This document shows, one piece after another, positions 1 through 64,000 of a DNA stretch of 64,000 nucleotides (positions are counted from its first letter, which is position 1; each line of letters opens with the position of its first letter). This DNA is from Kaistia adipata DSM 17808 (GTDB lineage Bacteria; Pseudomonadota; Alphaproteobacteria; Rhizobiales; Kaistiaceae), in NCBI RefSeq assembly GCF_000423225.1, contig NZ_KE383992.1:188971-252970 (forward strand), given 5' to 3'. The notes under the pieces were generated by a model. It ran no database searches. It saw only the letters and a program-made list of their open reading frames with translations, and was not told the DNA's origin. The position numbers were made by a program, and so were the translations under genes.

Positions 1-608
1 GTGCCGACCATGGAGCGGACCTGGTTGTGCAGGAAGGAGCGGGCCGAGACGCCGAACAGCACATGGTCGCCCTCGCGGGTGATCTCCAGCCGGTCCAGCG
101 TCTTCATCGGGCTCTTCGCCTGGCAGTCGGCCGAGCGGAACGTCGTGAAATCATGCCAGCCGAGCAGAAGGTTCGCCGCCTCCTGCATCGCGTCGATGTC
201 GAGGCGCTTGCGCACGTCCCAGACGCGGTTGATTTCCAGCGCCGCCGGCGCGCGGCGATCGAGCACGCGGTAGATGTAGTGTCGCTTCACCGCCGAGCGG
301 CGCGCGTCGAAATCGTCCGGTACCGGCTCGGCCTCGATCACGGCGATCGGCTCCGGCCGCAATTGCGCGTTCATCGCGTCGCGGATGCGCAGGCCGGCCC
401 ATTTGCCGGTCAGATCGAAATGCATCACCTGGCCGGTCGCGTGCACGCCGGCATCGGTGCGGCCGGCGCCGCGCGTCGACACCGTCTCGCCGGAAAAGCG
501 CAGGATCGCCTCCTCCAGCGACTGCTGCACCGAAGGCGCGTTGGCCTGGCGCTGCCAGCCGGCATAGGGAACGCCGTCATATTCGATCAGGAGCTTGTAG
601 CGGGGCAT
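1..608 (-). CDS. truA: tRNA pseudouridine synthase A (3' end outside window)
   Basis: TruA converts uridines 38-40 of the tRNA anticodon arm to pseudouridine in the cytoplasm. The reverse strand reads [21 protein letters not shown] from an ATG at 608, and the family motif GRTDAGVHA follows with the catalytic aspartate at residue 52. About 202 residues are visible and the frame stays open to the window edge, so roughly the last fifth of the usual 245-260 residues is missing. It lies downstream of def and fmt on the same strand, a common alphaproteobacterial order. A repeat of the gene-end family fills the 110-base gap to fmt. The identification is firm; only the C-terminus is unseen. Confidence 0.95.
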
Positions 609-617
609 GGCCGGCCT

Positions 618-722
618 GGAGCGTTTTCGAGCGAAGTGAATGCCGGTTCGCGTGAAGAAAACGCGATCAAACGAAGAGCTGGAGCCGTTCTTCGTTTCAC
701 CGAAACGATGAAACGGCTCTAG
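618..722 (-). repeat. Family E gene-end repeat, copy 1
   Basis: On the reverse strand this begins CTAGAGCCGTTTCATCGTTT and ends with the shared segment ACGCGAACCGG...CACTTCGCTCGAAAACGCTCC. Closely related copies lie at 8700-8775, 35064-35169 and, degenerate, at 55510-55572. This copy overlaps the 3' end of fmt, and the TAG at its edge is the fmt stop codon. Similar elements are common between genes in Hyphomicrobiales. Confidence 0.8.
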
Positions 723-1651
723 CCGACGACGTCGCCCGGCGCAACCGCCGCGCCGCGCAGGAACTCGCCGGCGCGCAGCGGCTTGCCGCCGGCACGCTGC
801 ACCTCGACGAGCCGGACCGCGCCGTCGCCGCAGGCAATCGTCAGCTGGTCGTCGAGCACCGTGCCGGGAGCGCCGGAGCCTTCCGCGCGCGTCGAACGCA
901 GCACCTTGACCCGCTCGGCCTTGCCGCCGAGCGTCATCTCGCACCAGGCGCCGGGAAAGGGCGACAGGCCGCGAATGTGGTCGTGCACTCGGCTCGCCGG
1001 CAACGTCCAGTCGATCCGCGCCTCGCCCTTGTCGATCTTGGCGGCGTAGGTGACGCCCTCCTCCGCCTGCGGCACGCTGTCGAGGCCGCCGCGCGAGGCG
1101 GCGGCGAGCGCCCGCACCATCAAATCGGCGCCGAGCCGCGCCAGCTTGTCGTGCAGGTCACCGGTGGTGATGTCGGGGGCGATCGCAATCTTCTCGACCA
1201 TGGCGACGGGCCCGGTGTCGAGCCCGGTCTCCATGCGCATGACCATCACGCCGGTCTCCGCATCGCCGGCCATGATGGCGCGATGGATCGGCGCGGCGCC
1301 GCGCCAGCGCGGCAGCAGCGAGGCATGCAGGTTGAGGCAGCCCTCGCGCGGCGCGTCGAGGATCGCCTGCGGCAGGATTAGCCCATAGGCGACCACCACC
1401 GCGACGTCGGCATCGAGACCGGCGAAGGCCTCCTGCTCGTCGGCGCCCTTCAGCGATTTCGGCGTGAAGACGGGAATGCCGAAGCGCTCCGCCGTCTCGT
1501 GCACGGGCGACTTGCGCTCGGCCATGCCGCGGCCGGCCGGACGCGGCGGCTGCGTGTAGACGGCAACGACCTCGTGGCCCTGACCGATGATCTCGACCAG
1601 CGTGGGCACAGCGAATTCGGGCGTGCCCATGAAGACGACGCGGAGGCTCAT
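719..1651 (-). CDS. fmt: Methionyl-tRNA formyltransferase
   Basis: Fmt transfers a formyl group from 10-formyltetrahydrofolate to initiator Met-tRNA. The 310-residue product has the N-terminal formyltransferase fold with [17 protein letters not shown] (Asn107 and His109 of the catalytic set) and ETGLDTGPV (Asp145), followed by the C-terminal OB-like domain. Its length is normal for the family. The start ATG lies 7 bases after the stop of def, so the two are translationally coupled; def removes the formyl group that fmt adds. The stop codon TAG falls inside a family E repeat, which suggests that the repeat defines the present 3' end. Confidence 0.96.
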
Positions 1652-1658
1652 ATCCGCC

Positions 1659-2213
1659 TCACATCTCGTCGGGGGTGTGCGACTTGAACTCCGGCCGGAC
1701 GCCGGTCTTGGCGGCCTTGACGAACTTCTTGATCACCATGTCGCGCTTCAGCCGCGACAGGTAGTCGATGAAAAGCTTGCCATCGAGATGGTCGATCTCG
1801 TGCTGCACGCAGGTGGCGAGGATGTCGTCCGCGTCGATCTCCTGCAGCTTGCCGTCGCGATCGAGATAGCGGATGCGGACGGAAGCGGGGCGCTCGACCT
1901 CGGCGTAATAGTCCGGGATCGACAGGCAGCCTTCCTCGTAGACCGAGCGCTCGTCGGAGGAGGTCAGGATCTCGGGATTGATCAGGAACAGCGGCGCGGG
2001 CTTGCTGCCCTCCTCGCGACCGGACACGTCGATGGTGACGACGCGGCGCGGCACGCCGACCTGGATCGCCGCGAGGCCGATGCCCGGCGCCTCGTACATC
2101 GTCTCCAGCATGTCGTCCATGAAGCGCAGAAGTTCGTCGTCGATGCGCTCGACCGGCTCGCTGACGAGCCTCAGCTTCGCGTCCGGCAGGGTGATGATGT
2201 CGAGAAGAGCCAT
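1659..2213 (-). CDS. def: Peptide deformylase
   Basis: This metal-dependent hydrolase removes the N-formyl group from nascent proteins. All three family motifs are intact: [10 protein letters not shown] at residues 54-63, EGCLS at 104-108 with metal ligand Cys106, and HEIDH with His138, Glu139 and His142. The 184-residue length fits a proteobacterial type 1 deformylase, with a charged tail after the catalytic core. It is the first gene of the def-fmt-truA run and is divergent from rmuC, so the 140 bases between them should hold both promoters. Confidence 0.96.
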
Positions 2214-2353
2214 GAAAACCTCGGTTTGAGCCGTTTCAGATAAGAGATGCGGCCGAGACGGTCAACGTGGAATGATGTCCCGGCCCGCCGCGCACCGCCG
2301 GCATGTTCTCGTTTTGATCTCCTCTCCGCGCCCGAATCTGCTATGAAGGGCGC

Positions 2354-3520
2354 ATGCAGGACGCTCTCTTCATCCTCGGCGACAGGCCGATCACCGTCGC
2401 CATGCTCCTTCTGGCAGCGATCGCGCTCGGCCTGATGCTGCTCTTCATGATGCTGCTGGTGCAGATGCGCAGCGCCCGCCGGCGGGCGCTGGCGGAGACG
2501 GACCAGGCGATCCAGGGCGACGAGTTCGAGCGCCGCATCGCGGAGCTCGTCCGCATCCAGAGCGAGATGACAGGCCGGATGCAGACCATGGCCGAGGTAT
2601 TCGGCTCGCGCCAGTCTGAGCTGCTGCAGGGGCTATCAAACCGCATGGACGGGCTCGGCCACCGTATCGGCCAGAGCATGGTCGAATCGACCCGCCATAC
2701 GCACGAAAACCTCGCCCGGCTGAACGAGCGCCTGGCGGTGATCGACACGGCGCAGCGCAACCTCACCGAGCTTTCGAGCCAGGTGGTCGGGCTGCAGCAC
2801 ATCCTCGCCAACAAGCAGACGCGCGGCGCCTTCGGCCAGGCTCGGATGGAGGCGATTGTGCAGGATGGCCTGCCAATCGGCGGCTACCAGTTCCAGGCGA
2901 CGCTCTCGAACGGCAACCGGCCCGACTGCGTCATCGCCTTCCCGAACGACGCGGCCGGCCTCGTCGTCGACGCCAAGTTCCCGCTCGAGGCCTGGAACGC
3001 GATCCGCGCCGCCGACGGCGACGCACGGGCCGCGGAAGCCCAGTTCCGCCGCGACGTCGTCAAGCACCTGAAGGACATCGCCGAGCGCTACCTGATCCCC
3101 GGCGAGACGCAGGACACGGCCTTCATGTTCGTGCCCTCGGAATCGATCTTCGCCGACATCCACGAGCGCTTCGAGGATCTCGTCCAGACGGCGCACCGGC
3201 TAAGGATCGTCATCGTCTCGCCCTCGCTGCTGATGCTCTCGATCCAGGTGATCCAGTCGGTGCTCAAGGACGCCGGCATGCGCGAGCAGGCGCATCTGAT
3301 CCAGGGCGAGGTGATGAAGCTGATGGAGGATGTCGGCCGGGTCGACGAGCGCGTCCGCAAGCTGAAGACCCATTTCGACCAGGCATCGAAGGATATCGAC
3401 GACATCCTGGTCTCGACGCGCAAGCTGACGGCGCGCGGGGCGAAGATCGAGGCGCTGGAGTTCGGCGACGAAGGCTCGCCTGCCTATGACCGCCAGCCGG
3501 ATCTTTTGGCCGGGCAATAG
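2354..3520 (+). CDS. rmuC: RmuC-family DNA recombination protein
   Basis: RmuC proteins are membrane-anchored, nuclease-like proteins that limit DNA inversion at short inverted repeats in E. coli; the exact activity is unsettled. The 388-residue product has one N-terminal membrane segment (about residues 15-37), a long coiled-coil stretch (about 40-150), and the conserved RmuC core with DCVIAFPNDAAGLVVDAKFPLEAW. The core then runs through the FMFVPSESIFADI and VSPSLLMLSIQ stretches. It is divergent from def. The next gene begins 5 bases after its stop. The assignment rests on the core motif and the architecture. Confidence 0.92.
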   Translation: MQDALFILGDRPITVAMLLLAAIALGLMLLFMMLLVQMRSARRRALAETDQAIQGDEFERRIAELVRIQSEMTGRMQTMAEVFGSRQSELLQGLSNRMDGLGHRIGQSMVESTRHTHENLARLNERLAVIDTAQRNLTELSSQVVGLQHILANKQTRGAFGQARMEAIVQDGLPIGGYQFQATLSNGNRPDCVIAFPNDAAGLVVDAKFPLEAWNAIRAADGDARAAEAQFRRDVVKHLKDIAERYLIPGETQDTAFMFVPSESIFADIHERFEDLVQTAHRLRIVIVSPSLLMLSIQVIQSVLKDAGMREQAHLIQGEVMKLMEDVGRVDERVRKLKTHFDQASKDIDDILVSTRKLTARGAKIEALEFGDEGSPAYDRQPDLLAGQ

Positions 3521-3525
3521 CGTCC

Positions 3526-3939
3526 ATGGGTCCGATCCGGTCCGGAGCGATCTACTTCCTGGCCGTCTTCGCGATCGGATTCGGGCTTGGTGCGGTCCGG
3601 GTTCTGGGGCTTGAGCCCCGGATCGGCGCCTTGGCGGCGGTTGCGCTGGAGCTGCCCATCATGCTTGCCGCGGCCTGGGTCGTATGCGGCCGAATTCTCC
3701 GGCGCTCGCAGGTCACGGCGCGACACGGCGCCGATATCGGCATGGGCGTCGTCGCCCTGTTTCTGCTCTTCGCCGCCGAGTTCGCGCTCGGGCGGTTCGG
3801 TTTCGGCCGGCCCGTGGCCGATCAGCTGGCGGCTTATGCGACCTGGCCCGGCCTGCTCGGCCTCGCCGGCCAGTTCGGCTTTGCTGCGATCCCGACGATC
3901 CGCTCCCGGTGGCGCGTCAGTAGCCGCGCCCGTCCTTGA
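3526..3939 (+). CDS. Small four-helix membrane protein, function unknown
   Basis: This 137-residue product is almost entirely hydrophobic segments. Four likely membrane helices can be seen at about residues 7-28, 34-56, 69-88 and 100-122, and the C-terminus is basic (RSRWRVSSRARP). I do not recognise the family beyond a general resemblance to small alphaproteobacterial integral membrane proteins. It starts 5 bases after rmuC and is probably cotranscribed with it. Its last 23 bases overlap the 3' end of the convergent DUF924 gene, which is unusual but not rare in compact genomes. Confidence 0.7.
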   Translation: MGPIRSGAIYFLAVFAIGFGLGAVRVLGLEPRIGALAAVALELPIMLAAAWVVCGRILRRSQVTARHGADIGMGVVALFLLFAAEFALGRFGFGRPVADQLAAYATWPGLLGLAGQFGFAAIPTIRSRWRVSSRARP

Positions 3940-4525
3940 GGAATTCGAGCTCTTCCGGCGTCGAGGCGCGGCCGAGATCGGCGTTGCGGTGCGGAAAGCG
4001 GCCGAAGCGGCGGATCACATCGCGATGCTTCTCGGCATAATCGAGGAAGGAGGCGTAGGTCGCCTTCTCCGCCTCCGGCACCTCGGCGAGCAGCGCCTCG
4101 TAGAGGGCGACCGAATAGTCCTGGTCGGCGAGATCCTCGCCGTGCTCGAAGGGCAGGTAGAGGAAGACACGCTCCATCGGCGTGAAGCGCTCGACACCGC
4201 CCTCGATCAGGCGACGCGCGGCGGCGCGGGCCCGCGCGTCATAGGCGAAGGCGCGGCCGTCCTCGCGGAACAGATTGCGCGGAAACTGGTCGAGGAAGAG
4301 GACGATACCGATGCCAGCCGCCGGCGGCATCGTCTCGAACGGCCAGTCCGTCTCGGCGACGGCGTCGAGATGATCGCCGAAGCGCACGCGGCAGGCCTCG
4401 TCAGTGCCGTCATGGCGCGAGAACCAGACCCTCACCTGCTCCGCCGGCGCGTCGATGCCGGCGATCAGTTCCTGGAACCAGAAGCGGTGGGCATCCAGAA
4501 GAATCGTGGCGGCTGGCTGTTCCAT
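3917..4525 (-). CDS. DUF924 family protein
   Basis: DUF924 proteins are all-helical, TPR-like, and have no established biochemical role. The reading frame shows the family hallmarks FLDQFPRNLFR near residue 75, YLPFEHGED near 125, and the C-terminal HRDVIRRFGRFPHRN. The product is 202 residues from the ATG at 4525; a TTG two codons upstream is possible but less likely. It begins 27 bases after the end of recR and so looks like the last gene of the dnaX-ybaB-recR operon. No catalytic motif is evident. Confidence 0.88.
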   Translation of the reverse strand: MEQPAATILLDAHRFWFQELIAGIDAPAEQVRVWFSRHDGTDEACRVRFGDHLDAVAETDWPFETMPPAAGIGIVLFLDQFPRNLFREDGRAFAYDARARAAARRLIEGGVERFTPMERVFLYLPFEHGEDLADQDYSVALYEALLAEVPEAEKATYASFLDYAEKHRDVIRRFGRFPHRNADLGRASTPEELEFLKDGRGY

Positions 4526-4552
4526 CGACAAAGGCTCTCCGTACGGACTGGA

Positions 4553-5158
4553 TCAGAAGGGCGTGCGGGCGCGGATCGCGGCCGCCAAGGTCCCCTCGTC
4601 GAGATAATCGAGTTCACCGCCCACGGGCACGCCATGGGCAAGGCGCGAGACCTTGACCGGCGTGCCGGTCAAGCGGTCGGTGATGACATGCGCGGTGGTC
4701 TGGCCATCGACGGTGGCGTTGACCGCGAGGATCACCTCGGCCACCTCGCCAGTCGAGCAGCGCGCGACCAGGCTGTCGATGTTCAGGTCCTCCGGACCGA
4801 CGCCGTCGAGCGGCGACAGCGTGCCGCCGAGCACGTGGTAGCGCGCCTTGATCGCGCCGGCCCGCTCCAGCGCCCAGAGATCCGACACGTCCTCGACGAC
4901 GACGATCGTCTTCGCGTCGCGCGCCGGATCGCAGCAGATGGTGCAGGGATCCGAGGTATCGATGTTGCCGCAGGTCGAGCAGGTCAGGATCCGCTCGGCC
5001 GCCACCGTCATCGCGCCGGCGAGCGGCACCAGCAGCTGGTCCTTCTTCTTGACCAGCGCCAGCGCGGCGCGCCGGGCCGAACGCGGCCCGAGCCCGGGCA
5101 ACCGCGCGAGCAGCTGGATCAGGCGTTCGATTTCGGGACCGGCAGTGCTGCGGGCCAT
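4553..5158 (-). CDS. recR: Recombination mediator protein RecR
   Basis: RecR acts with RecF and RecO to load RecA at gaps. The product shows an N-terminal helix-hairpin-helix ([17 protein letters not shown]), a C4 zinc finger ([17 protein letters not shown]) and a TOPRIM domain with [13 protein letters not shown]. At 201 residues it matches the family. The ATG at 5158 is preferred over a GTG at 5164 because an AGAGA ribosome site sits about 5 bases before the ATG. It follows ybaB by 32 bases, and dnaX-ybaB-recR is one of the best conserved bacterial operons. Confidence 0.96.
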
Positions 5159-5190
5159 CGACACTCTCTATGTTGCTGCGGCGCGCTTTT

Positions 5191-5514
5191 TTAGAACGGC
5201 AGCTTCAGGCCGGCCGGCAGGCCGAGGCCGCTCGTCATTTCCTGCATCTTCTCCGCCATGGTGCGCTCGGCCTTGGCGCGCGCATCGGCATGGGCGGCGG
5301 TGATCAGGTCCTCGAGGATCTCGACATCTTCCGGCTTCAGGAGCGAGGGATCGATGGAAAGCTTGCGCAGGTCGCCCTTGGCGGTCATCACGACCTTGAC
5401 GAGGCCCGCGCCCGACGAACCCTCGACCTCGATATTGGCGACTTCGGCCTGCATGTCCTGCATCTTCGACTGCAGTTCCTTGGCCTTGCTCATCATGCCG
5501 AGAATGTCGCGCAT
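5191..5514 (-). CDS. ybaB: YbaB/EbfC nucleoid-associated protein
   Basis: YbaB-family proteins are small dimeric DNA-binding proteins that shape the nucleoid. The 107 residues start [22 protein letters not shown], a typical N-terminal helix, and continue with the conserved beta stretch [23 protein letters not shown]. The family length is about 105-110. It is placed between dnaX and recR, with gaps of 37 and 32 bases, exactly as in most bacteria. That context and the N-terminal helix make the call secure. Confidence 0.95.
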
Positions 5515-5551
5515 GGGATTGCTCCTTCAGTTCGGAAATCGTTGCGAATAA

Positions 5552-7369
5552 TCAGTCTTCGTCGGGATCGGGCGCTTCGTCGGGATTCTCGACGGGCACG
5601 GAAGCTGGCGGCAGGCCGAGGTCTTCCTCGCCGCCGCGGATCTGGATGTCGACGATCTTGGCGCCGGGGAAGCGCGTCAGCACGGCGGCAACCAGCGGAT
5701 CGGCCGCTGCGTCCGAGCGCGCCTTGTCGCGTGCCATGGTGCGCGCCTCGGCAATGGTCGGCTCGGTCGCGCCCTTGCCGAGCGCAACCACCCAACGCTC
5801 GCCGGTCCAGTCGGACAGCTTGCGCCCGAGCTCCTGCGCCAGCGTGCGCGGCGCATCGGAGGTCGGCTCGAACTCCAGGACGCCGGGCTCGAAACGGATC
5901 GGCTTCACCTGCTGCTCGAGCGAGAGCTTCAGCGGGATGTCGCGCTTCAGCCCGACATAGGCGACGAGATCCTCGAAACGCTGGAAGCGGACCGCCGGCT
6001 CTGCCTTGGCAAGCGGCACGCCGGCCGGCTGCGCCATCATCATCGGCGCCGAGGCCGCACTCATCGTGGTGCGCATCTGGCCGACGGGGCCAGCGCCCTG
6101 AATCGCCTGGGGCTGCGACGAACCCGACGGGCCGGAAATCTGCGGCGCGCCGCCGCCTGCGGATCCGCCGGCGAAATTGCCGCTCTTCAGGAGGCGCAGC
6201 GCCTCGTCCGGCGTCGGCAGGTCGGCGGTGTGGGCGATACGGATCAGCACCATGTCGGCGGCGGCGAGCGGCCGGTTGGAGCTCGATACTTCCTCGATGC
6301 CCTTCAAGAGCATCTGCCAGGCGCGCGCCAGCACCCGGAGCGGCACGGTCTCGGCAAGCGCCCTGCCCCGCGTCCGCTCGTCCTGCGGCAGGGCGGCGTC
6401 CTCGCCGGAATCCGGCACGACCTTGAAGCGGGTCACGGCATGGGTGAAGGCGGCGAGATCCTGCAGCACCACGGCCGGATCCGCGCCGATGTCGTATTGT
6501 TCCTTGAGCAGGGCGAGCGCGTCGGCGATACGGCCGCCCATCACCGCCTCGAACAGGTCGATGACGCGGGCGCGATCCGCGAGGCCCAGCATGCCGCGCA
6601 CGTCCTCGGCCGTGATCGTGCCGGCGCCATGCGCGATCGCCTGGTCGAGCAGCGAGAGCGAATCGCGCGCAGACCCCTCGGCGGCGCGGGCGATCATGGC
6701 GAGCGCGTCGTCGCCGATCGCCACCTGCTCGCGCTCAGTGATCGAGCGCAACAGGCCGATCAGCCGGTCGGATTCGATGCGCCGGAGGTCGAAGCGCTGG
6801 CAGCGCGACAGCACGGTGACCGGAACCTTGCGGATCTCGGTCGTCGCGAAGATGAACTTCACATGCTCGGGCGGCTCCTCGAGCGTCTTCAGCAGGCCGT
6901 TGAAGGCCGCGCCGGACAGCATGTGCACTTCGTCGAGGATGTAGACCTTGTAGCGCGCCGAAACCGGCTTGTAGCGCACGGCCTCGATGATCTCGCGGAT
7001 ATTGTCGATGCCGTTGTTCGACGCCGCGTCCATCTCGAGCACGTCGACATGGCGCCCTTCCATGATCTCGGCGCAATGCACGCCGAGCTCCGGCATGTCG
7101 ATGGTCGGTCGGTCGATCTTGCCGGGGATCGAATAGTTGAGGCCGCGCGCGAGAATGCGCGCCGTCGTCGTCTTGCCGACGCCGCGGACGCCGGTGAGCA
7201 TGTAGGCCTGCGCGATGCGGCCAGTCTCGAAGGCGTTCTTGAGGGTACGGACCATCGGCTCCTGGCCGACGAGGTCGTCGAAGCTCCGGGGCCGGTATTT
7301 GCGCGCCAGAACGCGGTAGGCGCCGTTCGCGCCGCCGCCGGGGGTGCTGGAAACTTCGCCGCCGTCCAT
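5552..7369 (-). CDS. dnaX: DNA polymerase III subunit gamma/tau
   Basis: DnaX is the ATPase motor of the clamp loader and the organiser of the replisome. The 605-residue product carries Walker A GVRGVGKT (residues 60-67), a DEVH Walker B box and an SRC sensor (LSRCQRFDLRRI), then a proline- and glycine-rich linker and a C-terminal domain. The usual four-cysteine zinc module between Walker A and B is reduced to a single cysteine (LGVHCAEIMEGRH), a pattern I know from rhizobial DnaX. I saw no obvious slippery site for a short gamma form. The start at 7369 is the first methionine before the conserved RVLARKYRPRSF. Confidence 0.96.
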   Translation of the reverse strand: MDGGEVSSTPGGGANGAYRVLARKYRPRSFDDLVGQEPMVRTLKNAFETGRIAQAYMLTGVRGVGKTTTARILARGLNYSIPGKIDRPTIDMPELGVHCAEIMEGRHVDVLEMDAASNNGIDNIREIIEAVRYKPVSARYKVYILDEVHMLSGAAFNGLLKTLEEPPEHVKFIFATTEIRKVPVTVLSRCQRFDLRRIESDRLIGLLRSITEREQVAIGDDALAMIARAAEGSARDSLSLLDQAIAHGAGTITAEDVRGMLGLADRARVIDLFEAVMGGRIADALALLKEQYDIGADPAVVLQDLAAFTHAVTRFKVVPDSGEDAALPQDERTRGRALAETVPLRVLARAWQMLLKGIEEVSSSNRPLAAADMVLIRIAHTADLPTPDEALRLLKSGNFAGGSAGGGAPQISGPSGSSQPQAIQGAGPVGQMRTTMSAASAPMMMAQPAGVPLAKAEPAVRFQRFEDLVAYVGLKRDIPLKLSLEQQVKPIRFEPGVLEFEPTSDAPRTLAQELGRKLSDWTGERWVVALGKGATEPTIAEARTMARDKARSDAAADPLVAAVLTRFPGAKIVDIQIRGGEEDLGLPPASVPVENPDEAPDPDED

Positions 7370-7494
7370 GCGTATCCCGCTGCCGTCCCTGTACCGTTTC
7401 GCGCCCAACCCGCGCCCTCGCGGGCAAGCCCCGGCGACCTTAGCACACCCTGCGGGGCGCGCCCGGCTCGACATCCAGGGGCTGGGGAAAAGGT

Positions 7495-7590
7495 GGGAGG
7501 CTGGCACGCGACCCGTGCCGTGGCTCGTTGGGGCTGCTTCCTTCCGGACCTGACCCGGTTGGCGAGTGGCTCGTCCACCACCAACCTCCC
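7495..7590 (-). ncRNA. ffs: Signal recognition particle RNA (4.5S)
   Basis: The reverse strand contains the near-invariant apical loop GGTCAGGTCCGGAAGGAAGC at about 7535-7554. It is closed by complementary ends GGGAGG (7585-7590) and CCTCCC (7495-7500), giving a 96-nucleotide hairpin of the short bacterial type. The RNA binds Ffh and targets signal-bearing ribosomes to the membrane. It lies about 125 bases upstream of dnaX on the same strand, a common alphaproteobacterial arrangement. The exact ends are inferred from pairing. Confidence 0.93.
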
Positions 7591-7736
7591 GCGGAGACAT
7601 ATCGTCGTTCCCGATCGAAATGGCAAGCCCGAAGCGCGATCGGGGCTATCGCGACCGGGGCCTCTGTGGCGTAATCAACGGATTCCCTTCGAGTCGGCGC
7701 CCGCCGGCCGCCTTCACCGCACACCGCAGCAGCACC

Positions 7737-8702
7737 ATGGCCCGTACCTTTTTCGATCGCTTGCCATCCGTCGAGCCCAGCACGACCGTCGGCTTTTCCG
7801 GCAATCTGCTCGACCGGCGCAGCGAGGCGCGCAACGAATCCACCTTTGCCGCGGCCGTCGCCGATCCGAGCGCGCGCGTCCTTCTGCTGCGCGGCGACGA
7901 GGCGATGATGCGGGCGGGCGGCGTAACGGAAAGCCTGTTCACGCTGAAGGAAGCGAGGGCGCTCGGCGCGGCGATGGACGACGCCATCCTGCTCGGCTGG
8001 GAGGGTTCGGCGCCCCGTATCGCGGCCCTCGTCGGCAGCGACACCTCCTTCGACGTCGACGCCTTCCACGCCGTGCCGCTCCGGACGCTGGCGATCAACG
8101 CCTTCTCGGGCGGCATCCTCTCCGATACGGTCGAGCCCGCGGCGCTCGGCGCGCTGGCACAGGCCCGCGCCCTCCTGCACTGGCATGCGGCGAACCGTTT
8201 CTGCGGCCGCTGCGGCACCCGCTCCAGCATGGCGCTGGGCGGCTATCGGCGCGATTGCCCGAACTGCGAAATGCAGGCGTTTCCGCGCACCGATCCGGTG
8301 GCGATCATGCTGGCCGTCGACGGCGATCGCTGCCTGATGGGCCGGCAGGCGCGATTCGCGCCCGGCACCTATTCCTGCCTCGCCGGCTTCGTCGAGCCGG
8401 GCGAGACGATCGAGGACGCGGTCCGCCGCGAGATCCAGGAAGAGGCCGGCATCAAGGTCGGCCGGGTCGCCTATCACGCCAGCCAGCCCTGGCCGTTCCC
8501 GATGTCGCTGATGATCGGCTGCATCGCCGAGGCGACCTCGACCGAGATCGTGCCCGATACGGAAGAACTCGAGGACTGCCGCTGGTTCTCGCGCGAGGAG
8601 ACGCTCGCCATGCTCGACGGCGAGCATCCGGACGGGCTGTCGACGCCGCCGCGCATGGCGATCGCCCACACGCTGATCCGCGCCTGGGCGGAGGCCGGCT
8701 AG
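7737..8702 (+). CDS. nudC: NAD(+) diphosphatase, Nudix family
   Basis: NudC cleaves NAD(H) to NMN(H) and AMP and in some bacteria removes NAD caps from RNA. The 321-residue product has a zinc ribbon (FCGRCGT...CPNC), the Nudix box GFVEPGETIEDAVRREIQEEAGI, and the NADH-pyrophosphatase signature SQPWPFPMS, which fixes the subfamily. The ATG at 7737 (MARTFFDRLPSVEP) is chosen because the frame upstream runs into the ffs region and lacks family similarity. The stop codon TAG is the first base triplet of a family E repeat. Confidence 0.93.
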   Translation: MARTFFDRLPSVEPSTTVGFSGNLLDRRSEARNESTFAAAVADPSARVLLLRGDEAMMRAGGVTESLFTLKEARALGAAMDDAILLGWEGSAPRIAALVGSDTSFDVDAFHAVPLRTLAINAFSGGILSDTVEPAALGALAQARALLHWHAANRFCGRCGTRSSMALGGYRRDCPNCEMQAFPRTDPVAIMLAVDGDRCLMGRQARFAPGTYSCLAGFVEPGETIEDAVRREIQEEAGIKVGRVAYHASQPWPFPMSLMIGCIAEATSTEIVPDTEELEDCRWFSREETLAMLDGEHPDGLSTPPRMAIAHTLIRAWAEAG

Positions 8703-8775
8703 AGCATTTAGCGATTCGGTTGGTCGGGTTTTCTTCACGCGAACCGGTACCCACTTCGCTCGAAAACGCTCCAGC
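8700..8775 (+). repeat. Family E gene-end repeat, copy 2
   Basis: This shorter copy begins TAGAGCATTTAGCGATTCGG and contains the family core ACGCGAACCGGTACCCACTT followed by CGCTCGAAAACGCTCCA. It fills most of the gap between the convergent genes nudC and pheA, and its first triplet is the nudC stop codon. Confidence 0.8.
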
Positions 8776-8791
8776 GCCGGCCACCCTTGCC

Positions 8792-9643
8792 TCAGTCGCG
8801 CGGCTCGACGATGCCGGCGCGGAAGGCCGCGGCGGGATAGACGCCGAGGATCCGCAGTTCTGCCGAGAAGAAGGCGAGCTCCTCGAGCGCATGCGCGAGG
8901 CCCGCATCCTGCGGATGCCCCTCGACGTCGACATAGAACTGCGTCGCCGAGAAGCGGCCGTCGAGCTGGTAGCTCTCGAGCTTGGTCATGTTGATGCCGT
9001 TGGTGGCGAAGCCGCCGAGCGCCTTGTAGAGCGCCGCCGGAATGTTGCGCACCCGGAAGACGAAGGTCGTGACCACCGGCCCGGCGCCATGCGCGGCCGG
9101 CTGCGGCTCGCGCGACAGGATGACGAAGCGCGTGGTGTTGTGGGCGGCGTCCTCGACATTCTCGGCAAGGATGTCGAGCCCGTAGATCTCGGCGGCGAAG
9201 CGCGGCGCGAGCGCGGCCCGCGTCAGGTCGCCCGATTCGGAGATGATGCGCGCGGCGCCCGCCGTGTCGCCGGCGACGATCGCCCGATAGCCATGCTCGC
9301 GCATGATGCGGCGGCACTGGCCGAGCGCGTGGACATGGCTCTCCACCGTCTTGATCGACTGCAGCGTCGCGCCCTTCAGCGCCATCAGCTGGAAGCGAAT
9401 CGGCAGGAAGTACTCGCCGATGATGTTGAGGCCGGAATCCGGCAGCAGGTGATGGATGTCGGCGACGCGGCCCGCGAGCGAATTCTCGATCGGGATCATG
9501 GCGAGGTCGACCTCGCCGCGCGCCATGGCCTGGAAGCAATCCTCGAAGGTCGGGGCCGGGACGGCCTCGTACTCGGGATAGACGTCGGCGCAGGCGATGT
9601 GGGAATTGGCGCCAGGTTCGCCCTGGAACACGATCTTCTTCAT
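8792..9643 (-). CDS. pheA: Prephenate dehydratase
   Basis: This enzyme converts prephenate to phenylpyruvate in phenylalanine biosynthesis. The 283-residue protein is the monofunctional form without a chorismate mutase domain. It has the catalytic stretch with NTTRF near residue 180 and a C-terminal ACT domain (VVTTFVFRVRNIPAALYKAL) for feedback control. The ACT ligand motif reads ESYQL instead of the ESRP seen in enterics, as is usual in alphaproteobacteria. It follows kdsB with a 33-base gap on the same strand and is probably cotranscribed. Confidence 0.95.
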   Translation of the reverse strand: MKKIVFQGEPGANSHIACADVYPEYEAVPAPTFEDCFQAMARGEVDLAMIPIENSLAGRVADIHHLLPDSGLNIIGEYFLPIRFQLMALKGATLQSIKTVESHVHALGQCRRIMREHGYRAIVAGDTAGAARIISESGDLTRAALAPRFAAEIYGLDILAENVEDAAHNTTRFVILSREPQPAAHGAGPVVTTFVFRVRNIPAALYKALGGFATNGINMTKLESYQLDGRFSATQFYVDVEGHPQDAGLAHALEELAFFSAELRILGVYPAAAFRAGIVEPRD

Positions 9644-9676
9644 GGGGCTGAGACTTCTGTTCAGGTTCGCCGCCGG

Positions 9677-10432
9677 TCAGCCGGCGTGACGCGGGGCGGC
9701 GAGCAGACTGCGCGCCCTTTCAAGGTCGGCGGGAGTATCGACACCGAGCGGCACGGCGTCAACGAGCGCGACGTCGATTCGCATGCCGGCTTCCAGCGCG
9801 CGCAACTGCTCGAGCTTCTCGCGCTGCTCCAGGGCCGAGGGCGGCAGGGCGACATAGCGGTCGAGAGCGGCGCGGCGATAGGCGTAGAGCCCGATATGGT
9901 GCAGCAGCGGCCCTGGTCCCCAGGGCGCGGTGGCGCGGGTGAAATAGAGGGCGCGCAGCCGGTCCGCCGCGAGCGGCGTGCCGACCACCTTGACGACGTT
10001 CTCGTTGGTGCGGTCCTCGTCGCGATCGATCACCGCCGCGATGGTCGCGATGTCGACGGCGGGATCGGCGAGCGGCGCGAAGCAGGCGGCGACCGAGGCC
10101 GGCTCGATCGTCGGCAGGTCGCCCTGCACGTTGACGATGACGTCGTAGCGGCCGGCCGAATCGAGCAGCCGCACCGCCTCGTGGATGCGCGACGAGCCAT
10201 TGGCATGGTCGGCGCGCGTCATCACCGCCTCGCCGCCGGCGCCGCGAACGGCCTCCGCGATGGCGGCATCATCCGTCGCCACAACCACCGGTCCGATCCG
10301 CGCCTCGGTCGCGCGCCGCCAGACATGCACGATCATCGGCACGCCGTTGATGCCAGCAAGCGGCTTGCCCGGCAGCCGCGTCGCGGCCATGCGGGCGGGG
10401 ATAAGGACGAGGGCCTCGGCGGCAGAACTCAT
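9677..10432 (-). CDS. kdsB: 3-deoxy-manno-octulosonate cytidylyltransferase
   Basis: KdsB activates Kdo as CMP-Kdo for lipopolysaccharide core synthesis, which shows that the organism makes Kdo-containing LPS. The 251-residue product starts [25 protein letters not shown] with the nucleotide-binding loop and includes [11 protein letters not shown] and [10 protein letters not shown], all family hallmarks. The ATG at 10432 is preceded by AAGGA and is preferred over an in-frame start 45 bases upstream. Pairing of kdsB and pheA in one operon is known in several rhizobia. Confidence 0.95.
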
Positions 10433-10615
10433 CGGATTTTCCTTGATTTCACCACCATGACGACATGACGGTGTCAAAACGTCTCAATCAGCAGACGTTC
10501 ATACGTATTGCGCCCCACACTGGAAAGCTTGTAGTTTCCGCGCCACATGAGGGGGGCATGGCGCCGCGGGGCAGCCGGTCCCATAGCCTAATTGAATCGC
10601 CTGGGGCCAAGACCG

Positions 10616-11368
10616 ATGGATTCATTCGAACTTAACAAGATTCTCGGCGCGGTCTTGTTCACGCTCCTGGTCGTGATGTCGCTGAGCATCTTCGCCGGCG
10701 AGATCTATGCTCCGGCGGTGCCGGAGAAGCCGGGCTTCATCATCGAGGTGGCCGAGGCGCCGGCCGGTGGCGAAGGCGGTGCCGCCGCCGCCGCGGAGAC
10801 GCCGATCGCCGTCCTGCTCGCCAGCGCCAAGGTCGATGCCGGCGAGGCCGTCGCCAAGAAGTGCGCCGCCTGCCACAATTTCGTCGAGGGCGCCGGCTCG
10901 AAGGTCGGTCCGGACCTCTACAACATCATCGACCGTCCGATCGGCTCGGCCGAAGGCTTCAAGTATTCCGGCGTGATGCAGACCGCGCATGCCGACGGCA
11001 AGAAGTGGACCTACGAGCACCTCTACACCTTCCTGAAGAACCCGAAGACCGACATGCCGGGCACGGCCATGGGCTTCGCCGGTATCTCGAAGTCCGAGGA
11101 TCGCGCCAACCTGATCGCCTATCTGCGCACGCTGTCGCACAGCCCGGTTCCGCTGCCCGCACCGGAGGCCGCCGCGCCCGCCGAGGCCGCACCCGCCGCC
11201 GGCGAGGCCCCCGCCGCTCCGGCTGCCGAGGCAGCTCCGGCTCCCGCAGCACCCGAGGCGGCTCCGGCGCCCGCCGCGACCGAGGCCGCTCCCGCTGCCC
11301 CCGAGGCGCCCGCCGCTCCGGCGACGCCGGCTCCGGAAGCCCCGGCCCAGCAGCCCGCTACGCCCTGA
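10616..11368 (+). CDS. cycM: Membrane-anchored cytochrome c (CycM/c552 type)
   Basis: CycM-type cytochromes pass electrons from the bc1 complex to the aa3 oxidase on the periplasmic side. The 250-residue product begins MDSFELNKILGAVLFTLLVV, an uncleaved N-terminal anchor. It then has the haem site CAACH at 83-87 and the distal ligand in GTAMGFAG (Met152). After about residue 178 the protein is an alanine-proline-glutamate tail of about 70 residues (repeats of the kind APEAAPAPAA), longer than in familiar CycM proteins and probably disordered. The start is set by the conserved MDSFELNKI. A strong terminator follows. Confidence 0.94.
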   Translation: MDSFELNKILGAVLFTLLVVMSLSIFAGEIYAPAVPEKPGFIIEVAEAPAGGEGGAAAAAETPIAVLLASAKVDAGEAVAKKCAACHNFVEGAGSKVGPDLYNIIDRPIGSAEGFKYSGVMQTAHADGKKWTYEHLYTFLKNPKTDMPGTAMGFAGISKSEDRANLIAYLRTLSHSPVPLPAPEAAAPAEAAPAAGEAPAAPAAEAAPAPAAPEAAPAPAATEAAPAAPEAPAAPATPAPEAPAQQPATP

Positions 11369-11393
11369 GCCGCGCAAAACTGCGACAATTCAG

Positions 11394-11424
11394 AAAGGCC
11401 GGAGATCATTCTCCGGCCTTTTTT
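11394..11424 (+). terminator. Intrinsic terminator after cycM
   Basis: The stem AAAGGCCGGAGA / TCTCCGGCCTTT encloses a four-base loop and is followed by a run of six thymines. It begins 26 bases after the cycM stop codon and insulates cycM from the downstream peptide transporter operon. Confidence 0.92.
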
Positions 11425-11516
11425 CGTTGCGATGTCGGTTGCCGCGGATCACGCGGGAGTTGCCCTGCGTGCAATCCGCCTTAGTAATGTGAATTCCCAG
11501 CCGGAGAATCGCGTCC

Positions 11517-13400
11517 ATGAAGCTCGCCGCCGCCGCCCTGCTCAGCCTGTCGCTCGCGCTCGCCGCCGCGACCGACGCGATGGCGAGCGAGCCGACGACG
11601 GCCCCCGACGCGGCACCGTGGCGGCACGCCACCTCGCTGATCGGCGAGCCGAAATACCCGGACGGCTTCAAGCACTACGACTATGTGAACCCCGATGCGC
11701 CGAAGGGCGGCACGCTGAACAGCGCCGCCGTCGGCACCTTCGACAGCCTCAATCCCTATATCGTGCAGGGCACCCCGGCCTCGGGCTTCGCGGCATTCGG
11801 CGGCGGCCTGCTCTACGGCACGCTGATGGAGCAGGCGACGGAGCAGGCCGGCACGAATTACGGCCTCATCGCCGAGGCGATCAGCTATCCGGAGGACTTC
11901 GCCTGGGTGAAGTTCCGGCTGAACCCCGCCGCGCGCTGGCATGACGGCAAGCCGATCACGCCGGAGGATGTGCTCTGGTCGTTCGAGACGCTGAAGGCGC
12001 AGAGCCCGATGTACAACAAGTACTACGCCAACGTCGCCAAGGCCGAGGCGACGGGCGAGCGCGAGGTGACCTTCACCTTCGACAAGCCGGGCAATCGCGA
12101 ACTGCCGAACATCATGGGCGACCTCGCCGTGCTGCCGAAGCACTGGTGGGAAGGCACCGATGCGAGCGGCAAGAAGCGCGACATCTCGAAATCGACGCTC
12201 GAGATTCCGCTCGGCTCCGGTCCCTACAAGGTCGAATCGATCAGCCCCGGCCGCCAGATCATCTGGTCACGCGTGCCCGACTATTGGGCCAAGGACCTGC
12301 CGACCCAGGTCGGCCGGCACAATTTCGATCGCATCAAGGTCGACTACTACCGCGATCCGAACTCGGCCTGGGAAGCCTTCAAGAAGGGCGGCCTCGACGA
12401 CTACCGGCTGGAGAACCGCATCGGCCGCTGGATGACGGAGTATGATTTCGACGCCGTGAAGAGCGGCAAGGTCATCCAGCACTCCTTCCCCTATGCCGCC
12501 GCCGGCCGCATGCAGGGCTATGTGCTCAACCAGCGCCGCGACAAGTTCAGGGATCCGCGCGTCCGCGAGGCGCTGAACTATGTCTTCGACTTCGAGACGA
12601 TGAACCGCACGCTGTTCTTCGACAAGTACAAGCGCATCCAGAGCTACTACGCCGGCATCGACCTCGCCTCCAGCGGCCTGCCCGAGGGCAAGGAACTGGA
12701 AATCCTCGAGACCGTGCGCGACCAGGTGCCGCCCGAGGTGTTCACCGAGGAATTCAAGCTGCCCGTCAACGGCAACCCGCAGGCGTTCCGCGACAACCTC
12801 CGCAAGGCGCTGGCGCTGATGCAGGAAGCCGGATGGGAGCTGAAGGGCAACAAGCTGGTGAACGCCAAGACCGGCGAGCCCTTCACCATGGAGTTCCTGG
12901 AGAGCGACCCCTCCTTCGAGCGCGTCGTCGCCCCCTATATCCAGAACCTGAAGCGCATCGGCATCGACGCGCGACTGCGTGTCGTCGATACGGCGCAATA
13001 TGTGGCGCGCGTGAACGATTTCGACTTCGACGTCGTCTCGACGGTGATCGCCCAGTCGCAGTCGCCCGGCAACGAGCAGCGCGAGATGTGGGGATCGGCC
13101 GCGGCCGACACGCCCGGCAGCCGCAACCTGATGGGCATCAAGAATCCGGCCGTCGACACGCTGATCGACCGCGTGGTGTTCGCTGGGGATCGCGAGGAAC
13201 TGGTCGCCGCTACCCACGCGCTCGACCGGGTACTGCTGTGGAACTACTACGTCGTGCCGCAATGGTTCAGCGACACGATCAACGTCGCCTACTGGAACAA
13301 GTTCGGCATTCCCGAGAAGCAGCCCGAATATGTCGGCATCGACACCGAATCCTGGTGGGTCGAACCGGCGAAGGAAAAGGCCCTGGGGGCCAAGCCTTGA
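11517..13400 (+). CDS. yejA: Peptide ABC transporter binding protein, YejA-like (Sec)
   Basis: This is an SBP family 5 protein that captures oligopeptides in the periplasm. The 627-residue product has a Sec signal peptide (hydrophobic residues 4-20, likely cleavage after AMA near residue 24). It then has the YejA-like mature start KHYDYVNPDAPKGGTLN and later FGSA-type and RDPRVREALNYVFDFE segments typical of the family. YejABEF imports microcin C-like peptides in enterics and in rhizobia affects antimicrobial peptide sensitivity. The gene opens a five-gene transport operon and its TGA overlaps the start of the second binding protein. Confidence 0.92.
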   Translation: MKLAAAALLSLSLALAAATDAMASEPTTAPDAAPWRHATSLIGEPKYPDGFKHYDYVNPDAPKGGTLNSAAVGTFDSLNPYIVQGTPASGFAAFGGGLLYGTLMEQATEQAGTNYGLIAEAISYPEDFAWVKFRLNPAARWHDGKPITPEDVLWSFETLKAQSPMYNKYYANVAKAEATGEREVTFTFDKPGNRELPNIMGDLAVLPKHWWEGTDASGKKRDISKSTLEIPLGSGPYKVESISPGRQIIWSRVPDYWAKDLPTQVGRHNFDRIKVDYYRDPNSAWEAFKKGGLDDYRLENRIGRWMTEYDFDAVKSGKVIQHSFPYAAAGRMQGYVLNQRRDKFRDPRVREALNYVFDFETMNRTLFFDKYKRIQSYYAGIDLASSGLPEGKELEILETVRDQVPPEVFTEEFKLPVNGNPQAFRDNLRKALALMQEAGWELKGNKLVNAKTGEPFTMEFLESDPSFERVVAPYIQNLKRIGIDARLRVVDTAQYVARVNDFDFDVVSTVIAQSQSPGNEQREMWGSAAADTPGSRNLMGIKNPAVDTLIDRVVFAGDREELVAATHALDRVLLWNYYVVPQWFSDTINVAYWNKFGIPEKQPEYVGIDTESWWVEPAKEKALGAKP

Positions 13401-15310
13401 GCGGCGCGGCTACCCGCTCGCCCCATTGCCTGGTCCTGACGCGTCGCGCCCTGATGAAGGGTGCGGCGGCGGGTGCGATGCTGCCGCTGGTCGGGACGGG
13501 TCCTTCAGCGATGGCTGCCGAAGAGACCGGCGGCGACGAGCCGCGCCATGGGCTCTCGGTGTTCGGCGACCTCAAATACGGTCCGGATTTCAAGCATTTC
13601 GCCTATCTGAACCCGGCCGCGCCGAAGGGCGGCAGCTTCGTCTTCTCGGCACCAAGCTGGTACTACAACCAGAACGCCTACACCTTCAACACGCTGAACG
13701 GGTTCACCTTCCGCGGCGACGCGCCGCCGCGCATCGAGCTGACTTTCAGCACGCTGATGACAGGCGCGGCGGACGAGCCGGATTCGGTCTACGGCCTCGT
13801 CGCCGAAACCGTCACCGTGTCGGAAGACGGCAACCGCTATCGCTTCCAGCTCCGGCCTTCGGCGCTCTTCCACGACGGCTCGCAACTCACCGCCGAGGAC
13901 GTCGTCTTCTCCTTCGAGACCCTGAAGGAAAAGGGCCATCCGGACATCTCGCAGCCGCTGCGGGACATGACCTCCGTCGTCGCGGACGGGCCGCACGCCG
14001 TCACCGTGACCTATTCCGGCAAGCAGAACCGCAAGGTGCCGCTCCTCGTGGCCGCGTCGCTGCCGATCTTCTCCAAGGCCTATTACGCCGGCCGCGATTT
14101 CGAAGCCTCGACGCTCGAACCACCGCTCGGCTCCGGCCCCTACAAGGTCGGCCACGTCAACGCCGGCCGTTCGATCGAATATGAGCGCGTCGAGGACTAC
14201 TGGGCCAAGGACCTGCCGGTCGCGGTCGGCACCGCCAATTTCGACCGCATCCGCGTCGAGTTCTACCAGGACGACGACGTGCAGTTTCAGGCCTTCGCCA
14301 AGGGCGAGCTCACCTTCCGCGAGGAAGTCTCCTCCAAGATGTGGGCGACGGCCTACGACTTCCCCGCCGCGCGCGACGGCCGGGTGATCAAGCCCTCCTT
14401 CGCGGCCGAGCGGCGGCCGGACATGTATGGCTGGTTCTTCAACCTGCGCCGCGCCAAGTTCGCCGATCCGCGCACCCGCCAGGCGATCGGCATGGCGCTC
14501 GACTATCCCTGGACCAACAAGAACCTGTTCTTCGGCCTCTATGTGCGCGCGACCTCGTTCTTCCAGTTCTCCGATTTCGCCGCGAGTGGCCTTCCCGCCG
14601 CCGACGAGCTGGCGCTGCTCGAGCCCTATCGCGACCAGCTTCCCGCAGAGGCGTTCGGCGAAGCGGTGATGCCGCCGGAGGCCGATGGCAGCGGTCGCGA
14701 CCGCAAGCTGCTGCGCCAGGCGACGACGCTGCTCGCCGAAGCGGGCTGGCAGCGCCAGGGCAACGACCTGGTCAATGCGGGCGGCGAGCGGCTGACGATC
14801 GAGTTCCTGATCCAGTCGCAGGCCTTCGAGCGCGTGCTGTCGCCGCTGATCGCCAATCTGAAGGCGATCGGCATCAACGCCTCGATGCGGCTGGTCGACG
14901 CCGCGCAGTACCAGAGCCGCAAGAACGACTTCGACTACGACATCATGGCCTCGCGCATCATGTTCGACGCGACGCCGCTCGACGGCATCGAGCAGATCTT
15001 CGGCTCGGCCGCGGCCGATATTCCGAGCGGCTCCAACCTCGCCGGCCTGAAGAACCCCGTCGTCGACGCGCTGATCGCCAGGGCCGCCAATGTGCAGAGC
15101 CGGGCCGAGCTGGTCACGGTCATGCGCAGCCTCGACCGCGTGCTCCGATCCCTTCATATCTGGTTTCCGGCCTGGCTTTCCGAGGCGCACCGCGTCGCGG
15201 TCTGGGACAAGTTCGGCTGGCCGGAGACCAAACCTGACTACGGCTTCGCGCCGGAAATGACCTGGTGGCAGGACGCCGCGCGCGCCGCCGCCATCGGCAA
15301 GGCCGGCTAG
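13397..15310 (+). CDS. Second YejA-like binding protein, Tat-exported
   Basis: This 637-residue SBP family 5 protein is a diverged paralogue of the preceding gene, sharing [17 protein letters not shown] near the mature N-terminus. It starts with a TTG that overlaps the upstream stop codon in a TTGA. Its leader contains a twin-arginine motif, TRRALMKG, followed by a hydrophobic stretch and AMA, so it probably leaves through the Tat system, unlike its Sec-type neighbour. A downstream ATG at 13453 would lose the two arginines and is therefore rejected. The two binding proteins presumably share one membrane complex with different substrate ranges. Confidence 0.9.
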
Positions 15311-15318
15311 GGAAAGAG

Positions 15319-16431
15319 ATGGCAGCCTATATCCTCCGACGCATCCTGCTGATGATCCCGACGATCTTCGGCATCATGGCGATCAGCTTCATCATCGTGC
15401 AGTTCGCGCCCGGCGGGCCCGTCGAGCGCGTCATCGCCCAGTTGCAGGGCAACGACGTCTCCGCGACCAGCCGCATCGGCGGCGGTGGCGGCGCCGATGC
15501 CGGCATGGGCGGCACCGACCGAACACTCGGAAGTGCTCCGGTCTCGTCGAAATATCGCGGCGCGCAGGGGCTCGACCCGGAGTTCATCGCCAAGCTCGAA
15601 AAGCAGTTCGGCTTCGACAAGCCGCCGCTCGAGCGCTTCGGCCTGATGCTCTGGAACTACATGCGCTTCGATTTCGGCCAGAGCTATTTCCGCGACATCA
15701 GCGTCATCGAGCTGATCAAGGAGAAGATGCCGGTCTCGATCTCGCTCGGGCTCTGGATGACGCTGATCTCCTACGGAATCTCGATTCCGCTCGGCGTCGC
15801 CAAGGCCGTGCGCGACGGCGCCCGCTTCGACATCTGGACTTCGGCGGTAATCGTGGTCGGCTACGCGATCCCCGGCTTCCTGTTCGCCATCCTGCTGGTC
15901 GTCCTGTTCGCCGGCGGCAGCTTCTTCGACTGGTTCCCCTTGCGCGGGCTGACCTCCGACAATTTCTCCAGCCTGTCGCTCGGCGGCAAGATCGTCGACT
16001 ATTTCTGGCACATCGCTCTGCCGATCACCGCCATGTCACTCTCGGCCTTCGCGACGACGACGCTTCTGACCAAGAACTCGTTCCTCGACGAGATCCGCAA
16101 GCAATACGTCGTCACGGCGAGGGCGAAGGGCCTGTCGGAGCGCAAGGTGCTCTATGGCCACGTGTTCCGCAACGCGATGCTGATCGTCATCGCCGGCTTC
16201 CCCGGCGCCTTCATCTCGGCCTTCTTCGCCGGCTCGCTGTTGATCGAAACGATCTTCTCGCTCGACGGGCTCGGCCTGCTCGGCTTCGAATCCGTCGTCG
16301 GCCGCGACTATCCGGTCGTGTTCGCGACGCTGTTCATCTTCTCGCTGATGGGCCTCGTGATCGGCCTGCTCTCCGACCTGACCTACACCTGGATCGATCC
16401 GCGCATCGATTTCGAACGGCGGGATGTCTGA
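15319..16431 (+). CDS. yejB: Peptide ABC transporter permease YejB
   Basis: YejB forms one half of the inner-membrane channel. The 370-residue protein starts [20 protein letters not shown], the classic DppB-like first helix. It has a glycine-rich insertion near residues 52-72 and the EAA loop [21 protein letters not shown] near residue 265 that contacts the ATPase. Six membrane segments can be traced. The ATG at 15319 is 9 bases after the preceding stop with GGAAAGAG as ribosome site. It overlaps yejE by 8 bases. Confidence 0.94.
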
Positions 16432-17572
16432 CGTGACCGATATCGCAGCCCACGCCCCCACCGTCGAGCCGCGCCGCCCCTGGCTCTCGCCGCTGAACCT
16501 GCGCCGCTGGCGAAATTTCCGCGCCCACAAGCGCGGTTACTGGTCGCTCTGGATCTTCCTGGCGCTGTTCGCCCTGACGCTCGGCTCCAACTTCATCGCC
16601 AATGACCGGCCGCTGGTCGCCTCCTACAAGGGCGAATTGCTGCTGCCGGTCTTCAACGACTATCCGGAAGAGAAGTTCGGCGGCTTCCTCGCGACCACCA
16701 ATTTCCGCGACCCCTTCATCCAGGAAGAGATCAACGCCAATGGCTGGATGATCTGGCCGCCGATCCGCTACTCGTTCGATACGGTCAACAACGAGATGGC
16801 GACGCCGGCGCCGGCGCCGCCTTGGTGGATGATCCCGAAGGAGGAGCGCTGCCGCGCCTATCCGCTCGGCGACGAAGACCCGAACTGCACGCTCGGCAAT
16901 TTCAACTGGATGGGCACCGACGACCAGGGCCGCGACGTGGTCGCGCGCCTGCTGTACGGCGTGCGCCTCTCGGTCCTCTTTGGCCTGGTGCTGACCATCG
17001 TCTCCTCGGCGGTCGGCATCCTCGCCGGCGCCGTTCAGGGCTATTTCGGCGGCTGGCTCGACCTGATCTTCCAGCGCTTCATCGACATCTGGACCTCGCT
17101 GCCCGAGCTCTACATCCTGCTGATCATGGCCTCGATCCTGGTGCCGAGCTTCTGGGTGCTGCTCGGCATCCTGCTGCTCTTCTCCTGGGTCCGGCTGGTC
17201 GGCCTGGTGCGCGCCGAATTCCTCAGGGCCCGAAACTTCGAATATGTGCGCGCGGCGCGGGCGCTCGGCGTCAGGAACCGCACCATCATCGTCCGCCACG
17301 TGCTGCCCAACGCCATGGTGGCGACGCTAACCTTCCTGCCCTTCATCCTGAACGGCTCGATCACGACGCTGACCTCGCTCGATTTCCTCGGCTTCGGCCT
17401 GCCGCCCGGCTCGCCGTCGCTCGGCGAACTCCTGGCGCAGGGCAAGAACAACCTCCAGGCACCCTGGCTGGGCCTGACCGGCTTCGTCGTCATCTCGGTG
17501 ATCCTGAGCCTGCTCGTCTTCATCGGCGAGGCGGTGCGCGACGCCTTCGACCCCAGAAAGACGTTCGGCTGA
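16424..17572 (+). CDS. yejE: Peptide ABC transporter permease YejE
   Basis: YejE is the second channel subunit. The 382-residue product has a short cytoplasmic N-terminus, a first helix at about 40-58 and a large periplasmic loop (about 60-165) characteristic of YejE/OppC. It then has the five-helix core with the ATPase-contacting loop [23 protein letters not shown] near residue 285. It overlaps yejB at its start and is followed after one base by the ATPase gene, so the complex is encoded in fixed stoichiometric order. Confidence 0.94.
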
Positions 17573-17573
17573 C

Positions 17574-19238
17574 ATGACGGACCAGACTGAGACCATGACC
17601 GCCGAACCGACCGCGAAGCCGCTGCTCGCCGTCGACGACCTGTCCGTCCACTTCCTGCAGGGCGAGAACCGCACCGTCGCCGTCGACCGGATCTCGTTTT
17701 CCGTCGGGCGCGGCGAGACCGTCGCCCTCGTCGGCGAATCCGGCTCGGGCAAGTCGGTCACGGCGCTCTCCGTGCTGAAGCTCCTGCCCTACCCCTCGGC
17801 CGAGCACCCGACCGGCCGAATCCTGCTCGACGGCAAGGACCTGCTGAAGGTCAGCGACCGCGAACTGCGCAAGGTGCGCGGCAACGACGTGACGATGATC
17901 TTCCAGGAGCCGATGAGCTCGCTCAATCCGCTGCACACGATCGAGCAGCAGATCGGCGAGATCCTGAAGATCCATCGCGGCCTCTCCGGCAAGGCGGCCG
18001 AGAAGCGCATCCTCGAGCTGCTCGCCGAAGTCGGCATCCGCGACGCGGAGAAGCGCCTCACCGCCTATCCGCACCAGCTTTCCGGCGGCCAGCGCCAGCG
18101 CGTCATGATCGCCATGGCGCTCGCCAACGAGCCGGACCTCTTGATCGCCGACGAGCCGACCACGGCGCTCGATGTCACCGTGCAGGCGCAGATCCTGAAG
18201 CTCCTGAAGGAGATCCAGCAGCGCACCGGCATGGCGATGCTGTTCATCACCCACGACCTCGGCATCGTGCGCAAGATCGCCGACCGGGTCTGCGTGATGA
18301 CCAAGGGCAAGATCGTCGAGCAGGGTCCGACCAAGGCCATCTTCGACCACCCGCAGCACAGCTACACCAGGCACCTGCTCGCCGCCGAGCCGAAGGGCGC
18401 GCCGCCGCCGGCCGACGAGACGGCGCCCGTCATCGTCAAGACCGAGGACCTCAAGGTCTGGTTCCCGATCAAGCGCGGGCTGATGCGCCGGACCGTCGAC
18501 CACGTCAAGGCGGTGGACGGCATCGACGTCGCCGTGCGGCGCGGGCAGACGCTCGGCGTCGTCGGCGAATCCGGCTCCGGCAAGACGACGCTTGGCCTCG
18601 CCATCATGCGCCTGATCGGCTCCAAGGGAGCGATCGACTTCAAGGGCGAGCGCATCGACGGCCGCGGCTTCCAGGCGATGCGGCCGCTGCGCCGCCACAT
18701 GCAGATCGTCTTCCAGGATCCGTTCGGCTCGCTGAGCCCGCGCATGTCGGTCGGCGAGATCATCGCCGAGGGCCTGCGCGTGCACGAGCCGCAGCTTTCC
18801 TTCGCCGAACGCGAGAAGCGCGTCGCGCAGGGGCTCGAGGAAGTCGGCCTCGACCCGGCGACGCGGCACCGCTATCCGCACGAATTCTCCGGCGGCCAGC
18901 GCCAGCGCATCGCGATCGCCCGCGCCATGGTGCTGCAGCCGCAATTCGTCATGCTCGACGAACCGACCTCGGCGCTCGACATGTCGGTGCAGGCGCAGGT
19001 GGTCGACCTCCTGCGCGACCTGCAGCAGCGGCACGGCCTCGCCTACCTCTTCATCAGCCACGATCTAAAGGTCGTTCGCGCGCTCGCCAACGAGGTGATC
19101 GTCATGCGCGGCGGCAAGGTGGTCGAGCGCGGCACGTCCGAAAAGATCTTCACGGCGCCGGAGACCGACTACACCCGCGCCCTCATCGCAGCCGCCTTCT
19201 CGATCGAGACGGCCCCCGAAGGTATCGTTTCGCAATGA
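17574..19238 (+). CDS. yejF: Peptide ABC transporter ATPase, fused tandem domains
   Basis: This 554-residue protein contains two complete ABC ATPase domains, as in YejF and GsiA. The first has Walker A GESGSGKS at 54-61 and the second GESGSGKT at 331-338. Each has its own signature (LSGGQRQR and FSGGQRQR) and Walker B ([12 protein letters not shown] and [11 protein letters not shown]). The C-terminal oligopeptide-transporter extension follows each domain. The ATG is 1 base after the yejE stop. The 3' end overlaps the next gene in an ATGA. Confidence 0.95.
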
Positions 19239-20194
19239 CCGACACGTCTGTTCTGCCTGGCGTCCTGATTGCTTCCGGCAATTGGGCGCCGGAGCCCTGG
19301 GCCGTGCCCTTCGCCGCGGAACCGGAGCGGCCGCTGGCGATCTGGCCCGATGTACCGGACCGCGCCGCGATCCATTATGTGCTCGCCTGGCGGCCGCCGG
19401 CGGAGGCGTTCGCGGATCTGCCGAACCTGAAGGCGGTGTTCTCGCTCGGCGCCGGCGTCGACCATGTCGTCGGCAACGCGGCGCTGCCCGACGTGCCGAT
19501 CGTCCGCGTCGTCGACCCGGACCTCACCACCCGGATGACCGAATGGGTGACGCTGCAGGTGCTGCTGCATCACCGCCAGCACCTCGCCTATGCGCGCCAG
19601 CAGGCGACCCATGTCTGGCACGAACTGCGCCAGCCGGTCGCCCATGACGTGCGCGTCGGCATCATGGGTCTCGGCGAGCTCGGCCGCGACGCGGCCGAGG
19701 TGCTCGCCCGGCTCGGCTTCCAGGTTGCCGGCTGGAGCCGCTCGCCGAAGCAGATCCCGGGGATCGAGACCTTCCATGGCGAGGACGGACTCACCGCCTT
19801 CCTCGGTCGCACCGACATCCTGGTCGCCCTGGTGCCGCTGACGCCCGACACGCGGGGCATCCTGAATGCTTCCGTGTTCGATCGTCTTGCCAAGGACGGC
19901 GCGCTGGGCGGCCCGGTCGTCATCAATGCCGGGCGCGGCGGCCTGCAGGTCGACGCCGACATCCTCGCGGCGCTCGACGACGGTCGCCTGATCGGCGCCA
20001 GCCTCGACGTGTTCGATCCCGAGCCGCTTTCCGCCGACAGCCCGTTCTGGGATCATCCACGCGTCGTCGTGACGCCGCATGTCGCGGCCTCCAGCGAGGC
20101 GAGCGTGCTGGCGAACGGCATCCACCGCCAGATCCTCGCCTTCGAGGCCGGCGAGGCATTGCCCAACCTGGTCGACGTTTCCCGCGGATACTGA
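19235..20194 (+). CDS. ghrA: Glyoxylate/hydroxypyruvate reductase A-like dehydrogenase
   Basis: GhrA-type enzymes reduce glyoxylate and hydroxypyruvate with NADPH. The 319-residue protein has the nucleotide loop GIMGLGELG near residue 143, the substrate arginine region INAGRGGLQVDADIL, and the catalytic pair in DVFDPEPL and VTPHVAA. The N-terminal half with VFSLGAGVDHV resembles GhrA rather than GhrB. It overlaps the peptide transporter ATPase gene by 4 bases, so it is likely read from the same transcript, although a metabolic link is not obvious. Confidence 0.88.
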   Translation: MTDTSVLPGVLIASGNWAPEPWAVPFAAEPERPLAIWPDVPDRAAIHYVLAWRPPAEAFADLPNLKAVFSLGAGVDHVVGNAALPDVPIVRVVDPDLTTRMTEWVTLQVLLHHRQHLAYARQQATHVWHELRQPVAHDVRVGIMGLGELGRDAAEVLARLGFQVAGWSRSPKQIPGIETFHGEDGLTAFLGRTDILVALVPLTPDTRGILNASVFDRLAKDGALGGPVVINAGRGGLQVDADILAALDDGRLIGASLDVFDPEPLSADSPFWDHPRVVVTPHVAASSEASVLANGIHRQILAFEAGEALPNLVDVSRGY

Positions 20195-20197
20195 GCG

Positions 20198-20398
20198 CTA
20201 TGGCGACGGCAGATACGTGACCGAGCATTCGAGATGCACGGTCGGTGGCGCATGCGCCCTAGCGGCGTCCCGCGCCTCTTCCGACGCCATCTTCAGCAGA
20301 AAGGCGAGATCATGGAACTCGCACTGCTCGGCGAGGTCGCTCAGCTGCTCTGATAGGTCTTCGATGTACCGGGCTGTTTCCTGCATTACCGCCCCCAT
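20198..20398 (-). CDS. Small conserved alphaproteobacterial protein, function unknown
   Basis: The reverse strand encodes about 66 residues beginning MGAVMQETARYIEDLSEQLSD. It has two predicted amphipathic helices separated by a short turn and no cysteine motif or signal peptide. I recognise the pattern of an N-terminal ETARYI stretch with a helical hairpin from small rhizobial hypothetical proteins, but no role is known. The start is uncertain, since an in-frame codon at 20440 would add 14 residues. It is convergent with the reductase gene, with 3 bases between stop codons. Confidence 0.6.
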   Translation of the reverse strand: MGAVMQETARYIEDLSEQLSDLAEQCEFHDLAFLLKMASEEARDAARAHAPPTVHLECSVTYLPSP

Positions 20399-20542
20399 CC
20401 TTGCCGATTTCTCCGCCGATGGGCGCGAAATTGGCTCCAATCGAACGAAGGCACTGCCTCTACGCTCCGCAGACTAGACAGGACGACGGAAGCCGACATA
20501 CCCCAAATGAAGTAGACGCCCCCGGGAGGCTGGAGCGTTTCT

Positions 20543-21406
20543 CTAGGGCCGGCGTACGGCCGTCACGTCGAGACCCGAGCGGCCGTAGCGATCCAGGGCT
20601 TCGGAGAGGGGCTCGGAAACCACCGCCATGTGGTAGCCGCTCGCATGCAGGAGCGTCGCCGCGTCGCACAGAATGCCGACATGCCCCTTCCAGAACAGCA
20701 GGTCGCCGCGCCGGAGCTTGCCCTTGATGCCGTCTGCGACGGACGTGCCGATCGCCCGCTCCTGCTGGTCGGTATCGCGCGGAACCGGAATGCCGGCGGT
20801 CGCGAGCGAAAGCTGCACCAACCCCGAACAGTCGATGCCGAAGGCCGAGCGGCCGCCCCAGAGATAGGGCGTTTCCAGGAAGCGTTCGGCGACCGCGACG
20901 AAATCGGCCTGCGGCGGCGCATCCAGTGGCGCGACATGGCGGGCGACGACGGCGCCGCTGCGGTCCGCCAGCTGGAAATAGAGCGTTCCGCGCGTCTCGG
21001 CCTTGTCACCGAGCGCCAGTCGACTGCCGAACGACAGGGTGGCGATGGGCGGCAGCTTCATGTCGGCCGCTGGATAGACGAAGGTGCGTAGCGCCGTCAC
21101 CTGGTGCATCGGCTCCCCGTCGAGCGGACCGACCGCCTCGGCCGCGACGAAGCCGACATAACCGTCCGCCTCGAGCTGCACCCAGCACCAGCCCTCGGCG
21201 GTCGCCTCGAACACGCGGACCGTCTCGCCCAGCAGCACCTCGCTGTCGATCGCCGCGTCGGCACGCGGGGCATGACGAACGGCCGCCACCGGCGCCACGA
21301 TCCGCTGCCGCTCGCCGGCGACGAAGCGCGCCGCCTGTACCTGGCCCGCGAGCCGCGCATCGGCGAGGTCGGGGCGGAAGGCGTTGAGGCGTGGATCCAG
21401 CGTCAC
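20543..21406 (-). CDS. NlpC/P60 family cell wall hydrolase with SH3 domain
   Basis: NlpC/P60 proteins are cysteine peptidases that cut peptidoglycan stem peptides. The 287-residue protein has an N-terminal bacterial SH3 region (about 35-155). Its C-terminal NlpC/P60 domain carries the catalytic cysteine in GIDCSGLVQLS near residue 190, then GHVGILCDA and LLHASG for the histidine residues. No signal peptide is seen, so it may act in the cytoplasm on recycled muropeptides, as suggested for similar rhizobial proteins. The GTG start overlaps the stop of the upstream MarR gene by 4 bases. Confidence 0.9.
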   Translation of the reverse strand: MTLDPRLNAFRPDLADARLAGQVQAARFVAGERQRIVAPVAAVRHAPRADAAIDSEVLLGETVRVFEATAEGWCWVQLEADGYVGFVAAEAVGPLDGEPMHQVTALRTFVYPAADMKLPPIATLSFGSRLALGDKAETRGTLYFQLADRSGAVVARHVAPLDAPPQADFVAVAERFLETPYLWGGRSAFGIDCSGLVQLSLATAGIPVPRDTDQQERAIGTSVADGIKGKLRRGDLLFWKGHVGILCDAATLLHASGYHMAVVSEPLSEALDRYGRSGLDVTAVRRP

Positions 21407-21753
21407 AGCGGCAGCTCCCTGTGGCGGGCGATGACGACGTCGCCCAGGCGCTCGACGGCGAGCGCGCCGGCGACGGTCCTTTGCACCACCACATTGCGGC
21501 GATCCTTGGGATCGCGGTGACGGCTGACGAGGCCGAGCCGACCCATCGTGTCGAGCGCGCGTGTGATCGCCGGCTTGGTCACGCCGAGCTTGGCGGCGAG
21601 GCCGCGCACGGTGTGCGGCGGCATTTCCAGATAGACCGTGAGCAGCACCGCCATCTGGCGCGCCGACAGGTCGTGCTCGCCGTCGCGCACGAGATCGAGC
21701 GTGACGTCATGCCAGAGGCGCAGCGCCTGGGTCGGCCGCAGTTCGGCGGGCAT
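21403..21753 (-). CDS. MarR-family transcriptional regulator
   Basis: The 116-residue protein has a winged helix-turn-helix with RGLAAKLGVTKPAITRALDTMGRLGLV followed by the wing DPKDRRNVVV, as in MarR proteins. It is shorter than typical MarR regulators (about 140) because both dimerisation helices are reduced. It is translationally coupled to the NlpC/P60 gene, so it may regulate that gene or simply share its promoter. No palindromic operator was clear in the 88-base gap upstream. Confidence 0.85.
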   Translation of the reverse strand: MPAELRPTQALRLWHDVTLDLVRDGEHDLSARQMAVLLTVYLEMPPHTVRGLAAKLGVTKPAITRALDTMGRLGLVSRHRDPKDRRNVVVQRTVAGALAVERLGDVVIARHRELPL

Positions 21754-21841
21754 AAACGGTTCCTCGACCTAATCGTTTCGGAGCCGTTTTATTTAACCGC
21801 CGCGCCGAGCCCGCCGCAAGGGCCGATCGGCCGAAACGGGC

Positions 21842-23230
21842 TCACACCGCGCCGAATCGCTCCTGGATCAGCGCGAACAGGGCGCGGATGGTCTGCGCCT
21901 CGCCGCCTTCCGGCCGGCCCGGCTTGCCGGAGGGGTTCCAGGCATAGATGTCGCCATGGATCCAGGGGATCGATTTCGGCACGAAACGATCGAGGAACAG
22001 CGCCGCCGTGATCGAGCCCGCGAAGCCTCCGGTGCCGGCATTGTTGATGTCGGCGATCTTGGAATCGATCATCGATTCATAGGGCGCCCAGAGCGGCAGC
22101 CGCCAGAGCGGGTCGGCGCGCTCCTCGGCATGGCGGGCGAGATCGGCGGCGAGGCCCTCGTCATGGGTGAAGACGGCCGGGATCTCCGGGCCGAGCGCCA
22201 CGCGGGCGGCGCCGGTCAGCGTCGCGAGATCGACGAGCAGGGCCGGATTCTCCTCCGCCGCCAGCGCCAGCGCGTCGGCGAGGATCAAGCGCCCCTCGGC
22301 ATCGGTGTTGCCGATCTCGACCGTGACGCCGGCCCGCGAGCGCAGGACATCGCCCGGCCGGAAGGCAGAGCCGGCAATGGCGTTCTCGACGGTGGGCACG
22401 AGCAGGCGCAGCCGCACGGGCAGCTTCGCCTCCATGATCATGTGGGCGAGCCCCATGAGATTGGCGGCGCCGCCCATGTCCTTCTTCATCAGCAGCATGC
22501 TGCTCGAAGGCTTGATGTCGAGGCCGCCCGTATCGAAGGTGACGCCCTTGCCGACCAGCGTCACCTTGGGATGGGCGGGGTCGCCCCAGACCAGATCGAC
22601 GAGGCGAGGCGCGCGATCAACGTCGGCGGCGCGGCCGACAGCATGGATCATCGGCAGGCTGGCGGAGAGGAGATCGCGCCCGACGATCTCGCTGACCGTC
22701 GCGCCGAAGCGCGCGCCGAGCGTGTGGATGGCTTCCGAGATTTCCGCCGGGCCGAGATCGTTCGCCGGCGTGTTGACGAGATCGCGCACCATGTAGATCG
22801 CCCGCGCCATGCTGCGCGCGCGCGGCGCATCGACGCCGGCCGGAACGACCAGCCTGGGAACCGGCGACGGGTTGGTCTTGTAGCGCTCGAAGCGATAATT
22901 GCCGAGCGCCCAGCCCAGCGCGCCGAGCGCGGGATCCGGCAGGTCCGTGACGAACTGGTAGTCGCCCTGCGGCAGGATCGCCGGCAACTTGCCGGTGATC
23001 AGCGCGGCGCGGCGGCCATTGGCGCGGCCAAGCCCGAACAGCACCCGGCCGATCACGCCCTTCGCGTCGGCGATGATCGTGACGGCGCCGGCGGCCGCGT
23101 CGAAGCCGGTCGAGCGCGCCCAGGCGGCCTCGGTCTCGCCGAGGGAATCGAGCAGCTTCTCCAGGCCGTCCGGATCGACGGCATTAATCGGGATGGCGAC
23201 ATCGGAACTGTCGATCAGGCTGTCGATCAC
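21842..23230 (-). CDS. M17 leucyl aminopeptidase family protein
   Basis: M17 enzymes are hexameric two-zinc aminopeptidases of the cytoplasm. The 462-residue product has the catalytic signature NTDAEGRL, the first metal lysine region LVGKGVTFDTGGLDIKP, and MKKDMGGAA. The N-terminal domain is shorter than in E. coli PepA, placing it in the PepA-like alphaproteobacterial subgroup. The GTG start at 23230 is preceded by GAGGA at a good distance. The gene is divergent from the lyase that opens the putative ergothioneine island, with 184 bases between the two starts. Confidence 0.93.
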   Translation of the reverse strand: MIDSLIDSSDVAIPINAVDPDGLEKLLDSLGETEAAWARSTGFDAAAGAVTIIADAKGVIGRVLFGLGRANGRRAALITGKLPAILPQGDYQFVTDLPDPALGALGWALGNYRFERYKTNPSPVPRLVVPAGVDAPRARSMARAIYMVRDLVNTPANDLGPAEISEAIHTLGARFGATVSEIVGRDLLSASLPMIHAVGRAADVDRAPRLVDLVWGDPAHPKVTLVGKGVTFDTGGLDIKPSSSMLLMKKDMGGAANLMGLAHMIMEAKLPVRLRLLVPTVENAIAGSAFRPGDVLRSRAGVTVEIGNTDAEGRLILADALALAAEENPALLVDLATLTGAARVALGPEIPAVFTHDEGLAADLARHAEERADPLWRLPLWAPYESMIDSKIADINNAGTGGFAGSITAALFLDRFVPKSIPWIHGDIYAWNPSGKPGRPEGGEAQTIRALFALIQERFGAV

Positions 23231-23414
23231 GGTGTTGGTCCTCGGAACTCGATTCGAGTGGGTCCACGATCATGGCCCCGCGCCTCGCCGGGATCAATTC
23301 CATGGCGACCGACGTCCGGGGCGACCTCGCCCGCGCGATGGCACGCGCCTGAACGGGGATGCGATGCCACATTTTTGAGCTAAGCTGGAGCATCTACCCC
23401 AGCCCAGGGTCATC

Positions 23415-24983
23415 ATGCCGCCTGCCGCCGAAATCCTGCCGGGAGATGCTGCCGGGTCGCAGCGCGACACGGCGGTGCTGAACGGATCCGCCCTCCGCCT
23501 GTCGACGCTGTCGCTGATCGGCCGCGGCCTGCTGCACGTCACCCCCTGCGAGGCCTGCCTCGTCCATGTCGGCGAGGCCTATGAGGCGGTACGCGGCGCC
23601 GTCGAGGGCGGCCGCCCGCTCTATGGCGTGACGACCGGCGTCGGCGCGATCAAGGACCGCGCGGTGGCGCTGGCCTCCGCTGCGGACCGCACCGACCTCG
23701 TGCGCGCGCATCATTTCGGCGTCGGCGAGCCGCTGGCGCCGGAAATCGTCCGCGCCGGCATCGCCATCCGCGTCAACACCGCGCTTTCCGGCCTGGTCGG
23801 CTGCAGTCCCGAGCTGATCCGCGCCTATGTGGCCGCGCTCGACGCCGACATCGTGCCGGTGGTCCGCCGGCTCGGCTCGATCGGCGCCGCCGATATCGGC
23901 CTGATGAGCCAGGTGGCGACGGCCCTCGCCGGCGAGGGCCAGGTCTTCCACCGCGGCGTGCTCAAGCCGGCAGAGGAAGCGCTGCGCGAGGCCGGGCTGA
24001 CGCCGCATGTCTTCCGCCTCAAGGACGCGCTCTCGGCCGTCAGCACCAACGCGCTGACGGTGGCGAGCGCCGGCGCCACGCTGATCGAGGCGGCGCAGAT
24101 GGTGCGCGTCGCCATGGCCACGGGATCGAGCGCGGCCGCCGCGCTGCGCGCGTCGCCGGAACCGTGGCGCGTCGCCATGAAGATCGGCTCCCCGCGCGAG
24201 GCAGCCGCCGGCACCGTGCTCACGGCCGTGGCCGAGGCCTTCCCCTGGACTCCCGCGACGCATCTGCACGACCCGCTCTCGATCCGCATGATGGCGCAGA
24301 TCTTCGGCGCCTCGGCCGGCGTCGTCGCCTTCGCGGCCGCGGCGGTCGAGGCGGCAACGGCGCGGCCCGACGACAATCCGGTCGTCATCGAGGGCATCCC
24401 GATGACCTCCGGCGGCTCGCTGCCGCTCGAGCTCGCGCTCACCTTGCAATCGGTCGGGCCGGGCCTCGCCCATCTCGCCCGCAACATCTTGAACCGCATC
24501 GTGCTGATCGCCAATGGCGGCCGCGGCGTGCTGCCCACCAACCTCGTCTCGGAGGAGACCGACGCCACCGGATTCGGCCCGCTGGTGAAGCTCGCCGGCG
24601 ATCTCGCCAGCCGCGTCATGGGCGAGCTCGCGCCCGTTTCCGCCATGCCGCTGCTGATCGCCGGCGGCATGGAGGACGAGGCGATGTTCGCGCCCTTGAT
24701 CGTCGAACGGCTGAACCGGCAGGTCGCGGCGCTGAAGATGATGACGGCGATCGAGGCGCTGCTGGCGGCGCAGGGGCTCGACATGCAGGGGTTGAAGCCG
24801 ACGGGGCTGGTCGCCATCGTGCACGCCTGCGTGCGCTCGGAAGTCACCTTCCTCGACAAGGACCGGGCGCTGTCGCTCGACATCGAAACCATCGAGCGCA
24901 ACCTTTTCCAGCCGGCGCTCCTGGAAACGGTCAGGAATTTCTACGAATCCATCACCACGGACGAACTCATTTTCTCGCGTTGA
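23415..24983 (+). CDS. MIO-less aromatic amino acid lyase homologue, putative ergothionase
   Basis: The 522-residue product has the histidine ammonia-lyase fold, with LYGVTTGVGAIKD near 70, LHDPLSIRMMAQIFG near 285 and DDNPVVIEG near 320. At the place where all ammonia lyases form the MIO electrophile from Ala-Ser-Gly, it reads GSIGAADIGLM, so the triad is Ala158-Ala159-Asp160. An ammonia lyase cannot work without MIO. Ergothionase, a relative that expels trimethylamine from ergothioneine, does not need it. The downstream betaine importer, urocanase homologue, desulfhydrase, hydantoinase and carbamoylase support ergothionase, giving thiourocanate and trimethylamine. Activity is inferred. Confidence 0.82.
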   Translation: MPPAAEILPGDAAGSQRDTAVLNGSALRLSTLSLIGRGLLHVTPCEACLVHVGEAYEAVRGAVEGGRPLYGVTTGVGAIKDRAVALASAADRTDLVRAHHFGVGEPLAPEIVRAGIAIRVNTALSGLVGCSPELIRAYVAALDADIVPVVRRLGSIGAADIGLMSQVATALAGEGQVFHRGVLKPAEEALREAGLTPHVFRLKDALSAVSTNALTVASAGATLIEAAQMVRVAMATGSSAAAALRASPEPWRVAMKIGSPREAAAGTVLTAVAEAFPWTPATHLHDPLSIRMMAQIFGASAGVVAFAAAAVEAATARPDDNPVVIEGIPMTSGGSLPLELALTLQSVGPGLAHLARNILNRIVLIANGGRGVLPTNLVSEETDATGFGPLVKLAGDLASRVMGELAPVSAMPLLIAGGMEDEAMFAPLIVERLNRQVAALKMMTAIEALLAAQGLDMQGLKPTGLVAIVHACVRSEVTFLDKDRALSLDIETIERNLFQPALLETVRNFYESITTDELIFSR

Positions 24984-25043
24984 CGTTTGCGTCACCCTAA
25001 GAACAATCGGGACCTGAACCAGCGACTGAAGAGGAATTCAGCC

Positions 25044-25955
25044 ATGAAAGCCTTGAAGACCATCGTGGCCGCGGCCACGATCCTCGCATCCGTCGGCGCC
25101 GCGCAGGCGGCCGATGTCGTCGTCTCCTCGAAGATCGACACCGAGGGAACGCTGCTCGGCAACGTCATCGCGCAGGTGCTCGCGGCGAACGGCATCTCCG
25201 TCGAGGACCGGATCTCGCTCGGCGGCACGCCGGTGGTGCGCAAGGCGATCACGGCCGGCGAGGTCGACATCTATCCCGAATATACCGGCAACGCCGCCTT
25301 CTTCTTCAACAAGGCCGACGATCCGCTCTGGAAGGACGCGGCCAAGGGATACGAGGAAGCGAAGAAGCTCGACTACGACGCCAACAAGATCGTCTGGCTG
25401 GCACCCTCGCCCGCCAACAACACCTGGGCGATCGCCCTGCGTGGCGAGGCGGCCGAAGCCAACAAGCTGAAATCGCTCACCGATTTCGGCAAGTGGGTGA
25501 CGGATGGCGGCACGGTGAAGCTGGCCGGCTCGGCCGAGTTCGTCAACTCCGCCGCGGCGCTGCCGGCCTTCCAGACCGCCTATGGCTTCACGCTGAAGCC
25601 GGAGCAGCTGCTGGTGCTCTCGGGCGGCGACACCGCCGCGACGATCAAGGCGGCGGCGGAGCAGACCGACGGCGTCAACGCCGCCATGGTGTATGGCACG
25701 GACGGCGCGATCTCGGCCGCCGGCCTCGTCGTGCTCGACGACGACAAGGCCGTGCAGCCGGTCTATGCGCCCGCGCCGATCGTCCGCGAGGCGGTGTTGA
25801 AGAAGTTCCCCAAGATAGCCGAGGTGCTGCAGCCGGTGTTCGCTGAGCTTGATCTGAAGACGCTGCAGGACCTGAACGGCCGCATCCAGGTCGGCGGCGA
25901 GCCGGCCAAGGAGGTCGCCAAGAGCTGGCTGACCCAAAAGGGCTTCCTGAAGTAG
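25044..25955 (+). CDS. Betaine-type ABC binding protein (OsmF/YehZ family), putative ergothioneine SBP
   Basis: This 303-residue periplasmic protein has a Sec signal peptide cleaved after AQA at residue 22. It then shows the OpuAC-type fold with VVVSSKIDTEGTLLGNVIAQVL, GGTPVVRKAITAGEVDIYPEYTG and APAPIVREAVLKKFP. Members bind quaternary ammonium compounds through aromatic boxes. Ergothioneine is a trimethylammonium betaine, and the known bacterial ergothioneine importer EgtUV uses the same binding-protein class. The ATG at 25044 follows GAGGAA, 60 bases after the lyase. The family is certain; the ligand is inferred from the neighbours, and glycine betaine or proline betaine remain possible. 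Confidence 0.88.
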   Translation: MKALKTIVAAATILASVGAAQAADVVVSSKIDTEGTLLGNVIAQVLAANGISVEDRISLGGTPVVRKAITAGEVDIYPEYTGNAAFFFNKADDPLWKDAAKGYEEAKKLDYDANKIVWLAPSPANNTWAIALRGEAAEANKLKSLTDFGKWVTDGGTVKLAGSAEFVNSAAALPAFQTAYGFTLKPEQLLVLSGGDTAATIKAAAEQTDGVNAAMVYGTDGAISAAGLVVLDDDKAVQPVYAPAPIVREAVLKKFPKIAEVLQPVFAELDLKTLQDLNGRIQVGGEPAKEVAKSWLTQKGFLK

Positions 25956-25976
25956 AACGCCGCCTTCCGCCGGCCA

Positions 25977-25992
25977 TGCTTCACGTGAAACC
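25977..25992. other. parS-like 16-bp site
   Basis: TGCTTCACGTGAAACC differs from the consensus ParB-binding site TGTTTCACGTGAAACA at only two outer positions and keeps the perfect TTCACGTGAA palindrome. It lies 22 bases after the binding-protein stop codon, in a 213-base gap inside the transporter operon. No parA or parB is in the window, so a chromosomal outlier site or chance are both open. Confidence 0.45.
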
Positions 25993-26168
25993 GGCGCGGC
26001 GGCGCAGCGTCGCCGCACCGGGTTAACGACGCAGCCATGCGTTAACCTCCCGTTAGCCAATATCACCTTGCGGCAGGGGAATTTCGTCCTAAGCTCCGAG
26101 TTCGCGCCGGACCGCCCGGATGGCGCGCCACGCGGCCCCGGCTCCTGCCAAAGAAGGGATCAACCGGC

Positions 26169-27359
26169 TTGACGGACGCCAGCCAGACCGCCGCTGCCCC
26201 GGTCCCCCTCTCCGCCCGCCTCGACCGGGTCGGGGTCGTGGTGGCGCTGATCGCCATCGTCGGCATGGACTGGCAGCCCTTCGCGACGCTGAAGCCGAAC
26301 CGGCTGGTCTCCGGCCAGGGGCTCGGCCTCGGCTCGGCGCTGCCGACGTTCTGGGCGGCGATCGGCATCGGCATCCTGTCGCTCGCCACCATCCTCGCCG
26401 TGCTGCGCACCGGCGCGCGGCTGCGGCTCGCCACCGGAATCGTCTCGCTGCTCATGCTCGCGCTGCTGATCGGCCTGGTGCCGGCGCATGTGGTGCCGCC
26501 GGACAACAGCTTCGCCCGCGTCTCGCCGGGCGCCGGCTTCTGGCTGATGGCGCTCGCCTTCGCGGTGCTGACCACCGACGCCATCGCCAAGCTGAAGCTC
26601 GGCCCCCTCGCCCGGCTGCTCCTGCTGGCGGCGGCCATCGCCGCCACGGCGCTGATCCTCGGCTCCGGCCATTGGGACGGGCTGTCGATCCTGAAGGAAT
26701 ACGCCACCAACGCCGACAAGTTCTGGCGCGAGGGACGGCAGCACATCCTGCTCGCCGTCGCCTCGCTCGCCGCGGCGATCGTCGTCGGCCTGCCGCTCGG
26801 CATCGCCTGCCACCGCCACGCGACCTTGCGCGGCGTCACGCTGCCGGTCCTCAACATCATCCAGACCGTGCCGTCGATGGCGATGTACGGGCTGATGATC
26901 GTGCCGCTCGGCCTGTTCGCCGCCTCGTTCCCGATCGCGGCCCAGCTCGGCATCCGCGGCATCGGCACGGCGCCGGCGCTGATCGCGCTGTTCCTCTATT
27001 CGCTGCTTCCCGTCGTCGCCAACACCGTGGTCGGCCTCGCCGAGGTGCGGCGCTCGGTGGTCGAGGCAGCCGAGGGCATGGGCATGACCAAGCACCAGCG
27101 CCTGATGCAGGTCGAGCTGCCGCTGGCGCTGCCCGTCATCCTGACCGGCATCCGCATCGTGCTGGTGCAGAATATCGGCCTCGTCACCATCGCCGCGCTG
27201 ATCGGCGGCGGCGGCTTCGGCACCTTCGTCTTCCAGGGCATCGGCCAGGCGGCGACCGACCTCGTCCTGCTCGGCGCGGTGCCGACCATCGCGCTCGCCT
27301 TCACCGCAGCCGTCCTCCTCGACGCCGTCATCGAACTTACCGAAAGGCGCCGGCTTTGA
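26169..27359 (+). CDS. Betaine-type ABC permease, YehY-like
   Basis: The 396-residue inner-membrane protein has an N-terminal region of about four extra helices (about residues 20-165), as in YehY. The binding-protein-dependent permease domain follows, with VVGLAEVRRSVVEAAEGMGMTKHQRLMQVELPLALP as the ATPase-contacting loop. The start is a TTG at 26169 with AAGAAGGGA as ribosome site. The 3' end overlaps the ATPase gene in a TTGA. The order SBP, long permease, ATPase, short permease is the same as in the E. coli yehZYXW system. Confidence 0.9.
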   Translation: MTDASQTAAAPVPLSARLDRVGVVVALIAIVGMDWQPFATLKPNRLVSGQGLGLGSALPTFWAAIGIGILSLATILAVLRTGARLRLATGIVSLLMLALLIGLVPAHVVPPDNSFARVSPGAGFWLMALAFAVLTTDAIAKLKLGPLARLLLLAAAIAATALILGSGHWDGLSILKEYATNADKFWREGRQHILLAVASLAAAIVVGLPLGIACHRHATLRGVTLPVLNIIQTVPSMAMYGLMIVPLGLFAASFPIAAQLGIRGIGTAPALIALFLYSLLPVVANTVVGLAEVRRSVVEAAEGMGMTKHQRLMQVELPLALPVILTGIRIVLVQNIGLVTIAALIGGGGFGTFVFQGIGQAATDLVLLGAVPTIALAFTAAVLLDAVIELTERRRL

Positions 27360-28294
27360 TCGAACTCGACCATGTCAGCCGCCGCTTCGGCGAGCAGCTC
27401 GCCGTCGACGACGTCTCGTTCGCCGTCGAGCGCGGCACCATCACGGTAATCGTCGGCACGTCGGGCTCCGGCAAGTCGACGACGCTCCGGATGATCAACC
27501 GGCTGATCGAGCCGACTTCCGGCACGATCACCATCGACGGCAAGGACACGACCGCCGTCTCCGGCGAGGAACTGCGGCGCGGCATCGGCTATGTCATCCA
27601 GGGCAACGGCCTGTTCCCGCACTGGACGGTCGCCCGCAACATCGCCACCGTGCCGACCCTGCTCGGCTGGGATTCCGCGAAGATCGCCCGGCGCGTCGAC
27701 GAGCTTCTCGCGCTCTTCAGCATGAAGCCGGAGGATTTCCGGGAAAAATTCCCGCATCAGCTCTCGGGCGGCGAGCAGCAGCGCGTCGGCGTGGCCCGCG
27801 CGCTCGCGGCCGAGCCCGGCCTCTTGCTGATGGACGAACCGTTCGGCGCGCTCGACCCGATCATCCGCGCCAAGGCGCAGGAGGACCTGCTCGCCGTGCA
27901 GCGGCGGCTCGGCATCACCGTCGTCCTCGTCACGCACGACATGGAGGAGGCGATCCATCTCGGCGACCGGATCGCCGTGATGGACGGCGGCAAGCTGCTG
28001 CAATACGCGCCGCCGGCCGAGATCCTCGCCAAGCCCGCGCCCGGCTTCGTCGCAAAGCTGGTCGACGGCGCCGACCGGCCGTTCCGGCTGCTGTCGCTGG
28101 CGCCGGTCTCGTCCATCGTCGAGCCGGGCACGGCCGAGGGGCCGCCCATCCTCGAGACGGCGACGCTCCGCGACGCGCTGTCCGAGCTGCTCTGGCACCG
28201 GCGCGACGCACTGCCCGTCACCGCCGCCGACGGCAGCACGCGCGGAAAGATCTCGCTCAGCAACCTCGTCGCCCATGCGGGAGGGGCGGCGTGA
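27356..28294 (+). CDS. Betaine-type ABC ATPase, YehX/ProV-like
   Basis: This 312-residue ATPase powers the importer. It carries Walker A GTSGSGKST near residue 36, the signature LSGGEQQRVGVARAL near 140, Walker B LLLMDEPFGALDP, and the switch histidine in VTHDMEEAIHLGDRI. It has a C-terminal extension of about 70 residues, as in the osmoprotectant ATPases, but I could not recognise a complete CBS pair in it. The TTG start overlaps the permease stop. The stop overlaps the next GTG start, so all three membrane-complex genes are translationally linked. Confidence 0.92.
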   Translation: MIELDHVSRRFGEQLAVDDVSFAVERGTITVIVGTSGSGKSTTLRMINRLIEPTSGTITIDGKDTTAVSGEELRRGIGYVIQGNGLFPHWTVARNIATVPTLLGWDSAKIARRVDELLALFSMKPEDFREKFPHQLSGGEQQRVGVARALAAEPGLLLMDEPFGALDPIIRAKAQEDLLAVQRRLGITVVLVTHDMEEAIHLGDRIAVMDGGKLLQYAPPAEILAKPAPGFVAKLVDGADRPFRLLSLAPVSSIVEPGTAEGPPILETATLRDALSELLWHRRDALPVTAADGSTRGKISLSNLVAHAGGAA

Positions 28295-29049
28295 GCCGCC
28301 TCATCGGCCCGGCGGCGCGGCTCTCGGCGCTCGCCCTGCTGCTGGCGCTCGTGCTGCGGCCGGACTGGTTCGAGCCGATCCTGAAACCGTTCACCGAGAA
28401 CAACGCACCGGCGATCTATACGCAGTCGAGCCTGCTCAGCCTGACGCTCGCCCATCTCGGCCTCGTCGCTGTGGCGAGCGTCATCGGCACGGCGCTGGCG
28501 CTCGTCATGGGCGTGTTCGTGACCCGACCGATGGGGGCGGAGTTCCTGCCGCTGTCGAGGAGCCTCGTCAATATCGGCCAGACCTTTCCGCCGGTCGCCG
28601 TGCTGGCGCTCGCCGTGCCGGTCGTTGGCTTCGGATTGAAGCCGACCCTGATCGCGCTCGTGCTCTACGGACTGCTGCCGATCTTCGAGAACACGATCAC
28701 CGGTTTGAAGGAAGTGCCGGAAAACGTCGTCGAGGCGGCGCGCGGCATGGGCCTGTCGCCGCAGCAGCAGCTCTTTCGCGTCGAGCTGCCGCTGGCGCTG
28801 CCCGTCATCCTCGCCGGCATCCGCCTCTCGGTCGTCATCAACATGGGCACGGCGACGATCGGCTCGACGGTGGCGGCCAAGGGCCTTGGCGAGGTGATCA
28901 TCGCCGGGCTGCTGACCTCCAACACCGCCTTCATCCTGCAGGGCGGCATCATCGTCGCGCTGCTCGCCGTGCTGCTCTACGACGCGCTGTCCATCCTCGA
29001 GAACCGCATCGCCAAGCGCACCGGCCGGCTGGCGGAGGTGGCGGGATGA
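28291..29049 (+). CDS. Betaine-type ABC permease, YehW-like
   Basis: The 252-residue protein has six membrane segments and the loop LKEVPENVVEAARGMGLSPQQQLFRVELPLALP that couples to the ATPase. It is a short paralogue of the YehY-like permease and forms the second half of the channel. The GTG start overlaps the ATPase stop codon. It is the last gene before a 514-base repeat-filled gap, so transcription of the downstream hydrolase genes may need a second promoter. Confidence 0.92.
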   Translation: MSRLIGPAARLSALALLLALVLRPDWFEPILKPFTENNAPAIYTQSSLLSLTLAHLGLVAVASVIGTALALVMGVFVTRPMGAEFLPLSRSLVNIGQTFPPVAVLALAVPVVGFGLKPTLIALVLYGLLPIFENTITGLKEVPENVVEAARGMGLSPQQQLFRVELPLALPVILAGIRLSVVINMGTATIGSTVAAKGLGEVIIAGLLTSNTAFILQGGIIVALLAVLLYDALSILENRIAKRTGRLAEVAG

Positions 29050-29563
29050 CTTCGTTCGCCGAACCGTCATCCCTGGAGGTCTCAGGCGCCGTCCCTTCCC
29101 CTCTCCCATGGGGAGAGGTCGACGGCCGCAGGCCGGCGGGTGAGGGGTTGTGGCCTCACCGGAGAGTTCCCTACCCCCTCACCCGGAGCTTCGCTCCGAC
29201 CTCTCCCCATGGGAGAGGTGAAGGAGCCGGAGCAAACTCCCTCTCCCGCCCGCGGGAGAAGGTTGGGGTGAGGGCCATTCCAAACGCACAATCCGTCATC
29301 CCGGCGAAGGCCGGGATCCATCGGCCGGAAGCCAACCACCTCGGACGGTGTTCATGGGCCCCGGCCTTCGCCGGGGCGACGGGTGCATGGGAAGCGCCGT
29401 GCGTCCTTCGAGACGGCCCTTCGGGCGCTCCTCAGGATGTTGAGAGCGGGGATCCATATCGGCCTTGCGAAGTCAGAAAACACAAACCTCAACATGCTGA
29501 GGAGCGGCCGACGGCCGCGTCTCGAAGCACGCGCTCGTCTCGATATAGCCCCCGGGTGACGCC
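29050..29563. repeat. Intergenic mosaic of palindromic repeats inside the island
   Basis: This gap holds no convincing gene. From left to right it contains family A (29097-29223), a related CTCTCCCGCC..GAGGG fold (29239-29274), and family B palindromes at 29293-29322 (GTCATCCCGGCGAAGGCCGG) and 29354-29382. An inverted family C pair follows at 29403-29443 and 29486-29531. It separates the lyase-transporter half of the island from the hydrolase half. Confidence 0.85.
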
Positions 29564-30937
29564 ATGAGCGATTTCGACCTCGTTCTCTCCGGCACCGTCG
29601 TCACCGCCGACCGCGTCCTTGCCGGCGGCTTCGTCGCCGCGCGCGACGGCAAGATCGCGCTCGTCGGCCAGGGTGTGGCGCCGGCGGCGCGCGAGCGGCA
29701 CCTTCTGGGCGAGGCGCTGATCCTGCCCGGCGCGATCGACGCGCAGGTGCATTCGCTGAGCCAGAGGGACCAGGAGGATTTCGTCTGGTCGACCCGCTCG
29801 GCCGCCGCCGGCGGCGTCACCACCATCGTCGACATGCCCTATGACGAGGGCAACCTCGTCTGCTCCGCCGAGGCGGTCGCGAGAAAGGTGGCCCATGCCG
29901 GCCCGCAGGCGCGCGTCGACTTCGCGCTCTACGGCACCATCGATCCCGAGGAAGGCCCGGCACGCATCGCCGAAATGGTCGCGGCCGGCGTCGCGGCGTT
30001 CAAGTTCTCGACCTTCGGCACGGATCCGAAGCGCTTTCCCCGCATCGCGCCGGCCCTGCTCGCCGACTGCTTCGCCGCAATCGCACCGACCGGGCTCACG
30101 GCCGGCGTGCACAACGAGATCCACGAAGCGGTCGACGCCCATATGGTCCGCCTCCGCGCCTCCGGCGTCACCGACTGGCGCGCGCATGGCCTGTCGCGGC
30201 CACCGCTGACCGAGCTGCTCGCCGATGTCGAAATCTACGAGACCGGCGCGCTCACCGGCTGCCCCGCGCATGTCGTGCATTCGTCGCTGGCGCGCGGGGC
30301 CGAGCTCGCGGCGCGCTACCGCGCCGAGGGCTTCGCGACGACCGTCGAGGTCTGCATCCACTACCTGACGCTCGACGAGGAGAACGACGTCCGCCGTCTC
30401 GGCGGCAAGGCGAAGATAAACCCGCCGATTCGCTCGCGCGCGGAGGTCGAGGCGCTCTGGCGCCAGGTCGCGCTCGGCCATGTCACCCTCGTCTCGACCG
30501 ACCATGTCTCCTGGTCGGAGGACCGCAAGACCAGGCCCGCCATGCTCGACAATGCCTCGGGCGTGCCGGGGCTCGAGGTGATGGTGCCGCTGTTCGTCAA
30601 GGGCGCGCTGGAGCGCGGCATCCCGCTCACCGCCGCCGCGCGCCTGATGGCGGCAAACCCGGCCAGGCATTTCCGCATCGACCACGAGAAGGGCGCGCTC
30701 GAGGTCGGCAAGGACGCCGACATCGTCGTACTGACGCCGGAGCCGCTCCTCTATGACGCAGCGGCAAGTGGGCATAATGTCGTGGGTTGGAGCCCCTATA
30801 ACGGCATGACGCTCCCCTGGCGCGTGAGCAGAACGTTCCTGCGCGGGATCAAGGCCTTCGACGGACGACACGTGCTGGCCGAGCCGGGATCGGGCCGCTT
30901 CGTCCGGCCGCCGGTCACCCTGCCGATCGGACGCTGA
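29564..30937 (+). CDS. Dihydroorotase/hydantoinase-family amidohydrolase
   Basis: The 457-residue protein belongs to the cyclic-amide hydrolases. The metal site begins PGAIDAQVHSLS (Asp59, Gln61, His63), a DxQxH variant of the usual DxHxH. It continues with the lysine expected to be carboxylated (Lys147 in AAFKFSTFG), histidines in CPAHVVHSS and CIHYLTL, and Asp313 in STDHVSW. In the proposed pathway it opens hydantoin-5-propionate to N-carbamoylglutamate. The carbamoylase gene starts 8 bases downstream, a pairing typical of hydantoin utilisation. The replaced histidine suggests a changed metal centre. Confidence 0.85.
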   Translation: MSDFDLVLSGTVVTADRVLAGGFVAARDGKIALVGQGVAPAARERHLLGEALILPGAIDAQVHSLSQRDQEDFVWSTRSAAAGGVTTIVDMPYDEGNLVCSAEAVARKVAHAGPQARVDFALYGTIDPEEGPARIAEMVAAGVAAFKFSTFGTDPKRFPRIAPALLADCFAAIAPTGLTAGVHNEIHEAVDAHMVRLRASGVTDWRAHGLSRPPLTELLADVEIYETGALTGCPAHVVHSSLARGAELAARYRAEGFATTVEVCIHYLTLDEENDVRRLGGKAKINPPIRSRAEVEALWRQVALGHVTLVSTDHVSWSEDRKTRPAMLDNASGVPGLEVMVPLFVKGALERGIPLTAAARLMAANPARHFRIDHEKGALEVGKDADIVVLTPEPLLYDAAASGHNVVGWSPYNGMTLPWRVSRTFLRGIKAFDGRHVLAEPGSGRFVRPPVTLPIGR

Positions 30938-30945
30938 ACCGCATC

Positions 30946-32202
30946 ATGCGCACCAATCTGCCCATCGACGAGACCGGGCTCTGGGACGATCTGATGGCGC
31001 TCGCCGCGCGGACCGAACCCGACCGGCCCTGGACCCGGCGCGCCTTCTCGCCAATGTTCCTCGAGGGTCGCGCCTTCGTCGCCGCGCGCATGCGCGAGGC
31101 CGGCCTCGCCGTCCGCATCGATCCCGCCGGCAACCTGATCGGTCGCCGCGAGGGGCGCCGGGCGGATGCGCGGGCGATCGTGATCGGCTCGCACAGCGAC
31201 ACCGTGCCGGATGGCGGCCGCTTCGACGGCACCGCCGGCGTGATGGCCGGCATCGCCGTCGCCCGCAGCCTGGCCCGGGACGGCCGGGAACTGGACCACG
31301 CCGTCGAGATCATCGACTGCCTGGCCGAGGAGGTCTCGATCTTCGGCCTGTCCTGCATCGGCAGCCGCGCCGTCGCCGGCGCGCTGTCGGCGGAACAGCT
31401 GAACCGGCAGGAGCCGACCGGCGAACGGCTGGCCGCCGCGATCGAGCGGATGGGCGGCAGCATCGACCATCTCGGCGAGGCGCGGCGCACCGACATCGCC
31501 GCCTATCTGGAGCTGCATATCGAGCAGGGGCCGGTGCTCGCCGACCAGCGCCGCGACATCGGCATCGTCACGGCGATCGCCGGCATCACGCGGATCGAGA
31601 TCACCGTCGAGGGCCGCGCCGACCACGCCGGCACGACGCCGATGACGCTCCGCCAGGACGCGCTCGCCGGCGGCGCCGCCGTCGTCACCGCCATCGCCAA
31701 GGATGCGCGCCGCCGCGCCGCCGCCGGCCATGGCCATTTCGTCGCCACGGTGGGCGAATTCCGGATCGAGCCGAACGCGGCCAATGTGGTGCCGGGCCGG
31801 GTCACCATGCTCGTCGACGCGCGCGCCGAGGAGCGCGGCTTCCTCGAGGGCTTCGTCACCGAGCTGCCGCCGCTGCTGCAGCGGGCGCTCGGCGGCACGG
31901 GCACGCGGCTGGCCGATTTCCGCGTCATCTCCGACGCGCTGCCGGCGCTCTCCGATCCGATGCTGCTCGACGTGCTGGAAGGCGCGAGCGACACGCTCGG
32001 CCTCGACGCGATGCGCATGGCGTCCGGCGCCGGCCACGACATGGCCTGGTTCTCGCGCATCGCGCCGGCGGCGATGATCTTCATTCCATCGAAGGACGGC
32101 CGCAGCCACACGCCGGAGGAATGGTCGGAGCCCGGCGAGATCGCCGCCGGCGCCGCCGTGCTGCACGAGGCGCTGCTGCGGCTCGACACGATGCTCGCCT
32201 GA
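30946..32202 (+). CDS. M20 N-carbamoyl-L-amino acid hydrolase
   Basis: The 418-residue protein has all metal and catalytic residues of the HyuC/allantoate amidohydrolase group: GSHSDTV (His83), GRFDGTAG (Asp94), CLAEEVS (Glu128 and Glu129), LELHIEQGP and SGAGHDMAWFS, with the dimerisation lid starting at GRADHAGTTPM. In this context the likely substrate is N-carbamoyl-L-glutamate, giving glutamate, ammonia and carbon dioxide as the last step of ergothioneine breakdown. Allantoate or ureidoglycolate would be the alternatives, but no allantoin genes lie nearby. Confidence 0.9.
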   Translation: MRTNLPIDETGLWDDLMALAARTEPDRPWTRRAFSPMFLEGRAFVAARMREAGLAVRIDPAGNLIGRREGRRADARAIVIGSHSDTVPDGGRFDGTAGVMAGIAVARSLARDGRELDHAVEIIDCLAEEVSIFGLSCIGSRAVAGALSAEQLNRQEPTGERLAAAIERMGGSIDHLGEARRTDIAAYLELHIEQGPVLADQRRDIGIVTAIAGITRIEITVEGRADHAGTTPMTLRQDALAGGAAVVTAIAKDARRRAAAGHGHFVATVGEFRIEPNAANVVPGRVTMLVDARAEERGFLEGFVTELPPLLQRALGGTGTRLADFRVISDALPALSDPMLLDVLEGASDTLGLDAMRMASGAGHDMAWFSRIAPAAMIFIPSKDGRSHTPEEWSEPGEIAAGAAVLHEALLRLDTMLA

Positions 32203-32252
32203 GACCGAACCGGAATGCCTCGCTCGAACCGCTCCTGAAAGGAACCGCCATC

Positions 32253-33389
32253 ATGGGCCGCATACTGACCGAGAGGGACGTCGAGGCCGCCGTGCGGGGT
32301 GGCTCGGTCTATGCGGCGGGCGGCGGCGGTTGGGCCGACCATGGCCGCATGCTCGGCCTCGCCGCGGTCCGCATCGGCCGGCCCGAGCTGGTCTCGATCG
32401 AGGAACTGGAAAAGGACGACTGGGTGGCGACGGCGGCGGCGATCGGCGCGCCGGCCGGCACCACGGCGTGGGAGATGCAGGGCGTCGACTATGTCCACGC
32501 CGTGCGGCTGCTGCAGGAGGCGCTGGGCGAGCCGATCGCGGCGCTGATGGTCGGCCAGAACGGCCGCTCCTCGACGCTGAACGGCTGGCTGCCCTCGGCC
32601 GTCCTCGGCACCAAGGTGCTCGACGCGGTCGGCGACGTGCGCGCCCATCCGACCGGTGACATGGGCTCGATCGGCCTCGCCGCCTCGCCGGAGGCGACCA
32701 TCCAGACGGCGGTCGGGGGAAACAGGGCCGAGAACCGCTACATCGAGCTGGTGGTGCGCGGCGCCACCGCCAAGGTCTCGCCCGTGCTCCGGACGGCTTC
32801 CGACATGTCGGGCGGCTTCATCGCCTCGGCCCGCAACCCGGTCCGCGCCAGCTATGTGAAGAAGAACGCGGCGCTCGGCGGCATCTCGATGGCGCTGGCG
32901 CTCGGCGAGGCGATCCTCGCGGCGGAGGGCAAGGGCGCCGGCAAGGGGTCGGCGAGCGCCGTGATCGACGCGATCTGCAGGGTGACGGGCGGGACAATCG
33001 CCGTCTCGGGCCGGATCGCGAAAAAGGACGTCGTCTACACCAACTCCGCCTTCGACATTGGTCAGGTGGTGATCGGCAGCGGCGCCAAGGCAACGACGCT
33101 GCACGTCATGAACGAATACATGGCGATCGACGACGCCGACGGCGGCCGCCTCGCCACCTTCCCGGACGTGATCACCACGCTCGACAAGGACGGCGAGCCG
33201 CTCTCGGTCGGGCAGCTCCATGTCGGCATGACGGTGCATGTGCTGCATGTGCCGAAGGCGATCATCCCGCTCTCGGCCGGCGTGCTCGATCCCTCCGTCT
33301 ACCCGCCGGTCGAGGCGGCGATGGGCATCGAGATCGCCCGCTATATCTTCGAGGAAGCGACGAAGAAGAAGCGGAAGGGCAAGAAGTGA
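32253..33389 (+). CDS. DUF917 protein, putative thiohydantoin desulfhydrase
   Basis: DUF917 enzymes include the desulfurase that acts on (S-methyl) thiohydantoins in ergothioneine breakdown. The 378-residue product starts MGRILTERDVEAAVRGGSVYA with the glycine cluster AAGGGGWADHG and has the typical family course through HPTGDMGSIG and VLHVPKAIIPLS. The predicted step converts 3-(5-oxo-2-thioxoimidazolidin-4-yl)propionate to hydantoin-5-propionate and sulfide. The ATG at 32253 follows GAAAGGA. The stop overlaps the urocanase homologue by one base, coupling consecutive pathway steps. Confidence 0.85.
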   Translation: MGRILTERDVEAAVRGGSVYAAGGGGWADHGRMLGLAAVRIGRPELVSIEELEKDDWVATAAAIGAPAGTTAWEMQGVDYVHAVRLLQEALGEPIAALMVGQNGRSSTLNGWLPSAVLGTKVLDAVGDVRAHPTGDMGSIGLAASPEATIQTAVGGNRAENRYIELVVRGATAKVSPVLRTASDMSGGFIASARNPVRASYVKKNAALGGISMALALGEAILAAEGKGAGKGSASAVIDAICRVTGGTIAVSGRIAKKDVVYTNSAFDIGQVVIGSGAKATTLHVMNEYMAIDDADGGRLATFPDVITTLDKDGEPLSVGQLHVGMTVHVLHVPKAIIPLSAGVLDPSVYPPVEAAMGIEIARYIFEEATKKKRKGKK

Positions 33390-35059
33390 TGCAGCACCCG
33401 CGCTATCCCGTCACCTCCGGCACGACGCTCCGCTGCAAGGGCTGGCGGCAGGAGGGGCTGCTGCGGCTTCTGGAAAACGTGCTCTCGGTCGGCGAGGACC
33501 CGGACGGGCTCGTCGTCTACGCAGCCCTCGGCAAGGCGGCGCGCAACTGGGCGGCGCATGACGCGATCGTCGACGCGCTGATGACGATGGACGAGGACGA
33601 GACGCTGGTCGTCCAGTCCGGCAAGCCGATCGGACTGCTGAGGACGCAGGTGCAGGCGCCCATCGTCATCATGGCCAACTGCAACATCGTCGGCCAATGG
33701 GCGAAGGCGGAATATTTCTACGAGCTGGAGAAGAAGGGGCTGATCTGCTGGGGCGGGCTGACGGCCGGCGCCTGGCAATATATCGGCAGCCAGGGCGTCA
33801 TCCAGGGCACCTACGAGATCTTCATGCGAATCGCCGAACGGCACTTTGGCGGCGATCTCGCCGGGCGCTTCATCCTCTCGGCCGGGCTCGGCGGCATGGG
33901 CGGCTCGCAGCCGCTCGCCGGCCGCATGGCCAACGCCGCCATCCTCGTCGTCGACGTCGATCCGGAGCGGGCGGCGAAGCGCAAGGCGATCGGCTATGTC
34001 GACGAGATCGCGCCCGACCTCGACACGGCGCTGCAGCGGATTGCGCACGCCCGCCACCACCGCGAGGCGCTCTCCGTCGCCCTCGTCGGCAACGCCGCCG
34101 AGATCTACCCCGAGATCGTCCGGCGCGGCATCTATCCCGACATCGTCACCGACCAGACCTCGGCGCACGACCTCGTCTATGGCTATGTGCCGGCCGGGTT
34201 GCCGCTCGCCGAGGTGCGGGCGCTGCGCCAGTCGGACCCGGCCAGGCTGATGGCGCTGTCGCGCGCGTCGATCGTCCCGCATGTCGAGGCGATGCTCGAT
34301 TTCCAGCGCCACGGCTCGGTGGTGTTCGACAATGGCAACCTGATCCGCACCCAGGCGAAGGCGGCCGGCGTCGCGAACGCCTTCGACATCCCGATCTTCA
34401 CCGAGGCGTATCTGCGGCCGCTGTTCGCCCGCGCCATCGGGCCGTTCCGCTGGATGGCGCTCACCAACGATCCCGAGGACATCCGCCGCATCGACGAGCG
34501 CGTGCTGAACCTCTTTCCCGACGACCGCATCGTCGCCAACTGGATCCGCCTGGCGCGCCAGAACGTGCCGTTCGAGGGGCTGCCGGCCCGCATCGCCTGG
34601 CTCGGCCATGGCGCGCGGACGGAACTGGCACTCGCCGTCAACGAAATGGTGGCGTCGGGCGAGCTCACCGGGCCGATCGCGTTTTCGCGCGATCACCTCG
34701 ACGCCGGCGCGATGGCGCATCCGAACATCATGACGGAGAATCTCCACGACGGCTCCGACGCCATCGCCGACTGGCCGCTGCTCGACGCCATGGCGCTCTC
34801 CGCCTCCGGCGCCGACCTGGTCACGGTGCATTCGGGCGGCGGCGGCTATGCCGGCTACATGACCTCGGCCGGCGTCACGCTCGTCGCCGACGGCACGCCG
34901 GAAGCCGCCGAACGTCTGGAGCGGGCGCTCACCAACGACACCTCGCTCGGCGTCATGCGCTACGCCGATGCCGGCTACGCGGACGCGCTCGACGAAGCGG
35001 AAAGGAAGGGCATCCAGCGCTTCGACGTGCCGTCCGAGCCGGTGGTCCGCCGGGGCTGA
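33389..35059 (+). CDS. Urocanase family protein, putative thiourocanate hydratase
   Basis: The 556-residue product is a clear urocanase homologue with GLGGMGGSQPLAG and the NAD-binding core. Urocanase adds water to urocanate using NAD as electrophile. The family signature FQGLPxRIC reads FEGLPARIAW here, with Ala403 in place of the active-site-region cysteine. No hutI, hutG or true hutH is present, so a histidine route cannot be completed. Next to a desulfhydrase and an MIO-less lyase, the substrate is probably thiourocanate. The ATG overlaps the desulfhydrase TGA; a GTG one codon upstream is less likely. Confidence 0.85.
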   Translation: MQHPRYPVTSGTTLRCKGWRQEGLLRLLENVLSVGEDPDGLVVYAALGKAARNWAAHDAIVDALMTMDEDETLVVQSGKPIGLLRTQVQAPIVIMANCNIVGQWAKAEYFYELEKKGLICWGGLTAGAWQYIGSQGVIQGTYEIFMRIAERHFGGDLAGRFILSAGLGGMGGSQPLAGRMANAAILVVDVDPERAAKRKAIGYVDEIAPDLDTALQRIAHARHHREALSVALVGNAAEIYPEIVRRGIYPDIVTDQTSAHDLVYGYVPAGLPLAEVRALRQSDPARLMALSRASIVPHVEAMLDFQRHGSVVFDNGNLIRTQAKAAGVANAFDIPIFTEAYLRPLFARAIGPFRWMALTNDPEDIRRIDERVLNLFPDDRIVANWIRLARQNVPFEGLPARIAWLGHGARTELALAVNEMVASGELTGPIAFSRDHLDAGAMAHPNIMTENLHDGSDAIADWPLLDAMALSASGADLVTVHSGGGGYAGYMTSAGVTLVADGTPEAAERLERALTNDTSLGVMRYADAGYADALDEAERKGIQRFDVPSEPVVRRG

Positions 35060-35063
35060 GGCG

Positions 35064-35169
35064 CTAGAGCCTTTCATCGTTTCATGGAAACGACGAAAGC
35101 TCTAACTATTTGCGTTGTCGCGTTTTTTTTGACGCGAACCGGTATCCACTTCGCTTGAAAACGCGCTAG
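35064..35169 (+). repeat. Family E gene-end repeat, copy 3
   Basis: This copy runs from CTAGAGCCTTTCATCGTTTC through ACGCGAACCGGTATCCACTT to GAAAACGCGCTAG. It fills the gap between the convergent urocanase-like and FkbM genes, and its right edge supplies the TAG stop of the FkbM gene on the reverse strand. It also contains a T-rich run that could help terminate transcription. Confidence 0.8.
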
Positions 35170-36044
35170 ATCGTGCCGTTCACCAGCCGGTAGCGCGGCG
35201 CGCTCGCGCAGAGCGCGGCGACCCGTTCGGCGTCGCGCACGAAAATCGTGTTGTCGCCACCGGATCCGGCTTTGCCGAGGCGGCGCGCAAACGGGTCATA
35301 ACCGGCCGGCACGAAGCCGAAGCGCTCGAGAAACGCGAAGATCTCGCGCCCGTCGACGCCGTAGCGTGCGCCCGATCCGTTGGTTTCTACCACCAGCGCC
35401 AGCAGGTCCGGGTCGGCCAAGGCCGCCGCCGACGCGCCGCGCAGCACCGGCAATTCGTAGCCCTCGACGTCGATCTTGATCAGCTGCGGCCGCCTTCCGT
35501 CGAGGATGGTATCGAGCGGTTTCACCTCGACCGCGATGGACGACTCGCCTGCCTCGTCCTCGACGACGTGGTTCATGGTGTCGTGCGCGGCGGTGAAGCG
35601 CAGCGTCCCCGCCTGATCACCGACGCCGCCATGAAAGCGCGCGACGCGGTCGCCGAAGCCGTTCAGGTCGATATTGGCGGCGAGGCGGAAAAAGGTGGCG
35701 GGGATCGGCTCGATCGCCACGACGTCGGCGCCCGTCGCCGCCGCCAGGATCGTGTAGCTACCGATATTGGCGCCGACATCGACGAACAGCGCGCCCGGCC
35801 GCAGCATGTGCAGCACGAAGGCCATCTCGGCAGGTTCGTGCAGCCCGCAATACCAGTTGCCGGTGGCGCCGGTCATGCCATGGCGCGTCAGCAGTACCGT
35901 ATCGTCGACGAAGGGCAAGGCGATGCCGGCGGGCATCGCGCGCGCGGCGATCTGCCAGCGGATCAGCCGGGCCAGCGCCGCGCCACGCGCCGGCCGGTTG
36001 AGCGGATGATTGAGGATCCCTTTCAGAACGCGCAGCGCACCCAT
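35166..36044 (-). CDS. FkbM family SAM-dependent methyltransferase
   Basis: The 292-residue protein has the SAM-binding motif ALFVDVGANIGSYTI, the acidic loop VVAIEPIPATF, and the FkbM hallmark KIDVEGYELPVLRGA. Members methylate sugar hydroxyls of polysaccharides or secondary metabolites. No glycosyltransferase or sugar-nucleotide genes flank it, so its target cannot be named. The start MGALRVLKGILNH at 36044 has a distant GAGGG site; an upstream start would add an unconserved, low-complexity stretch. Confidence 0.85.
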   Translation of the reverse strand: MGALRVLKGILNHPLNRPARGAALARLIRWQIAARAMPAGIALPFVDDTVLLTRHGMTGATGNWYCGLHEPAEMAFVLHMLRPGALFVDVGANIGSYTILAAATGADVVAIEPIPATFFRLAANIDLNGFGDRVARFHGGVGDQAGTLRFTAAHDTMNHVVEDEAGESSIAVEVKPLDTILDGRRPQLIKIDVEGYELPVLRGASAAALADPDLLALVVETNGSGARYGVDGREIFAFLERFGFVPAGYDPFARRLGKAGSGGDNTIFVRDAERVAALCASAPRYRLVNGTI

Positions 36045-36357
36045 CGGCCGTCCAGCCCTCGATGTCGGGGAGGACGAGATTAGCAGGCCGGCGGCGGCTG
36101 TCGTTCCGCCGAGAGGCGAGGCCGGCACGGCAATAGGTCGGGGGCCGGCTACGCCGCAAGGAGGAGGCCGGTCGCCAGGCCGTGGACGGCAATGGCGCGG
36201 TTCGGCTGGAGCTCCGGCAGCGAATCCATGGATCCCCGCCTTCGCGGGGATGACGGCGGAGCGTGGGCGTACGCCGGAGCTCGGGCCTGCGCCGAAACGC
36301 GGGAGAGCGGCGGCAGCGCGGACGGCGCCGCCGCTCGATTCGGAGGGTGGCCAGGCC
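36045..36357. other. Gene-free gap with one family B palindrome
   Basis: The interval between the FkbM gene and the end of the nucleoside hydrolase gene contains one short palindrome at 36227-36256 (GGATCCCCGCCTTCGCGGGG). I see no gene, RNA or convincing promoter in the rest. Confidence 0.6.
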
Positions 36358-37326
36358 TTACCCGTGCGGGCGGGCGAAGATCTCGGCCAGCATGTCGACG
36401 AAGCGCTTCGGATCGGCGTCGAAGGCGACGTCGGCGTTGGGCTCGCGATTGCCCCGGAAATGGGTGTCGATGACGGTGCGGCCGACGGTGAGCGCGCCGC
36501 CGGTCTCGACGTCGACGTGATGGCGGCGGGTGGTCAGGATCGCGCGATCGACGAGATAGGCGACGCAGACCGCGTCATGCACCGGCGCGGTGCCGAGCAC
36601 GTCCATCTTCTGGGCGATGTCGTGCATCTCGATGCGGAAGCGGACGATGTCCGACGTCGCCTGGCCGGCCGGAGTGCCCAGCGCGGCGAGGCGGTCGCAA
36701 TCGGCATAAGAGACCAGCGCCCGATGCGTCGCGTCGAGCGTCACCAGCGTCACCTTCTCGAAGCCGGCGTTCAGCACGCGCGCCGCCGCTTCCGGATCGG
36801 CCCAGATGTTGAACTCGGCCGAGGGCGTCATGTTGCCGATCTCGTGGCCGCCGCCCATGATGATCAGCTCCGGCACGCGCCTGGCGAAATCCGGATCGGC
36901 GGCGAGCGCGGCGGCGATGTTGGTAAGCGGGCCGACCGGCATCAGCGTGATCGGATCCTTGGCGTTGCGATAGGTCTCGACGAGATAGTCGACGGCGCCC
37001 TTGTCGGCCTTCTTCGACTTCGCCGCCGGAACGGGCAGCGTCTCGACATGAAACTTCGAGGCCTGGTCGGTGACGCCGCGGGCGACCGGGAAATTGTCGC
37101 GCACGAAGGGCCGGTTCGAGCCTTCGTAGACCGGGATGTCGGAGCGGCCGATATGGTCGAGCACGCGCAGCGTGTTGTCGGTGCAGAACTTGACCTCGAC
37201 ATTGCCGTTCACCGTGGTGACGCCAACCAGCTCGATTTCCGGATGCAGCGCCGCCAGCATGATGGCGACGGCGTCGTCGGTTCCGGTATCGACGTCGAGA
37301 ATGAGCTTCTGGGCCACGCGCGGCAC
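36358..37326 (-). CDS. Inosine/uridine-preferring nucleoside hydrolase
   Basis: These enzymes split ribonucleosides to base and ribose. The 322-residue protein has the calcium-binding motif LDVDTGTDDAVAI at the N-terminus, the second part of the site in FNIWADPEAA, and HDAVCVAYL with the catalytic histidine and aspartate. The length is normal. The start is a GTG at 37326. It lies near the uracil-degradation genes and could supply uracil from uridine, but it is transcribed apart from them. Confidence 0.93.
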   Translation of the reverse strand: MPRVAQKLILDVDTGTDDAVAIMLAALHPEIELVGVTTVNGNVEVKFCTDNTLRVLDHIGRSDIPVYEGSNRPFVRDNFPVARGVTDQASKFHVETLPVPAAKSKKADKGAVDYLVETYRNAKDPITLMPVGPLTNIAAALAADPDFARRVPELIIMGGGHEIGNMTPSAEFNIWADPEAAARVLNAGFEKVTLVTLDATHRALVSYADCDRLAALGTPAGQATSDIVRFRIEMHDIAQKMDVLGTAPVHDAVCVAYLVDRAILTTRRHHVDVETGGALTVGRTVIDTHFRGNREPNADVAFDADPKRFVDMLAEIFARPHG

Positions 37327-37597
37327 TCCATGGGCGAGGGAATAAGGAGGCCGGACGTTAGGGGGGCGCCCGGTGAAGCGTCAAGGTGGGCGGCGCGCCC
37401 GCGCCCCGAGACGGAACCGTGTCGGGACGGGCGGGTTTACCCCCTTGTCCGGCCGGTCACCCTTGCCGCCCGGGTCGCTTCGCCGGCCGTTTCGCCTCGC
37501 GCCACCGCGCATTCCCCCGGCGTCGCCGGCCATGGTGTTGCTTTGGCAACGATTTCCGCGCCAATCTCCGTTCCGACATTCTTGACGGGAGTTCCCC

Positions 37598-39097
37598 ATG
37601 TTTCCGACGCCGGTTCCGAAGCTCGTTCCCAACACCTACGACTTCGAGTCGAAGCCGATGGTGAAGCCGACGGGCTTCCGTGAATATGACGCGCGCTGGC
37701 TGTTCGGCGACGAGATCAATCTGATGGGCGTGCAGGCGCTCGGCATGGGCCTCGGCACGCTGCTCGGCGAGCTTGGCGTCAAGCGCGAGCTGGTCACCGG
37801 CCACGACTTCCGCTCCTATTCCGCCTCAATCAAGCTGGCGCTTACGACCGGCCTGATGGCATCCGGCGTCAGGGTGCACGACATCGGCCTCGCCGTGACG
37901 CCGATGGCCTATTTCGCCCAGTTTGATCTCGACGTGCCGGCCGTCGCCATGGTCACCGCCTCGCACAACGAGAATGGCTGGACCGGCGTGAAGATGGGCG
38001 CGGCGCGGCCGCTGACCTTCGGCCCGGACGAGATGACCAGGCTGAAGGAGATCGTGCTCACCGCCGCCTTCGACCTGCGCGGCGGCGGCTCCTACGTCTT
38101 CCACGAGAATTTCCCGGCCCGCTACATGGCCGACATCACCAACCGGCCGAAGCTGAAGCACCCGATCAAGGTGATCGCCGCCTGCGGCAATGGTACGGCC
38201 GGCGCCTTCGCGCCCAAGGTGCTGGAGATGATCGGCGCCGACGTCATCCCGATGGATGCCGAACTCGACTTCACCTTCCCGCGCTACAACCCGAACCCCG
38301 AAGACCTCAAAATGCTGCACGCGATCCGCGACGCGGTGCTGGAGCATGGCGCGGCGGTTGGCCTCGGCTTCGACGGCGACGGCGACCGCTGCGGCGTGGT
38401 CGACAATGAGGGCGAGGAGATCTTCGCCGACAAGGTCGGCGTAATGCTGGCGCGCGACCTGTCGGCGCTGCACCCGAACGCCACCTTCGTCGTCGACGTG
38501 AAGTCGACCGGCCTGTTCGCCACCGATCCGGTGCTGATCGCCAATGGCGTCAAGGCCGATTACTGGAAGACCGGCCACTCCTACATCAAGCGCCGCGTCA
38601 ACGCGCTGAACGCGCTCGCCGGCTTCGAGAAGTCGGGCCACTATTTCTTCAACCAGCCGATCGGCCGCGGCTATGACGACGGCCTCGTCTCGGCGCTGGC
38701 GATCCTCGACATGCTCGATCGCAACCCCGGCAAGACCATGGCGGATCTCAAGAACGCGCTGCCCAAGACCTGGGGCTCGCCGACCATGTCGCCGCATTGC
38801 GACGACGAGAAGAAATACGGCGTCATCGACAAGGTGGTGAAGCGCTTCGAGGAGATGCGCGCCAGGGGCGAGCCCGTCGCCGGCCAGAAGATCATCGACC
38901 TCGTCACGGTCAACGGCGTGCGCGTCGTCACCGAGGACGGCACCTGGGGCCTCGTCCGCGCCTCGTCCAATAAGCCGGAGCTGGTGGTCGTGGTCGAGAG
39001 CCCGGTCTCCGAGGCGCGCATGCACGAGATCTTCAAGGCGGTCGACGGTGTGCTGCGCGAGAACCCCGAGGTCGGCGCCTACAACCAGACGATCTGA
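37598..39097 (+). CDS. Phosphomannomutase/phosphoglucomutase
   Basis: This enzyme interconverts hexose 6- and 1-phosphates for polysaccharide and LPS precursors. The 499-residue product shows the phosphoserine loop TASHNENGWTG, the metal loop GFDGDGDRCG, and the sugar-specificity region. The phosphate-binding loop near the C-terminus reads RASSNKPELVVV. The ATG at 37598 follows GGGAG. It is similar to the AlgC/ExoC group. It is divergent from the nucleoside hydrolase across a 271-base gap. Confidence 0.93.
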   Translation: MFPTPVPKLVPNTYDFESKPMVKPTGFREYDARWLFGDEINLMGVQALGMGLGTLLGELGVKRELVTGHDFRSYSASIKLALTTGLMASGVRVHDIGLAVTPMAYFAQFDLDVPAVAMVTASHNENGWTGVKMGAARPLTFGPDEMTRLKEIVLTAAFDLRGGGSYVFHENFPARYMADITNRPKLKHPIKVIAACGNGTAGAFAPKVLEMIGADVIPMDAELDFTFPRYNPNPEDLKMLHAIRDAVLEHGAAVGLGFDGDGDRCGVVDNEGEEIFADKVGVMLARDLSALHPNATFVVDVKSTGLFATDPVLIANGVKADYWKTGHSYIKRRVNALNALAGFEKSGHYFFNQPIGRGYDDGLVSALAILDMLDRNPGKTMADLKNALPKTWGSPTMSPHCDDEKKYGVIDKVVKRFEEMRARGEPVAGQKIIDLVTVNGVRVVTEDGTWGLVRASSNKPELVVVVESPVSEARMHEIFKAVDGVLRENPEVGAYNQTI

Positions 39098-39160
39098 CGA
39101 TGCCGCTTGAGCCCTCTCCGCCGAAACAGGATGTATCCTTGAAGCGCCAGAACGCCTTTG

Positions 39161-39285
39161 CACCTCTCCCTGAGGGAGAGGTCGACGGCCGCAGGCCGGC
39201 GGGTGAGGGTTTACGGCCTCACCGGAGGGTTCCCTAAACCCTCACCCGGACCTGGCGGTCCGACCTCTCCCTCAGGGAGAGGTGA
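39161..39285 (+). repeat. Family A palindromic repeat, copy 2
   Basis: Both ends are self-complementary CCTCTCCCTGAGGGAGAGG modules about 85 bases apart. The middle contains GTCGACGGCCGCAGGCCGGC, GGGTGAGGG and its mirror CCCTCACCC. Copies 1 and 3 lie at 29097-29223 and 53656-53782. It occupies most of the gap between the phosphomannomutase and epimerase genes and probably folds into a long hairpin as RNA. Confidence 0.85.
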
Positions 39286-39336
39286 AGAGCCAGACACATC
39301 GCGAGACAGACGCAACGCACTTCCGGAGATGCCCCC

Positions 39337-40350
39337 ATGCCTTCCCGCTCCTTCGGCGCCCTTCCCGACGGCACGCCCGTCGAAGCCGTCACGATCTCGA
39401 ATGGCGACCTCACGGCGACAATCATCACCTATGGCGCGGTGATCCAGGACGTCCGCCTCGCCGGCGTGCCGCATCCGCTCGTGCTCGGCTACGACACGAT
39501 CGAGGGCTATCTGCGCAATCCCAACTATTTCGGCGCCGTCGCCGGCCGCTTCGCCAACCGCATCGCCGGTGGCCGCTTCGAGATCGACGGCAACGCCTAC
39601 CAGGTCTCGCCGAACGAGGCGCCGAACCACCTGCATGGCGGCTTCAAGGGCTTTGGCACGCGGGTGTGGAAGCTTCTCCGCGCCGATGCGTCGAGCGTGA
39701 CGCTCGGCATCACGGGCGAGGACGGCGAGGAAGGCTATCCGGGCAAGGTCGAGGTCGAGCTGACCTATTCGATCGAGACGCCGGCGACGCTCAAGACCTC
39801 GATCCGCGCCACCACCGACAAGCCGACGCCGCTCAACCTGGCGCAGCACAGCTATTTCAACCTCGACGGCGCCGGCACGATCCGCGACCACGTGCTGACC
39901 ATCCCGGCCGAGACCTACCTGCCGGTCGACGCCGGCAAGATCCCGACCGGCGAGTTCCGTCCGGTCGAGGGCACGCCCTTCGACTTCCGCGCCGGCCGTC
40001 GCGTCGGCGAGGGCGTGACGGGGGTCGTCGACACCTATGACCACAACCTCGTCGTCGCCCGCGAGAAGAGCGCGACGCCGCATCCGATCGCCCGCCTCGT
40101 TTCGCCGAAGGGCGGCGTGGCGCTCGACGTCAGCTCGACCGAGCCGGGCGTGCAGTTCTATGGCGGCCAGATGACCAAGGCGCAGGATCCCGGCCTCAAC
40201 GGCGAGGTCTACGGCGCCAATTCCGGCCTCTGCCTCGAGGCGCAGCTCTTCCCCGACGCGCCGAACCAGAAGGATTTCCCGAACGCGATCCTCCGCCCCG
40301 GCGAGACCTATCGCCAGGAGACGCTGTTCGCCTTCAGCCGCACGGGGTGA
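39337..40350 (+). CDS. galM: Aldose 1-epimerase
   Basis: GalM equilibrates alpha and beta anomers of hexoses. The 337-residue protein has the substrate-binding stretches GAVAGRFANRIAGGRFEIDG, NHLHGGFKGFG with the catalytic acid histidine, and NLAQHSYFNLDG. The catalytic glutamate lies in LCLEAQLFPDAPNQ near residue 305. No signal peptide is present. It follows phosphomannomutase across a repeat-filled gap and may be transcribed separately. Confidence 0.94.
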   Translation: MPSRSFGALPDGTPVEAVTISNGDLTATIITYGAVIQDVRLAGVPHPLVLGYDTIEGYLRNPNYFGAVAGRFANRIAGGRFEIDGNAYQVSPNEAPNHLHGGFKGFGTRVWKLLRADASSVTLGITGEDGEEGYPGKVEVELTYSIETPATLKTSIRATTDKPTPLNLAQHSYFNLDGAGTIRDHVLTIPAETYLPVDAGKIPTGEFRPVEGTPFDFRAGRRVGEGVTGVVDTYDHNLVVAREKSATPHPIARLVSPKGGVALDVSSTEPGVQFYGGQMTKAQDPGLNGEVYGANSGLCLEAQLFPDAPNQKDFPNAILRPGETYRQETLFAFSRTG

Positions 40351-40403
40351 TAGCGGGCCTATCCTGACTTGCCGGAGAGGCGGTGGCATCGTCCCACCCT
40401 CTC

Positions 40404-40506
40404 CGTCATCCCGGGCTTGACCCGGGATCCATTCAGCCGGGTTGCTGGTCGGCGAAGCGCCCGAAGCTGCTGATGCATGGATCCCCGCCTTCGCGGGGAT
40501 GACGGC
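40404..40506. repeat. Pair of family B palindromes
   Basis: Two short palindromes in opposite orientation, GTCATCCCGGGCTTGACCCG at 40405-40432 and GGATCCCCGCCTTCGCGGGG at 40478-40506, lie between galM and the URC1 homologue. Each can form a stem of about 10 base pairs, and the pair can also form a cruciform-like structure. Confidence 0.8.
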
Positions 40507-40587
40507 GAGGCCAACCACGCGATTTCCCTTCCCTTCCGTAGCGTCGCGGATCATTCTTGCTGCTCAAGGCCAGTTCGCTGGAGCATC

Positions 40588-41847
40588 ATGACGACGATCA
40601 ACCGCTCGACGCATATCCGTCTCACCTCGCATCCGGGCGCCCAGGCGCCGGTCCGCTTCCCGATCCACTGGGGCGATCCCGATCCCCGCCGCCGCGGCCC
40701 GGTCGTCGGCACGGTCTCGAACCCGGCCGACCGCAACACCATCGGCACGCATGGCGGCTCCTATTCGCTCTATCGCGCGCTCGCCGTCTCGTCCGGCGCG
40801 CTGAACCCGATCCAGCGGCCGGATTTCCGCAACACCGCCCCGGCGGCCACCATCGGCCCGCATCCGCAATGGTCGGAGCCCGGGAAAATCGTCTCGCTCG
40901 ACCCGTTCGGCCATCTGGCGGCGGACATCTTCTCCGATCGCATCGCCGAGGGCGTCGACATCCGCCCGACCATCGCCGTCACCCGGGCGCGGCTCACCAT
41001 GCTGGAAATACACGAGGCGATCCGGCTGAAGCGCATCCCGATCGACGGAACGGTCGTGCACGACAATGGCGACGTCGCCGTCACCAAGGCGGCGATCGAC
41101 CCGGTCTGGCACCTGCCGGGCATCGCGGCGCGCTTCGGCGTCGGCGAGGAGCAATTGCGCCGCACCCTGTTCGAGCAGACCGGCGGCATGTATCCCGAGC
41201 TGGTGACGCGGCCGGACCTCGACCTGTTCCTGCCGCCGATCGGCGGCATGACGCTCTACATCTTCGGCGACGCCGACGCGATCGCGGACCCGAAGCGCAC
41301 GCTCGCCTGCCGCGTGCATGACGAATGCAACGGCTCGGACGTGTTCGGCTCCGACATCTGCACCTGCCGGCCCTATCTGATCCACGGCATCGAGGAGGCG
41401 GTGAAGGAGGCGCAGAAGGGCGGCGTCGGGCTGATCGTCTACAACCGCAAGGAAGGAAGGGCTCTCGGCGAGGTGACGAAATTCCTCGTCTACAACGCCC
41501 GCAAGCGGCAGCAGGGCGGCGACCAGGCGGCAACCTATTTCGAGCGCACCGAATGCGTCGCCGGCGTGCAGGACGCCCGCTTCCAGCAATTGATGCCCGA
41601 CGTGCTGCACTGGCTCGGGATCCCCCGGATCGACCGCTTCGTGTCGATGTCGGACATGAAATACGACGCCATCACCGGCTCCGGCATCACGATCGGAGAA
41701 CGCGTGCCGATTCCCGAGGCGCTGATCCCGATCGACGCACGGGTCGAGATGGAGGCGAAGAAGGCGGCCGGCTATTTCAGCGCCGACGCGCCGCCGACCG
41801 CCGACGACCTCGCCCGCACCGTCGGCCGCCCGCTGGAGAAGTACTGA
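40588..41847 (+). CDS. GTP cyclohydrolase II-like protein, URC1 homologue
   Basis: The 419-residue product has a long N-terminal extension before a RibA-like domain. The zinc cysteines are kept in RVHDECNGSDVFGSDICTC. URC1 is the GTP cyclohydrolase II homologue required for the uracil catabolism pathway first described in the yeast Lachancea kluyveri, whose exact chemistry is not settled. It is followed by a URC4 homologue, which distinguishes it from riboflavin synthesis. No ribB, ribD or ribE is adjacent. The start ATG at 40588 gives MTTINRSTHIRLTSHPG. Confidence 0.88.
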   Translation: MTTINRSTHIRLTSHPGAQAPVRFPIHWGDPDPRRRGPVVGTVSNPADRNTIGTHGGSYSLYRALAVSSGALNPIQRPDFRNTAPAATIGPHPQWSEPGKIVSLDPFGHLAADIFSDRIAEGVDIRPTIAVTRARLTMLEIHEAIRLKRIPIDGTVVHDNGDVAVTKAAIDPVWHLPGIAARFGVGEEQLRRTLFEQTGGMYPELVTRPDLDLFLPPIGGMTLYIFGDADAIADPKRTLACRVHDECNGSDVFGSDICTCRPYLIHGIEEAVKEAQKGGVGLIVYNRKEGRALGEVTKFLVYNARKRQQGGDQAATYFERTECVAGVQDARFQQLMPDVLHWLGIPRIDRFVSMSDMKYDAITGSGITIGERVPIPEALIPIDARVEMEAKKAAGYFSADAPPTADDLARTVGRPLEKY

Positions 41848-41856
41848 GGGCTCATT

Positions 41857-41992
41857 CTTCCCCCTCCCCCTTGCGGGGAGGGCCGGGGTGGGGGTACCGG
41901 CTCTGTATCGGGCGACAACGCCCCCCTTGCATTCATCTGAGAGGACGGCGCGAGTACCCCCTCCCTAGCCTCCCCACAAGGGGGAGGGAATC
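41857..41992 (+). repeat. Family D palindromic repeat, copy 1
   Basis: The ends are CCCCCTCCCCCTTGCGGGGA and CCTCCCCACAAGGGGGAGGG, near-mirror images, with inner arms GGGGTGGGGGTACC and GTACCCCCTCCCTA. A second copy lies at 53868-54003. It sits between the URC1 and URC4 genes, where an RNA hairpin could affect expression of the second gene. Confidence 0.85.
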
Positions 41993-42033
41993 GGAGCGAG
42001 GCAATCGCGTCCCCCTGACCACGGAGCTTCCCC

Positions 42034-43257
42034 TTGGCCTCGATCCCCTCCCTCCTCACCGCCAGCGCCGTGCGCGAGCGCGCCGATCGGCTGCTCGAGC
42101 TCGGCATCGCCGGGAAACTCGACCATTTCACCGTCGATCTGACAAAACTGCCGGCGGTGGCCGACTACGTCATCGAGACGGCGCGGGAAACCTATCCGGA
42201 TCTCGCGATCCCGTTCCATTCGCGCTGGCGCCATTTCGAGGCGGGGCAGATCGACCGCTTCGGCGGGCTGGTGGACGCCGCCGGCATCACCGACCCGCTC
42301 GTCTTCGGCCGCGCGGCCTATGACCTCGCCATCGTCTCGGTGCTGCTCGACGCCGGCGCCGGGCCGGACTGGCGCTACCGCGAGGCGGCCACCGGCGAGA
42401 CGTTTTCGCGCTCGGAGGGGCTCGGCGTGGCGAGCTTCGCCATGTTCACCTCGGGCCTGTTCTCGCAGGACCCGGCCGACCCGCTCCGCGCCGACGCGGC
42501 GGCGCTCGCCGTGCTGGAGGCGAGCGAGCTCGCCGAGGGATTCCAGGTCACACCCGAGAACCCGATGGTCGGGCTGGAAGGCCGCGCGAAGCTTCTGAAC
42601 GCGCTCGGCCGCGTCGTCGCCGACCGCGCCGACCTGTTCGGAACCGGGGAGGCGCGCCCCGGCGGCCTGTTCGACACGGTGCTCGCCAGCGCCGACGAGG
42701 ACGGCCGGGTCTCGGCGCCCAAGATCCTGGAGCTGGTGCTGGAGGCGTTCGGGCCGATCTGGCCGAGCCGGCTGCTGCGCGACGGCGTGGCGCTCGGCGA
42801 CACCTGGGAGCACCGGAAGCTCACGACCGACGACGCCACCAGCGGCCTAATGCCGTTCCACAAGCTGTCGCAGTGGCTGACCTATTCGCTGATCGAGCCG
42901 CTCATCTGGACCGGCGTCGAGGTGGTCGACCTCGACGGGCTGACCGGCCTGCCGGAATACCGCAATGGCGGGCTCTTCCTCGATCTCGGCGTGCTGGTGC
43001 CGAAGGAGGCTGGCGCGACGAAGCGGCGCTGGAAGGCAGAGGACGAGTTCATCGTCGAATGGCGGGCGCTGACGGTGGCCCTGCTCGACCGCACGGCGGC
43101 GCTGATCCGCGAGAAGCTCGGCATGGATGCCGAGGAACTGCCGCTCGCCAAGATCCTGGAGGGCGGCACCTGGTCGGCCGGCCGCCGCATCGCGAAGGAA
43201 AAGCGAGCCGACGGCGGCCCGCCGCTTCTGATCGAGAGCGACGGCACGGTGTTTTGA
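42034..43257 (+). CDS. URC4/Urg3 family protein (DUF1688)
   Basis: The 407-residue protein matches the DUF1688 family in its start (LLTASAVRERADRLLELG), its SRWRHFEAGQIDR stretch and in FHKLSQWLTYSLIEPL. URC4 is essential for the uracil catabolic route together with URC1 and uracil phosphoribosyltransferase; its reaction is unknown. The start is a TTG at 42034 after ACGGAG. A upp gene is present 13 kb away. No membrane segment or signal peptide is seen. Confidence 0.9.
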   Translation: MASIPSLLTASAVRERADRLLELGIAGKLDHFTVDLTKLPAVADYVIETARETYPDLAIPFHSRWRHFEAGQIDRFGGLVDAAGITDPLVFGRAAYDLAIVSVLLDAGAGPDWRYREAATGETFSRSEGLGVASFAMFTSGLFSQDPADPLRADAAALAVLEASELAEGFQVTPENPMVGLEGRAKLLNALGRVVADRADLFGTGEARPGGLFDTVLASADEDGRVSAPKILELVLEAFGPIWPSRLLRDGVALGDTWEHRKLTTDDATSGLMPFHKLSQWLTYSLIEPLIWTGVEVVDLDGLTGLPEYRNGGLFLDLGVLVPKEAGATKRRWKAEDEFIVEWRALTVALLDRTAALIREKLGMDAEELPLAKILEGGTWSAGRRIAKEKRADGGPPLLIESDGTVF

Positions 43258-43278
43258 GGCCGGCCGTTTGCGATTCCG

Positions 43279-43392
43279 TGCGTGCTTCGAGACGCGGCCT
43301 TCGGCCGCTCCTCAGCATGTCGGGGATTTTTTGAACGCGCACCACGCCTCAACATGCTGAGGAGCGCGCGAAGCGGGCGTCTCGAAGCACGC
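43279..43392. repeat. Inverted pair of family C repeats
   Basis: The left arm GTGCTTCGAGACGCGGCCTT...CTCAGCATG (43281-43319) faces the right arm CTCAACATGCTGAGGAGCGC...GTCTCGAAGCAC (43348-43390). They can pair over about 35 bases. The pair separates the convergent URC4 and lspA genes and may act as a bidirectional transcription stop. Confidence 0.82.
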
Positions 43393-43404
43393 AAGGAGAC
43401 CGGC

Positions 43405-43929
43405 TCAGCCCGCCTTCTTGCCCGCCTGGAACAGATAGACCCAGGCGAGCAGCACCGGGCCGATGGTCAGGGCGACGTCGGCGAGGTTGAAGACGAAGAA
43501 GCCGCGCGCGTTCCAGTGCAGGAACAGGAAGTCGATGACGTGGCCGTGCCAGACGCGATCGATCAGATTGCCGATGGCGCCGCCGACGATCAGCGCGAAG
43601 CCGGTGGCCGCGAGGTGGCCGCCCTCGGTCGAGCCGCGCCAGATATGCAGGATGACCAGCGTGACGATCGAGGTCAGCACGACCAGGATGACGCTGTCGG
43701 CGCTGTCGCCCATCGAGAAGGCGATGCCGGTGTTGTTGACCCGGTAGAGCGCCAGGAAGGGCGGCAGCAGCTCGATGCCCTGCTGGTAGACGAGATTGGC
43801 GTCGGCGATCCATTTCGACACCTGGTCTATGATAACCGTCAGGCCCATGATCACGAGGCCGAGCGCGGAGAGCGGCCCGGGAATGCGGGCGGCGGGCGTC
43901 TCGGCCTTGATGTCCGTCTCGGGCGTCAT
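43405..43929 (-). CDS. lspA: Lipoprotein signal peptidase (signal peptidase II)
   Basis: LspA removes signal peptides from prolipoproteins in the inner membrane. The 174-residue protein has four membrane segments, the conserved VNNTGIAFSM loop, and the two catalytic aspartates in GHVIDFLFLHW and FVFNLADVALTIG. GGAIGNLIDR is also intact. An N-terminal extension of about 20 residues precedes the first helix. It follows the rRNA methyltransferase gene on the same strand after 68 bases. Confidence 0.95.
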   Translation of the reverse strand: MTPETDIKAETPAARIPGPLSALGLVIMGLTVIIDQVSKWIADANLVYQQGIELLPPFLALYRVNNTGIAFSMGDSADSVILVVLTSIVTLVILHIWRGSTEGGHLAATGFALIVGGAIGNLIDRVWHGHVIDFLFLHWNARGFFVFNLADVALTIGPVLLAWVYLFQAGKKAG

Positions 43930-43997
43930 CGCGGTCCCCGGAATGGTTTCGAGCGCGTGGTCGGGATCGCGCCGGCAGGGCGCGCGCCCGGCGCGGC

Positions 43998-44834
43998 TCA
44001 GAGCTTCAGCTTGTCGCGGCGGATCTCGTAGAGCATCACGCCGGTGGCGATGGCGAGGTTGAGCGAATCCGCCCGGCCCGCCTGCGGGATCTTCACCAGC
44101 TCGTCGCAGGTCGCGGCGAGATCAGCCGGCAGGCCCGACTGCTCGTTGCCCATGAACAGCATCACCGGGCGGTCATAGTCGATCGTGCGGTAATCCGACT
44201 TGCCGGAGAGATGCGTGCCGACGACGATGCCGGGCCAGCCCTTCCGCCATTCCTTGAACTCGGCGACGTTCATGCGGGCGAGCTTCATGTGGAAGATCGA
44301 ACCCATGGTGGCGCGCACCGCCTCGACGCCGAACGGATCGACCGTGTCGCCGACGAGGATCACGCCCTCGGCGCCGACCGCATCCGCCGTGCGGATGATG
44401 GTGCCGAGATTGCCGGGATCCTTGATGCCTTCGAGCGCCACCCAGACGCCGGCGGGGCCGGGCCGGATCTCGCTCTTCGGCGTCAGCCGCTGCTCGAACA
44501 CGCCGACCACCATCTGCGGGTTTTCGCGCCGGGTGATCTTGGCGAGCACGGCTTCCGAGACTTCCAGCACGTCGCCGCCCCGCGCATGGGCGACCTGCGC
44601 GACGCGGCGCACGACCGGATGGTCGGCGACCTTGGCGCCGTAGACGAGGATCTTGATCGGCCAGTCTTCCTCGACCGCGTCGGCGACCAGCTTCATCCCC
44701 TCGGTGACGAAGAGGCCGCTTTCCTTGCGGTGCTTCGGCAGCGCCAGCGCGCGGATATCCTTGATCGTCGGATTGGTCAGGCTGGTGATGGTCCTGACCG
44801 CGCCGGGCGCGGCGATTTCGGAAGGATCAGGCAT
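43998..44834 (-). CDS. TrmH/SpoU family RNA 2'-O-methyltransferase
   Basis: This 278-residue SPOUT enzyme methylates ribose in rRNA or tRNA. It has an N-terminal substrate-binding domain and the trefoil-knot motifs ALEGIKDPGNLGTIIRTADA, VDPFGVEAVRATMGSIFHMKL, and the C-terminal MLFMGNEQSGLP...IPQAGRADSLNLAIATGVMLYE. The closest known group is RlmB-like 23S rRNA methyltransferases, but the exact target site cannot be read from sequence. Its start overlaps the preceding methyltransferase gene by 8 bases. Confidence 0.92.
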   Translation of the reverse strand: MPDPSEIAAPGAVRTITSLTNPTIKDIRALALPKHRKESGLFVTEGMKLVADAVEEDWPIKILVYGAKVADHPVVRRVAQVAHARGGDVLEVSEAVLAKITRRENPQMVVGVFEQRLTPKSEIRPGPAGVWVALEGIKDPGNLGTIIRTADAVGAEGVILVGDTVDPFGVEAVRATMGSIFHMKLARMNVAEFKEWRKGWPGIVVGTHLSGKSDYRTIDYDRPVMLFMGNEQSGLPADLAATCDELVKIPQAGRADSLNLAIATGVMLYEIRRDKLKL

Positions 44835-45807
44835 CGCGGGACCACCGGGAAAAGAGCGACGTGGAAAGGGTACGGCCGCCGCCTTCCTCGCGGATCAGCA
44901 GCTCGCCGGATTCGAGCGTGCCCGGCAAGCCGGCAAGCGCCTCGGCCGAGGTCTCGTGGATCGCCATGAAGGAAGCGCGGATCGAATAGGCCGAAAGGCA
45001 GAGGAACAGCGCGTCGTCGGCAAGCAGCTGCCGGCAGAGCGCCATCATCTCGGGCAGGCGCTCGAAGATGTCCCAGACCTCGCCGTTCGGGCCGCGGCCG
45101 AATTTCGGCGGGTCGAGGACGATGCCGTCATATTTCGAGCCGCGGCGGACCTCGCGCTGCACGAACTTCATCGCGTCGTCGACGATCCAGCGCACCGGCA
45201 GGTCGGCGATGCCCGACATCTGCTGGTTGTCGCGGGCCCAGCCGATTGCCTTCTTCGAGGCGTCGACATGCGTCACCTGCGCGCCGGCCATCGCCGCGAC
45301 GAAGGAGGCGATGCCAGTATAGCCGAACAGGTTCAGGACCTTCGGCACGCGCTTCTTGTCGGCGTATTGCGCGTCGCGGATCTTCTTGCCGAACCAGGCC
45401 CAGTGCATCTCCTGCTCGGGGAAGAAGCCGACATGGCGGAAGGCGGTGAAGCGGCCGAGGAAGCGCACCTCGCCCTCGCCGACCGCGCGCGGCAGCGGCC
45501 AGGCCATCGGCCAGGTCTCGCCGATCGGCTTCCGGTATTTCCAGCGGCCGTCCGAATCCTCGTCCTTGGCGCCGGTGAAGATCGCGTCGGCGCGATCCCA
45601 TTCCTCGGCGGAGAGGCGCGGCGTCCAGAGCGCCTGCGCTTCCGGCCGAACGATCCGGTAGGGACCATAGCGCTCGAGCTTCCGGCCATGGCCGGAATCG
45701 ATCAGGGCATAGTCGGGCCAGCCCTCGGTCTCGAGCATCACCGGCCAGCGGGATGCCGGGGCGTTCGGGTGCCGTGCGGCGTTGGGAAGATCGGAAGCTG
45801 TCGTCAT
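44827..45807 (-). CDS. Class I SAM-dependent rRNA methyltransferase, RlmI-like
   Basis: The 326-residue protein has the SAM site VLNLFGYTGIASFVAAMAGA, the acidic residue in VTHVDASKKAI, and the catalytic loop DGIVLDPPKFGRG, typical of the RlmI/RlmK cytosine-C5 group. It lacks a PUA domain. The ATG at 45807 gives MTTASDLPNAARH; a longer in-frame extension upstream is low-complexity and unconserved. It is cotranscribed with the SpoU gene and divergent from coxG. Confidence 0.88.
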   Translation of the reverse strand: MTTASDLPNAARHPNAPASRWPVMLETEGWPDYALIDSGHGRKLERYGPYRIVRPEAQALWTPRLSAEEWDRADAIFTGAKDEDSDGRWKYRKPIGETWPMAWPLPRAVGEGEVRFLGRFTAFRHVGFFPEQEMHWAWFGKKIRDAQYADKKRVPKVLNLFGYTGIASFVAAMAGAQVTHVDASKKAIGWARDNQQMSGIADLPVRWIVDDAMKFVQREVRRGSKYDGIVLDPPKFGRGPNGEVWDIFERLPEMMALCRQLLADDALFLCLSAYSIRASFMAIHETSAEALAGLPGTLESGELLIREEGGGRTLSTSLFSRWSRDA

Positions 45808-45970
45808 GGTCGGTTCATAGCGTTCGCCGCGCCGAATGCCAATCGATCCCCGCCATGACGCGGCGACTTCATGCGGGCGGGCGACTTGCCGTGGCAATAG
45901 GCCCATGCCAGCATAAACGTTCCAGTTGACGAGACGCGCGCCCAAGCGCGCGACACAAGGATCACCACCC

Positions 45971-46666
45971 ATGGAAATGACGGGCGAATACCGGATCCCC
46001 GCCAGTCGCGATGCGGTCTGGCAGGCCCTGAACGACCCGGATGTCCTGCGCGCCTGCATTCCCGGCTGCCAGGAGCTCACCAGGACCTCGGACACGGCGA
46101 TGAACGCCAAGGTCGTCGCCAAGGTCGGCCCGGTCAAGGCGACCTTCGTCGGCGACGTCACCTTCTCCAACGTGAACGCGCCCGAGAGCTACACGATCAG
46201 CGGCGAGGGCAAGGGCGGCGTCGCCGGCTTCGCCAAGGGCGGCGCCGACGTGCGGCTCGCCGAGGATGGCGACGCGACGATCCTGACCTACGACGTCAAG
46301 GCGCAGGTCGGCGGCAAGCTGGCGCAGTTGGGCTCGCGCCTGATAGACACAACCGCCAAGAAGATGGCCGATGACTTTTTCGGCGCATTTGCCGCCCACC
46401 TATCAGGAGACGAGCCGACAATGGCTTCCGCCCCGCTGACCACGCCCACCAACGCCGAGCCCGCCGACGCGGCCGCGACGGAGGAGCTGACCGACCGCCT
46501 CGAGCACAAGATCGACGACGAAGCGCAGGACCTCGCCGAGGTCGCGGAAGAGGTCGAGGAGGAGGTCGAGGTCGCGGCCGGCCGCGGATTCCTCGGCGGT
46601 CCCTATGTCTGGGGCCTGCTGGCGCTGCTCGTGGTCATCGTCGTCCTCGCGGTGGGCAGCCGCTAG
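45971..46666 (+). CDS. coxG: CoxG-like SRPBCC protein, membrane anchored
   Basis: CoxG proteins recruit CO-dehydrogenase-type molybdoenzymes to the membrane in carboxydotrophs. The 231-residue product has an SRPBCC domain ([34 protein letters not shown]), a charged linker with an acidic run near residues 190-205, and one C-terminal membrane helix ([19 protein letters not shown]). It is directly followed by coxS and coxM homologues, but the molybdenum subunit coxL is not in the window. Confidence 0.9.
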
Positions 46667-46730
46667 CCGACGCGTCGCGATATCGGGTTCCCGGCCGCCC
46701 GCCACAGGCCGCCGGAGAGGGAGGATCCTC

Positions 46731-47219
46731 ATGACGAGCATATCGATCACGGTGAACGGCACGACACGACGGGCGGAGGTGGAGGGACGGACCCTGCTCG
46801 TCGCGTTGCTGCGTGAAACCTTCGGACTGACCGGCACGCATGTCGGCTGCGACACGTCGCAATGCGGCGCCTGCGTCGTGCATGTCGACGGCAAGGCCGT
46901 GAAATCCTGCACCATGCTGGCGGCGCAGGCCGATGGCTGCCAGGTGCGGACCATCGAGGGCCTCGCCCAAGGCGACCAGCTGCACCCCGTGCAGGCCGCC
47001 TTCCACGAGCATCACGGCCTGCAATGCGGCTTCTGCACGCCCGGCATGATCATGGCGGCGGTCGACATGATCGAGCGCCACGACGCACGGCTCGACGAGG
47101 CGACGATCCGGCACGAGCTCGAGGGCAACATCTGCCGCTGCACGGGCTACCACAACATCGTCAAGGCGATCCAGGCCGCCGCCGACCAGATGGCCGGCCT
47201 GCGCCAGGCGGCGGAGTAG
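46731..47219 (+). CDS. coxS: 2Fe-2S subunit of a xanthine dehydrogenase/CODH-family enzyme
   Basis: The 162-residue iron-sulfur subunit holds two [2Fe-2S] clusters. The plant-type one is at [10 protein letters not shown] plus a later cysteine in KSCTM. The second is in the alpha-helical domain with [10 protein letters not shown] and [12 protein letters not shown]. It passes electrons from the molybdenum site to the FAD subunit. The ATG follows GGAGAGGGAGG. It sits 5 bases before coxM. The family is certain, but the substrate of the enzyme is unknown without the large subunit. Confidence 0.93.
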
Positions 47220-47224
47220 GCCCG

Positions 47225-48025
47225 ATGTACGAGACGAACTACCACCGCCCGCGCGACCTCGCCGAGGCCGAGAGCCAGTTCGCCGCCGCCGCCGAGGCGC
47301 GCTATCTCGCCGGCGGCATGACGCTGCTGCCGACGATGAAGCAGCGCCTTGCCGCTCCCAGCGATCTCGTCGATCTCGGCCGGCTCGCCGAGCTGAAGGG
47401 CATCGCCGTCACGACGGACGCGGTGACGATCGGCGCCGGCGTGACCCACGCCGAGGTCGCCGAAGCACCCGAGATCCGCGCGGCCCTCCCCGCGCTCGCC
47501 GCGCTCGCCGGCCAGATCGGCGACCCGCATGTTCGCCATCGCGGCACGATCGGCGGCTCTCTCGCCAATGACGACCCGGCCGCCGACTATCCGGCCGCCG
47601 TGCTGGCGCTCGGCGCGACGATCCGCACGACCCGGCGCGAGCTCGCCGCCGAGGAATTCTTCCAGGGCCTGTTCACGACCGCGCTGGAGGAAGGCGAGAT
47701 CCTCGTCTCCGTCACCTTCCCGCTCGCCGCCCGCGCCGCCTACGCCAAGTTCCCCAACCCGGCCTCGCGCTACGCCATGGCCGGCGTCTTCGTCGCGCGG
47801 ATGCCGGACGGCGCCGTGCGGGTCGGCGTCACCGGGGCCGGCCAGGACGGCGTCTATCGCGACGCGGCCTTCGAGGCGGCGCTGGAAGCGGATTTCGCGC
47901 CGGCGGCGCTCGATCCGATCGAGGTCGACGCCTCGGCGATGCTCTCCGACCTGCATGGCTCGGCCGCCTATCGCGCCAACCTGGTGAAGGTGATGGCGAA
48001 GCGCGCGGTGGCGGCGGCCGGCTGA
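47225..48025 (+). CDS. coxM: FAD subunit of a xanthine dehydrogenase/CODH-family enzyme
   Basis: The 266-residue protein has the FAD motifs AGGMTLLP (residues 29-36) and [19 protein letters not shown] of the CoxM family, then the C-terminal CO_deh_flav_C domain. FAD takes electrons from CoxS and passes them to quinones or another acceptor. No coxL, coxD, coxE or coxF follows; instead the next genes are bfd and bfr. The large subunit must be encoded elsewhere, or the pair serves a different partner. Confidence 0.92.
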
Positions 48026-48204
48026 GGCCCGCCGTCATCGAAACGCCGTCATTCGGGCGAATGACGGGCGGGAAACCGGCCCGCCGGCAGCGCCGGCGGG
48101 TGCGACACTTGCGGAACCGGGACCGCGCATCGCTGGCATTGGCGAGGTCGGGCTCCTATTTCTGACAAAACGGAAGCCCACGGAGGCAACCACAGTCCCC
48201 CGCC

Positions 48205-48456
48205 ATGATCGTCTGTTCCTGCAATACCCTCACCAAGGCCGTCGTCCTCGAGACGGCCGAACGCCTGGCGCGCGAGACGCCGGGCCGCCCGCTGACGCCG
48301 GCCCGCGTCTACCGCGCCCTCGGCATGAAGGCGCAGTGCACCGTCTGCTTCGCGCTGGTGCGCCGGCTGCTGGCCGAATCCGGCGCCTTGATCACCTGTC
48401 CCGAGCCGCTCGGCAGCGGCGCCGAGGACAGCGAGGACGTCGCCCTGTTCGGCTGA
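48205..48456 (+). CDS. bfd: Bacterioferritin-associated ferredoxin
   Basis: Bfd reduces haem in bacterioferritin so that stored iron can be released. The 83-residue protein has the [2Fe-2S] ligands CSC at the N-terminus and CTVC near residue 45, the BFD-like Fer2 arrangement. The alanine- and glutamate-rich tail is typical. It lies 85 bases upstream of bfr on the same strand, so the pair forms an iron storage and release module. Confidence 0.92.
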   Translation: MIVCSCNTLTKAVVLETAERLARETPGRPLTPARVYRALGMKAQCTVCFALVRRLLAESGALITCPEPLGSGAEDSEDVALFG

Positions 48457-48497
48457 ATCCCGCGCTTTCACGCTCCATTTGACGTTCCCGGGTTCTG

Positions 48498-48530
48498 GTT
48501 CTATCGTCTCTCTTTAGAACCGTTCCAGAA
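48498..48530 (+). promoter_or_regulatory. Inverted repeat/candidate iron control element before bfr
   Basis: A 7-base perfect inverted repeat, GGTTCTA and TAGAACC, spans 48498-48521. The right part extends to TTTAGAACCGTTCCAGAA (48513-48530), which resembles one half of the Irr box (TTTAGAA spacer TTCTAAA). It is placed just before the bfr ribosome site, so repression or RNA folding are both possible. An irr gene lies 2 kb downstream. The match is partial. Confidence 0.4.
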
Positions 48531-48541
48531 AGGGAGCCGTC

Positions 48542-49027
48542 ATGAAGGGCGACGCGAAGGTCATCGAGTATCTCAACCGGGCGCTGCGCCTCGAGCTGAC
48601 GGCCGTCAACCAGTACTGGCTGCATTACCGGCTGACCGAGGACTGGGGCTACGCCAAGCTCGCCAAGAAGGAGCGGGCCGAGTCGATCGAGGAGATGCAC
48701 CACGCCGACAAGCTGATCGCGCGCATCATCTTCCTCGAGGGCTTCCCCAACCTGCAGGTGCTCGACCCGCTCGAGATCGGCCAGAACGTCAAGGAAGTCC
48801 TCGAGGCGGATCTGCGCGGCGAATACACGGCGCGCAACTACTACAAGGAAGGCCGCGACGTCTGCCACGCCGCCGGCGACTATGTCTCGATGGCGCTGTT
48901 CGAGGAGCTGATGCGGGACGAGGAAGGCCATATCGACTTCCTCGAGACGCAGCTCGGCCTGCTCAACGACCTCGGCAAGGAGTTCTACTACCAGCTGCAG
49001 GCGGCCCCGAGCGACGAGGCCGAGTAG
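48542..49027 (+). CDS. bfr: Bacterioferritin
   Basis: Bfr forms a 24-subunit, haem-containing shell that oxidises and stores iron. The 161-residue protein has ferroxidase ligands in [12 protein letters not shown] (Glu18) and [12 protein letters not shown], with the haem-ligating methionine at about residue 52. [13 protein letters not shown] and [16 protein letters not shown] supply the other metal residues. The ATG follows AAAGGGAG. It is next to bfd and close to irr, consistent with iron-responsive control. Confidence 0.96.
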
Positions 49028-49180
49028 CGAGAACGCCTTCGGCGCCGCGCGGAACCTCCACCGCGGCGCCCGCGCCGGACCGCCGCGACAGGACGTCCGG
49101 CCGAACGGGGGCGTGGTTGCCGCCCCCCGGCGCGCATACTATAAGCGCTGCCATCCTTCACTTCGCGGAAACGGCCTAAA

Positions 49181-50395
49181 ATGTCCGATGTCAAGAAGGT
49201 CGTCCTCGCCTATTCGGGCGGGCTCGACACCTCCATCATCCTGAAATGGCTCCAGCTCGAATACGGCGCCGAAGTCGTGACCTTCACGGCCGACCTCGGC
49301 CAGGGCGAAGAGCTCGACCCGGCCCGCCGCAAGGCCGAGATGATGGGCATCAAGCAGATCTACATCGAGGATCTGCGCGAGGAATTCGTCCGCGACTTCG
49401 TGTTCCCGATGTTCCGCGCCAACGCGCTCTACGAGGGCACCTACCTGCTCGGCACCTCGATCGCCCGGCCGCTGATCGCCAAGCGCCTGGTCGAGATCGC
49501 GCATGAGACCGGCGCCGACGCCGTCGCCCATGGCGCCACCGGCAAGGGCAACGACCAGGTCCGCTTCGAGCTCTCCGCCTATGCGCTCGATCCGAACATC
49601 AAGGTCATCGCGCCCTGGCGCGAATGGCAGTTCAAGTCGCGCACCGACCTGCTCGACTTCGCCGAGAAGAACCAGATCCCGGTGCCGAAGGACAAGCGCG
49701 GCGAGGCGCCGTTCTCCGTCGACGCCAACCTGCTGCACTCCTCCTCCGAGGGCAAGGTTCTGGAAGACCCGGCGCAGGAAGCCCCGCCCTACGTCTTCAT
49801 GCGCACCGTGGCGCCGGAAGACGCCCCGGACGAGGCGACCTATGTCGAGATCGGTTTCGAGAAGGGCGACGCCGTCTCGATCAACGGCGTGCACATGTCG
49901 CCGGCGACGCTTCTGACCAAGCTGAACGAGCTCGGCCGCGACAACGGCATCGGCCGGCTCGACCTGGTCGAGAACCGCTTCGTCGGCATGAAGTCGCGCG
50001 GCATCTACGAGACGCCCGGCGGCACCATCCTGCTCGCCGCCCACCGCGCCATGGAGAGCCTGACGCTCGACCGCGAGGCCGCGCATCTCAAGGATTCGAT
50101 CATGCCCCGCTATGCGGAGCTGATCTATTACGGCTTCTGGTTCTCGCCGGAGCGCGAGATGCTGCAGGCTCTGATCGACAAGAGCCAGGAGCATGTCGAG
50201 GGCACGGTGCGGCTGAAGCTCTACAAGGGCAACACCATCGTCGTCGGCCGCTCGTCGCCGAAGTCGCTCTATTCCGACGCGCTCGTCACCTTCGAGGACG
50301 ATCGCGGCGCCTACGACCAGAAGGACGCGGCCGGCTTCATCCGCCTGAACGCGCTCCGCCTGCGCACGCTCGCGGCCCGCAAGAAGCTGGGCTGA
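49181..50395 (+). CDS. argG: Argininosuccinate synthase
   Basis: ArgG joins citrulline and aspartate using ATP in arginine biosynthesis. The 404-residue protein begins with the ATP loop [17 protein letters not shown] and has [24 protein letters not shown] and [15 protein letters not shown], all diagnostic. The length matches type 1 enzymes. It stands alone between bfr and irr with its own upstream gap. No other arg gene is adjacent. Confidence 0.97.
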
Positions 50396-50536
50396 GCCGG
50401 ACTGACACTCGGAAGCGCGGTTTCAGGCCGTTTTCAGCGGTCTGTTGCTAAAGCTTCATTTTAGAGTTAGGTTATCTTGGTCGACCCCGCCTCCCACCCG
50501 GAGACGGGGCCGGTCAACGAGTTAAAACGCGAAGAT

Positions 50537-51004
50537 ATGGACGAACCGCCCATGCGCATCGACCTTGCCAGGAAAGCAACCCGGACCGCCGACAAGAAGG
50601 CTTCGGAAGTCCGCGTCATGCTGCGCGCCGCGGGCCTGCGTCCGACCCGTCAGCGTCTGGCGCTGGCCGAGCTGCTGTTCGAGCAGGGCAACCGCCACAT
50701 CTCGGCCGAGGGCCTGCACGAAGAGGCGATGAACCACCGCGTTCCGGTGTCGCTGGCGACCGTGTACAACACGCTGCACCAGTTCACCGAGGCGGGCCTC
50801 CTGCGCGAAGTCGCGGTCGACGGCTCGAAGACCTATTTCGACACCAATGTCGACGACCACCACCACTTCTTCATCGAAGGCGAGAACCGCGTGCTCGACA
50901 TCCCGATGTCGACGCTGCGCGTCGAGGACGTCCCCGTCCCGCCCGAGGGCATGGAGATCACCCGGGTCGACATCGTCGTGCGCCTGCGCCGGATCGACAA
51001 CTGA
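50537..51004 (+). CDS. irr: Iron response regulator Irr (Fur family)
   Basis: Irr is a haem-responsive regulator that replaces Fur in rhizobia and relatives. The 155-residue protein has the winged helix with PVSLATVYNTLHQFTEAGLL and the Irr-type metal/haem region NVDDHHHFFIEGENRVLDIP, whose HHH run separates it from Fur. It contains no cysteine, so the N-terminal Cys-Pro haem regulatory motif of Bradyrhizobium Irr is absent, as in many other rhizobia. The start at 50537 or 50552 is uncertain. Irr often precedes fabA-fabB, but here only repeats follow. Confidence 0.92.
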   Translation: MDEPPMRIDLARKATRTADKKASEVRVMLRAAGLRPTRQRLALAELLFEQGNRHISAEGLHEEAMNHRVPVSLATVYNTLHQFTEAGLLREVAVDGSKTYFDTNVDDHHHFFIEGENRVLDIPMSTLRVEDVPVPPEGMEITRVDIVVRLRRIDN

Positions 51005-51026
51005 GTTCAGACTTTTTCGATTTCTG

Positions 51027-51061
51027 AAAACGCCGCGCCGGCCCAGCCGCGCGGCGTTTTT
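51027..51061 (+). terminator. Intrinsic terminator after irr
   Basis: AAAACGCCGCGC and GCGCGGCGTTTTT form a stem of about 11 pairs around a short loop, ending in five thymines. It begins 23 bases after the irr stop and marks the end of that transcript. Confidence 0.9.
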
Positions 51062-51753
51062 GTTTGCGCGCGATGATGTGAAGTGCCGTCGCAAGGCACA
51101 AATCCGCACGCATGGCGCCGGCGCGGGACCGATCGCAGACCGGGCGATCTTCGACGCCGAAGTCCCCAGACTCGACCATCATCCTGAGGTGCCCGGCGGA
51201 GCCGGGCCTCGAAGGAGGGTCCAGGGAGCGCTCCTGGCGAGACTGTGAGGAATTGCGCCGGCCCCGGTGATCCGCTGGACCCTCCTTCGAGGCTTCGCTG
51301 CCGCGAAGCACCTCAGGATGATGGCCGAGCGAGCCGATCGGCCGGGAGGGGCGGAGGACGGGACAGCGGATCTCTCACCCGCCATGGCCAAGCTTCGCGC
51401 AACGCGCTCCACCGTCATCCCTGCGAAAGCAGGGATCCAGTCATCCTTGCCCCCGACTATTCCGGCGGCCGGCTTGACTGCAATGACGACGCGGCGTTTC
51501 GCGCCTCGCGGCGGCATGGATTCCTGCTTTCGCAGGAATGACGGCGGAGAATGGGACGGCCTGAGGGCGGCCTATCCACGCACCACCGCCTGCATGCTTC
51601 GAGACAGGCCTTCGGGCCGCCTCAGCATGGTGGCGGTGCCGTGCACGGCTCTCCTCCCCGGAAAGGCCAAGCAAGCACGGAAAAAAGCCCTCACCCGCAT
51701 GCGGGAGAGGGCCGGGCGAGGGTCCGCTGGCACGGGCCAGCCCCTAGAAAACC
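51062..51753. repeat. Gene-free gap filled with inverted palindromic repeats
   Basis: No credible gene is seen. An inverted family C pair lies at 51178-51228 and 51277-51326 (arms CATCCTGAGGTGC and GCACCTCAGGATGATGG). An inverted family B pair follows at 51412-51441 and 51516-51545 (GGATTCCTGCTTTCGCAGGA). A single family C element is at 51596-51640 and a GAGGG/CCCTC fold at 51685-51722. Nested inverted pairs suggest one large foldable region. Confidence 0.82.
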
Positions 51754-52344
51754 TCAGTCGATGGTCTCGTCCGGGTAGACGCCCCAGAGATTGGTCTGCT
51801 TGATCCAGCCGCGGAAGCGCTTGTCGGTCAGTCGGCACCAGCCCTTGTCGCATTCGGAAACCTGCGACACGACCTTCGGCTGCAGATAGGCCGAGATCTC
51901 GGCGGTGTCGTTCGGCGAGACGCGGATCGGCAGCGGGTCGCCGTCCTGCCAGGGCGCGATCACGGCGGTGCGCTTGCCGACGAGCAGGCTGTGGAAGACC
52001 CAGCCCTCGGTGCCGTCGGAATCGCGGATGCGGCGCCAATTGTCGAATTCCTGCACGATCTCGACCGGCAGGCCGGAACGGGTGAACACCCACGAAACCT
52101 TGTAGCCCTGGCCGGGGCCGACACGGACATTGACGCGGCCGGCCTTGAGCGAGACGAAGCGCGGCAGCGGCAGGCCGCTCGGGCCGAGCTTCGGCGCGGC
52201 GCCGGCGGCCCCCTGGGCGGAGGCGGTCTCGGCCGGCTGCGCGACGATCAGCATGGCCGCGATAGCAGCGAATGCGAGAGCCGAAGTCGCGGCTCGCACC
52301 CGCGCCAGCCGACGGAACATTCCCTTGAGCGCCGCCACCATCAT
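51754..52344 (-). CDS. Secreted bacterial SH3-domain protein
   Basis: The 196-residue protein has a basic N-terminus and one hydrophobic segment with a possible cleavage site after ASA near residue 42, so it is probably periplasmic. Two SH3-like units follow (about 60-125 and 130-195), with GRVNVRVGPGQGYKVSWVF and CRLTDKRFRGWIKQTNLWGVYP. Such proteins are widespread in Hyphomicrobiales, often mislabelled, and probably bind cell wall peptides. Start MMVAALKGM at 52344 is favoured by an AAGGGG site; longer starts are possible. Confidence 0.85.
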   Translation of the reverse strand: MMVAALKGMFRRLARVRAATSALAFAAIAAMLIVAQPAETASAQGAAGAAPKLGPSGLPLPRFVSLKAGRVNVRVGPGQGYKVSWVFTRSGLPVEIVQEFDNWRRIRDSDGTEGWVFHSLLVGKRTAVIAPWQDGDPLPIRVSPNDTAEISAYLQPKVVSQVSECDKGWCRLTDKRFRGWIKQTNLWGVYPDETID

Positions 52345-52531
52345 CGTTTCTTCACCCCTTTCCATCGCCGTCACTGCGAGCCGAGGGTCTTTCCGGATGC
52401 GCGTGCGATCGCCCATTTTGCGATTGCCGGCCGTCTGGTAGAGGATCGAGAGACGCAGCGACGGGTTCATCAGCCGTCGCCGCCAGTTTGACGCTCCATG
52501 GTTAAGGAGCTCTCAACGGAGAGGCCGCCGG

Positions 52532-53527
52532 ATGAAGAAGAAGCCGCTCGTCATCGTCACCCGGCGGCTGCCGGATGCCGTCGAAACGCGGATGCGCGAA
52601 CTGTTCGACACGCGCCTCAACATCGACGACCGGCCGATGACCCCGGCCGAGCTGATCGAGGCGGTCAAGACCGCCGACGTGCTGGTGCCGACCGTCACCG
52701 ACCGCATCGACGGCCACATCATCGCCGAGGCCGGCGAGCAGCTGAAGCTGATCGCCAGCTTCTCGAACGGCTTCGACCATATCGACGTCGAGACGGCGCA
52801 GGCGCGCGGCATCACCGTCACCAACACGCCCGGCGTGCTCACCGACGACACCGCCGACATGACGATGGCGCTGATCCTCGCCGTGCCGCGCCGCCTCGTC
52901 GAGGGCGCGCGCGTGCTGACCCCGGACCATGACTGGGCCGGCTGGTCGCCGACCTGGATGCTCGGCCGCCGCATGGCCGGCAAGCGGCTCGGCATCGTCG
53001 GCATGGGCCGGATCGGCCAGGCGGTGGCGCACCGCGCCAAGGCGTTCGGCCTGTCGATCCACTATCACAACCGCCATCGCCTGCCGGCCTCGATCGAGGA
53101 AGGGCTGGAGGCGACCTACTGGGACAGCCTCGACCAGATGCTCGCCCGAATGGACATCATCTCGGTCAACTGCCCGCGCACGCCCGGCACCTACCACCTG
53201 CTGTCGGAGCGGCGGCTGAAGCTGATGCGGCCCGAGGCCTATATCGTCAACACGGCGCGCGGCGACGTGGTCGACGAGACGGCGCTGGCCCGCCTGCTCG
53301 AGACCGGCGCGATCGCCGGCGCCGGCCTCGACGTTTTCGAGCACGAGCCCGCGGTCAACCCGAAGCTGGTTCGCCTCGCCGCCAAGGGCCGGGCGGTACT
53401 GCTGCCGCATATGGGCTCGGCGACGATCGAGGGTCGGCTCGCCATGGGCGAGAAGGTGCTGATCAACATCCGCGCCTATTTCGACGGTCACAAGCCGCCG
53501 GACCGCGTCCTCGCCTCGATGCTCTGA
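52532..53527 (+). CDS. D-2-hydroxyacid dehydrogenase (glyoxylate reductase-like)
   Basis: The 331-residue protein has the NAD(P) loop GIVGMGRIGQAVAHRAKAFG, substrate arginine in VNTARGDVVDETALARLL, catalytic glutamate in DVFEHEP and histidine in LLPHMGSATIEGR. It resembles the GRHPR-like glyoxylate/hydroxypyruvate reductases of alphaproteobacteria. The residue after the nucleotide loop (HNRHRL) suggests a preference for NADPH. It is divergent from the SH3 gene and is a distant paralogue of the GhrA-like gene at 19 kb. Confidence 0.9.
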   Translation: MKKKPLVIVTRRLPDAVETRMRELFDTRLNIDDRPMTPAELIEAVKTADVLVPTVTDRIDGHIIAEAGEQLKLIASFSNGFDHIDVETAQARGITVTNTPGVLTDDTADMTMALILAVPRRLVEGARVLTPDHDWAGWSPTWMLGRRMAGKRLGIVGMGRIGQAVAHRAKAFGLSIHYHNRHRLPASIEEGLEATYWDSLDQMLARMDIISVNCPRTPGTYHLLSERRLKLMRPEAYIVNTARGDVVDETALARLLETGAIAGAGLDVFEHEPAVNPKLVRLAAKGRAVLLPHMGSATIEGRLAMGEKVLINIRAYFDGHKPPDRVLASML

Positions 53528-54094
53528 GTCGGCTAATTTTCGGCGCTAAGCCGGATTCGGATTTTTTGGAGACGTGGTCGCGAGGCCGCACACATCGCCT
53601 GCCGACACGCTTCGCCATGATCCTGCGTGTCTGGCCCGCAATGGACACTCTGCTTTCACCTCTCCCTGAGGGAGAGGTCGACGGCCGAAGGCCGGCGGGT
53701 GAGGGGTTACGCCCTATCCGGATGGTTCCCTACCCCCTCACCCGGAGCTTCGCTCCGACCTCTCCCCATGGGAGAGGTGAAGAGAAAGCGGCATGGCAGC
53801 GCTTATCGAATTACGGGCCATCATCCTGAGGTGCGTCGCGAAGCGAAGCCTCGAAGGAGGAAGGCCATTTCCCCCTCCCCCTTGTGGGGAGGGACGGGGT
53901 GGGGGTACCACCTCGGTATAGGGAAGCGCCCTCGGCCTGCGTTCCGCCTTTAGGAACGGAGCCGGTACCCCCTCCCTAACCCTCCCCACAAGGGGGAGGG
54001 AATTTCCCGGCTTCCCCTTGCCGGGCCGGGGAATGACCCCCGTCATTCCGGAGGAAGCGGAAATCCAAGCCGCCACCGTCGGCGACGGGCTCTC
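53528..54094. repeat. Gene-free gap with families A, C and D
   Basis: The gap holds family A copy 3 (53656-53782), a single family C element (53818-53863, CATCCTGAGGTGC start) and family D copy 2 (53868-54003) in direct succession, then a short GTCATTCC palindrome near 54040. No gene is supported. The tight packing of three different families is like that at 29.1-29.5 kb. Confidence 0.85.
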
Positions 54095-55165
54095 TTATAC
54101 CCTCGCCGGCGCCGTCGACTGGCGCACCACCAGCTCGACCTCGACGCGTTCGCGGCGCGGAGCCTCCAGGCCGTCGAGGATCATCTCGGCCGCCATGCGC
54201 CCCATCTGGGCGATCGGCTGCGCCACCGTGGTGAGCGGCGGATCCGAGACCGCGCCTTCCGGCACACCGTCGAAGCCGATCACCGAGACATCGCCCGGCA
54301 CCGAGAGACCCCGCGCCCGCAGCCAGTCGAGCGCGATCAGCGCGGCGCGGTCGGACATGCAGAGCAGCGCCGTCGGCCGGCGGCCGTCCGCGAAGAGGCT
54401 TTCCAGCGCCTCAATCACCGTCGGCCGGTCGTTCATCGTCTCGAAGATCGGCACGTCGGCCGGATCGACGCCGAACTCGGCCATGCCTGCGAGATAGCCG
54501 CGGATACGGTCGCGCGTGCCGGAATAGAAGGCGCCGTCGACCTGCTCCGCCGACACCGGGCCGATGCGATCGTCGACGAGCTCGAGCGCCACGATGGCGA
54601 CGTCGCGGTGGCCGAGCGCGCCGACATGGCGGGCGGCGGCGCGGGCGCTCTCGAACTCGTCGATGCCGATGACCGAGATCGACTCGTCCGGCGCCGCGAG
54701 CTGCAGCGCCACGAAGGGCAGCCGCCGCTCGCGCGACAGTTCGACAAGGCGCTCGCCGCCCTCGATGCAGAACAGGATCAGGCCGTCGACGATGGCGCTC
54801 TGGATGTTCCAGGCGAGCTTCTCGTCATTGGCGGCCGAGACCAGCGAGATGCCGGCGCCGCGCACGTCGCAGACGGCGGAAATCGACGCCATCATGGCGC
54901 GGGCATAGGGATCGGCAAAGAAATAGTCGAGCGACTCGGTGGTGGCGACGCCGATGGCGTTGACCTTGCCGGCCCGGAGCAGCCTGCCCTTCGGGTCGGG
55001 ACCGGCATAGCCGAGCGCGCGCGCGGCGGCCTCGACCTTCTCGCGCACCTCGGCGCGGACGATATCAGGTCTGTTGAAGGCGTTGGAGGCCGTGCCCTGC
55101 GAGACACCGGCGGCCTTGGCCACGTCCGACAGCTTCACCACCCTTTTCGCCCGCTCGACAGCCAC
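54095..55165 (-). CDS. LacI-family transcriptional regulator
   Basis: The 356-residue protein has the N-terminal helix-turn-helix KLSDVAKAAGVSQGTASNAFNRPDI and a periplasmic-binding-protein-like effector domain ending with VIGFDGVPEGAVSDPPLTTVAQP, typical of sugar-responsive LacI regulators. The frame can be read from a TTG at 55219, but that codon lies inside an operator. A GTG at 55165 with GAGGTGG about 8 bases upstream is the better start. Three copies of a palindrome in the divergent region are its likely operators, so it probably controls itself and the small gene opposite. Confidence 0.9.
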   Translation of the reverse strand: MAVERAKRVVKLSDVAKAAGVSQGTASNAFNRPDIVRAEVREKVEAAARALGYAGPDPKGRLLRAGKVNAIGVATTESLDYFFADPYARAMMASISAVCDVRGAGISLVSAANDEKLAWNIQSAIVDGLILFCIEGGERLVELSRERRLPFVALQLAAPDESISVIGIDEFESARAAARHVGALGHRDVAIVALELVDDRIGPVSAEQVDGAFYSGTRDRIRGYLAGMAEFGVDPADVPIFETMNDRPTVIEALESLFADGRRPTALLCMSDRAALIALDWLRARGLSVPGDVSVIGFDGVPEGAVSDPPLTTVAQPIAQMGRMAAEMILDGLEAPRRERVEVELVVRQSTAPARV

Positions 55166-55205
55166 CGCCTTCACCACCTCATGTCGGAAATTCGATAATT
55201 CGTGA

Positions 55206-55219
55206 TTGTATCGGTTCAA
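55206..55219. promoter_or_regulatory. LacI-type operator O1
   Basis: TTGTATCGGTTCAA is a near-palindrome with the central CG typical of LacI operators. It lies 40 bases upstream of the favoured start of the regulator gene, so it probably serves autoregulation. It shares ATCGGTTCA with O2 and O3. Confidence 0.75.
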
Positions 55220-55226
55220 ATTTCGC

Positions 55227-55256
55227 TTGACCAGCCCCTCGCCTGAGTCCTATCTT
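55227..55256 (+). promoter_or_regulatory. Promoter of the 61-residue gene
   Basis: TTGACC (-35, 55227-55232) and TATCTT (-10, 55251-55256) are 18 bases apart, a good housekeeping-type promoter. The -10 element touches operator O2, so a bound LacI protein would block it. Confidence 0.65.
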
Positions 55257-55268
55257 GAACCGATTCAA
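55255..55268. promoter_or_regulatory. LacI-type operator O2
   Basis: TTGAACCGATTCAA has perfect TTGAA/TTCAA arms and, on the other strand, reads TTGAATCGGTTCAA. It covers the predicted transcription start of the small gene. Confidence 0.8.
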
Positions 55269-55290
55269 TCCGAAGCGGCACGCTCCATGA

Positions 55291-55304
55291 TTGAATCGGT
55301 TCAT
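55291..55304. promoter_or_regulatory. LacI-type operator O3
   Basis: TTGAATCGGTTCAT matches the reverse strand of O2 at 13 of 14 positions. It lies within the predicted leader of the small gene, 36 bases from O2, and could act as a roadblock or help looping. Confidence 0.8.
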
Positions 55305-55326
55305 CTCTCCATCCGGAGGACCCGCG

Positions 55327-55512
55327 ATGATTCCCGCCAGCTATCTGTTCAAGAGTCTCTACCAATCACGCTTCGAGCAGGACGGCACGCAGGCGCACGA
55401 GGCCGAGCCGACTCGGCTCACGCCGCGCGACGGCCAGCGCGCCGCTCGCGGCGCGCACCACCGGGCCGTGCCCTATCTCGCCATTCTCGGCCTGTTCGGC
55501 CTCGCCCGCTAA
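55327..55512 (+). CDS. Small 61-residue protein under LacI-type operators
   Basis: A GGAGGA ribosome site 6 bases before the ATG opens a frame for MIPASYLFKSLYQSRFEQ and onward, 61 residues. The N-terminus is aromatic and amphipathic, the middle is polar and basic, and the end is hydrophobic (VPYLAILGLFGLAR). I recall similar MIPASYLFK-type short proteins from rhizobia but no function. The strong ribosome site, promoter and two flanking operators argue that this is a real, regulated gene. The stop TAA abuts a degenerate family E repeat. Confidence 0.75.
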   Translation: MIPASYLFKSLYQSRFEQDGTQAHEAEPTRLTPRDGQRAARGAHHRAVPYLAILGLFGLAR

Positions 55513-55572
55513 GTCCCCGCTCGAGCGCGATCTTGCCACGCGAACCAGCATCCGCTTCGCACGAGAGCGCTC
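55510..55572 (+). repeat. Family E gene-end repeat, copy 4 (degenerate)
   Basis: After the stop codon of the small gene the sequence GAGCGCGATCTTGCCACGCG, AACCAGCATCCGCTTCGCAC, GAGAGCGCTCC follows. It keeps the layout of family E (ACGCGAACCGG, CACTTCGCTC, AACGCTCC) with several substitutions. Confidence 0.6.
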
Positions 55573-55586
55573 CGGCCGCCACCCGG

Positions 55587-56342
55587 TCAGCCCGGCGCTT
55601 TCCGCCGCTTGTAGCGGATCGTCTCGAAGCGCATCGACAGCGCGTCGACCAGGAGCAGCCGACCGACCAGCGGCTCGCCGATCCCCGTGACCAGCTTCAG
55701 CACCTCCGCCGCCTGCAGGCTGCCGAGAATGCCGGTCAGCGCGCCGAGGATGCCGGCCTCGGCACAGCCGGGCAGCAGGCCGGGCGGCGGCGGCTCGGGG
55801 AAGAGATCGCGAAAGCGCGGGTTGAGCACGCCCTCGCCGTTCGTCTCCCACGGCAGCAGCGTCGTCAGCGAACCGTCGAAGCGGCCGACGGCCGCCGTCA
55901 CGAGCGGCCGCCGCAGCGCCTCGCAGCGGTCGGCGGCGAGAAAGCGCGTCTCGAAATTGTCGGTGCCGTCGGCGACGACGTCATAGGCCTCGATCAACGC
56001 GTCGGCATTGCCGGCGTCGAGCCGCAGCGCATGCGTCTCGACCCGGACATGCGGATTGAGGCGCGTCACGGCGCGGCGCGCGCTCTCGACTTTGTCGACG
56101 CCCACCGTTCCGGTGTCGTGGATCACCTGCCGCTGCAGGTTGGAAAGCGCGACGTGGTCGTCGTCGACGATGCCGATCGTGCCGATTCCGGCGGCGGCGA
56201 GATACTGGATTAGCGGCGCGCCGAGCCCGCCGGCGCCCAGCACCAGCACGCGCGCCGCCTTCAGCTTCTGCTGCCCCGGCCCACCCACTTCGGGCAGCAC
56301 GAGATGGCGCGCATAGCGTTCGATTTCATCGCGACTGAACAT
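55587..56342 (-). CDS. moeB: MoeB/ThiF-family adenylyltransferase
   Basis: These E1-like enzymes adenylate the C-terminal glycine of sulfur carriers such as MoaD or ThiS. The 251-residue protein has the ATP site VLVLGAGGLGAPLIQYLAAAG, SNLQRQVIHD, and DGTDNFETRFLAA. The two CxxC zinc pairs of E. coli MoeB are missing: the first position reads NPRFRDLF before PEPP and none is present at the C-terminus. The assignment to MoeB versus ThiF is by overall similarity, and the metal loss should be noted. Confidence 0.88.
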   Translation of the reverse strand: MFSRDEIERYARHLVLPEVGGPGQQKLKAARVLVLGAGGLGAPLIQYLAAAGIGTIGIVDDDHVALSNLQRQVIHDTGTVGVDKVESARRAVTRLNPHVRVETHALRLDAGNADALIEAYDVVADGTDNFETRFLAADRCEALRRPLVTAAVGRFDGSLTTLLPWETNGEGVLNPRFRDLFPEPPPPGLLPGCAEAGILGALTGILGSLQAAEVLKLVTGIGEPLVGRLLLVDALSMRFETIRYKRRKAPG

Positions 56343-56449
56343 CCGGCGATCCTAGAGCGTCGGCGCGGACCTGGCGAGGTCGGCGCCGCGCGCTTCGCGA
56401 CGAGGCGAAAGCCCCCAGCGCGCCAGCAAGGCCGGATTGGCGATCGGCG

Positions 56450-57082
56450 CTATTTGGTGCCGTACATCCGGTCGCCGGCATCGCCCAGGCCCGGCACGAT
56501 ATAGCCGTGGTCGTCGATCTTCTTGTCGATCGAGGCGGTGAAGATCGGGACGGTCGGGTGGGCGGCCTGGAAATTGGAGATGCCCTCCGGCGTCGCCAGC
56601 AGGCAGAGGAAGCGGATGTCCTTGGCGCCGCGCTCCATCAGCCGGTCCACGGCGGCGATCGCCGAATTGCCGGTCGCCAGCATCGGATCGACGACGATGG
56701 TCAGCCGCTCGTCGAGCGAATCCGGCGCCTTGAAGTAGTATTCGACCGCCTGCAGCGTCTTCGGATCGCGATAGAGGCCGACATGGGCGACGCGCGCTGC
56801 CGGCACCAGGTCGAGCATGCCCTCGAGCAGGCCGTTGCCGGCCCTGAGCACCGAGGCGAAGACCAGCTTCTTGCCGGCCAGCGTCGGCGCTTCCATCTCG
56901 GTCAGCGGCGTCTCGATCGTGGTCGTCGTCATCTCGAGATCGCGCGTCACCTCGTAGCAGAGCAGCGTCGAGATCTCGCGCAACAGCCGGCGGAAGCCGG
57001 CCGTCGACGTGTGCTTGTCGCGCATGATGGTGAGCTTGTGCTGCACCAGGGGGTGGTTGATCACCGTCACGCCGTTCATCAT
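56450..57082 (-). CDS. upp: Uracil phosphoribosyltransferase
   Basis: Upp makes UMP from uracil and PRPP. The 210-residue protein begins [22 protein letters not shown] and has the PRPP loop [16 protein letters not shown] and uracil-binding C-terminus [20 protein letters not shown]. It is a complete, typical enzyme. It is divergent from deoB and so faces the purine/pyrimidine salvage operon. In yeasts a upp homologue (URC6) is also needed for the URC uracil pathway whose other genes are at 40.6-43.3 kb. Confidence 0.96.
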
Positions 57083-57258
57083 CAGCCTCGCTTTATCCTT
57101 GTTGCGCCACCGTAGCGCGCCGCCCGGGCGCTGAAAACCGCCACGCCGCCGCAGGGTGGCGGCTCCCGACGCTTTGTCCCCACCGAACCGGGCGCGACTT
57201 GTGGCCGAAGGGCGGCCCGGCCTATTCTGCCGCAGCTTTGAGCCTGGGTTGCAAGCAT

Positions 57259-58491
57259 ATGACGCGCGCCATTCTGATTGTTCTCGATTCCGTCGGCATC
57301 GGCGGCGCGCCGGACGCCGCGCGCTACGGCGACGACGGCGCCAACACGGTCGGCCACATCGCCGCCGCCTGCGCCCGCGGCAACGGCGACCGCGCCGGCC
57401 TGCGCGCCGGCCCGCTGGCGCTCCCCAACCTCGCCCGACTCGGCCTCGGCGCGGCGACCGCCGCCACCGACGGCGCCTGGCCGGAAGGGCTCGACAAGCC
57501 GGGCCCGGGCGCCGTCTTCGGCCACGCGGCTGAAATCTCCAGTGGCAAGGACACGCCCTCCGGCCACTGGGAGATCACCGCCGTGCCGGTACCCTTCGCC
57601 TGGGGCTATTTCCCGGAGACCGAGCCCTGCTTCCCGGCCGAACTGACCGCGGCGATCATCCGCGACGCCGGCCTCCCCGGCATCCTCGGCGACAAGCACG
57701 CCTCCGGCACGACGATCATCGCCGAGCTCGGCCTCGAGCACATCCGGACCGGCAAGCCGATCTGCTACACCTCCGCCGATTCCGTCTTCCAGATCGCCGC
57801 GCACGAGACCCATTTCGGCCTCGACCGGCTCTACGCGCTCTGCGAGACGGTGCGCCGCCTGGTCGATCCCCTGAACATCGGCCGCGTCATCGCCCGCCCC
57901 TTCGTCGGTGAGACGCCGGAGACCTTCGAGCGCACCGCCAACCGGCGCGACTACGCCGTGCCGCCGCCCGAGCCGACGCTGCTCGACCGCGTGATCGCCG
58001 CCGGCGGCCGGACGCTGGCGATCGGCAAGATCGGCGACATCTTCGCCCACCAGGGCATTTCGGAAGTCACCAAGGCGGCCGGCAACATGGCACTCACCGA
58101 CGCCACGCTCGCCGCGATCGCGCGCGCCAGCGACGGCGACCTGGTGATCGCCAACCTCGTCGATTTCGACACGCTCTACGGCCACCGCCGCGACGTTGCC
58201 GGCTATGCCGCGGCGCTCGAGGCCTTCGACGCGCGCGTGCCGGAGATCGAGGCGGCGCTCGTCTCCGGCGACCTCGTCGTCATCACCGCCGACCATGGCT
58301 GCGACCCGACCTGGCGCGGCACCGATCACACGCGCGAACAGGTGCCGGTGCTCGCCTTCGGCCTGACGCAGAACGGACGCGGCCTCGCCGGCAAGGACAT
58401 TGGCGGCCGCACCAGCTTCGCCGATATCGGCGAGACAATCGCAGCACATCTCGGCCTCGCGCCGGGCCCCCACGGACGGAGCTTTCTCTGA
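57259..58491 (+). CDS. deoB: Phosphopentomutase
   Basis: DeoB interconverts (deoxy)ribose 1- and 5-phosphate, linking nucleoside cleavage with central metabolism. The 410-residue metalloenzyme has [25 protein letters not shown], the cap domain, and the metal residues in [13 protein letters not shown] and [19 protein letters not shown]. Length is normal. It is the first gene of a run with add and a PhnD-like protein; its stop overlaps the add start by one base. Confidence 0.96.
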
Positions 58492-59471
58492 TGGTCGCGG
58501 ATCTCGCCAAGGCCGAACTGCACTGCCACATCGAGGGCGCCGCCTCGCCGGAGCTGGTGCGTCGCGTCGCCGCCCGGCATGGCGTCGATCTCTCCGGCCT
58601 GTTCGACGCCGACGGCGCCTTCGCCTGGCACGACTTCACCTCGTTCCTGAACGCCTATGACCGCGCCGCCGCCGTGTTCCGCACGCCGGAGGACTATCGC
58701 GACCTCGCTTACACCTATTTCACCAGCCTCGCCGCCGAGGGCGCCATCTATGGCGAGGTGTTCATCTCGTCCGATCACGCGCTCGCCTCCGGGCTCAGCT
58801 ATCGCGACTATGTCGAGGGCCTGGCCGAGGGCATCCGCGACGCCGAGGCGGAAACCGGCATCATCGGCCGGATGATCGCCACCGGCGTGCGCCACTATGG
58901 ACCCGACCGCATCCTCGTTGCCGCGCAAACCGTGGTGAACGAGCCGCACCCGCTCGTCACCGGCTTCGGCGTCGCCGGCGACGAACGCATGCACCATCCC
59001 CGCGATTTCGCCGATGCCTTCCGCATCGCCGGCGAGGCCGGACTCGGCCTCACCGTGCATGCCGGCGAGTTCGGCGGGCCGGAGAGCGTGCGCGACGCGC
59101 TCGACCATCTCGGCGTCACCCGCATCGGCCATGGCGTCCGCGCCATCGAGGACCCGGACCTCGTCGCCCGCCTCGTCGACGAGGACATCGTGCTGGAGCT
59201 CTGCCCCGGCTCGAACGTCGCGCTCGGGCTCTATCCCGACATTCCGAGCCACCCCTATGCGCGGCTGCGCGACGCCGGCGTGCGCGTTACCGTCAGCTCC
59301 GACGACCCGCCCTATTTCGGCTCGTCGATCGGCGCCGAATATGGCTGGCTCGCCGACGGCCAGGGCCAGTCGCGGGCGGCGCTCGCCGAGGCGACCCGCA
59401 CCGCCATCGACGCCGCCTTCGTCGACGCCGAGACGCGGCAGCGCCTGATCAACCGACTGGCGACCGCCTGA
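58491..59471 (+). CDS. add: Adenosine deaminase
   Basis: Add converts (deoxy)adenosine to inosine. The 326-residue TIM-barrel protein has the zinc motif ELHCHIEGAAS, LTVHAGEFGGPESV, RIGHGVRAI, and SSDDPPYFGSS for the remaining metal and catalytic residues. A related adenine deaminase activity cannot be excluded by sequence alone, but the family assignment is clear. TGATG overlaps at both ends tie it to deoB and to the downstream binding protein. Confidence 0.9.
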   Translation: MVADLAKAELHCHIEGAASPELVRRVAARHGVDLSGLFDADGAFAWHDFTSFLNAYDRAAAVFRTPEDYRDLAYTYFTSLAAEGAIYGEVFISSDHALASGLSYRDYVEGLAEGIRDAEAETGIIGRMIATGVRHYGPDRILVAAQTVVNEPHPLVTGFGVAGDERMHHPRDFADAFRIAGEAGLGLTVHAGEFGGPESVRDALDHLGVTRIGHGVRAIEDPDLVARLVDEDIVLELCPGSNVALGLYPDIPSHPYARLRDAGVRVTVSSDDPPYFGSSIGAEYGWLADGQGQSRAALAEATRTAIDAAFVDAETRQRLINRLATA

Positions 59472-60394
59472 TGACCCGACGCCGCGCCCCCCTCCTCGCC
59501 GCCCTGGCGCTCGCCGCCCAGGCGGTCGCGGCGGGACCGGCCGCGGCCGGCTGGCGCGACGATCTCGGCACGCTCAAGGTCGGCTTCATCGCCGGCGACA
59601 ATCCCGCCTACGAGATCGCCCGGCTGGAGAAGTTCCGCTGGCAGCTGCAGCTGAACCTCGCCTTGCCGGTCGAGCTCTACCCGGCACGCGACTACGAGGC
59701 GCTGATCGAGGCGCAGTCGACGGGGCGCGTGCAGTACACCGTGCTGTCGTCGCTGGCCTATCTCGCCCTGAACCAGCGCTGCGGCTGCGCCGAGGCGCTG
59801 GCGCAGCCGACGACGGCCGAGCATGCGCGCGGCTTCCGCGCGCTGCTGGTGGCGAAGAAGGACGGCCCGGTGCAGACGCTGGCGGATGCGCGCAACATGC
59901 GCCTCGCCGTCGGCGCGGCGGATTCGCTGTCCGGCCGGCGCGCGCCGTTCGCCGGCCTCGGCGCCGAGGGCATCGATCCCGAAAGCTATTTTCTGCGCAT
60001 CGTCGAGACGAGCGACAGCGAGGCGGCGCTGGCGGCGCTGGCCGCCGGCTCGGCCGACATCGCGACCGCCTGGTCGTCGGCGACCGACCCGCTCAGCGCC
60101 GATTCCGGCTCCGGCCCGTTCGCGCGGCTCGCCGGCGACGGTACGCTGGACCCGGCGTCGCTGAAGGTGATCTGGCAATCGGCACTGATCCCGTTCGGCC
60201 CGCATGCCGTCCGCAAGGAACTGGCGCCGGAGGCGAAGCAGGCGCTGCTCCGGGCGCTGACCGAGATGCAGGCCTCGGCGCCGGAAGCCTATGACGCGAT
60301 CGAGCGCGGCTTTCCCGGCGGCTTCGTCGCCGCCGACCAGGCGGAATTCGACGCGCTGGCGGCGCTGCTGAAGATCGCGCCCGACAAGCCCTGA
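59471..60394 (+). CDS. PhnD-like phosphate/phosphonate binding protein
   Basis: The 307-residue protein has a Sec signal peptide (cleavage likely after AAA or AAAG near residue 25) and a PhnD-type fold with LKVGFIAGDNPAYEIARLEKFRWQL and TVLSSLAYLAL, then two-domain hinge stretches. No permease or ATPase gene follows, so it is an orphan. It overlaps the add stop in TGATG and so belongs to the deoB operon. A role in sensing or importing a phosphorylated or nucleoside-like ligand is a guess based on context. Confidence 0.82.
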   Translation: MTRRRAPLLAALALAAQAVAAGPAAAGWRDDLGTLKVGFIAGDNPAYEIARLEKFRWQLQLNLALPVELYPARDYEALIEAQSTGRVQYTVLSSLAYLALNQRCGCAEALAQPTTAEHARGFRALLVAKKDGPVQTLADARNMRLAVGAADSLSGRRAPFAGLGAEGIDPESYFLRIVETSDSEAALAALAAGSADIATAWSSATDPLSADSGSGPFARLAGDGTLDPASLKVIWQSALIPFGPHAVRKELAPEAKQALLRALTEMQASAPEAYDAIERGFPGGFVAADQAEFDALAALLKIAPDKP

Positions 60395-60433
60395 TCGCCG
60401 CGGCGGCGCCACGGCGATCGCCGCCCCTGCCGT

Positions 60434-60886
60434 TCAGACGAGCGAACCTTCGCTGCTGAGGATGTTGTCCTGCATCTTGAGCAGGGCCACCCGCATCGCC
60501 TCGGTGGCGGCGGGATCGATGCCCCGCTCCGCATCCTCGCGCACCTGCTTGCCGATGGCGCGGATGCGGCGGACGATGCTGGCGGCGTTGGGCGTGAGGC
60601 GGATCAGCTTGGCGCGCCGATCGGCGGGATCGGCAATACGTTCGACAAGGGCCGCGGCTTCCAGTCGATCGAGGAATCCGACGAGCGTCATCGGCTCGAC
60701 GCACAGTTCTTCGGCCAGAGTCGACTGACGAAGACCTGGATGACGGCTGACAAAGGCAAGTGTCCGCGCCTCGGCGACCGTCAAACCGAGCCCCGCGTTT
60801 TCCAGCGCCTTCTCAAACCGCCTGCGCAAAAGCCTCGCCACGTCGACGAGCAGGAAACCGAGCGGATCTTCCGTTACGGCAGTCAA
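60434..60886 (-). CDS. MarR-family transcriptional regulator
   Basis: The 150-residue protein has the winged helix RQSTLAEELCVEPMTLVGFLDRLEAAALV and wing DPADRRAKLIRL between dimerisation helices, typical of MarR. An ATG at 60967 would extend it by 27 residues, but that stretch is AT-rich and contains a good promoter. The TTG at 60886, preceded by GGGAGAG, is therefore the better start. It is convergent with the PhnD-like gene and divergent from typA. The ligand is unknown. Confidence 0.86.
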   Translation of the reverse strand: MTAVTEDPLGFLLVDVARLLRRRFEKALENAGLGLTVAEARTLAFVSRHPGLRQSTLAEELCVEPMTLVGFLDRLEAAALVERIADPADRRAKLIRLTPNAASIVRRIRAIGKQVREDAERGIDPAATEAMRVALLKMQDNILSSEGSLV

Positions 60887-60921
60887 AATGCTGACTCTCC
60901 CGGCGATAATAAGACAGACAT

Positions 60922-60951
60922 ATAATAGATAAAAATTCAACGGAAAGTCAA
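60922..60951 (-). promoter_or_regulatory. Promoter of the MarR gene
   Basis: On the reverse strand TTGACT (60951-60946) and TATTAT (60927-60922) are 18 bases apart in an AT-rich island unusual for this genome. It lies 36 bases before the TTG start and supports that start. Confidence 0.7.
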
Positions 60952-61137
60952 TCTTTTGTTTGCTCATTACTTGACCGCCAAACGGCCGTCAACGCCCCGG
61001 CGGCCTACCACCCGCAGGGAAACAACCTCCTCCGGATAGCGGGTTGCGTTTTTCCGGCAATTCGATCATTTTGCGCCGCAAAATCGCCGGTCGCGACGAG
61101 GCACCTGTCCGTTGCCGCCGCGTCTTCGGATTCGCAC

Positions 61138-62958
61138 ATGACTCTTCGCAATATCGCCATCATCGCGCACGTCGATCATGGCAAGACAACACTCGTGGAC
61201 AAGCTGCTGCAGCAGTCCGGCTCCTTCCGTGACAACCAGCGCGTCGCCGAGCGCGTCATGGATTCGAACGACATCGAGAAGGAGCGCGGCATCACCATTC
61301 TGGCCAAGGCGACCTCGATCACCTGGCATGATGCCCGCATCAACATCGTCGATACGCCAGGCCACGCCGACTTCGGCGGCGAGGTCGAGCGCATCCTGAA
61401 CATGGTCGACGGCGTGATCGTGCTGGTCGACGCCGCCGAGGGCCCGATGCCGCAGACGAAGTTCGTCGTCGGCAAGGCGCTGAAGCTCGGCCTTCGCCCG
61501 ATCGTCGCGATCAACAAGGTCGACAAGGCCGACGCCCGCGTCCAGGAAGTCGTCAACGAGGTGTTCGACCTGTTCGCGGCGCTCGACGCCAATGACGAGC
61601 AGCTCGACTTCCCGATCCTGTACGGGTCCGGCAAGAACGGCTGGATGTCGCTGTCGCCCGACGGTTCGCACGAAGAGGGCATGGCGCCGCTGTTCGAGCT
61701 GGTGCTCCGCCACGTGCCGGCGCCGCATGTCGAGGACGGCCCGTTCCGCATGATCGGCACACTGCTCGAATCCAACCCCTATCTCGGCCGCCTGATCACC
61801 GGCCGCATCTCGTCCGGCACCGTCAAGCCGAACCAGATGATCAAGGTGCTGGCCCAGGACGGCTCGACCGTCGAGTCGTTCCGCGTCTCCAAGATCATGG
61901 CCTTCCGCGGCATCGAGCGGCAGCCGATCGAGGAAGGCGTCGCGGGTGACATCGTCGCCATCGCCGGCATGACCAAGGGCACCGTCGCCGACACCTTCGC
62001 CGATCCGGCCGTCACCGAGCCGATCAAGGCGCAGCCGATCGATCCGCCGACCGTGTCGATGACCTTCCTGGTCAATGACAGCCCGCTCGCCGGCACCGAG
62101 GGCGACAAGGTCACCAGCCGCATGATCCGCGACCGCCTGCTCAAGGAAGCGGAAGGCAATGTCGCGCTGAAGATCGAGGAATCCTCCGAGAAGGACTCCT
62201 TCATCGTGTCGGGCCGCGGCGAACTGCTGCTCGCCATCCTGATCGAGAACATGCGCCGCGAGGGCTACGAGCTCGGCGTCTCGCGTCCGCGCGTCGTGTT
62301 CCAGAAGGACCTCTCCGGCGAGACGCTGGAGCCGATCGAGGAAGTCATCATCGACGTCGACGAGGAGCATTCCGGCGTCGTCGTGCAGAAGATGTCGGAG
62401 CGCAAGGCCGACCTGATCGAGCTGCGCTCGTCGGGTGGCAACCGCCAGCGCCTCGTCTTCCACGCGCCGACCCGCGGCCTGATCGGCTACCAGGGCGAGC
62501 TCCTGACCGACACGCGCGGCACGGCGATCATGAACCGCCTGTTCCACGACTACGCCCCGCACAAGGGCGACATTCCCGGCCGCCGCAACGGCGTGCTGAT
62601 CTCGACTGACCAGGGCGAGGCCGTCGCCTTCGCGCTGTGGAACCTCGAGGATCGCGGCCCGATGATGATCGAGCCGGGCTGGAAGGTGTATGGCGGCATG
62701 ATCGTCGGCGAGCACACCCGCGACAACGACCTCGAGGTCAACGTGCTCAAGGGCAAGAAGCTCTCCAACGTGCGCGCCGCCGGCAAGGACGAGGCCGTCC
62801 GCCTCACCCCGCCGATCCGCATGACGCTGGAGCGCTCACTGTCCTGGATCTCCGACGACGAGCTGGTCGAAGTGACGCCGAAGTCGATCCGCCTGCGCAA
62901 GGCGATCCTCGACCCGATCGAGCGCAAGCGCGCCGACCGCTCCGCCAAGGCGAGCTGA
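61138..62958 (+). CDS. typA: Ribosome-associated GTPase TypA/BipA
   Basis: TypA is a translational GTPase that helps large-subunit assembly and stress growth. The 606-residue protein has G1 IIAHVDHGKTTLVDKLL, RGITILAKATS, the G3 DTPGHADFGGEVER and G4 NKVDKADAR, then domains II, III, V and the BipA-specific C-terminal domain ending with RKAILDPIERKRADR. The length matches the family. It is monocistronic, with a large palindrome after its stop. Confidence 0.97.
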   Translation: MTLRNIAIIAHVDHGKTTLVDKLLQQSGSFRDNQRVAERVMDSNDIEKERGITILAKATSITWHDARINIVDTPGHADFGGEVERILNMVDGVIVLVDAAEGPMPQTKFVVGKALKLGLRPIVAINKVDKADARVQEVVNEVFDLFAALDANDEQLDFPILYGSGKNGWMSLSPDGSHEEGMAPLFELVLRHVPAPHVEDGPFRMIGTLLESNPYLGRLITGRISSGTVKPNQMIKVLAQDGSTVESFRVSKIMAFRGIERQPIEEGVAGDIVAIAGMTKGTVADTFADPAVTEPIKAQPIDPPTVSMTFLVNDSPLAGTEGDKVTSRMIRDRLLKEAEGNVALKIEESSEKDSFIVSGRGELLLAILIENMRREGYELGVSRPRVVFQKDLSGETLEPIEEVIIDVDEEHSGVVVQKMSERKADLIELRSSGGNRQRLVFHAPTRGLIGYQGELLTDTRGTAIMNRLFHDYAPHKGDIPGRRNGVLISTDQGEAVAFALWNLEDRGPMMIEPGWKVYGGMIVGEHTRDNDLEVNVLKGKKLSNVRAAGKDEAVRLTPPIRMTLERSLSWISDDELVEVTPKSIRLRKAILDPIERKRADRSAKAS

Positions 62959-63016
62959 GCCCAGGCGAGCGGACCGAGGCGGGCTGAGCCAGGGCGCTCG
63001 GCACGCAACCGTTCCG

Positions 63017-63042
63017 TGCCGGCGCGTTCCGACGCGCCGGCA
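63017..63042. terminator. Palindrome after typA
   Basis: TGCCGGCGCG and CGCGCCGGCA form a perfect 10-base stem around a six-base loop, 59 bases after the typA stop. No thymine run follows, so termination would not be of the classic intrinsic form. Confidence 0.55.
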
Positions 63043-63133
63043 CGATCCCGTGCCGGCATGCCGCCGCGACTCGTGACACGGGAACGCAAAATCCCCCTTC
63101 CCCGACGCGAAGAGCGGACATATCTTGATCCGC

Positions 63134-63646
63134 ATGAGCACGCTGTCGATCGGTGTCCGTCGAGCAGAAGCGGGTGACGCGGAGGCAATTACCGCGGTGC
63201 ACGACAGTGCTTGGCGACAAGCCTATGACGGGCTGATCCCCGCCCGCGAACTCGGTCGCATGATCACGAGGCGCGGCGAGGCCTGGTGGAGCCGGGCCAT
63301 CCGGCGCGGCACCGGCATCGTCGTCATCGACGTCGGCGGCATGGTGGTCGGCTACGCCACCTTCGGTCCGAACCGGGCGCGCAACCTCGTCCAGCGCGGC
63401 GAGATCTACGAGATCTACATGCGGCCGGAATATCAGGGCGTCGGCCTCGGCACCCGCCTGTTCCTGGCGGCGCGGCGCGAGCTGCTGCGGCACGGCTTCG
63501 ATTCCGCCGTGGTCTGGGCGCTGGCCGACAACGACGCCGCCTGCCGCTTCTACAAGAACGCCGGCGGCCGCAAGGTGGCGCGCGGCAGCGAGCGCTTCGG
63601 CGACAAGACGCTGGCCAAGGTCGCCTTCGCCTTCGCCCGCGGCTGA
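63134..63646 (+). CDS. GNAT family N-acetyltransferase
   Basis: The 170-residue protein shows the acetyl-CoA motif [22 protein letters not shown], and the final motif [20 protein letters not shown] of the GNAT fold. The substrate cannot be told from sequence. The ATG at 63134 is preferred over a TTG three codons upstream. It lies between typA and ppa on the same strand. Confidence 0.9.
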
Positions 63647-63783
63647 GCTCCCCTCCCCCTCCCGACGACCCTCCAGCCTCCCGCGAAAGCCGCCGTCTTT
63701 GCTGCGCTGCGATAGATTGGCACTTGCGGCCCGGGATGGCGCCTCGTAAAGGGAACCCGCCCATTTCCTATCGAGGTACCGCC

Positions 63784-64000
63784 ATGCGCATCGACGCTGT
63801 TCCGATCGGCAAGAATCCCCCGCACGACATCAACGTCATCATCGAGGTGCCGGTCGGCGGCGAGCCGATCAAGTACGAGATGGACAAGGACGCCGGCGCG
63901 CTCTACGTCGACCGCTTCCTCTACACTCCGATGCGCTATCCCGGCAATTACGGCTTCGTCCCGCACACGCTGTGCGGCGACGGCGACCCGATCGACGTGC
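63784..64000 (+). CDS. ppa: Inorganic pyrophosphatase (3' end outside window)
   Basis: Family I pyrophosphatase hydrolyses pyrophosphate and drives biosynthetic reactions. The visible 72 residues start [23 protein letters not shown]. They contain [47 protein letters not shown], which includes the N-terminal part of the metal signature (DGDPIDV). About 60 percent of the protein lies beyond the window. The ATG follows a GAGGT site. Confidence 0.95.

Follow-up and report, generated by a model that had tools for sequence, protein, structure and literature searches.

Nine ORFs on the + strand span exactly positions 23415-35059 of the window (the whole 64,000-nt stretch of Kaistia adipata DSM 17808 DNA analysed here) in the ORF list. 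Judged from protein families, trees and gene order, they very probably constitute an ergothioneine utilisation operon. The Kaistia locus is thus a well-supported new example of a catabolic system whose pathway has been described before; its less familiar parts are the attached importer and the divergent first enzyme.

The steps and chemistry of ergothioneine breakdown are established in other bacteria. The enzymes of the five-step catabolism, ErtA to ErtE, are reportedly known from Burkholderia sp. HME13, and the five steps are said to have been reconstituted in vitro by Beliaeva in 2021. Each reaction has one candidate in Kaistia, just as the preliminary description proposed. Unlike the known system, the Kaistia operon includes importer genes and its lyase falls in a separate clade.

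In the proposed route, the importer would bring ergothioneine into the cell, and the MIO-less lyase would strip trimethylamine from it to leave thiourocanate. The urocanase-family hydratase would convert thiourocanate to 3-(5-oxo-2-thioxoimidazolidin-4-yl)propionate, on which the desulfurase would exchange sulfur for oxygen, yielding sulfide and hydantoin-5-propionate. ErtD would open the hydantoin ring to N-carbamoyl-glutamate, and ErtE would cleave this to glutamate, ammonia and CO2.

Layout of the locus

Across the nine ORFs, Pfam assigns an aromatic lyase, an OpuAC protein, two BPD permeases, an ABC ATPase, an amidohydrolase, an M20 peptidase, an S-Me-THD protein (former DUF917) and a urocanase. 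The same-strand arrangement of nine genes and the enzyme and importer families named previously are both borne out by these assignments and the ORF coordinates.

The importer and ErtD genes are parted by a strandless spacer (29050..29563) with REP-like palindromes. It holds five inverted-repeat pairs, three of them with arms of 27-29 nt, and one palindrome has 63 copies in the genome at up to 3 mismatches and none in the reversed control. Scans found 1 promoter (0.5 in shuffles) and 2 terminators (4.1 in shuffles), and no tRNA was found in the 64,000-nt window.

The locus had been called an island. This fits an accessory operon at a variable chromosomal site, but not a compositional mark, as the GC content is 0.700 in the operon versus 0.676 and 0.680 in the flanks; a composition-marked island is rejected.

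Enzymes of the proposed breakdown route

Curated NCBIfam equivalog models with cut-offs were used to assign the enzymes to the thione or the S-methyl pathway. Four of the five, all but the lyase, pass the models of the ergothioneine pathway. ErtD, the hydantoin-5-propionate amidohydrolase (29564..30937), scores 766.7 on NF058538 (cut-off 600), and ErtE, the N-carbamyl-L-glutamate amidohydrolase (30946..32202), scores 580.7 on NF058540 (cut-off 520). The thiohydantoin desulfurase (32253..33389, inside a longer ORF) reaches 579.0 on the thione model NF058529 (cut-off 440) versus 282.1 on the S-methyl model NF058532 (cut-off 450). The thiourocanate hydratase (33386..35059) reaches 1026.8 on the thione model NF058530 (cut-off 930) versus 750.1 on its S-methyl counterpart (cut-off 880). 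A Burkholderia arboris replicon has a hydratase and a desulfurase that likewise pass these models, and genes resembling ErtD, ErtE and the lyase lie close by.

The hydratase phylogeny, named as a check in the preliminary description, agrees. The Kaistia protein groups with 7ned, which we take to be the thiourocanate hydratase reference (its PDB name is urocanate hydratase), with a Burkholderia enzyme and with the operon hydratases used, apart from 39 HutU proteins (support 100/99). The tree kept 39 of 40 HutU loci, L029 being dropped for one internal stop, and used six operon hydratases, the candidates being 6 of the 78 collected and one from a plasmid. Of 91 columns conserved in HutU at which 7ned departs, the Kaistia hydratase agrees with 7ned in 59 and with HutU in 21, and has yet another letter in 11. 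Its structure model was too poor for use (mean pLDDT 54.2). No second urocanase, aromatic lyase or OsmF protein was found in the K. adipata genome (98.9% complete), nor was EgtD. Ordinary histidine utilisation is rejected on the lack of a second urocanase and the separation from HutU in the tree.

The first gene (23415..24983, PF00221) encodes an aromatic-lyase-family protein, a predicted ergothionase (ErtA-like) releasing trimethylamine, as its motifs, TM-score and operon conservation suggest. Its overall identity is 26.3% to the Treponema denticola ergothionase (6s7j) and 26.4% to histidine ammonia-lyase (HAL), and it ties between the two in phmmer score. The GASGD of HAL reads GAA-D here, so the lyase is indeed MIO-less, as claimed before, its triad being one residue short. 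This shortened triad is common to the Kaistia lyase, 6s7j and the ert-adjoining lyases of B. arboris and P. denitrificans. The DPL motif is also common to the Kaistia lyase and 6s7j, and a GVGxxKD motif is present in the Kaistia lyase.

The structure model and the alignment together place in this protein both the HAL fold and the loss of the MIO cofactor triad. By query length, the best TM-score of the model is 0.86 to 6s7j (rmsd 2.6-2.7) versus 0.79-0.84 to the HALs listed (rmsd 3.3-4.6). The Foldseek E-values tie, with three HAL chains ranking above 6s7j. In an unrooted tree with long branches, made from 32 of 84 collected rows, a branch with 96/91 support parts the Kaistia lyase and the 6s7j group from HAL, and the Kaistia lyase forms a clade of its own. 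It shares 28.9% identity with the B. arboris protein, which is in a separate clade. An ErtA model in NCBIfam is matched neither by it nor by 6s7j, so the missing match was dismissed as evidence against the lyase. One annotated relative is named only 'aromatic amino acid ammonia-lyase', and the Kaistia lyase lacks a curated family of its own.

Other substrates than ergothioneine were also weighed for these enzymes. Degradation of S-methyl-ergothioneine with methanethiol release would employ the same enzyme families, and the desulfurase belongs to a Pfam family that takes its name from the S-methyl reaction, but the enzymes fall far short of both S-methyl cut-offs and exceed the thione ones. That the models discriminate is shown by a control, the S-methyl-type cluster on pAt of Agrobacterium tumefaciens Ach5. 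It shares the enzyme families and has a proline/glycine betaine-type ABC importer adjoining its lyase gene, but it passes the S-methyl models over the thione ones (desulfurase 555 vs 272, hydratase 976 vs 725). Unlike Kaistia's, its lyase is on the HAL side of the lyase tree, and it has additional S/N-oxide reductase and GST genes that match nothing in the nine-gene Kaistia set. We reject the S-methyl pathway on the model scores and this control, and consider it extremely improbable. It is also very unlikely that hercynine or another trimethylammonium acid is the lyase substrate and feeds an ordinary histidine-type route, or that ergothioneine sulfonate is the substrate. Such substrates are suggested by the mere 26% identity to the ergothionase of known structure and, for the sulfonate, by a published pathway in Agrobacterium radiobacter (Yan 2022, as referenced in PMC13405746). 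Against them, the models matched by the hydratase and desulfurase are specific for the thione route. A urocanate route would find no other urocanase in the genome and, by our own reasoning, the sulfonate route would not obviously need the desulfurase.

The catabolic half of the earlier interpretation is strongly supported at the sequence level, because four of the five enzymes pass the equivalog models of this pathway, the S-methyl ones are failed and the lyase carries an ergothionase-like active-site signature.

Distribution of the gene set

The five enzyme genes recur in conserved order with no OsmF gene at 60 of the 84 loci examined. Such operons of Rhizobium, Shinella, Sinorhizobium and others share with Kaistia the order lyase, ErtD, ErtE, desulfurase and hydratase, but their lyase and ErtD genes are not parted by an OsmF transporter. 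Two importer-less rhizobial loci that were read further have an SBP_bac_8-type ABC system or an MFS transporter nearby. All nine genes come together at 7 of the 84 loci, in six genomes, and the OsmF importer is linked to ert genes in several genera besides Kaistia.

Within Kaistia, the nine-gene operon lies at one chromosomal site in 6 of 14 genomes, one copy being split over two contigs. Kaistia granuli DSM 23481 also carries this operon. In each of the six genomes with the hydratase, the single OsmF match lies in the operon and belongs to the operon-type subclade, whereas in each of the seven without it the single match is of a different lineage and adjoins no ert gene. Among 385 genomes of the class, OsmF occurs in 9 and thiourocanate hydratase in 5. 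They co-occur in 4 versus 0.12 expected, with the K. adipata genome counted and kinship uncorrected, and lie side by side in 3. The gene set is more than chance, because the five-enzyme order recurs (60/84), the nine genes are found at 7/84 loci and the same site is occupied in 6/14 Kaistia genomes. Our literature search found no paper linking Kaistia, or DUF917, with ergothioneine.

Importer type and substrate

The importer genes (25044..29049) make up an OsmF/YehZYXW set of one OsmF binding protein, two permeases and one ATPase, in line with the importer type proposed previously. The periplasmic substrate-binding protein (25044..25955, from an ATG within the longer 24987 ORF), a predicted ergothioneine (betaine) receptor, scores 515.7 on NF049931 (OsmF, cut-off 400) and has 5teu, 5uve and 4nd9 as relatives. 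One permease (26169..27359), in the YehY-like place, has a long N-terminal part, with PF00528 at residues 207-394 of 396. The ProV/YehX-like ATPase (27356..28294, PF00005), placed within a longer ORF, starts at a TTG overlapping the stop of that permease and scores 286.2 bits on the proV subfamily model, below the cut-off of 326.6. The other permease (28291..29049, PF00528) takes the YehW-like place.

By its sequence, the importer is of the OsmF/YehZYXW type, not EgtU. The binding protein scores at most 98 bits to EgtUC chains versus 372-464 to OsmF-type chains. Motif mapping through AfProX, which involves no superposition, finds the cage Asn and two Tyr of EgtU, likewise an OpuAC-type protein, but no equivalents of EgtU Gly244, Phe293 and Arg379, Asp and Tyr being at the places of the first two. 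Gly244 and Phe293 are EgtU hallmarks according to PMC9732360. The Kaistia importer also differs from EgtU in its linkage to breakdown genes, and from the OsmF/YehZYXW betaine importer in being embedded in a catabolic operon.

The OsmF family is known for osmoprotection. The enzymes may degrade ergothioneine while the importer, a general osmoprotectant (glycine betaine/choline type) transporter, only travels in the operon, a reading that we regard as possible but doubtful. It gains from the OsmF membership itself, the pocket motifs, which are those of unlinked OsmF proteins and not the EgtU hallmarks, a close Sinorhizobium meliloti homologue standing apart from ert genes and the 60 loci with the enzymes alone. 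In the clade analysis, from which three repeated and two identical rows were dropped, the subclade is distinct from E. coli OsmF but includes 5teu (Brucella), 4nd9 (Agrobacterium) and an unlinked protein (G093), and the operon-linked proteins are not one clade. On the other hand, the six hydratase-bearing Kaistia genomes keep their single OsmF in the operon while the seven others have a different unlinked lineage, and the linkage recurs in several other genera.

Uptake of ergothioneine by this importer is rather probable. We infer the substrate from the linkage, which is strong, although the EgtU hallmarks are absent and some close homologues are encoded elsewhere than in operons of this kind. 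Uptake is a likely part of the system. Hence, of the self-contained uptake and catabolism proposed in the preliminary description, the catabolic half stands by the equivalog models and the lyase signature, whereas an importer dedicated to ergothioneine is weakened by the OsmF clade, the missing hallmarks and the unlinked S. meliloti homologue.

Many rhizobial relatives appear to have ergothioneine breakdown as an accessory trait, and some of them have it packed together with an importer. Tentatively, the Kaistia and rhizobial lyases could represent a second, deeply separate ergothionase lineage, and an OsmF-type importer could have been recruited for catabolic ergothioneine uptake, with a binding mode unlike EgtU and, in Kaistia, in the species where the operon takes the place of the generic OsmF lineage. 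For catabolic ergothioneine transport in Gram-negative bacteria, the importer offers a concrete candidate. The operon-bearing bacteria may compete for the antioxidant ergothioneine and release trimethylamine and sulfide.

Nine-gene operon and its predicted catabolic enzymes

ORF calling delimits nine genes on the + strand at 23415-35059, with three adjacent pairs sharing four bases. By Pfam and NCBIfam, their order is lyase, OsmF binding protein, permease, ATPase, permease, ErtD, ErtE, thiohydantoin desulfurase and thiourocanate hydratase, which bears out the nine same-strand genes and the families given in the preliminary description. No regulator gene lies within the nine-gene operon. The left flank (an M17 aminopeptidase and an NlpC/P60 protein) and the right flank (an FkbM methyltransferase and a nucleoside hydrolase) are outside the ergothioneine system.

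The spacer between the importer and ErtD genes (29050-29563) is filled by REP-like palindromes. One of them has 63 genome copies (28 + 35, with up to 3 mismatches, 13 exact), while its reversed control has 0.

The NCBIfam equivalog cut-offs are passed by the thiourocanate hydratase (1026.8 vs 930), thiohydantoin desulfurase (579.0 vs 440), ErtD (766.7 vs 600) and ErtE (580.7 vs 520). The models of the rival S-methyl pathway failed for both the hydratase (750.1 < 880) and the desulfurase (282.1 < 450). As controls, the B. arboris locus L176 gave the same pattern as the window, and the A. tumefaciens Ach5 locus L180 passed the S-methyl models and failed the thione models.

The general HutU model of the histidine pathway is also passed by the window hydratase (694.9 > 375), but it cannot discriminate because every tested hydratase of the group passes it. 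A 48-row tree places the window hydratase together with 7ned and six operon hydratases in one group (100/99), separate from 39 HutU, with long branches flagged at 7ned and the S-methyl row. The hydratase thus does not cluster with enzymes of another pathway, the outcome that the preliminary description had named as a refutation. The PDB names 7ned merely 'urocanate hydratase', and we take it to be a thiourocanate hydratase.

Lyase type and active-site motifs

The window lyase is 26.3% identical to the T. denticola ergothionase vs 26.4% to the P. putida HAL, and phmmer gives 129.7 bits to the ergothionase structure 6s7j and 129.6 bits to HAL 7tqr. Identity leaves the lyase type undecided, and the active-site motifs do better. 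The MIO triad is short by one residue in the 18 rhizobial-type operon lyases of the tree as well as in the 6s7j, B. arboris and P. denitrificans rows; HAL rows read ASG (7/8) or ACG (1/8) and are never shortened (0/8). DPL occurs in 17 of the 18 (locus L034 reads DQL) and in the same three reference rows, where 7/8 HAL rows read DPY. GVGxxKD is found in 15 of the 18 and again in those three rows, vs 0/8 HAL.

The predicted lyase structure (pLDDT 83.3, pTM 0.87) has 6s7j as its best match on TM-score and rmsd, while HAL chains come first by E-value. It is uninformative on the active site because the regions holding the three motifs (71-82, 156-159 and 410-423) have the lowest pLDDT, below 50. 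No ergothionase model in NCBIfam is matched by the window lyase or by 6s7j itself.

In the unrooted lyase tree, which has seven long end branches, one branch (96/91) sets the rhizobial and the 6s7j-Burkholderia-Paracoccus groups apart from HAL. Two MIO-less lyases, those of L180 and of the Deinococcus plasmid locus L182, are nonetheless placed with HAL, and more than one loss of MIO is therefore possible.

Importer and its substrate

The binding protein is OsmF by its NCBIfam model (515.7 vs cut-off 400). It is close to the OsmF-type proteins 4nd9 and 5teu, at about 460 bits, but distant from EgtUC, at 98 bits. The EgtU marks are Gly244 and Phe293, with Arg379 as a carboxylate contact, according to PMC9732360. 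All three are absent here, the matching places having Asp, Tyr and Ser as mapped by motif through AfProX, not superposition. By motif mapping too, the binding cage retains Asn and two Tyr and has one Tyr replaced by Trp.

The operon-linked binding proteins fall in one subclade (100/100) shared with unlinked Brucella, Agrobacterium and G093 genome proteins, inside which a clade of their own appears in 0/200 bootstrap trees. Eleven columns separate 13 linked rows from 13 generic OsmF rows. Because unlinked subclade members share most of these columns, no sequence feature was found that would mark ergothioneine specificity. Among 145 homologue-bearing plasmid records, 78 are Sinorhizobium, the best listed having 72-74% identity, and no ert gene is near the homologue in the one Sinorhizobium plasmid record examined.

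Linkage points the other way: OsmF and the thiourocanate hydratase co-occur in 4 genomes of a 385-genome sample that includes the window's own, vs 0.12 expected (hypergeometric 7e-7, kinship ignored), and lie side by side in 3 of these 4. The operon carries a probable importer, and we lean somewhat toward ergothioneine as its main substrate.

Distribution and the Kaistia site

The thiourocanate hydratase is above cut-off in 5/385 genomes of the class sample, with no score between 963 and 722 bits, and in 6/398 of the phylum sample, all 6 from the window's order. Two of the five class genomes have poorer clusters within the 20 kb examined each: lyase, desulfurase and hydratase only at L034, and desulfurase and hydratase with an MIO-type lyase at L035.

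A desulfurase scan found 404 encoding stretches. The best 80 of these and four more loci made a set of 84, one genome being counted twice. All five enzyme genes without the OsmF binding protein are present at 60 loci, and the full set of nine, ordered as in the window, at 7 (six genomes). The binding protein occurs at 10 loci in total (nine genomes), 3 of them without ErtD or without both ErtD and ErtE; the remaining loci are partial, several ended by contig ends. Importer carriers include Kaistia, Devosia, Salinarimonas, Martelella, strain UR115 and genome G262. The window's own genome belongs to Kaistia: among the loci listed, the closest named ones with a full lyase are of Kaistia granuli (93%) and K. 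defluvii (89%). The two Rhizobiaceae ert loci examined further have, close by, either an ABC system of the SBP_bac_8 type or a transporter of the MFS family. Near the Shinella sp. H4-D48 ert operon lie genes whose translations resemble carnitine dehydrogenase and a BKACE enzyme (L047, 760-3438).

L158 (G086:C3, 1090-5606) has an MIO-keeping lyase (GSVGASGDL) directly before the desulfurase (599 bits), then the thiourocanate hydratase (963 bits) and a Pyr_redox_2 protein; this arrangement would suit a pathway whose substrate has a free amine, for example 2-thiohistidine. The S-methyl-type cluster of L180, on pAt (13881-26603), also holds genes for a molybdopterin S/N-oxide reductase and a GST, and next to its lyase gene an ABC importer of the proline/glycine betaine type. 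L182 (5524-12574) is a divergent ert-like cluster with an MIO-less lyase, a desulfurase (394.9) and a hydratase (767.2) below thione and S-methyl cut-offs alike, and an ErtD-like gene annotated in two pieces.

Within Kaistia, 6 of 14 genomes have the hydratase above cut-off, and G751 (720 contigs) has hydratase ends only. In all 6 positive genomes the nine genes stand between those for the aminopeptidase and the nucleoside hydrolase; the G756 assembly breaks between the last permease and ErtD, the position of the REP spacer in the window. Each of the 7 operon-less genomes whose assembly is intact has a single OsmF set, which no ert gene adjoins and which belongs to a different lineage (100/96) weakly grouped with E. 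coli OsmF. Where the operon would sit, 6 of the 7 have 12-13 kb of other genes (L243-L248), in the annotated case a tad/cpa pilus cluster between the same flanking genes (L244, 3381-14695). In G745 (L249) it is empty, the two flanking genes being about 150 bases apart. With other genes or nothing in its place there, the operon is an accessory element, and its chromosomal site varies between genomes.

In summary, this is a predicted complete, conserved ergothioneine degradation operon with a probable importer, for a pathway already known from curated families and published work. Two of its parts are less familiar: an importer encoded within the operon, and a lyase that forms a clade apart.
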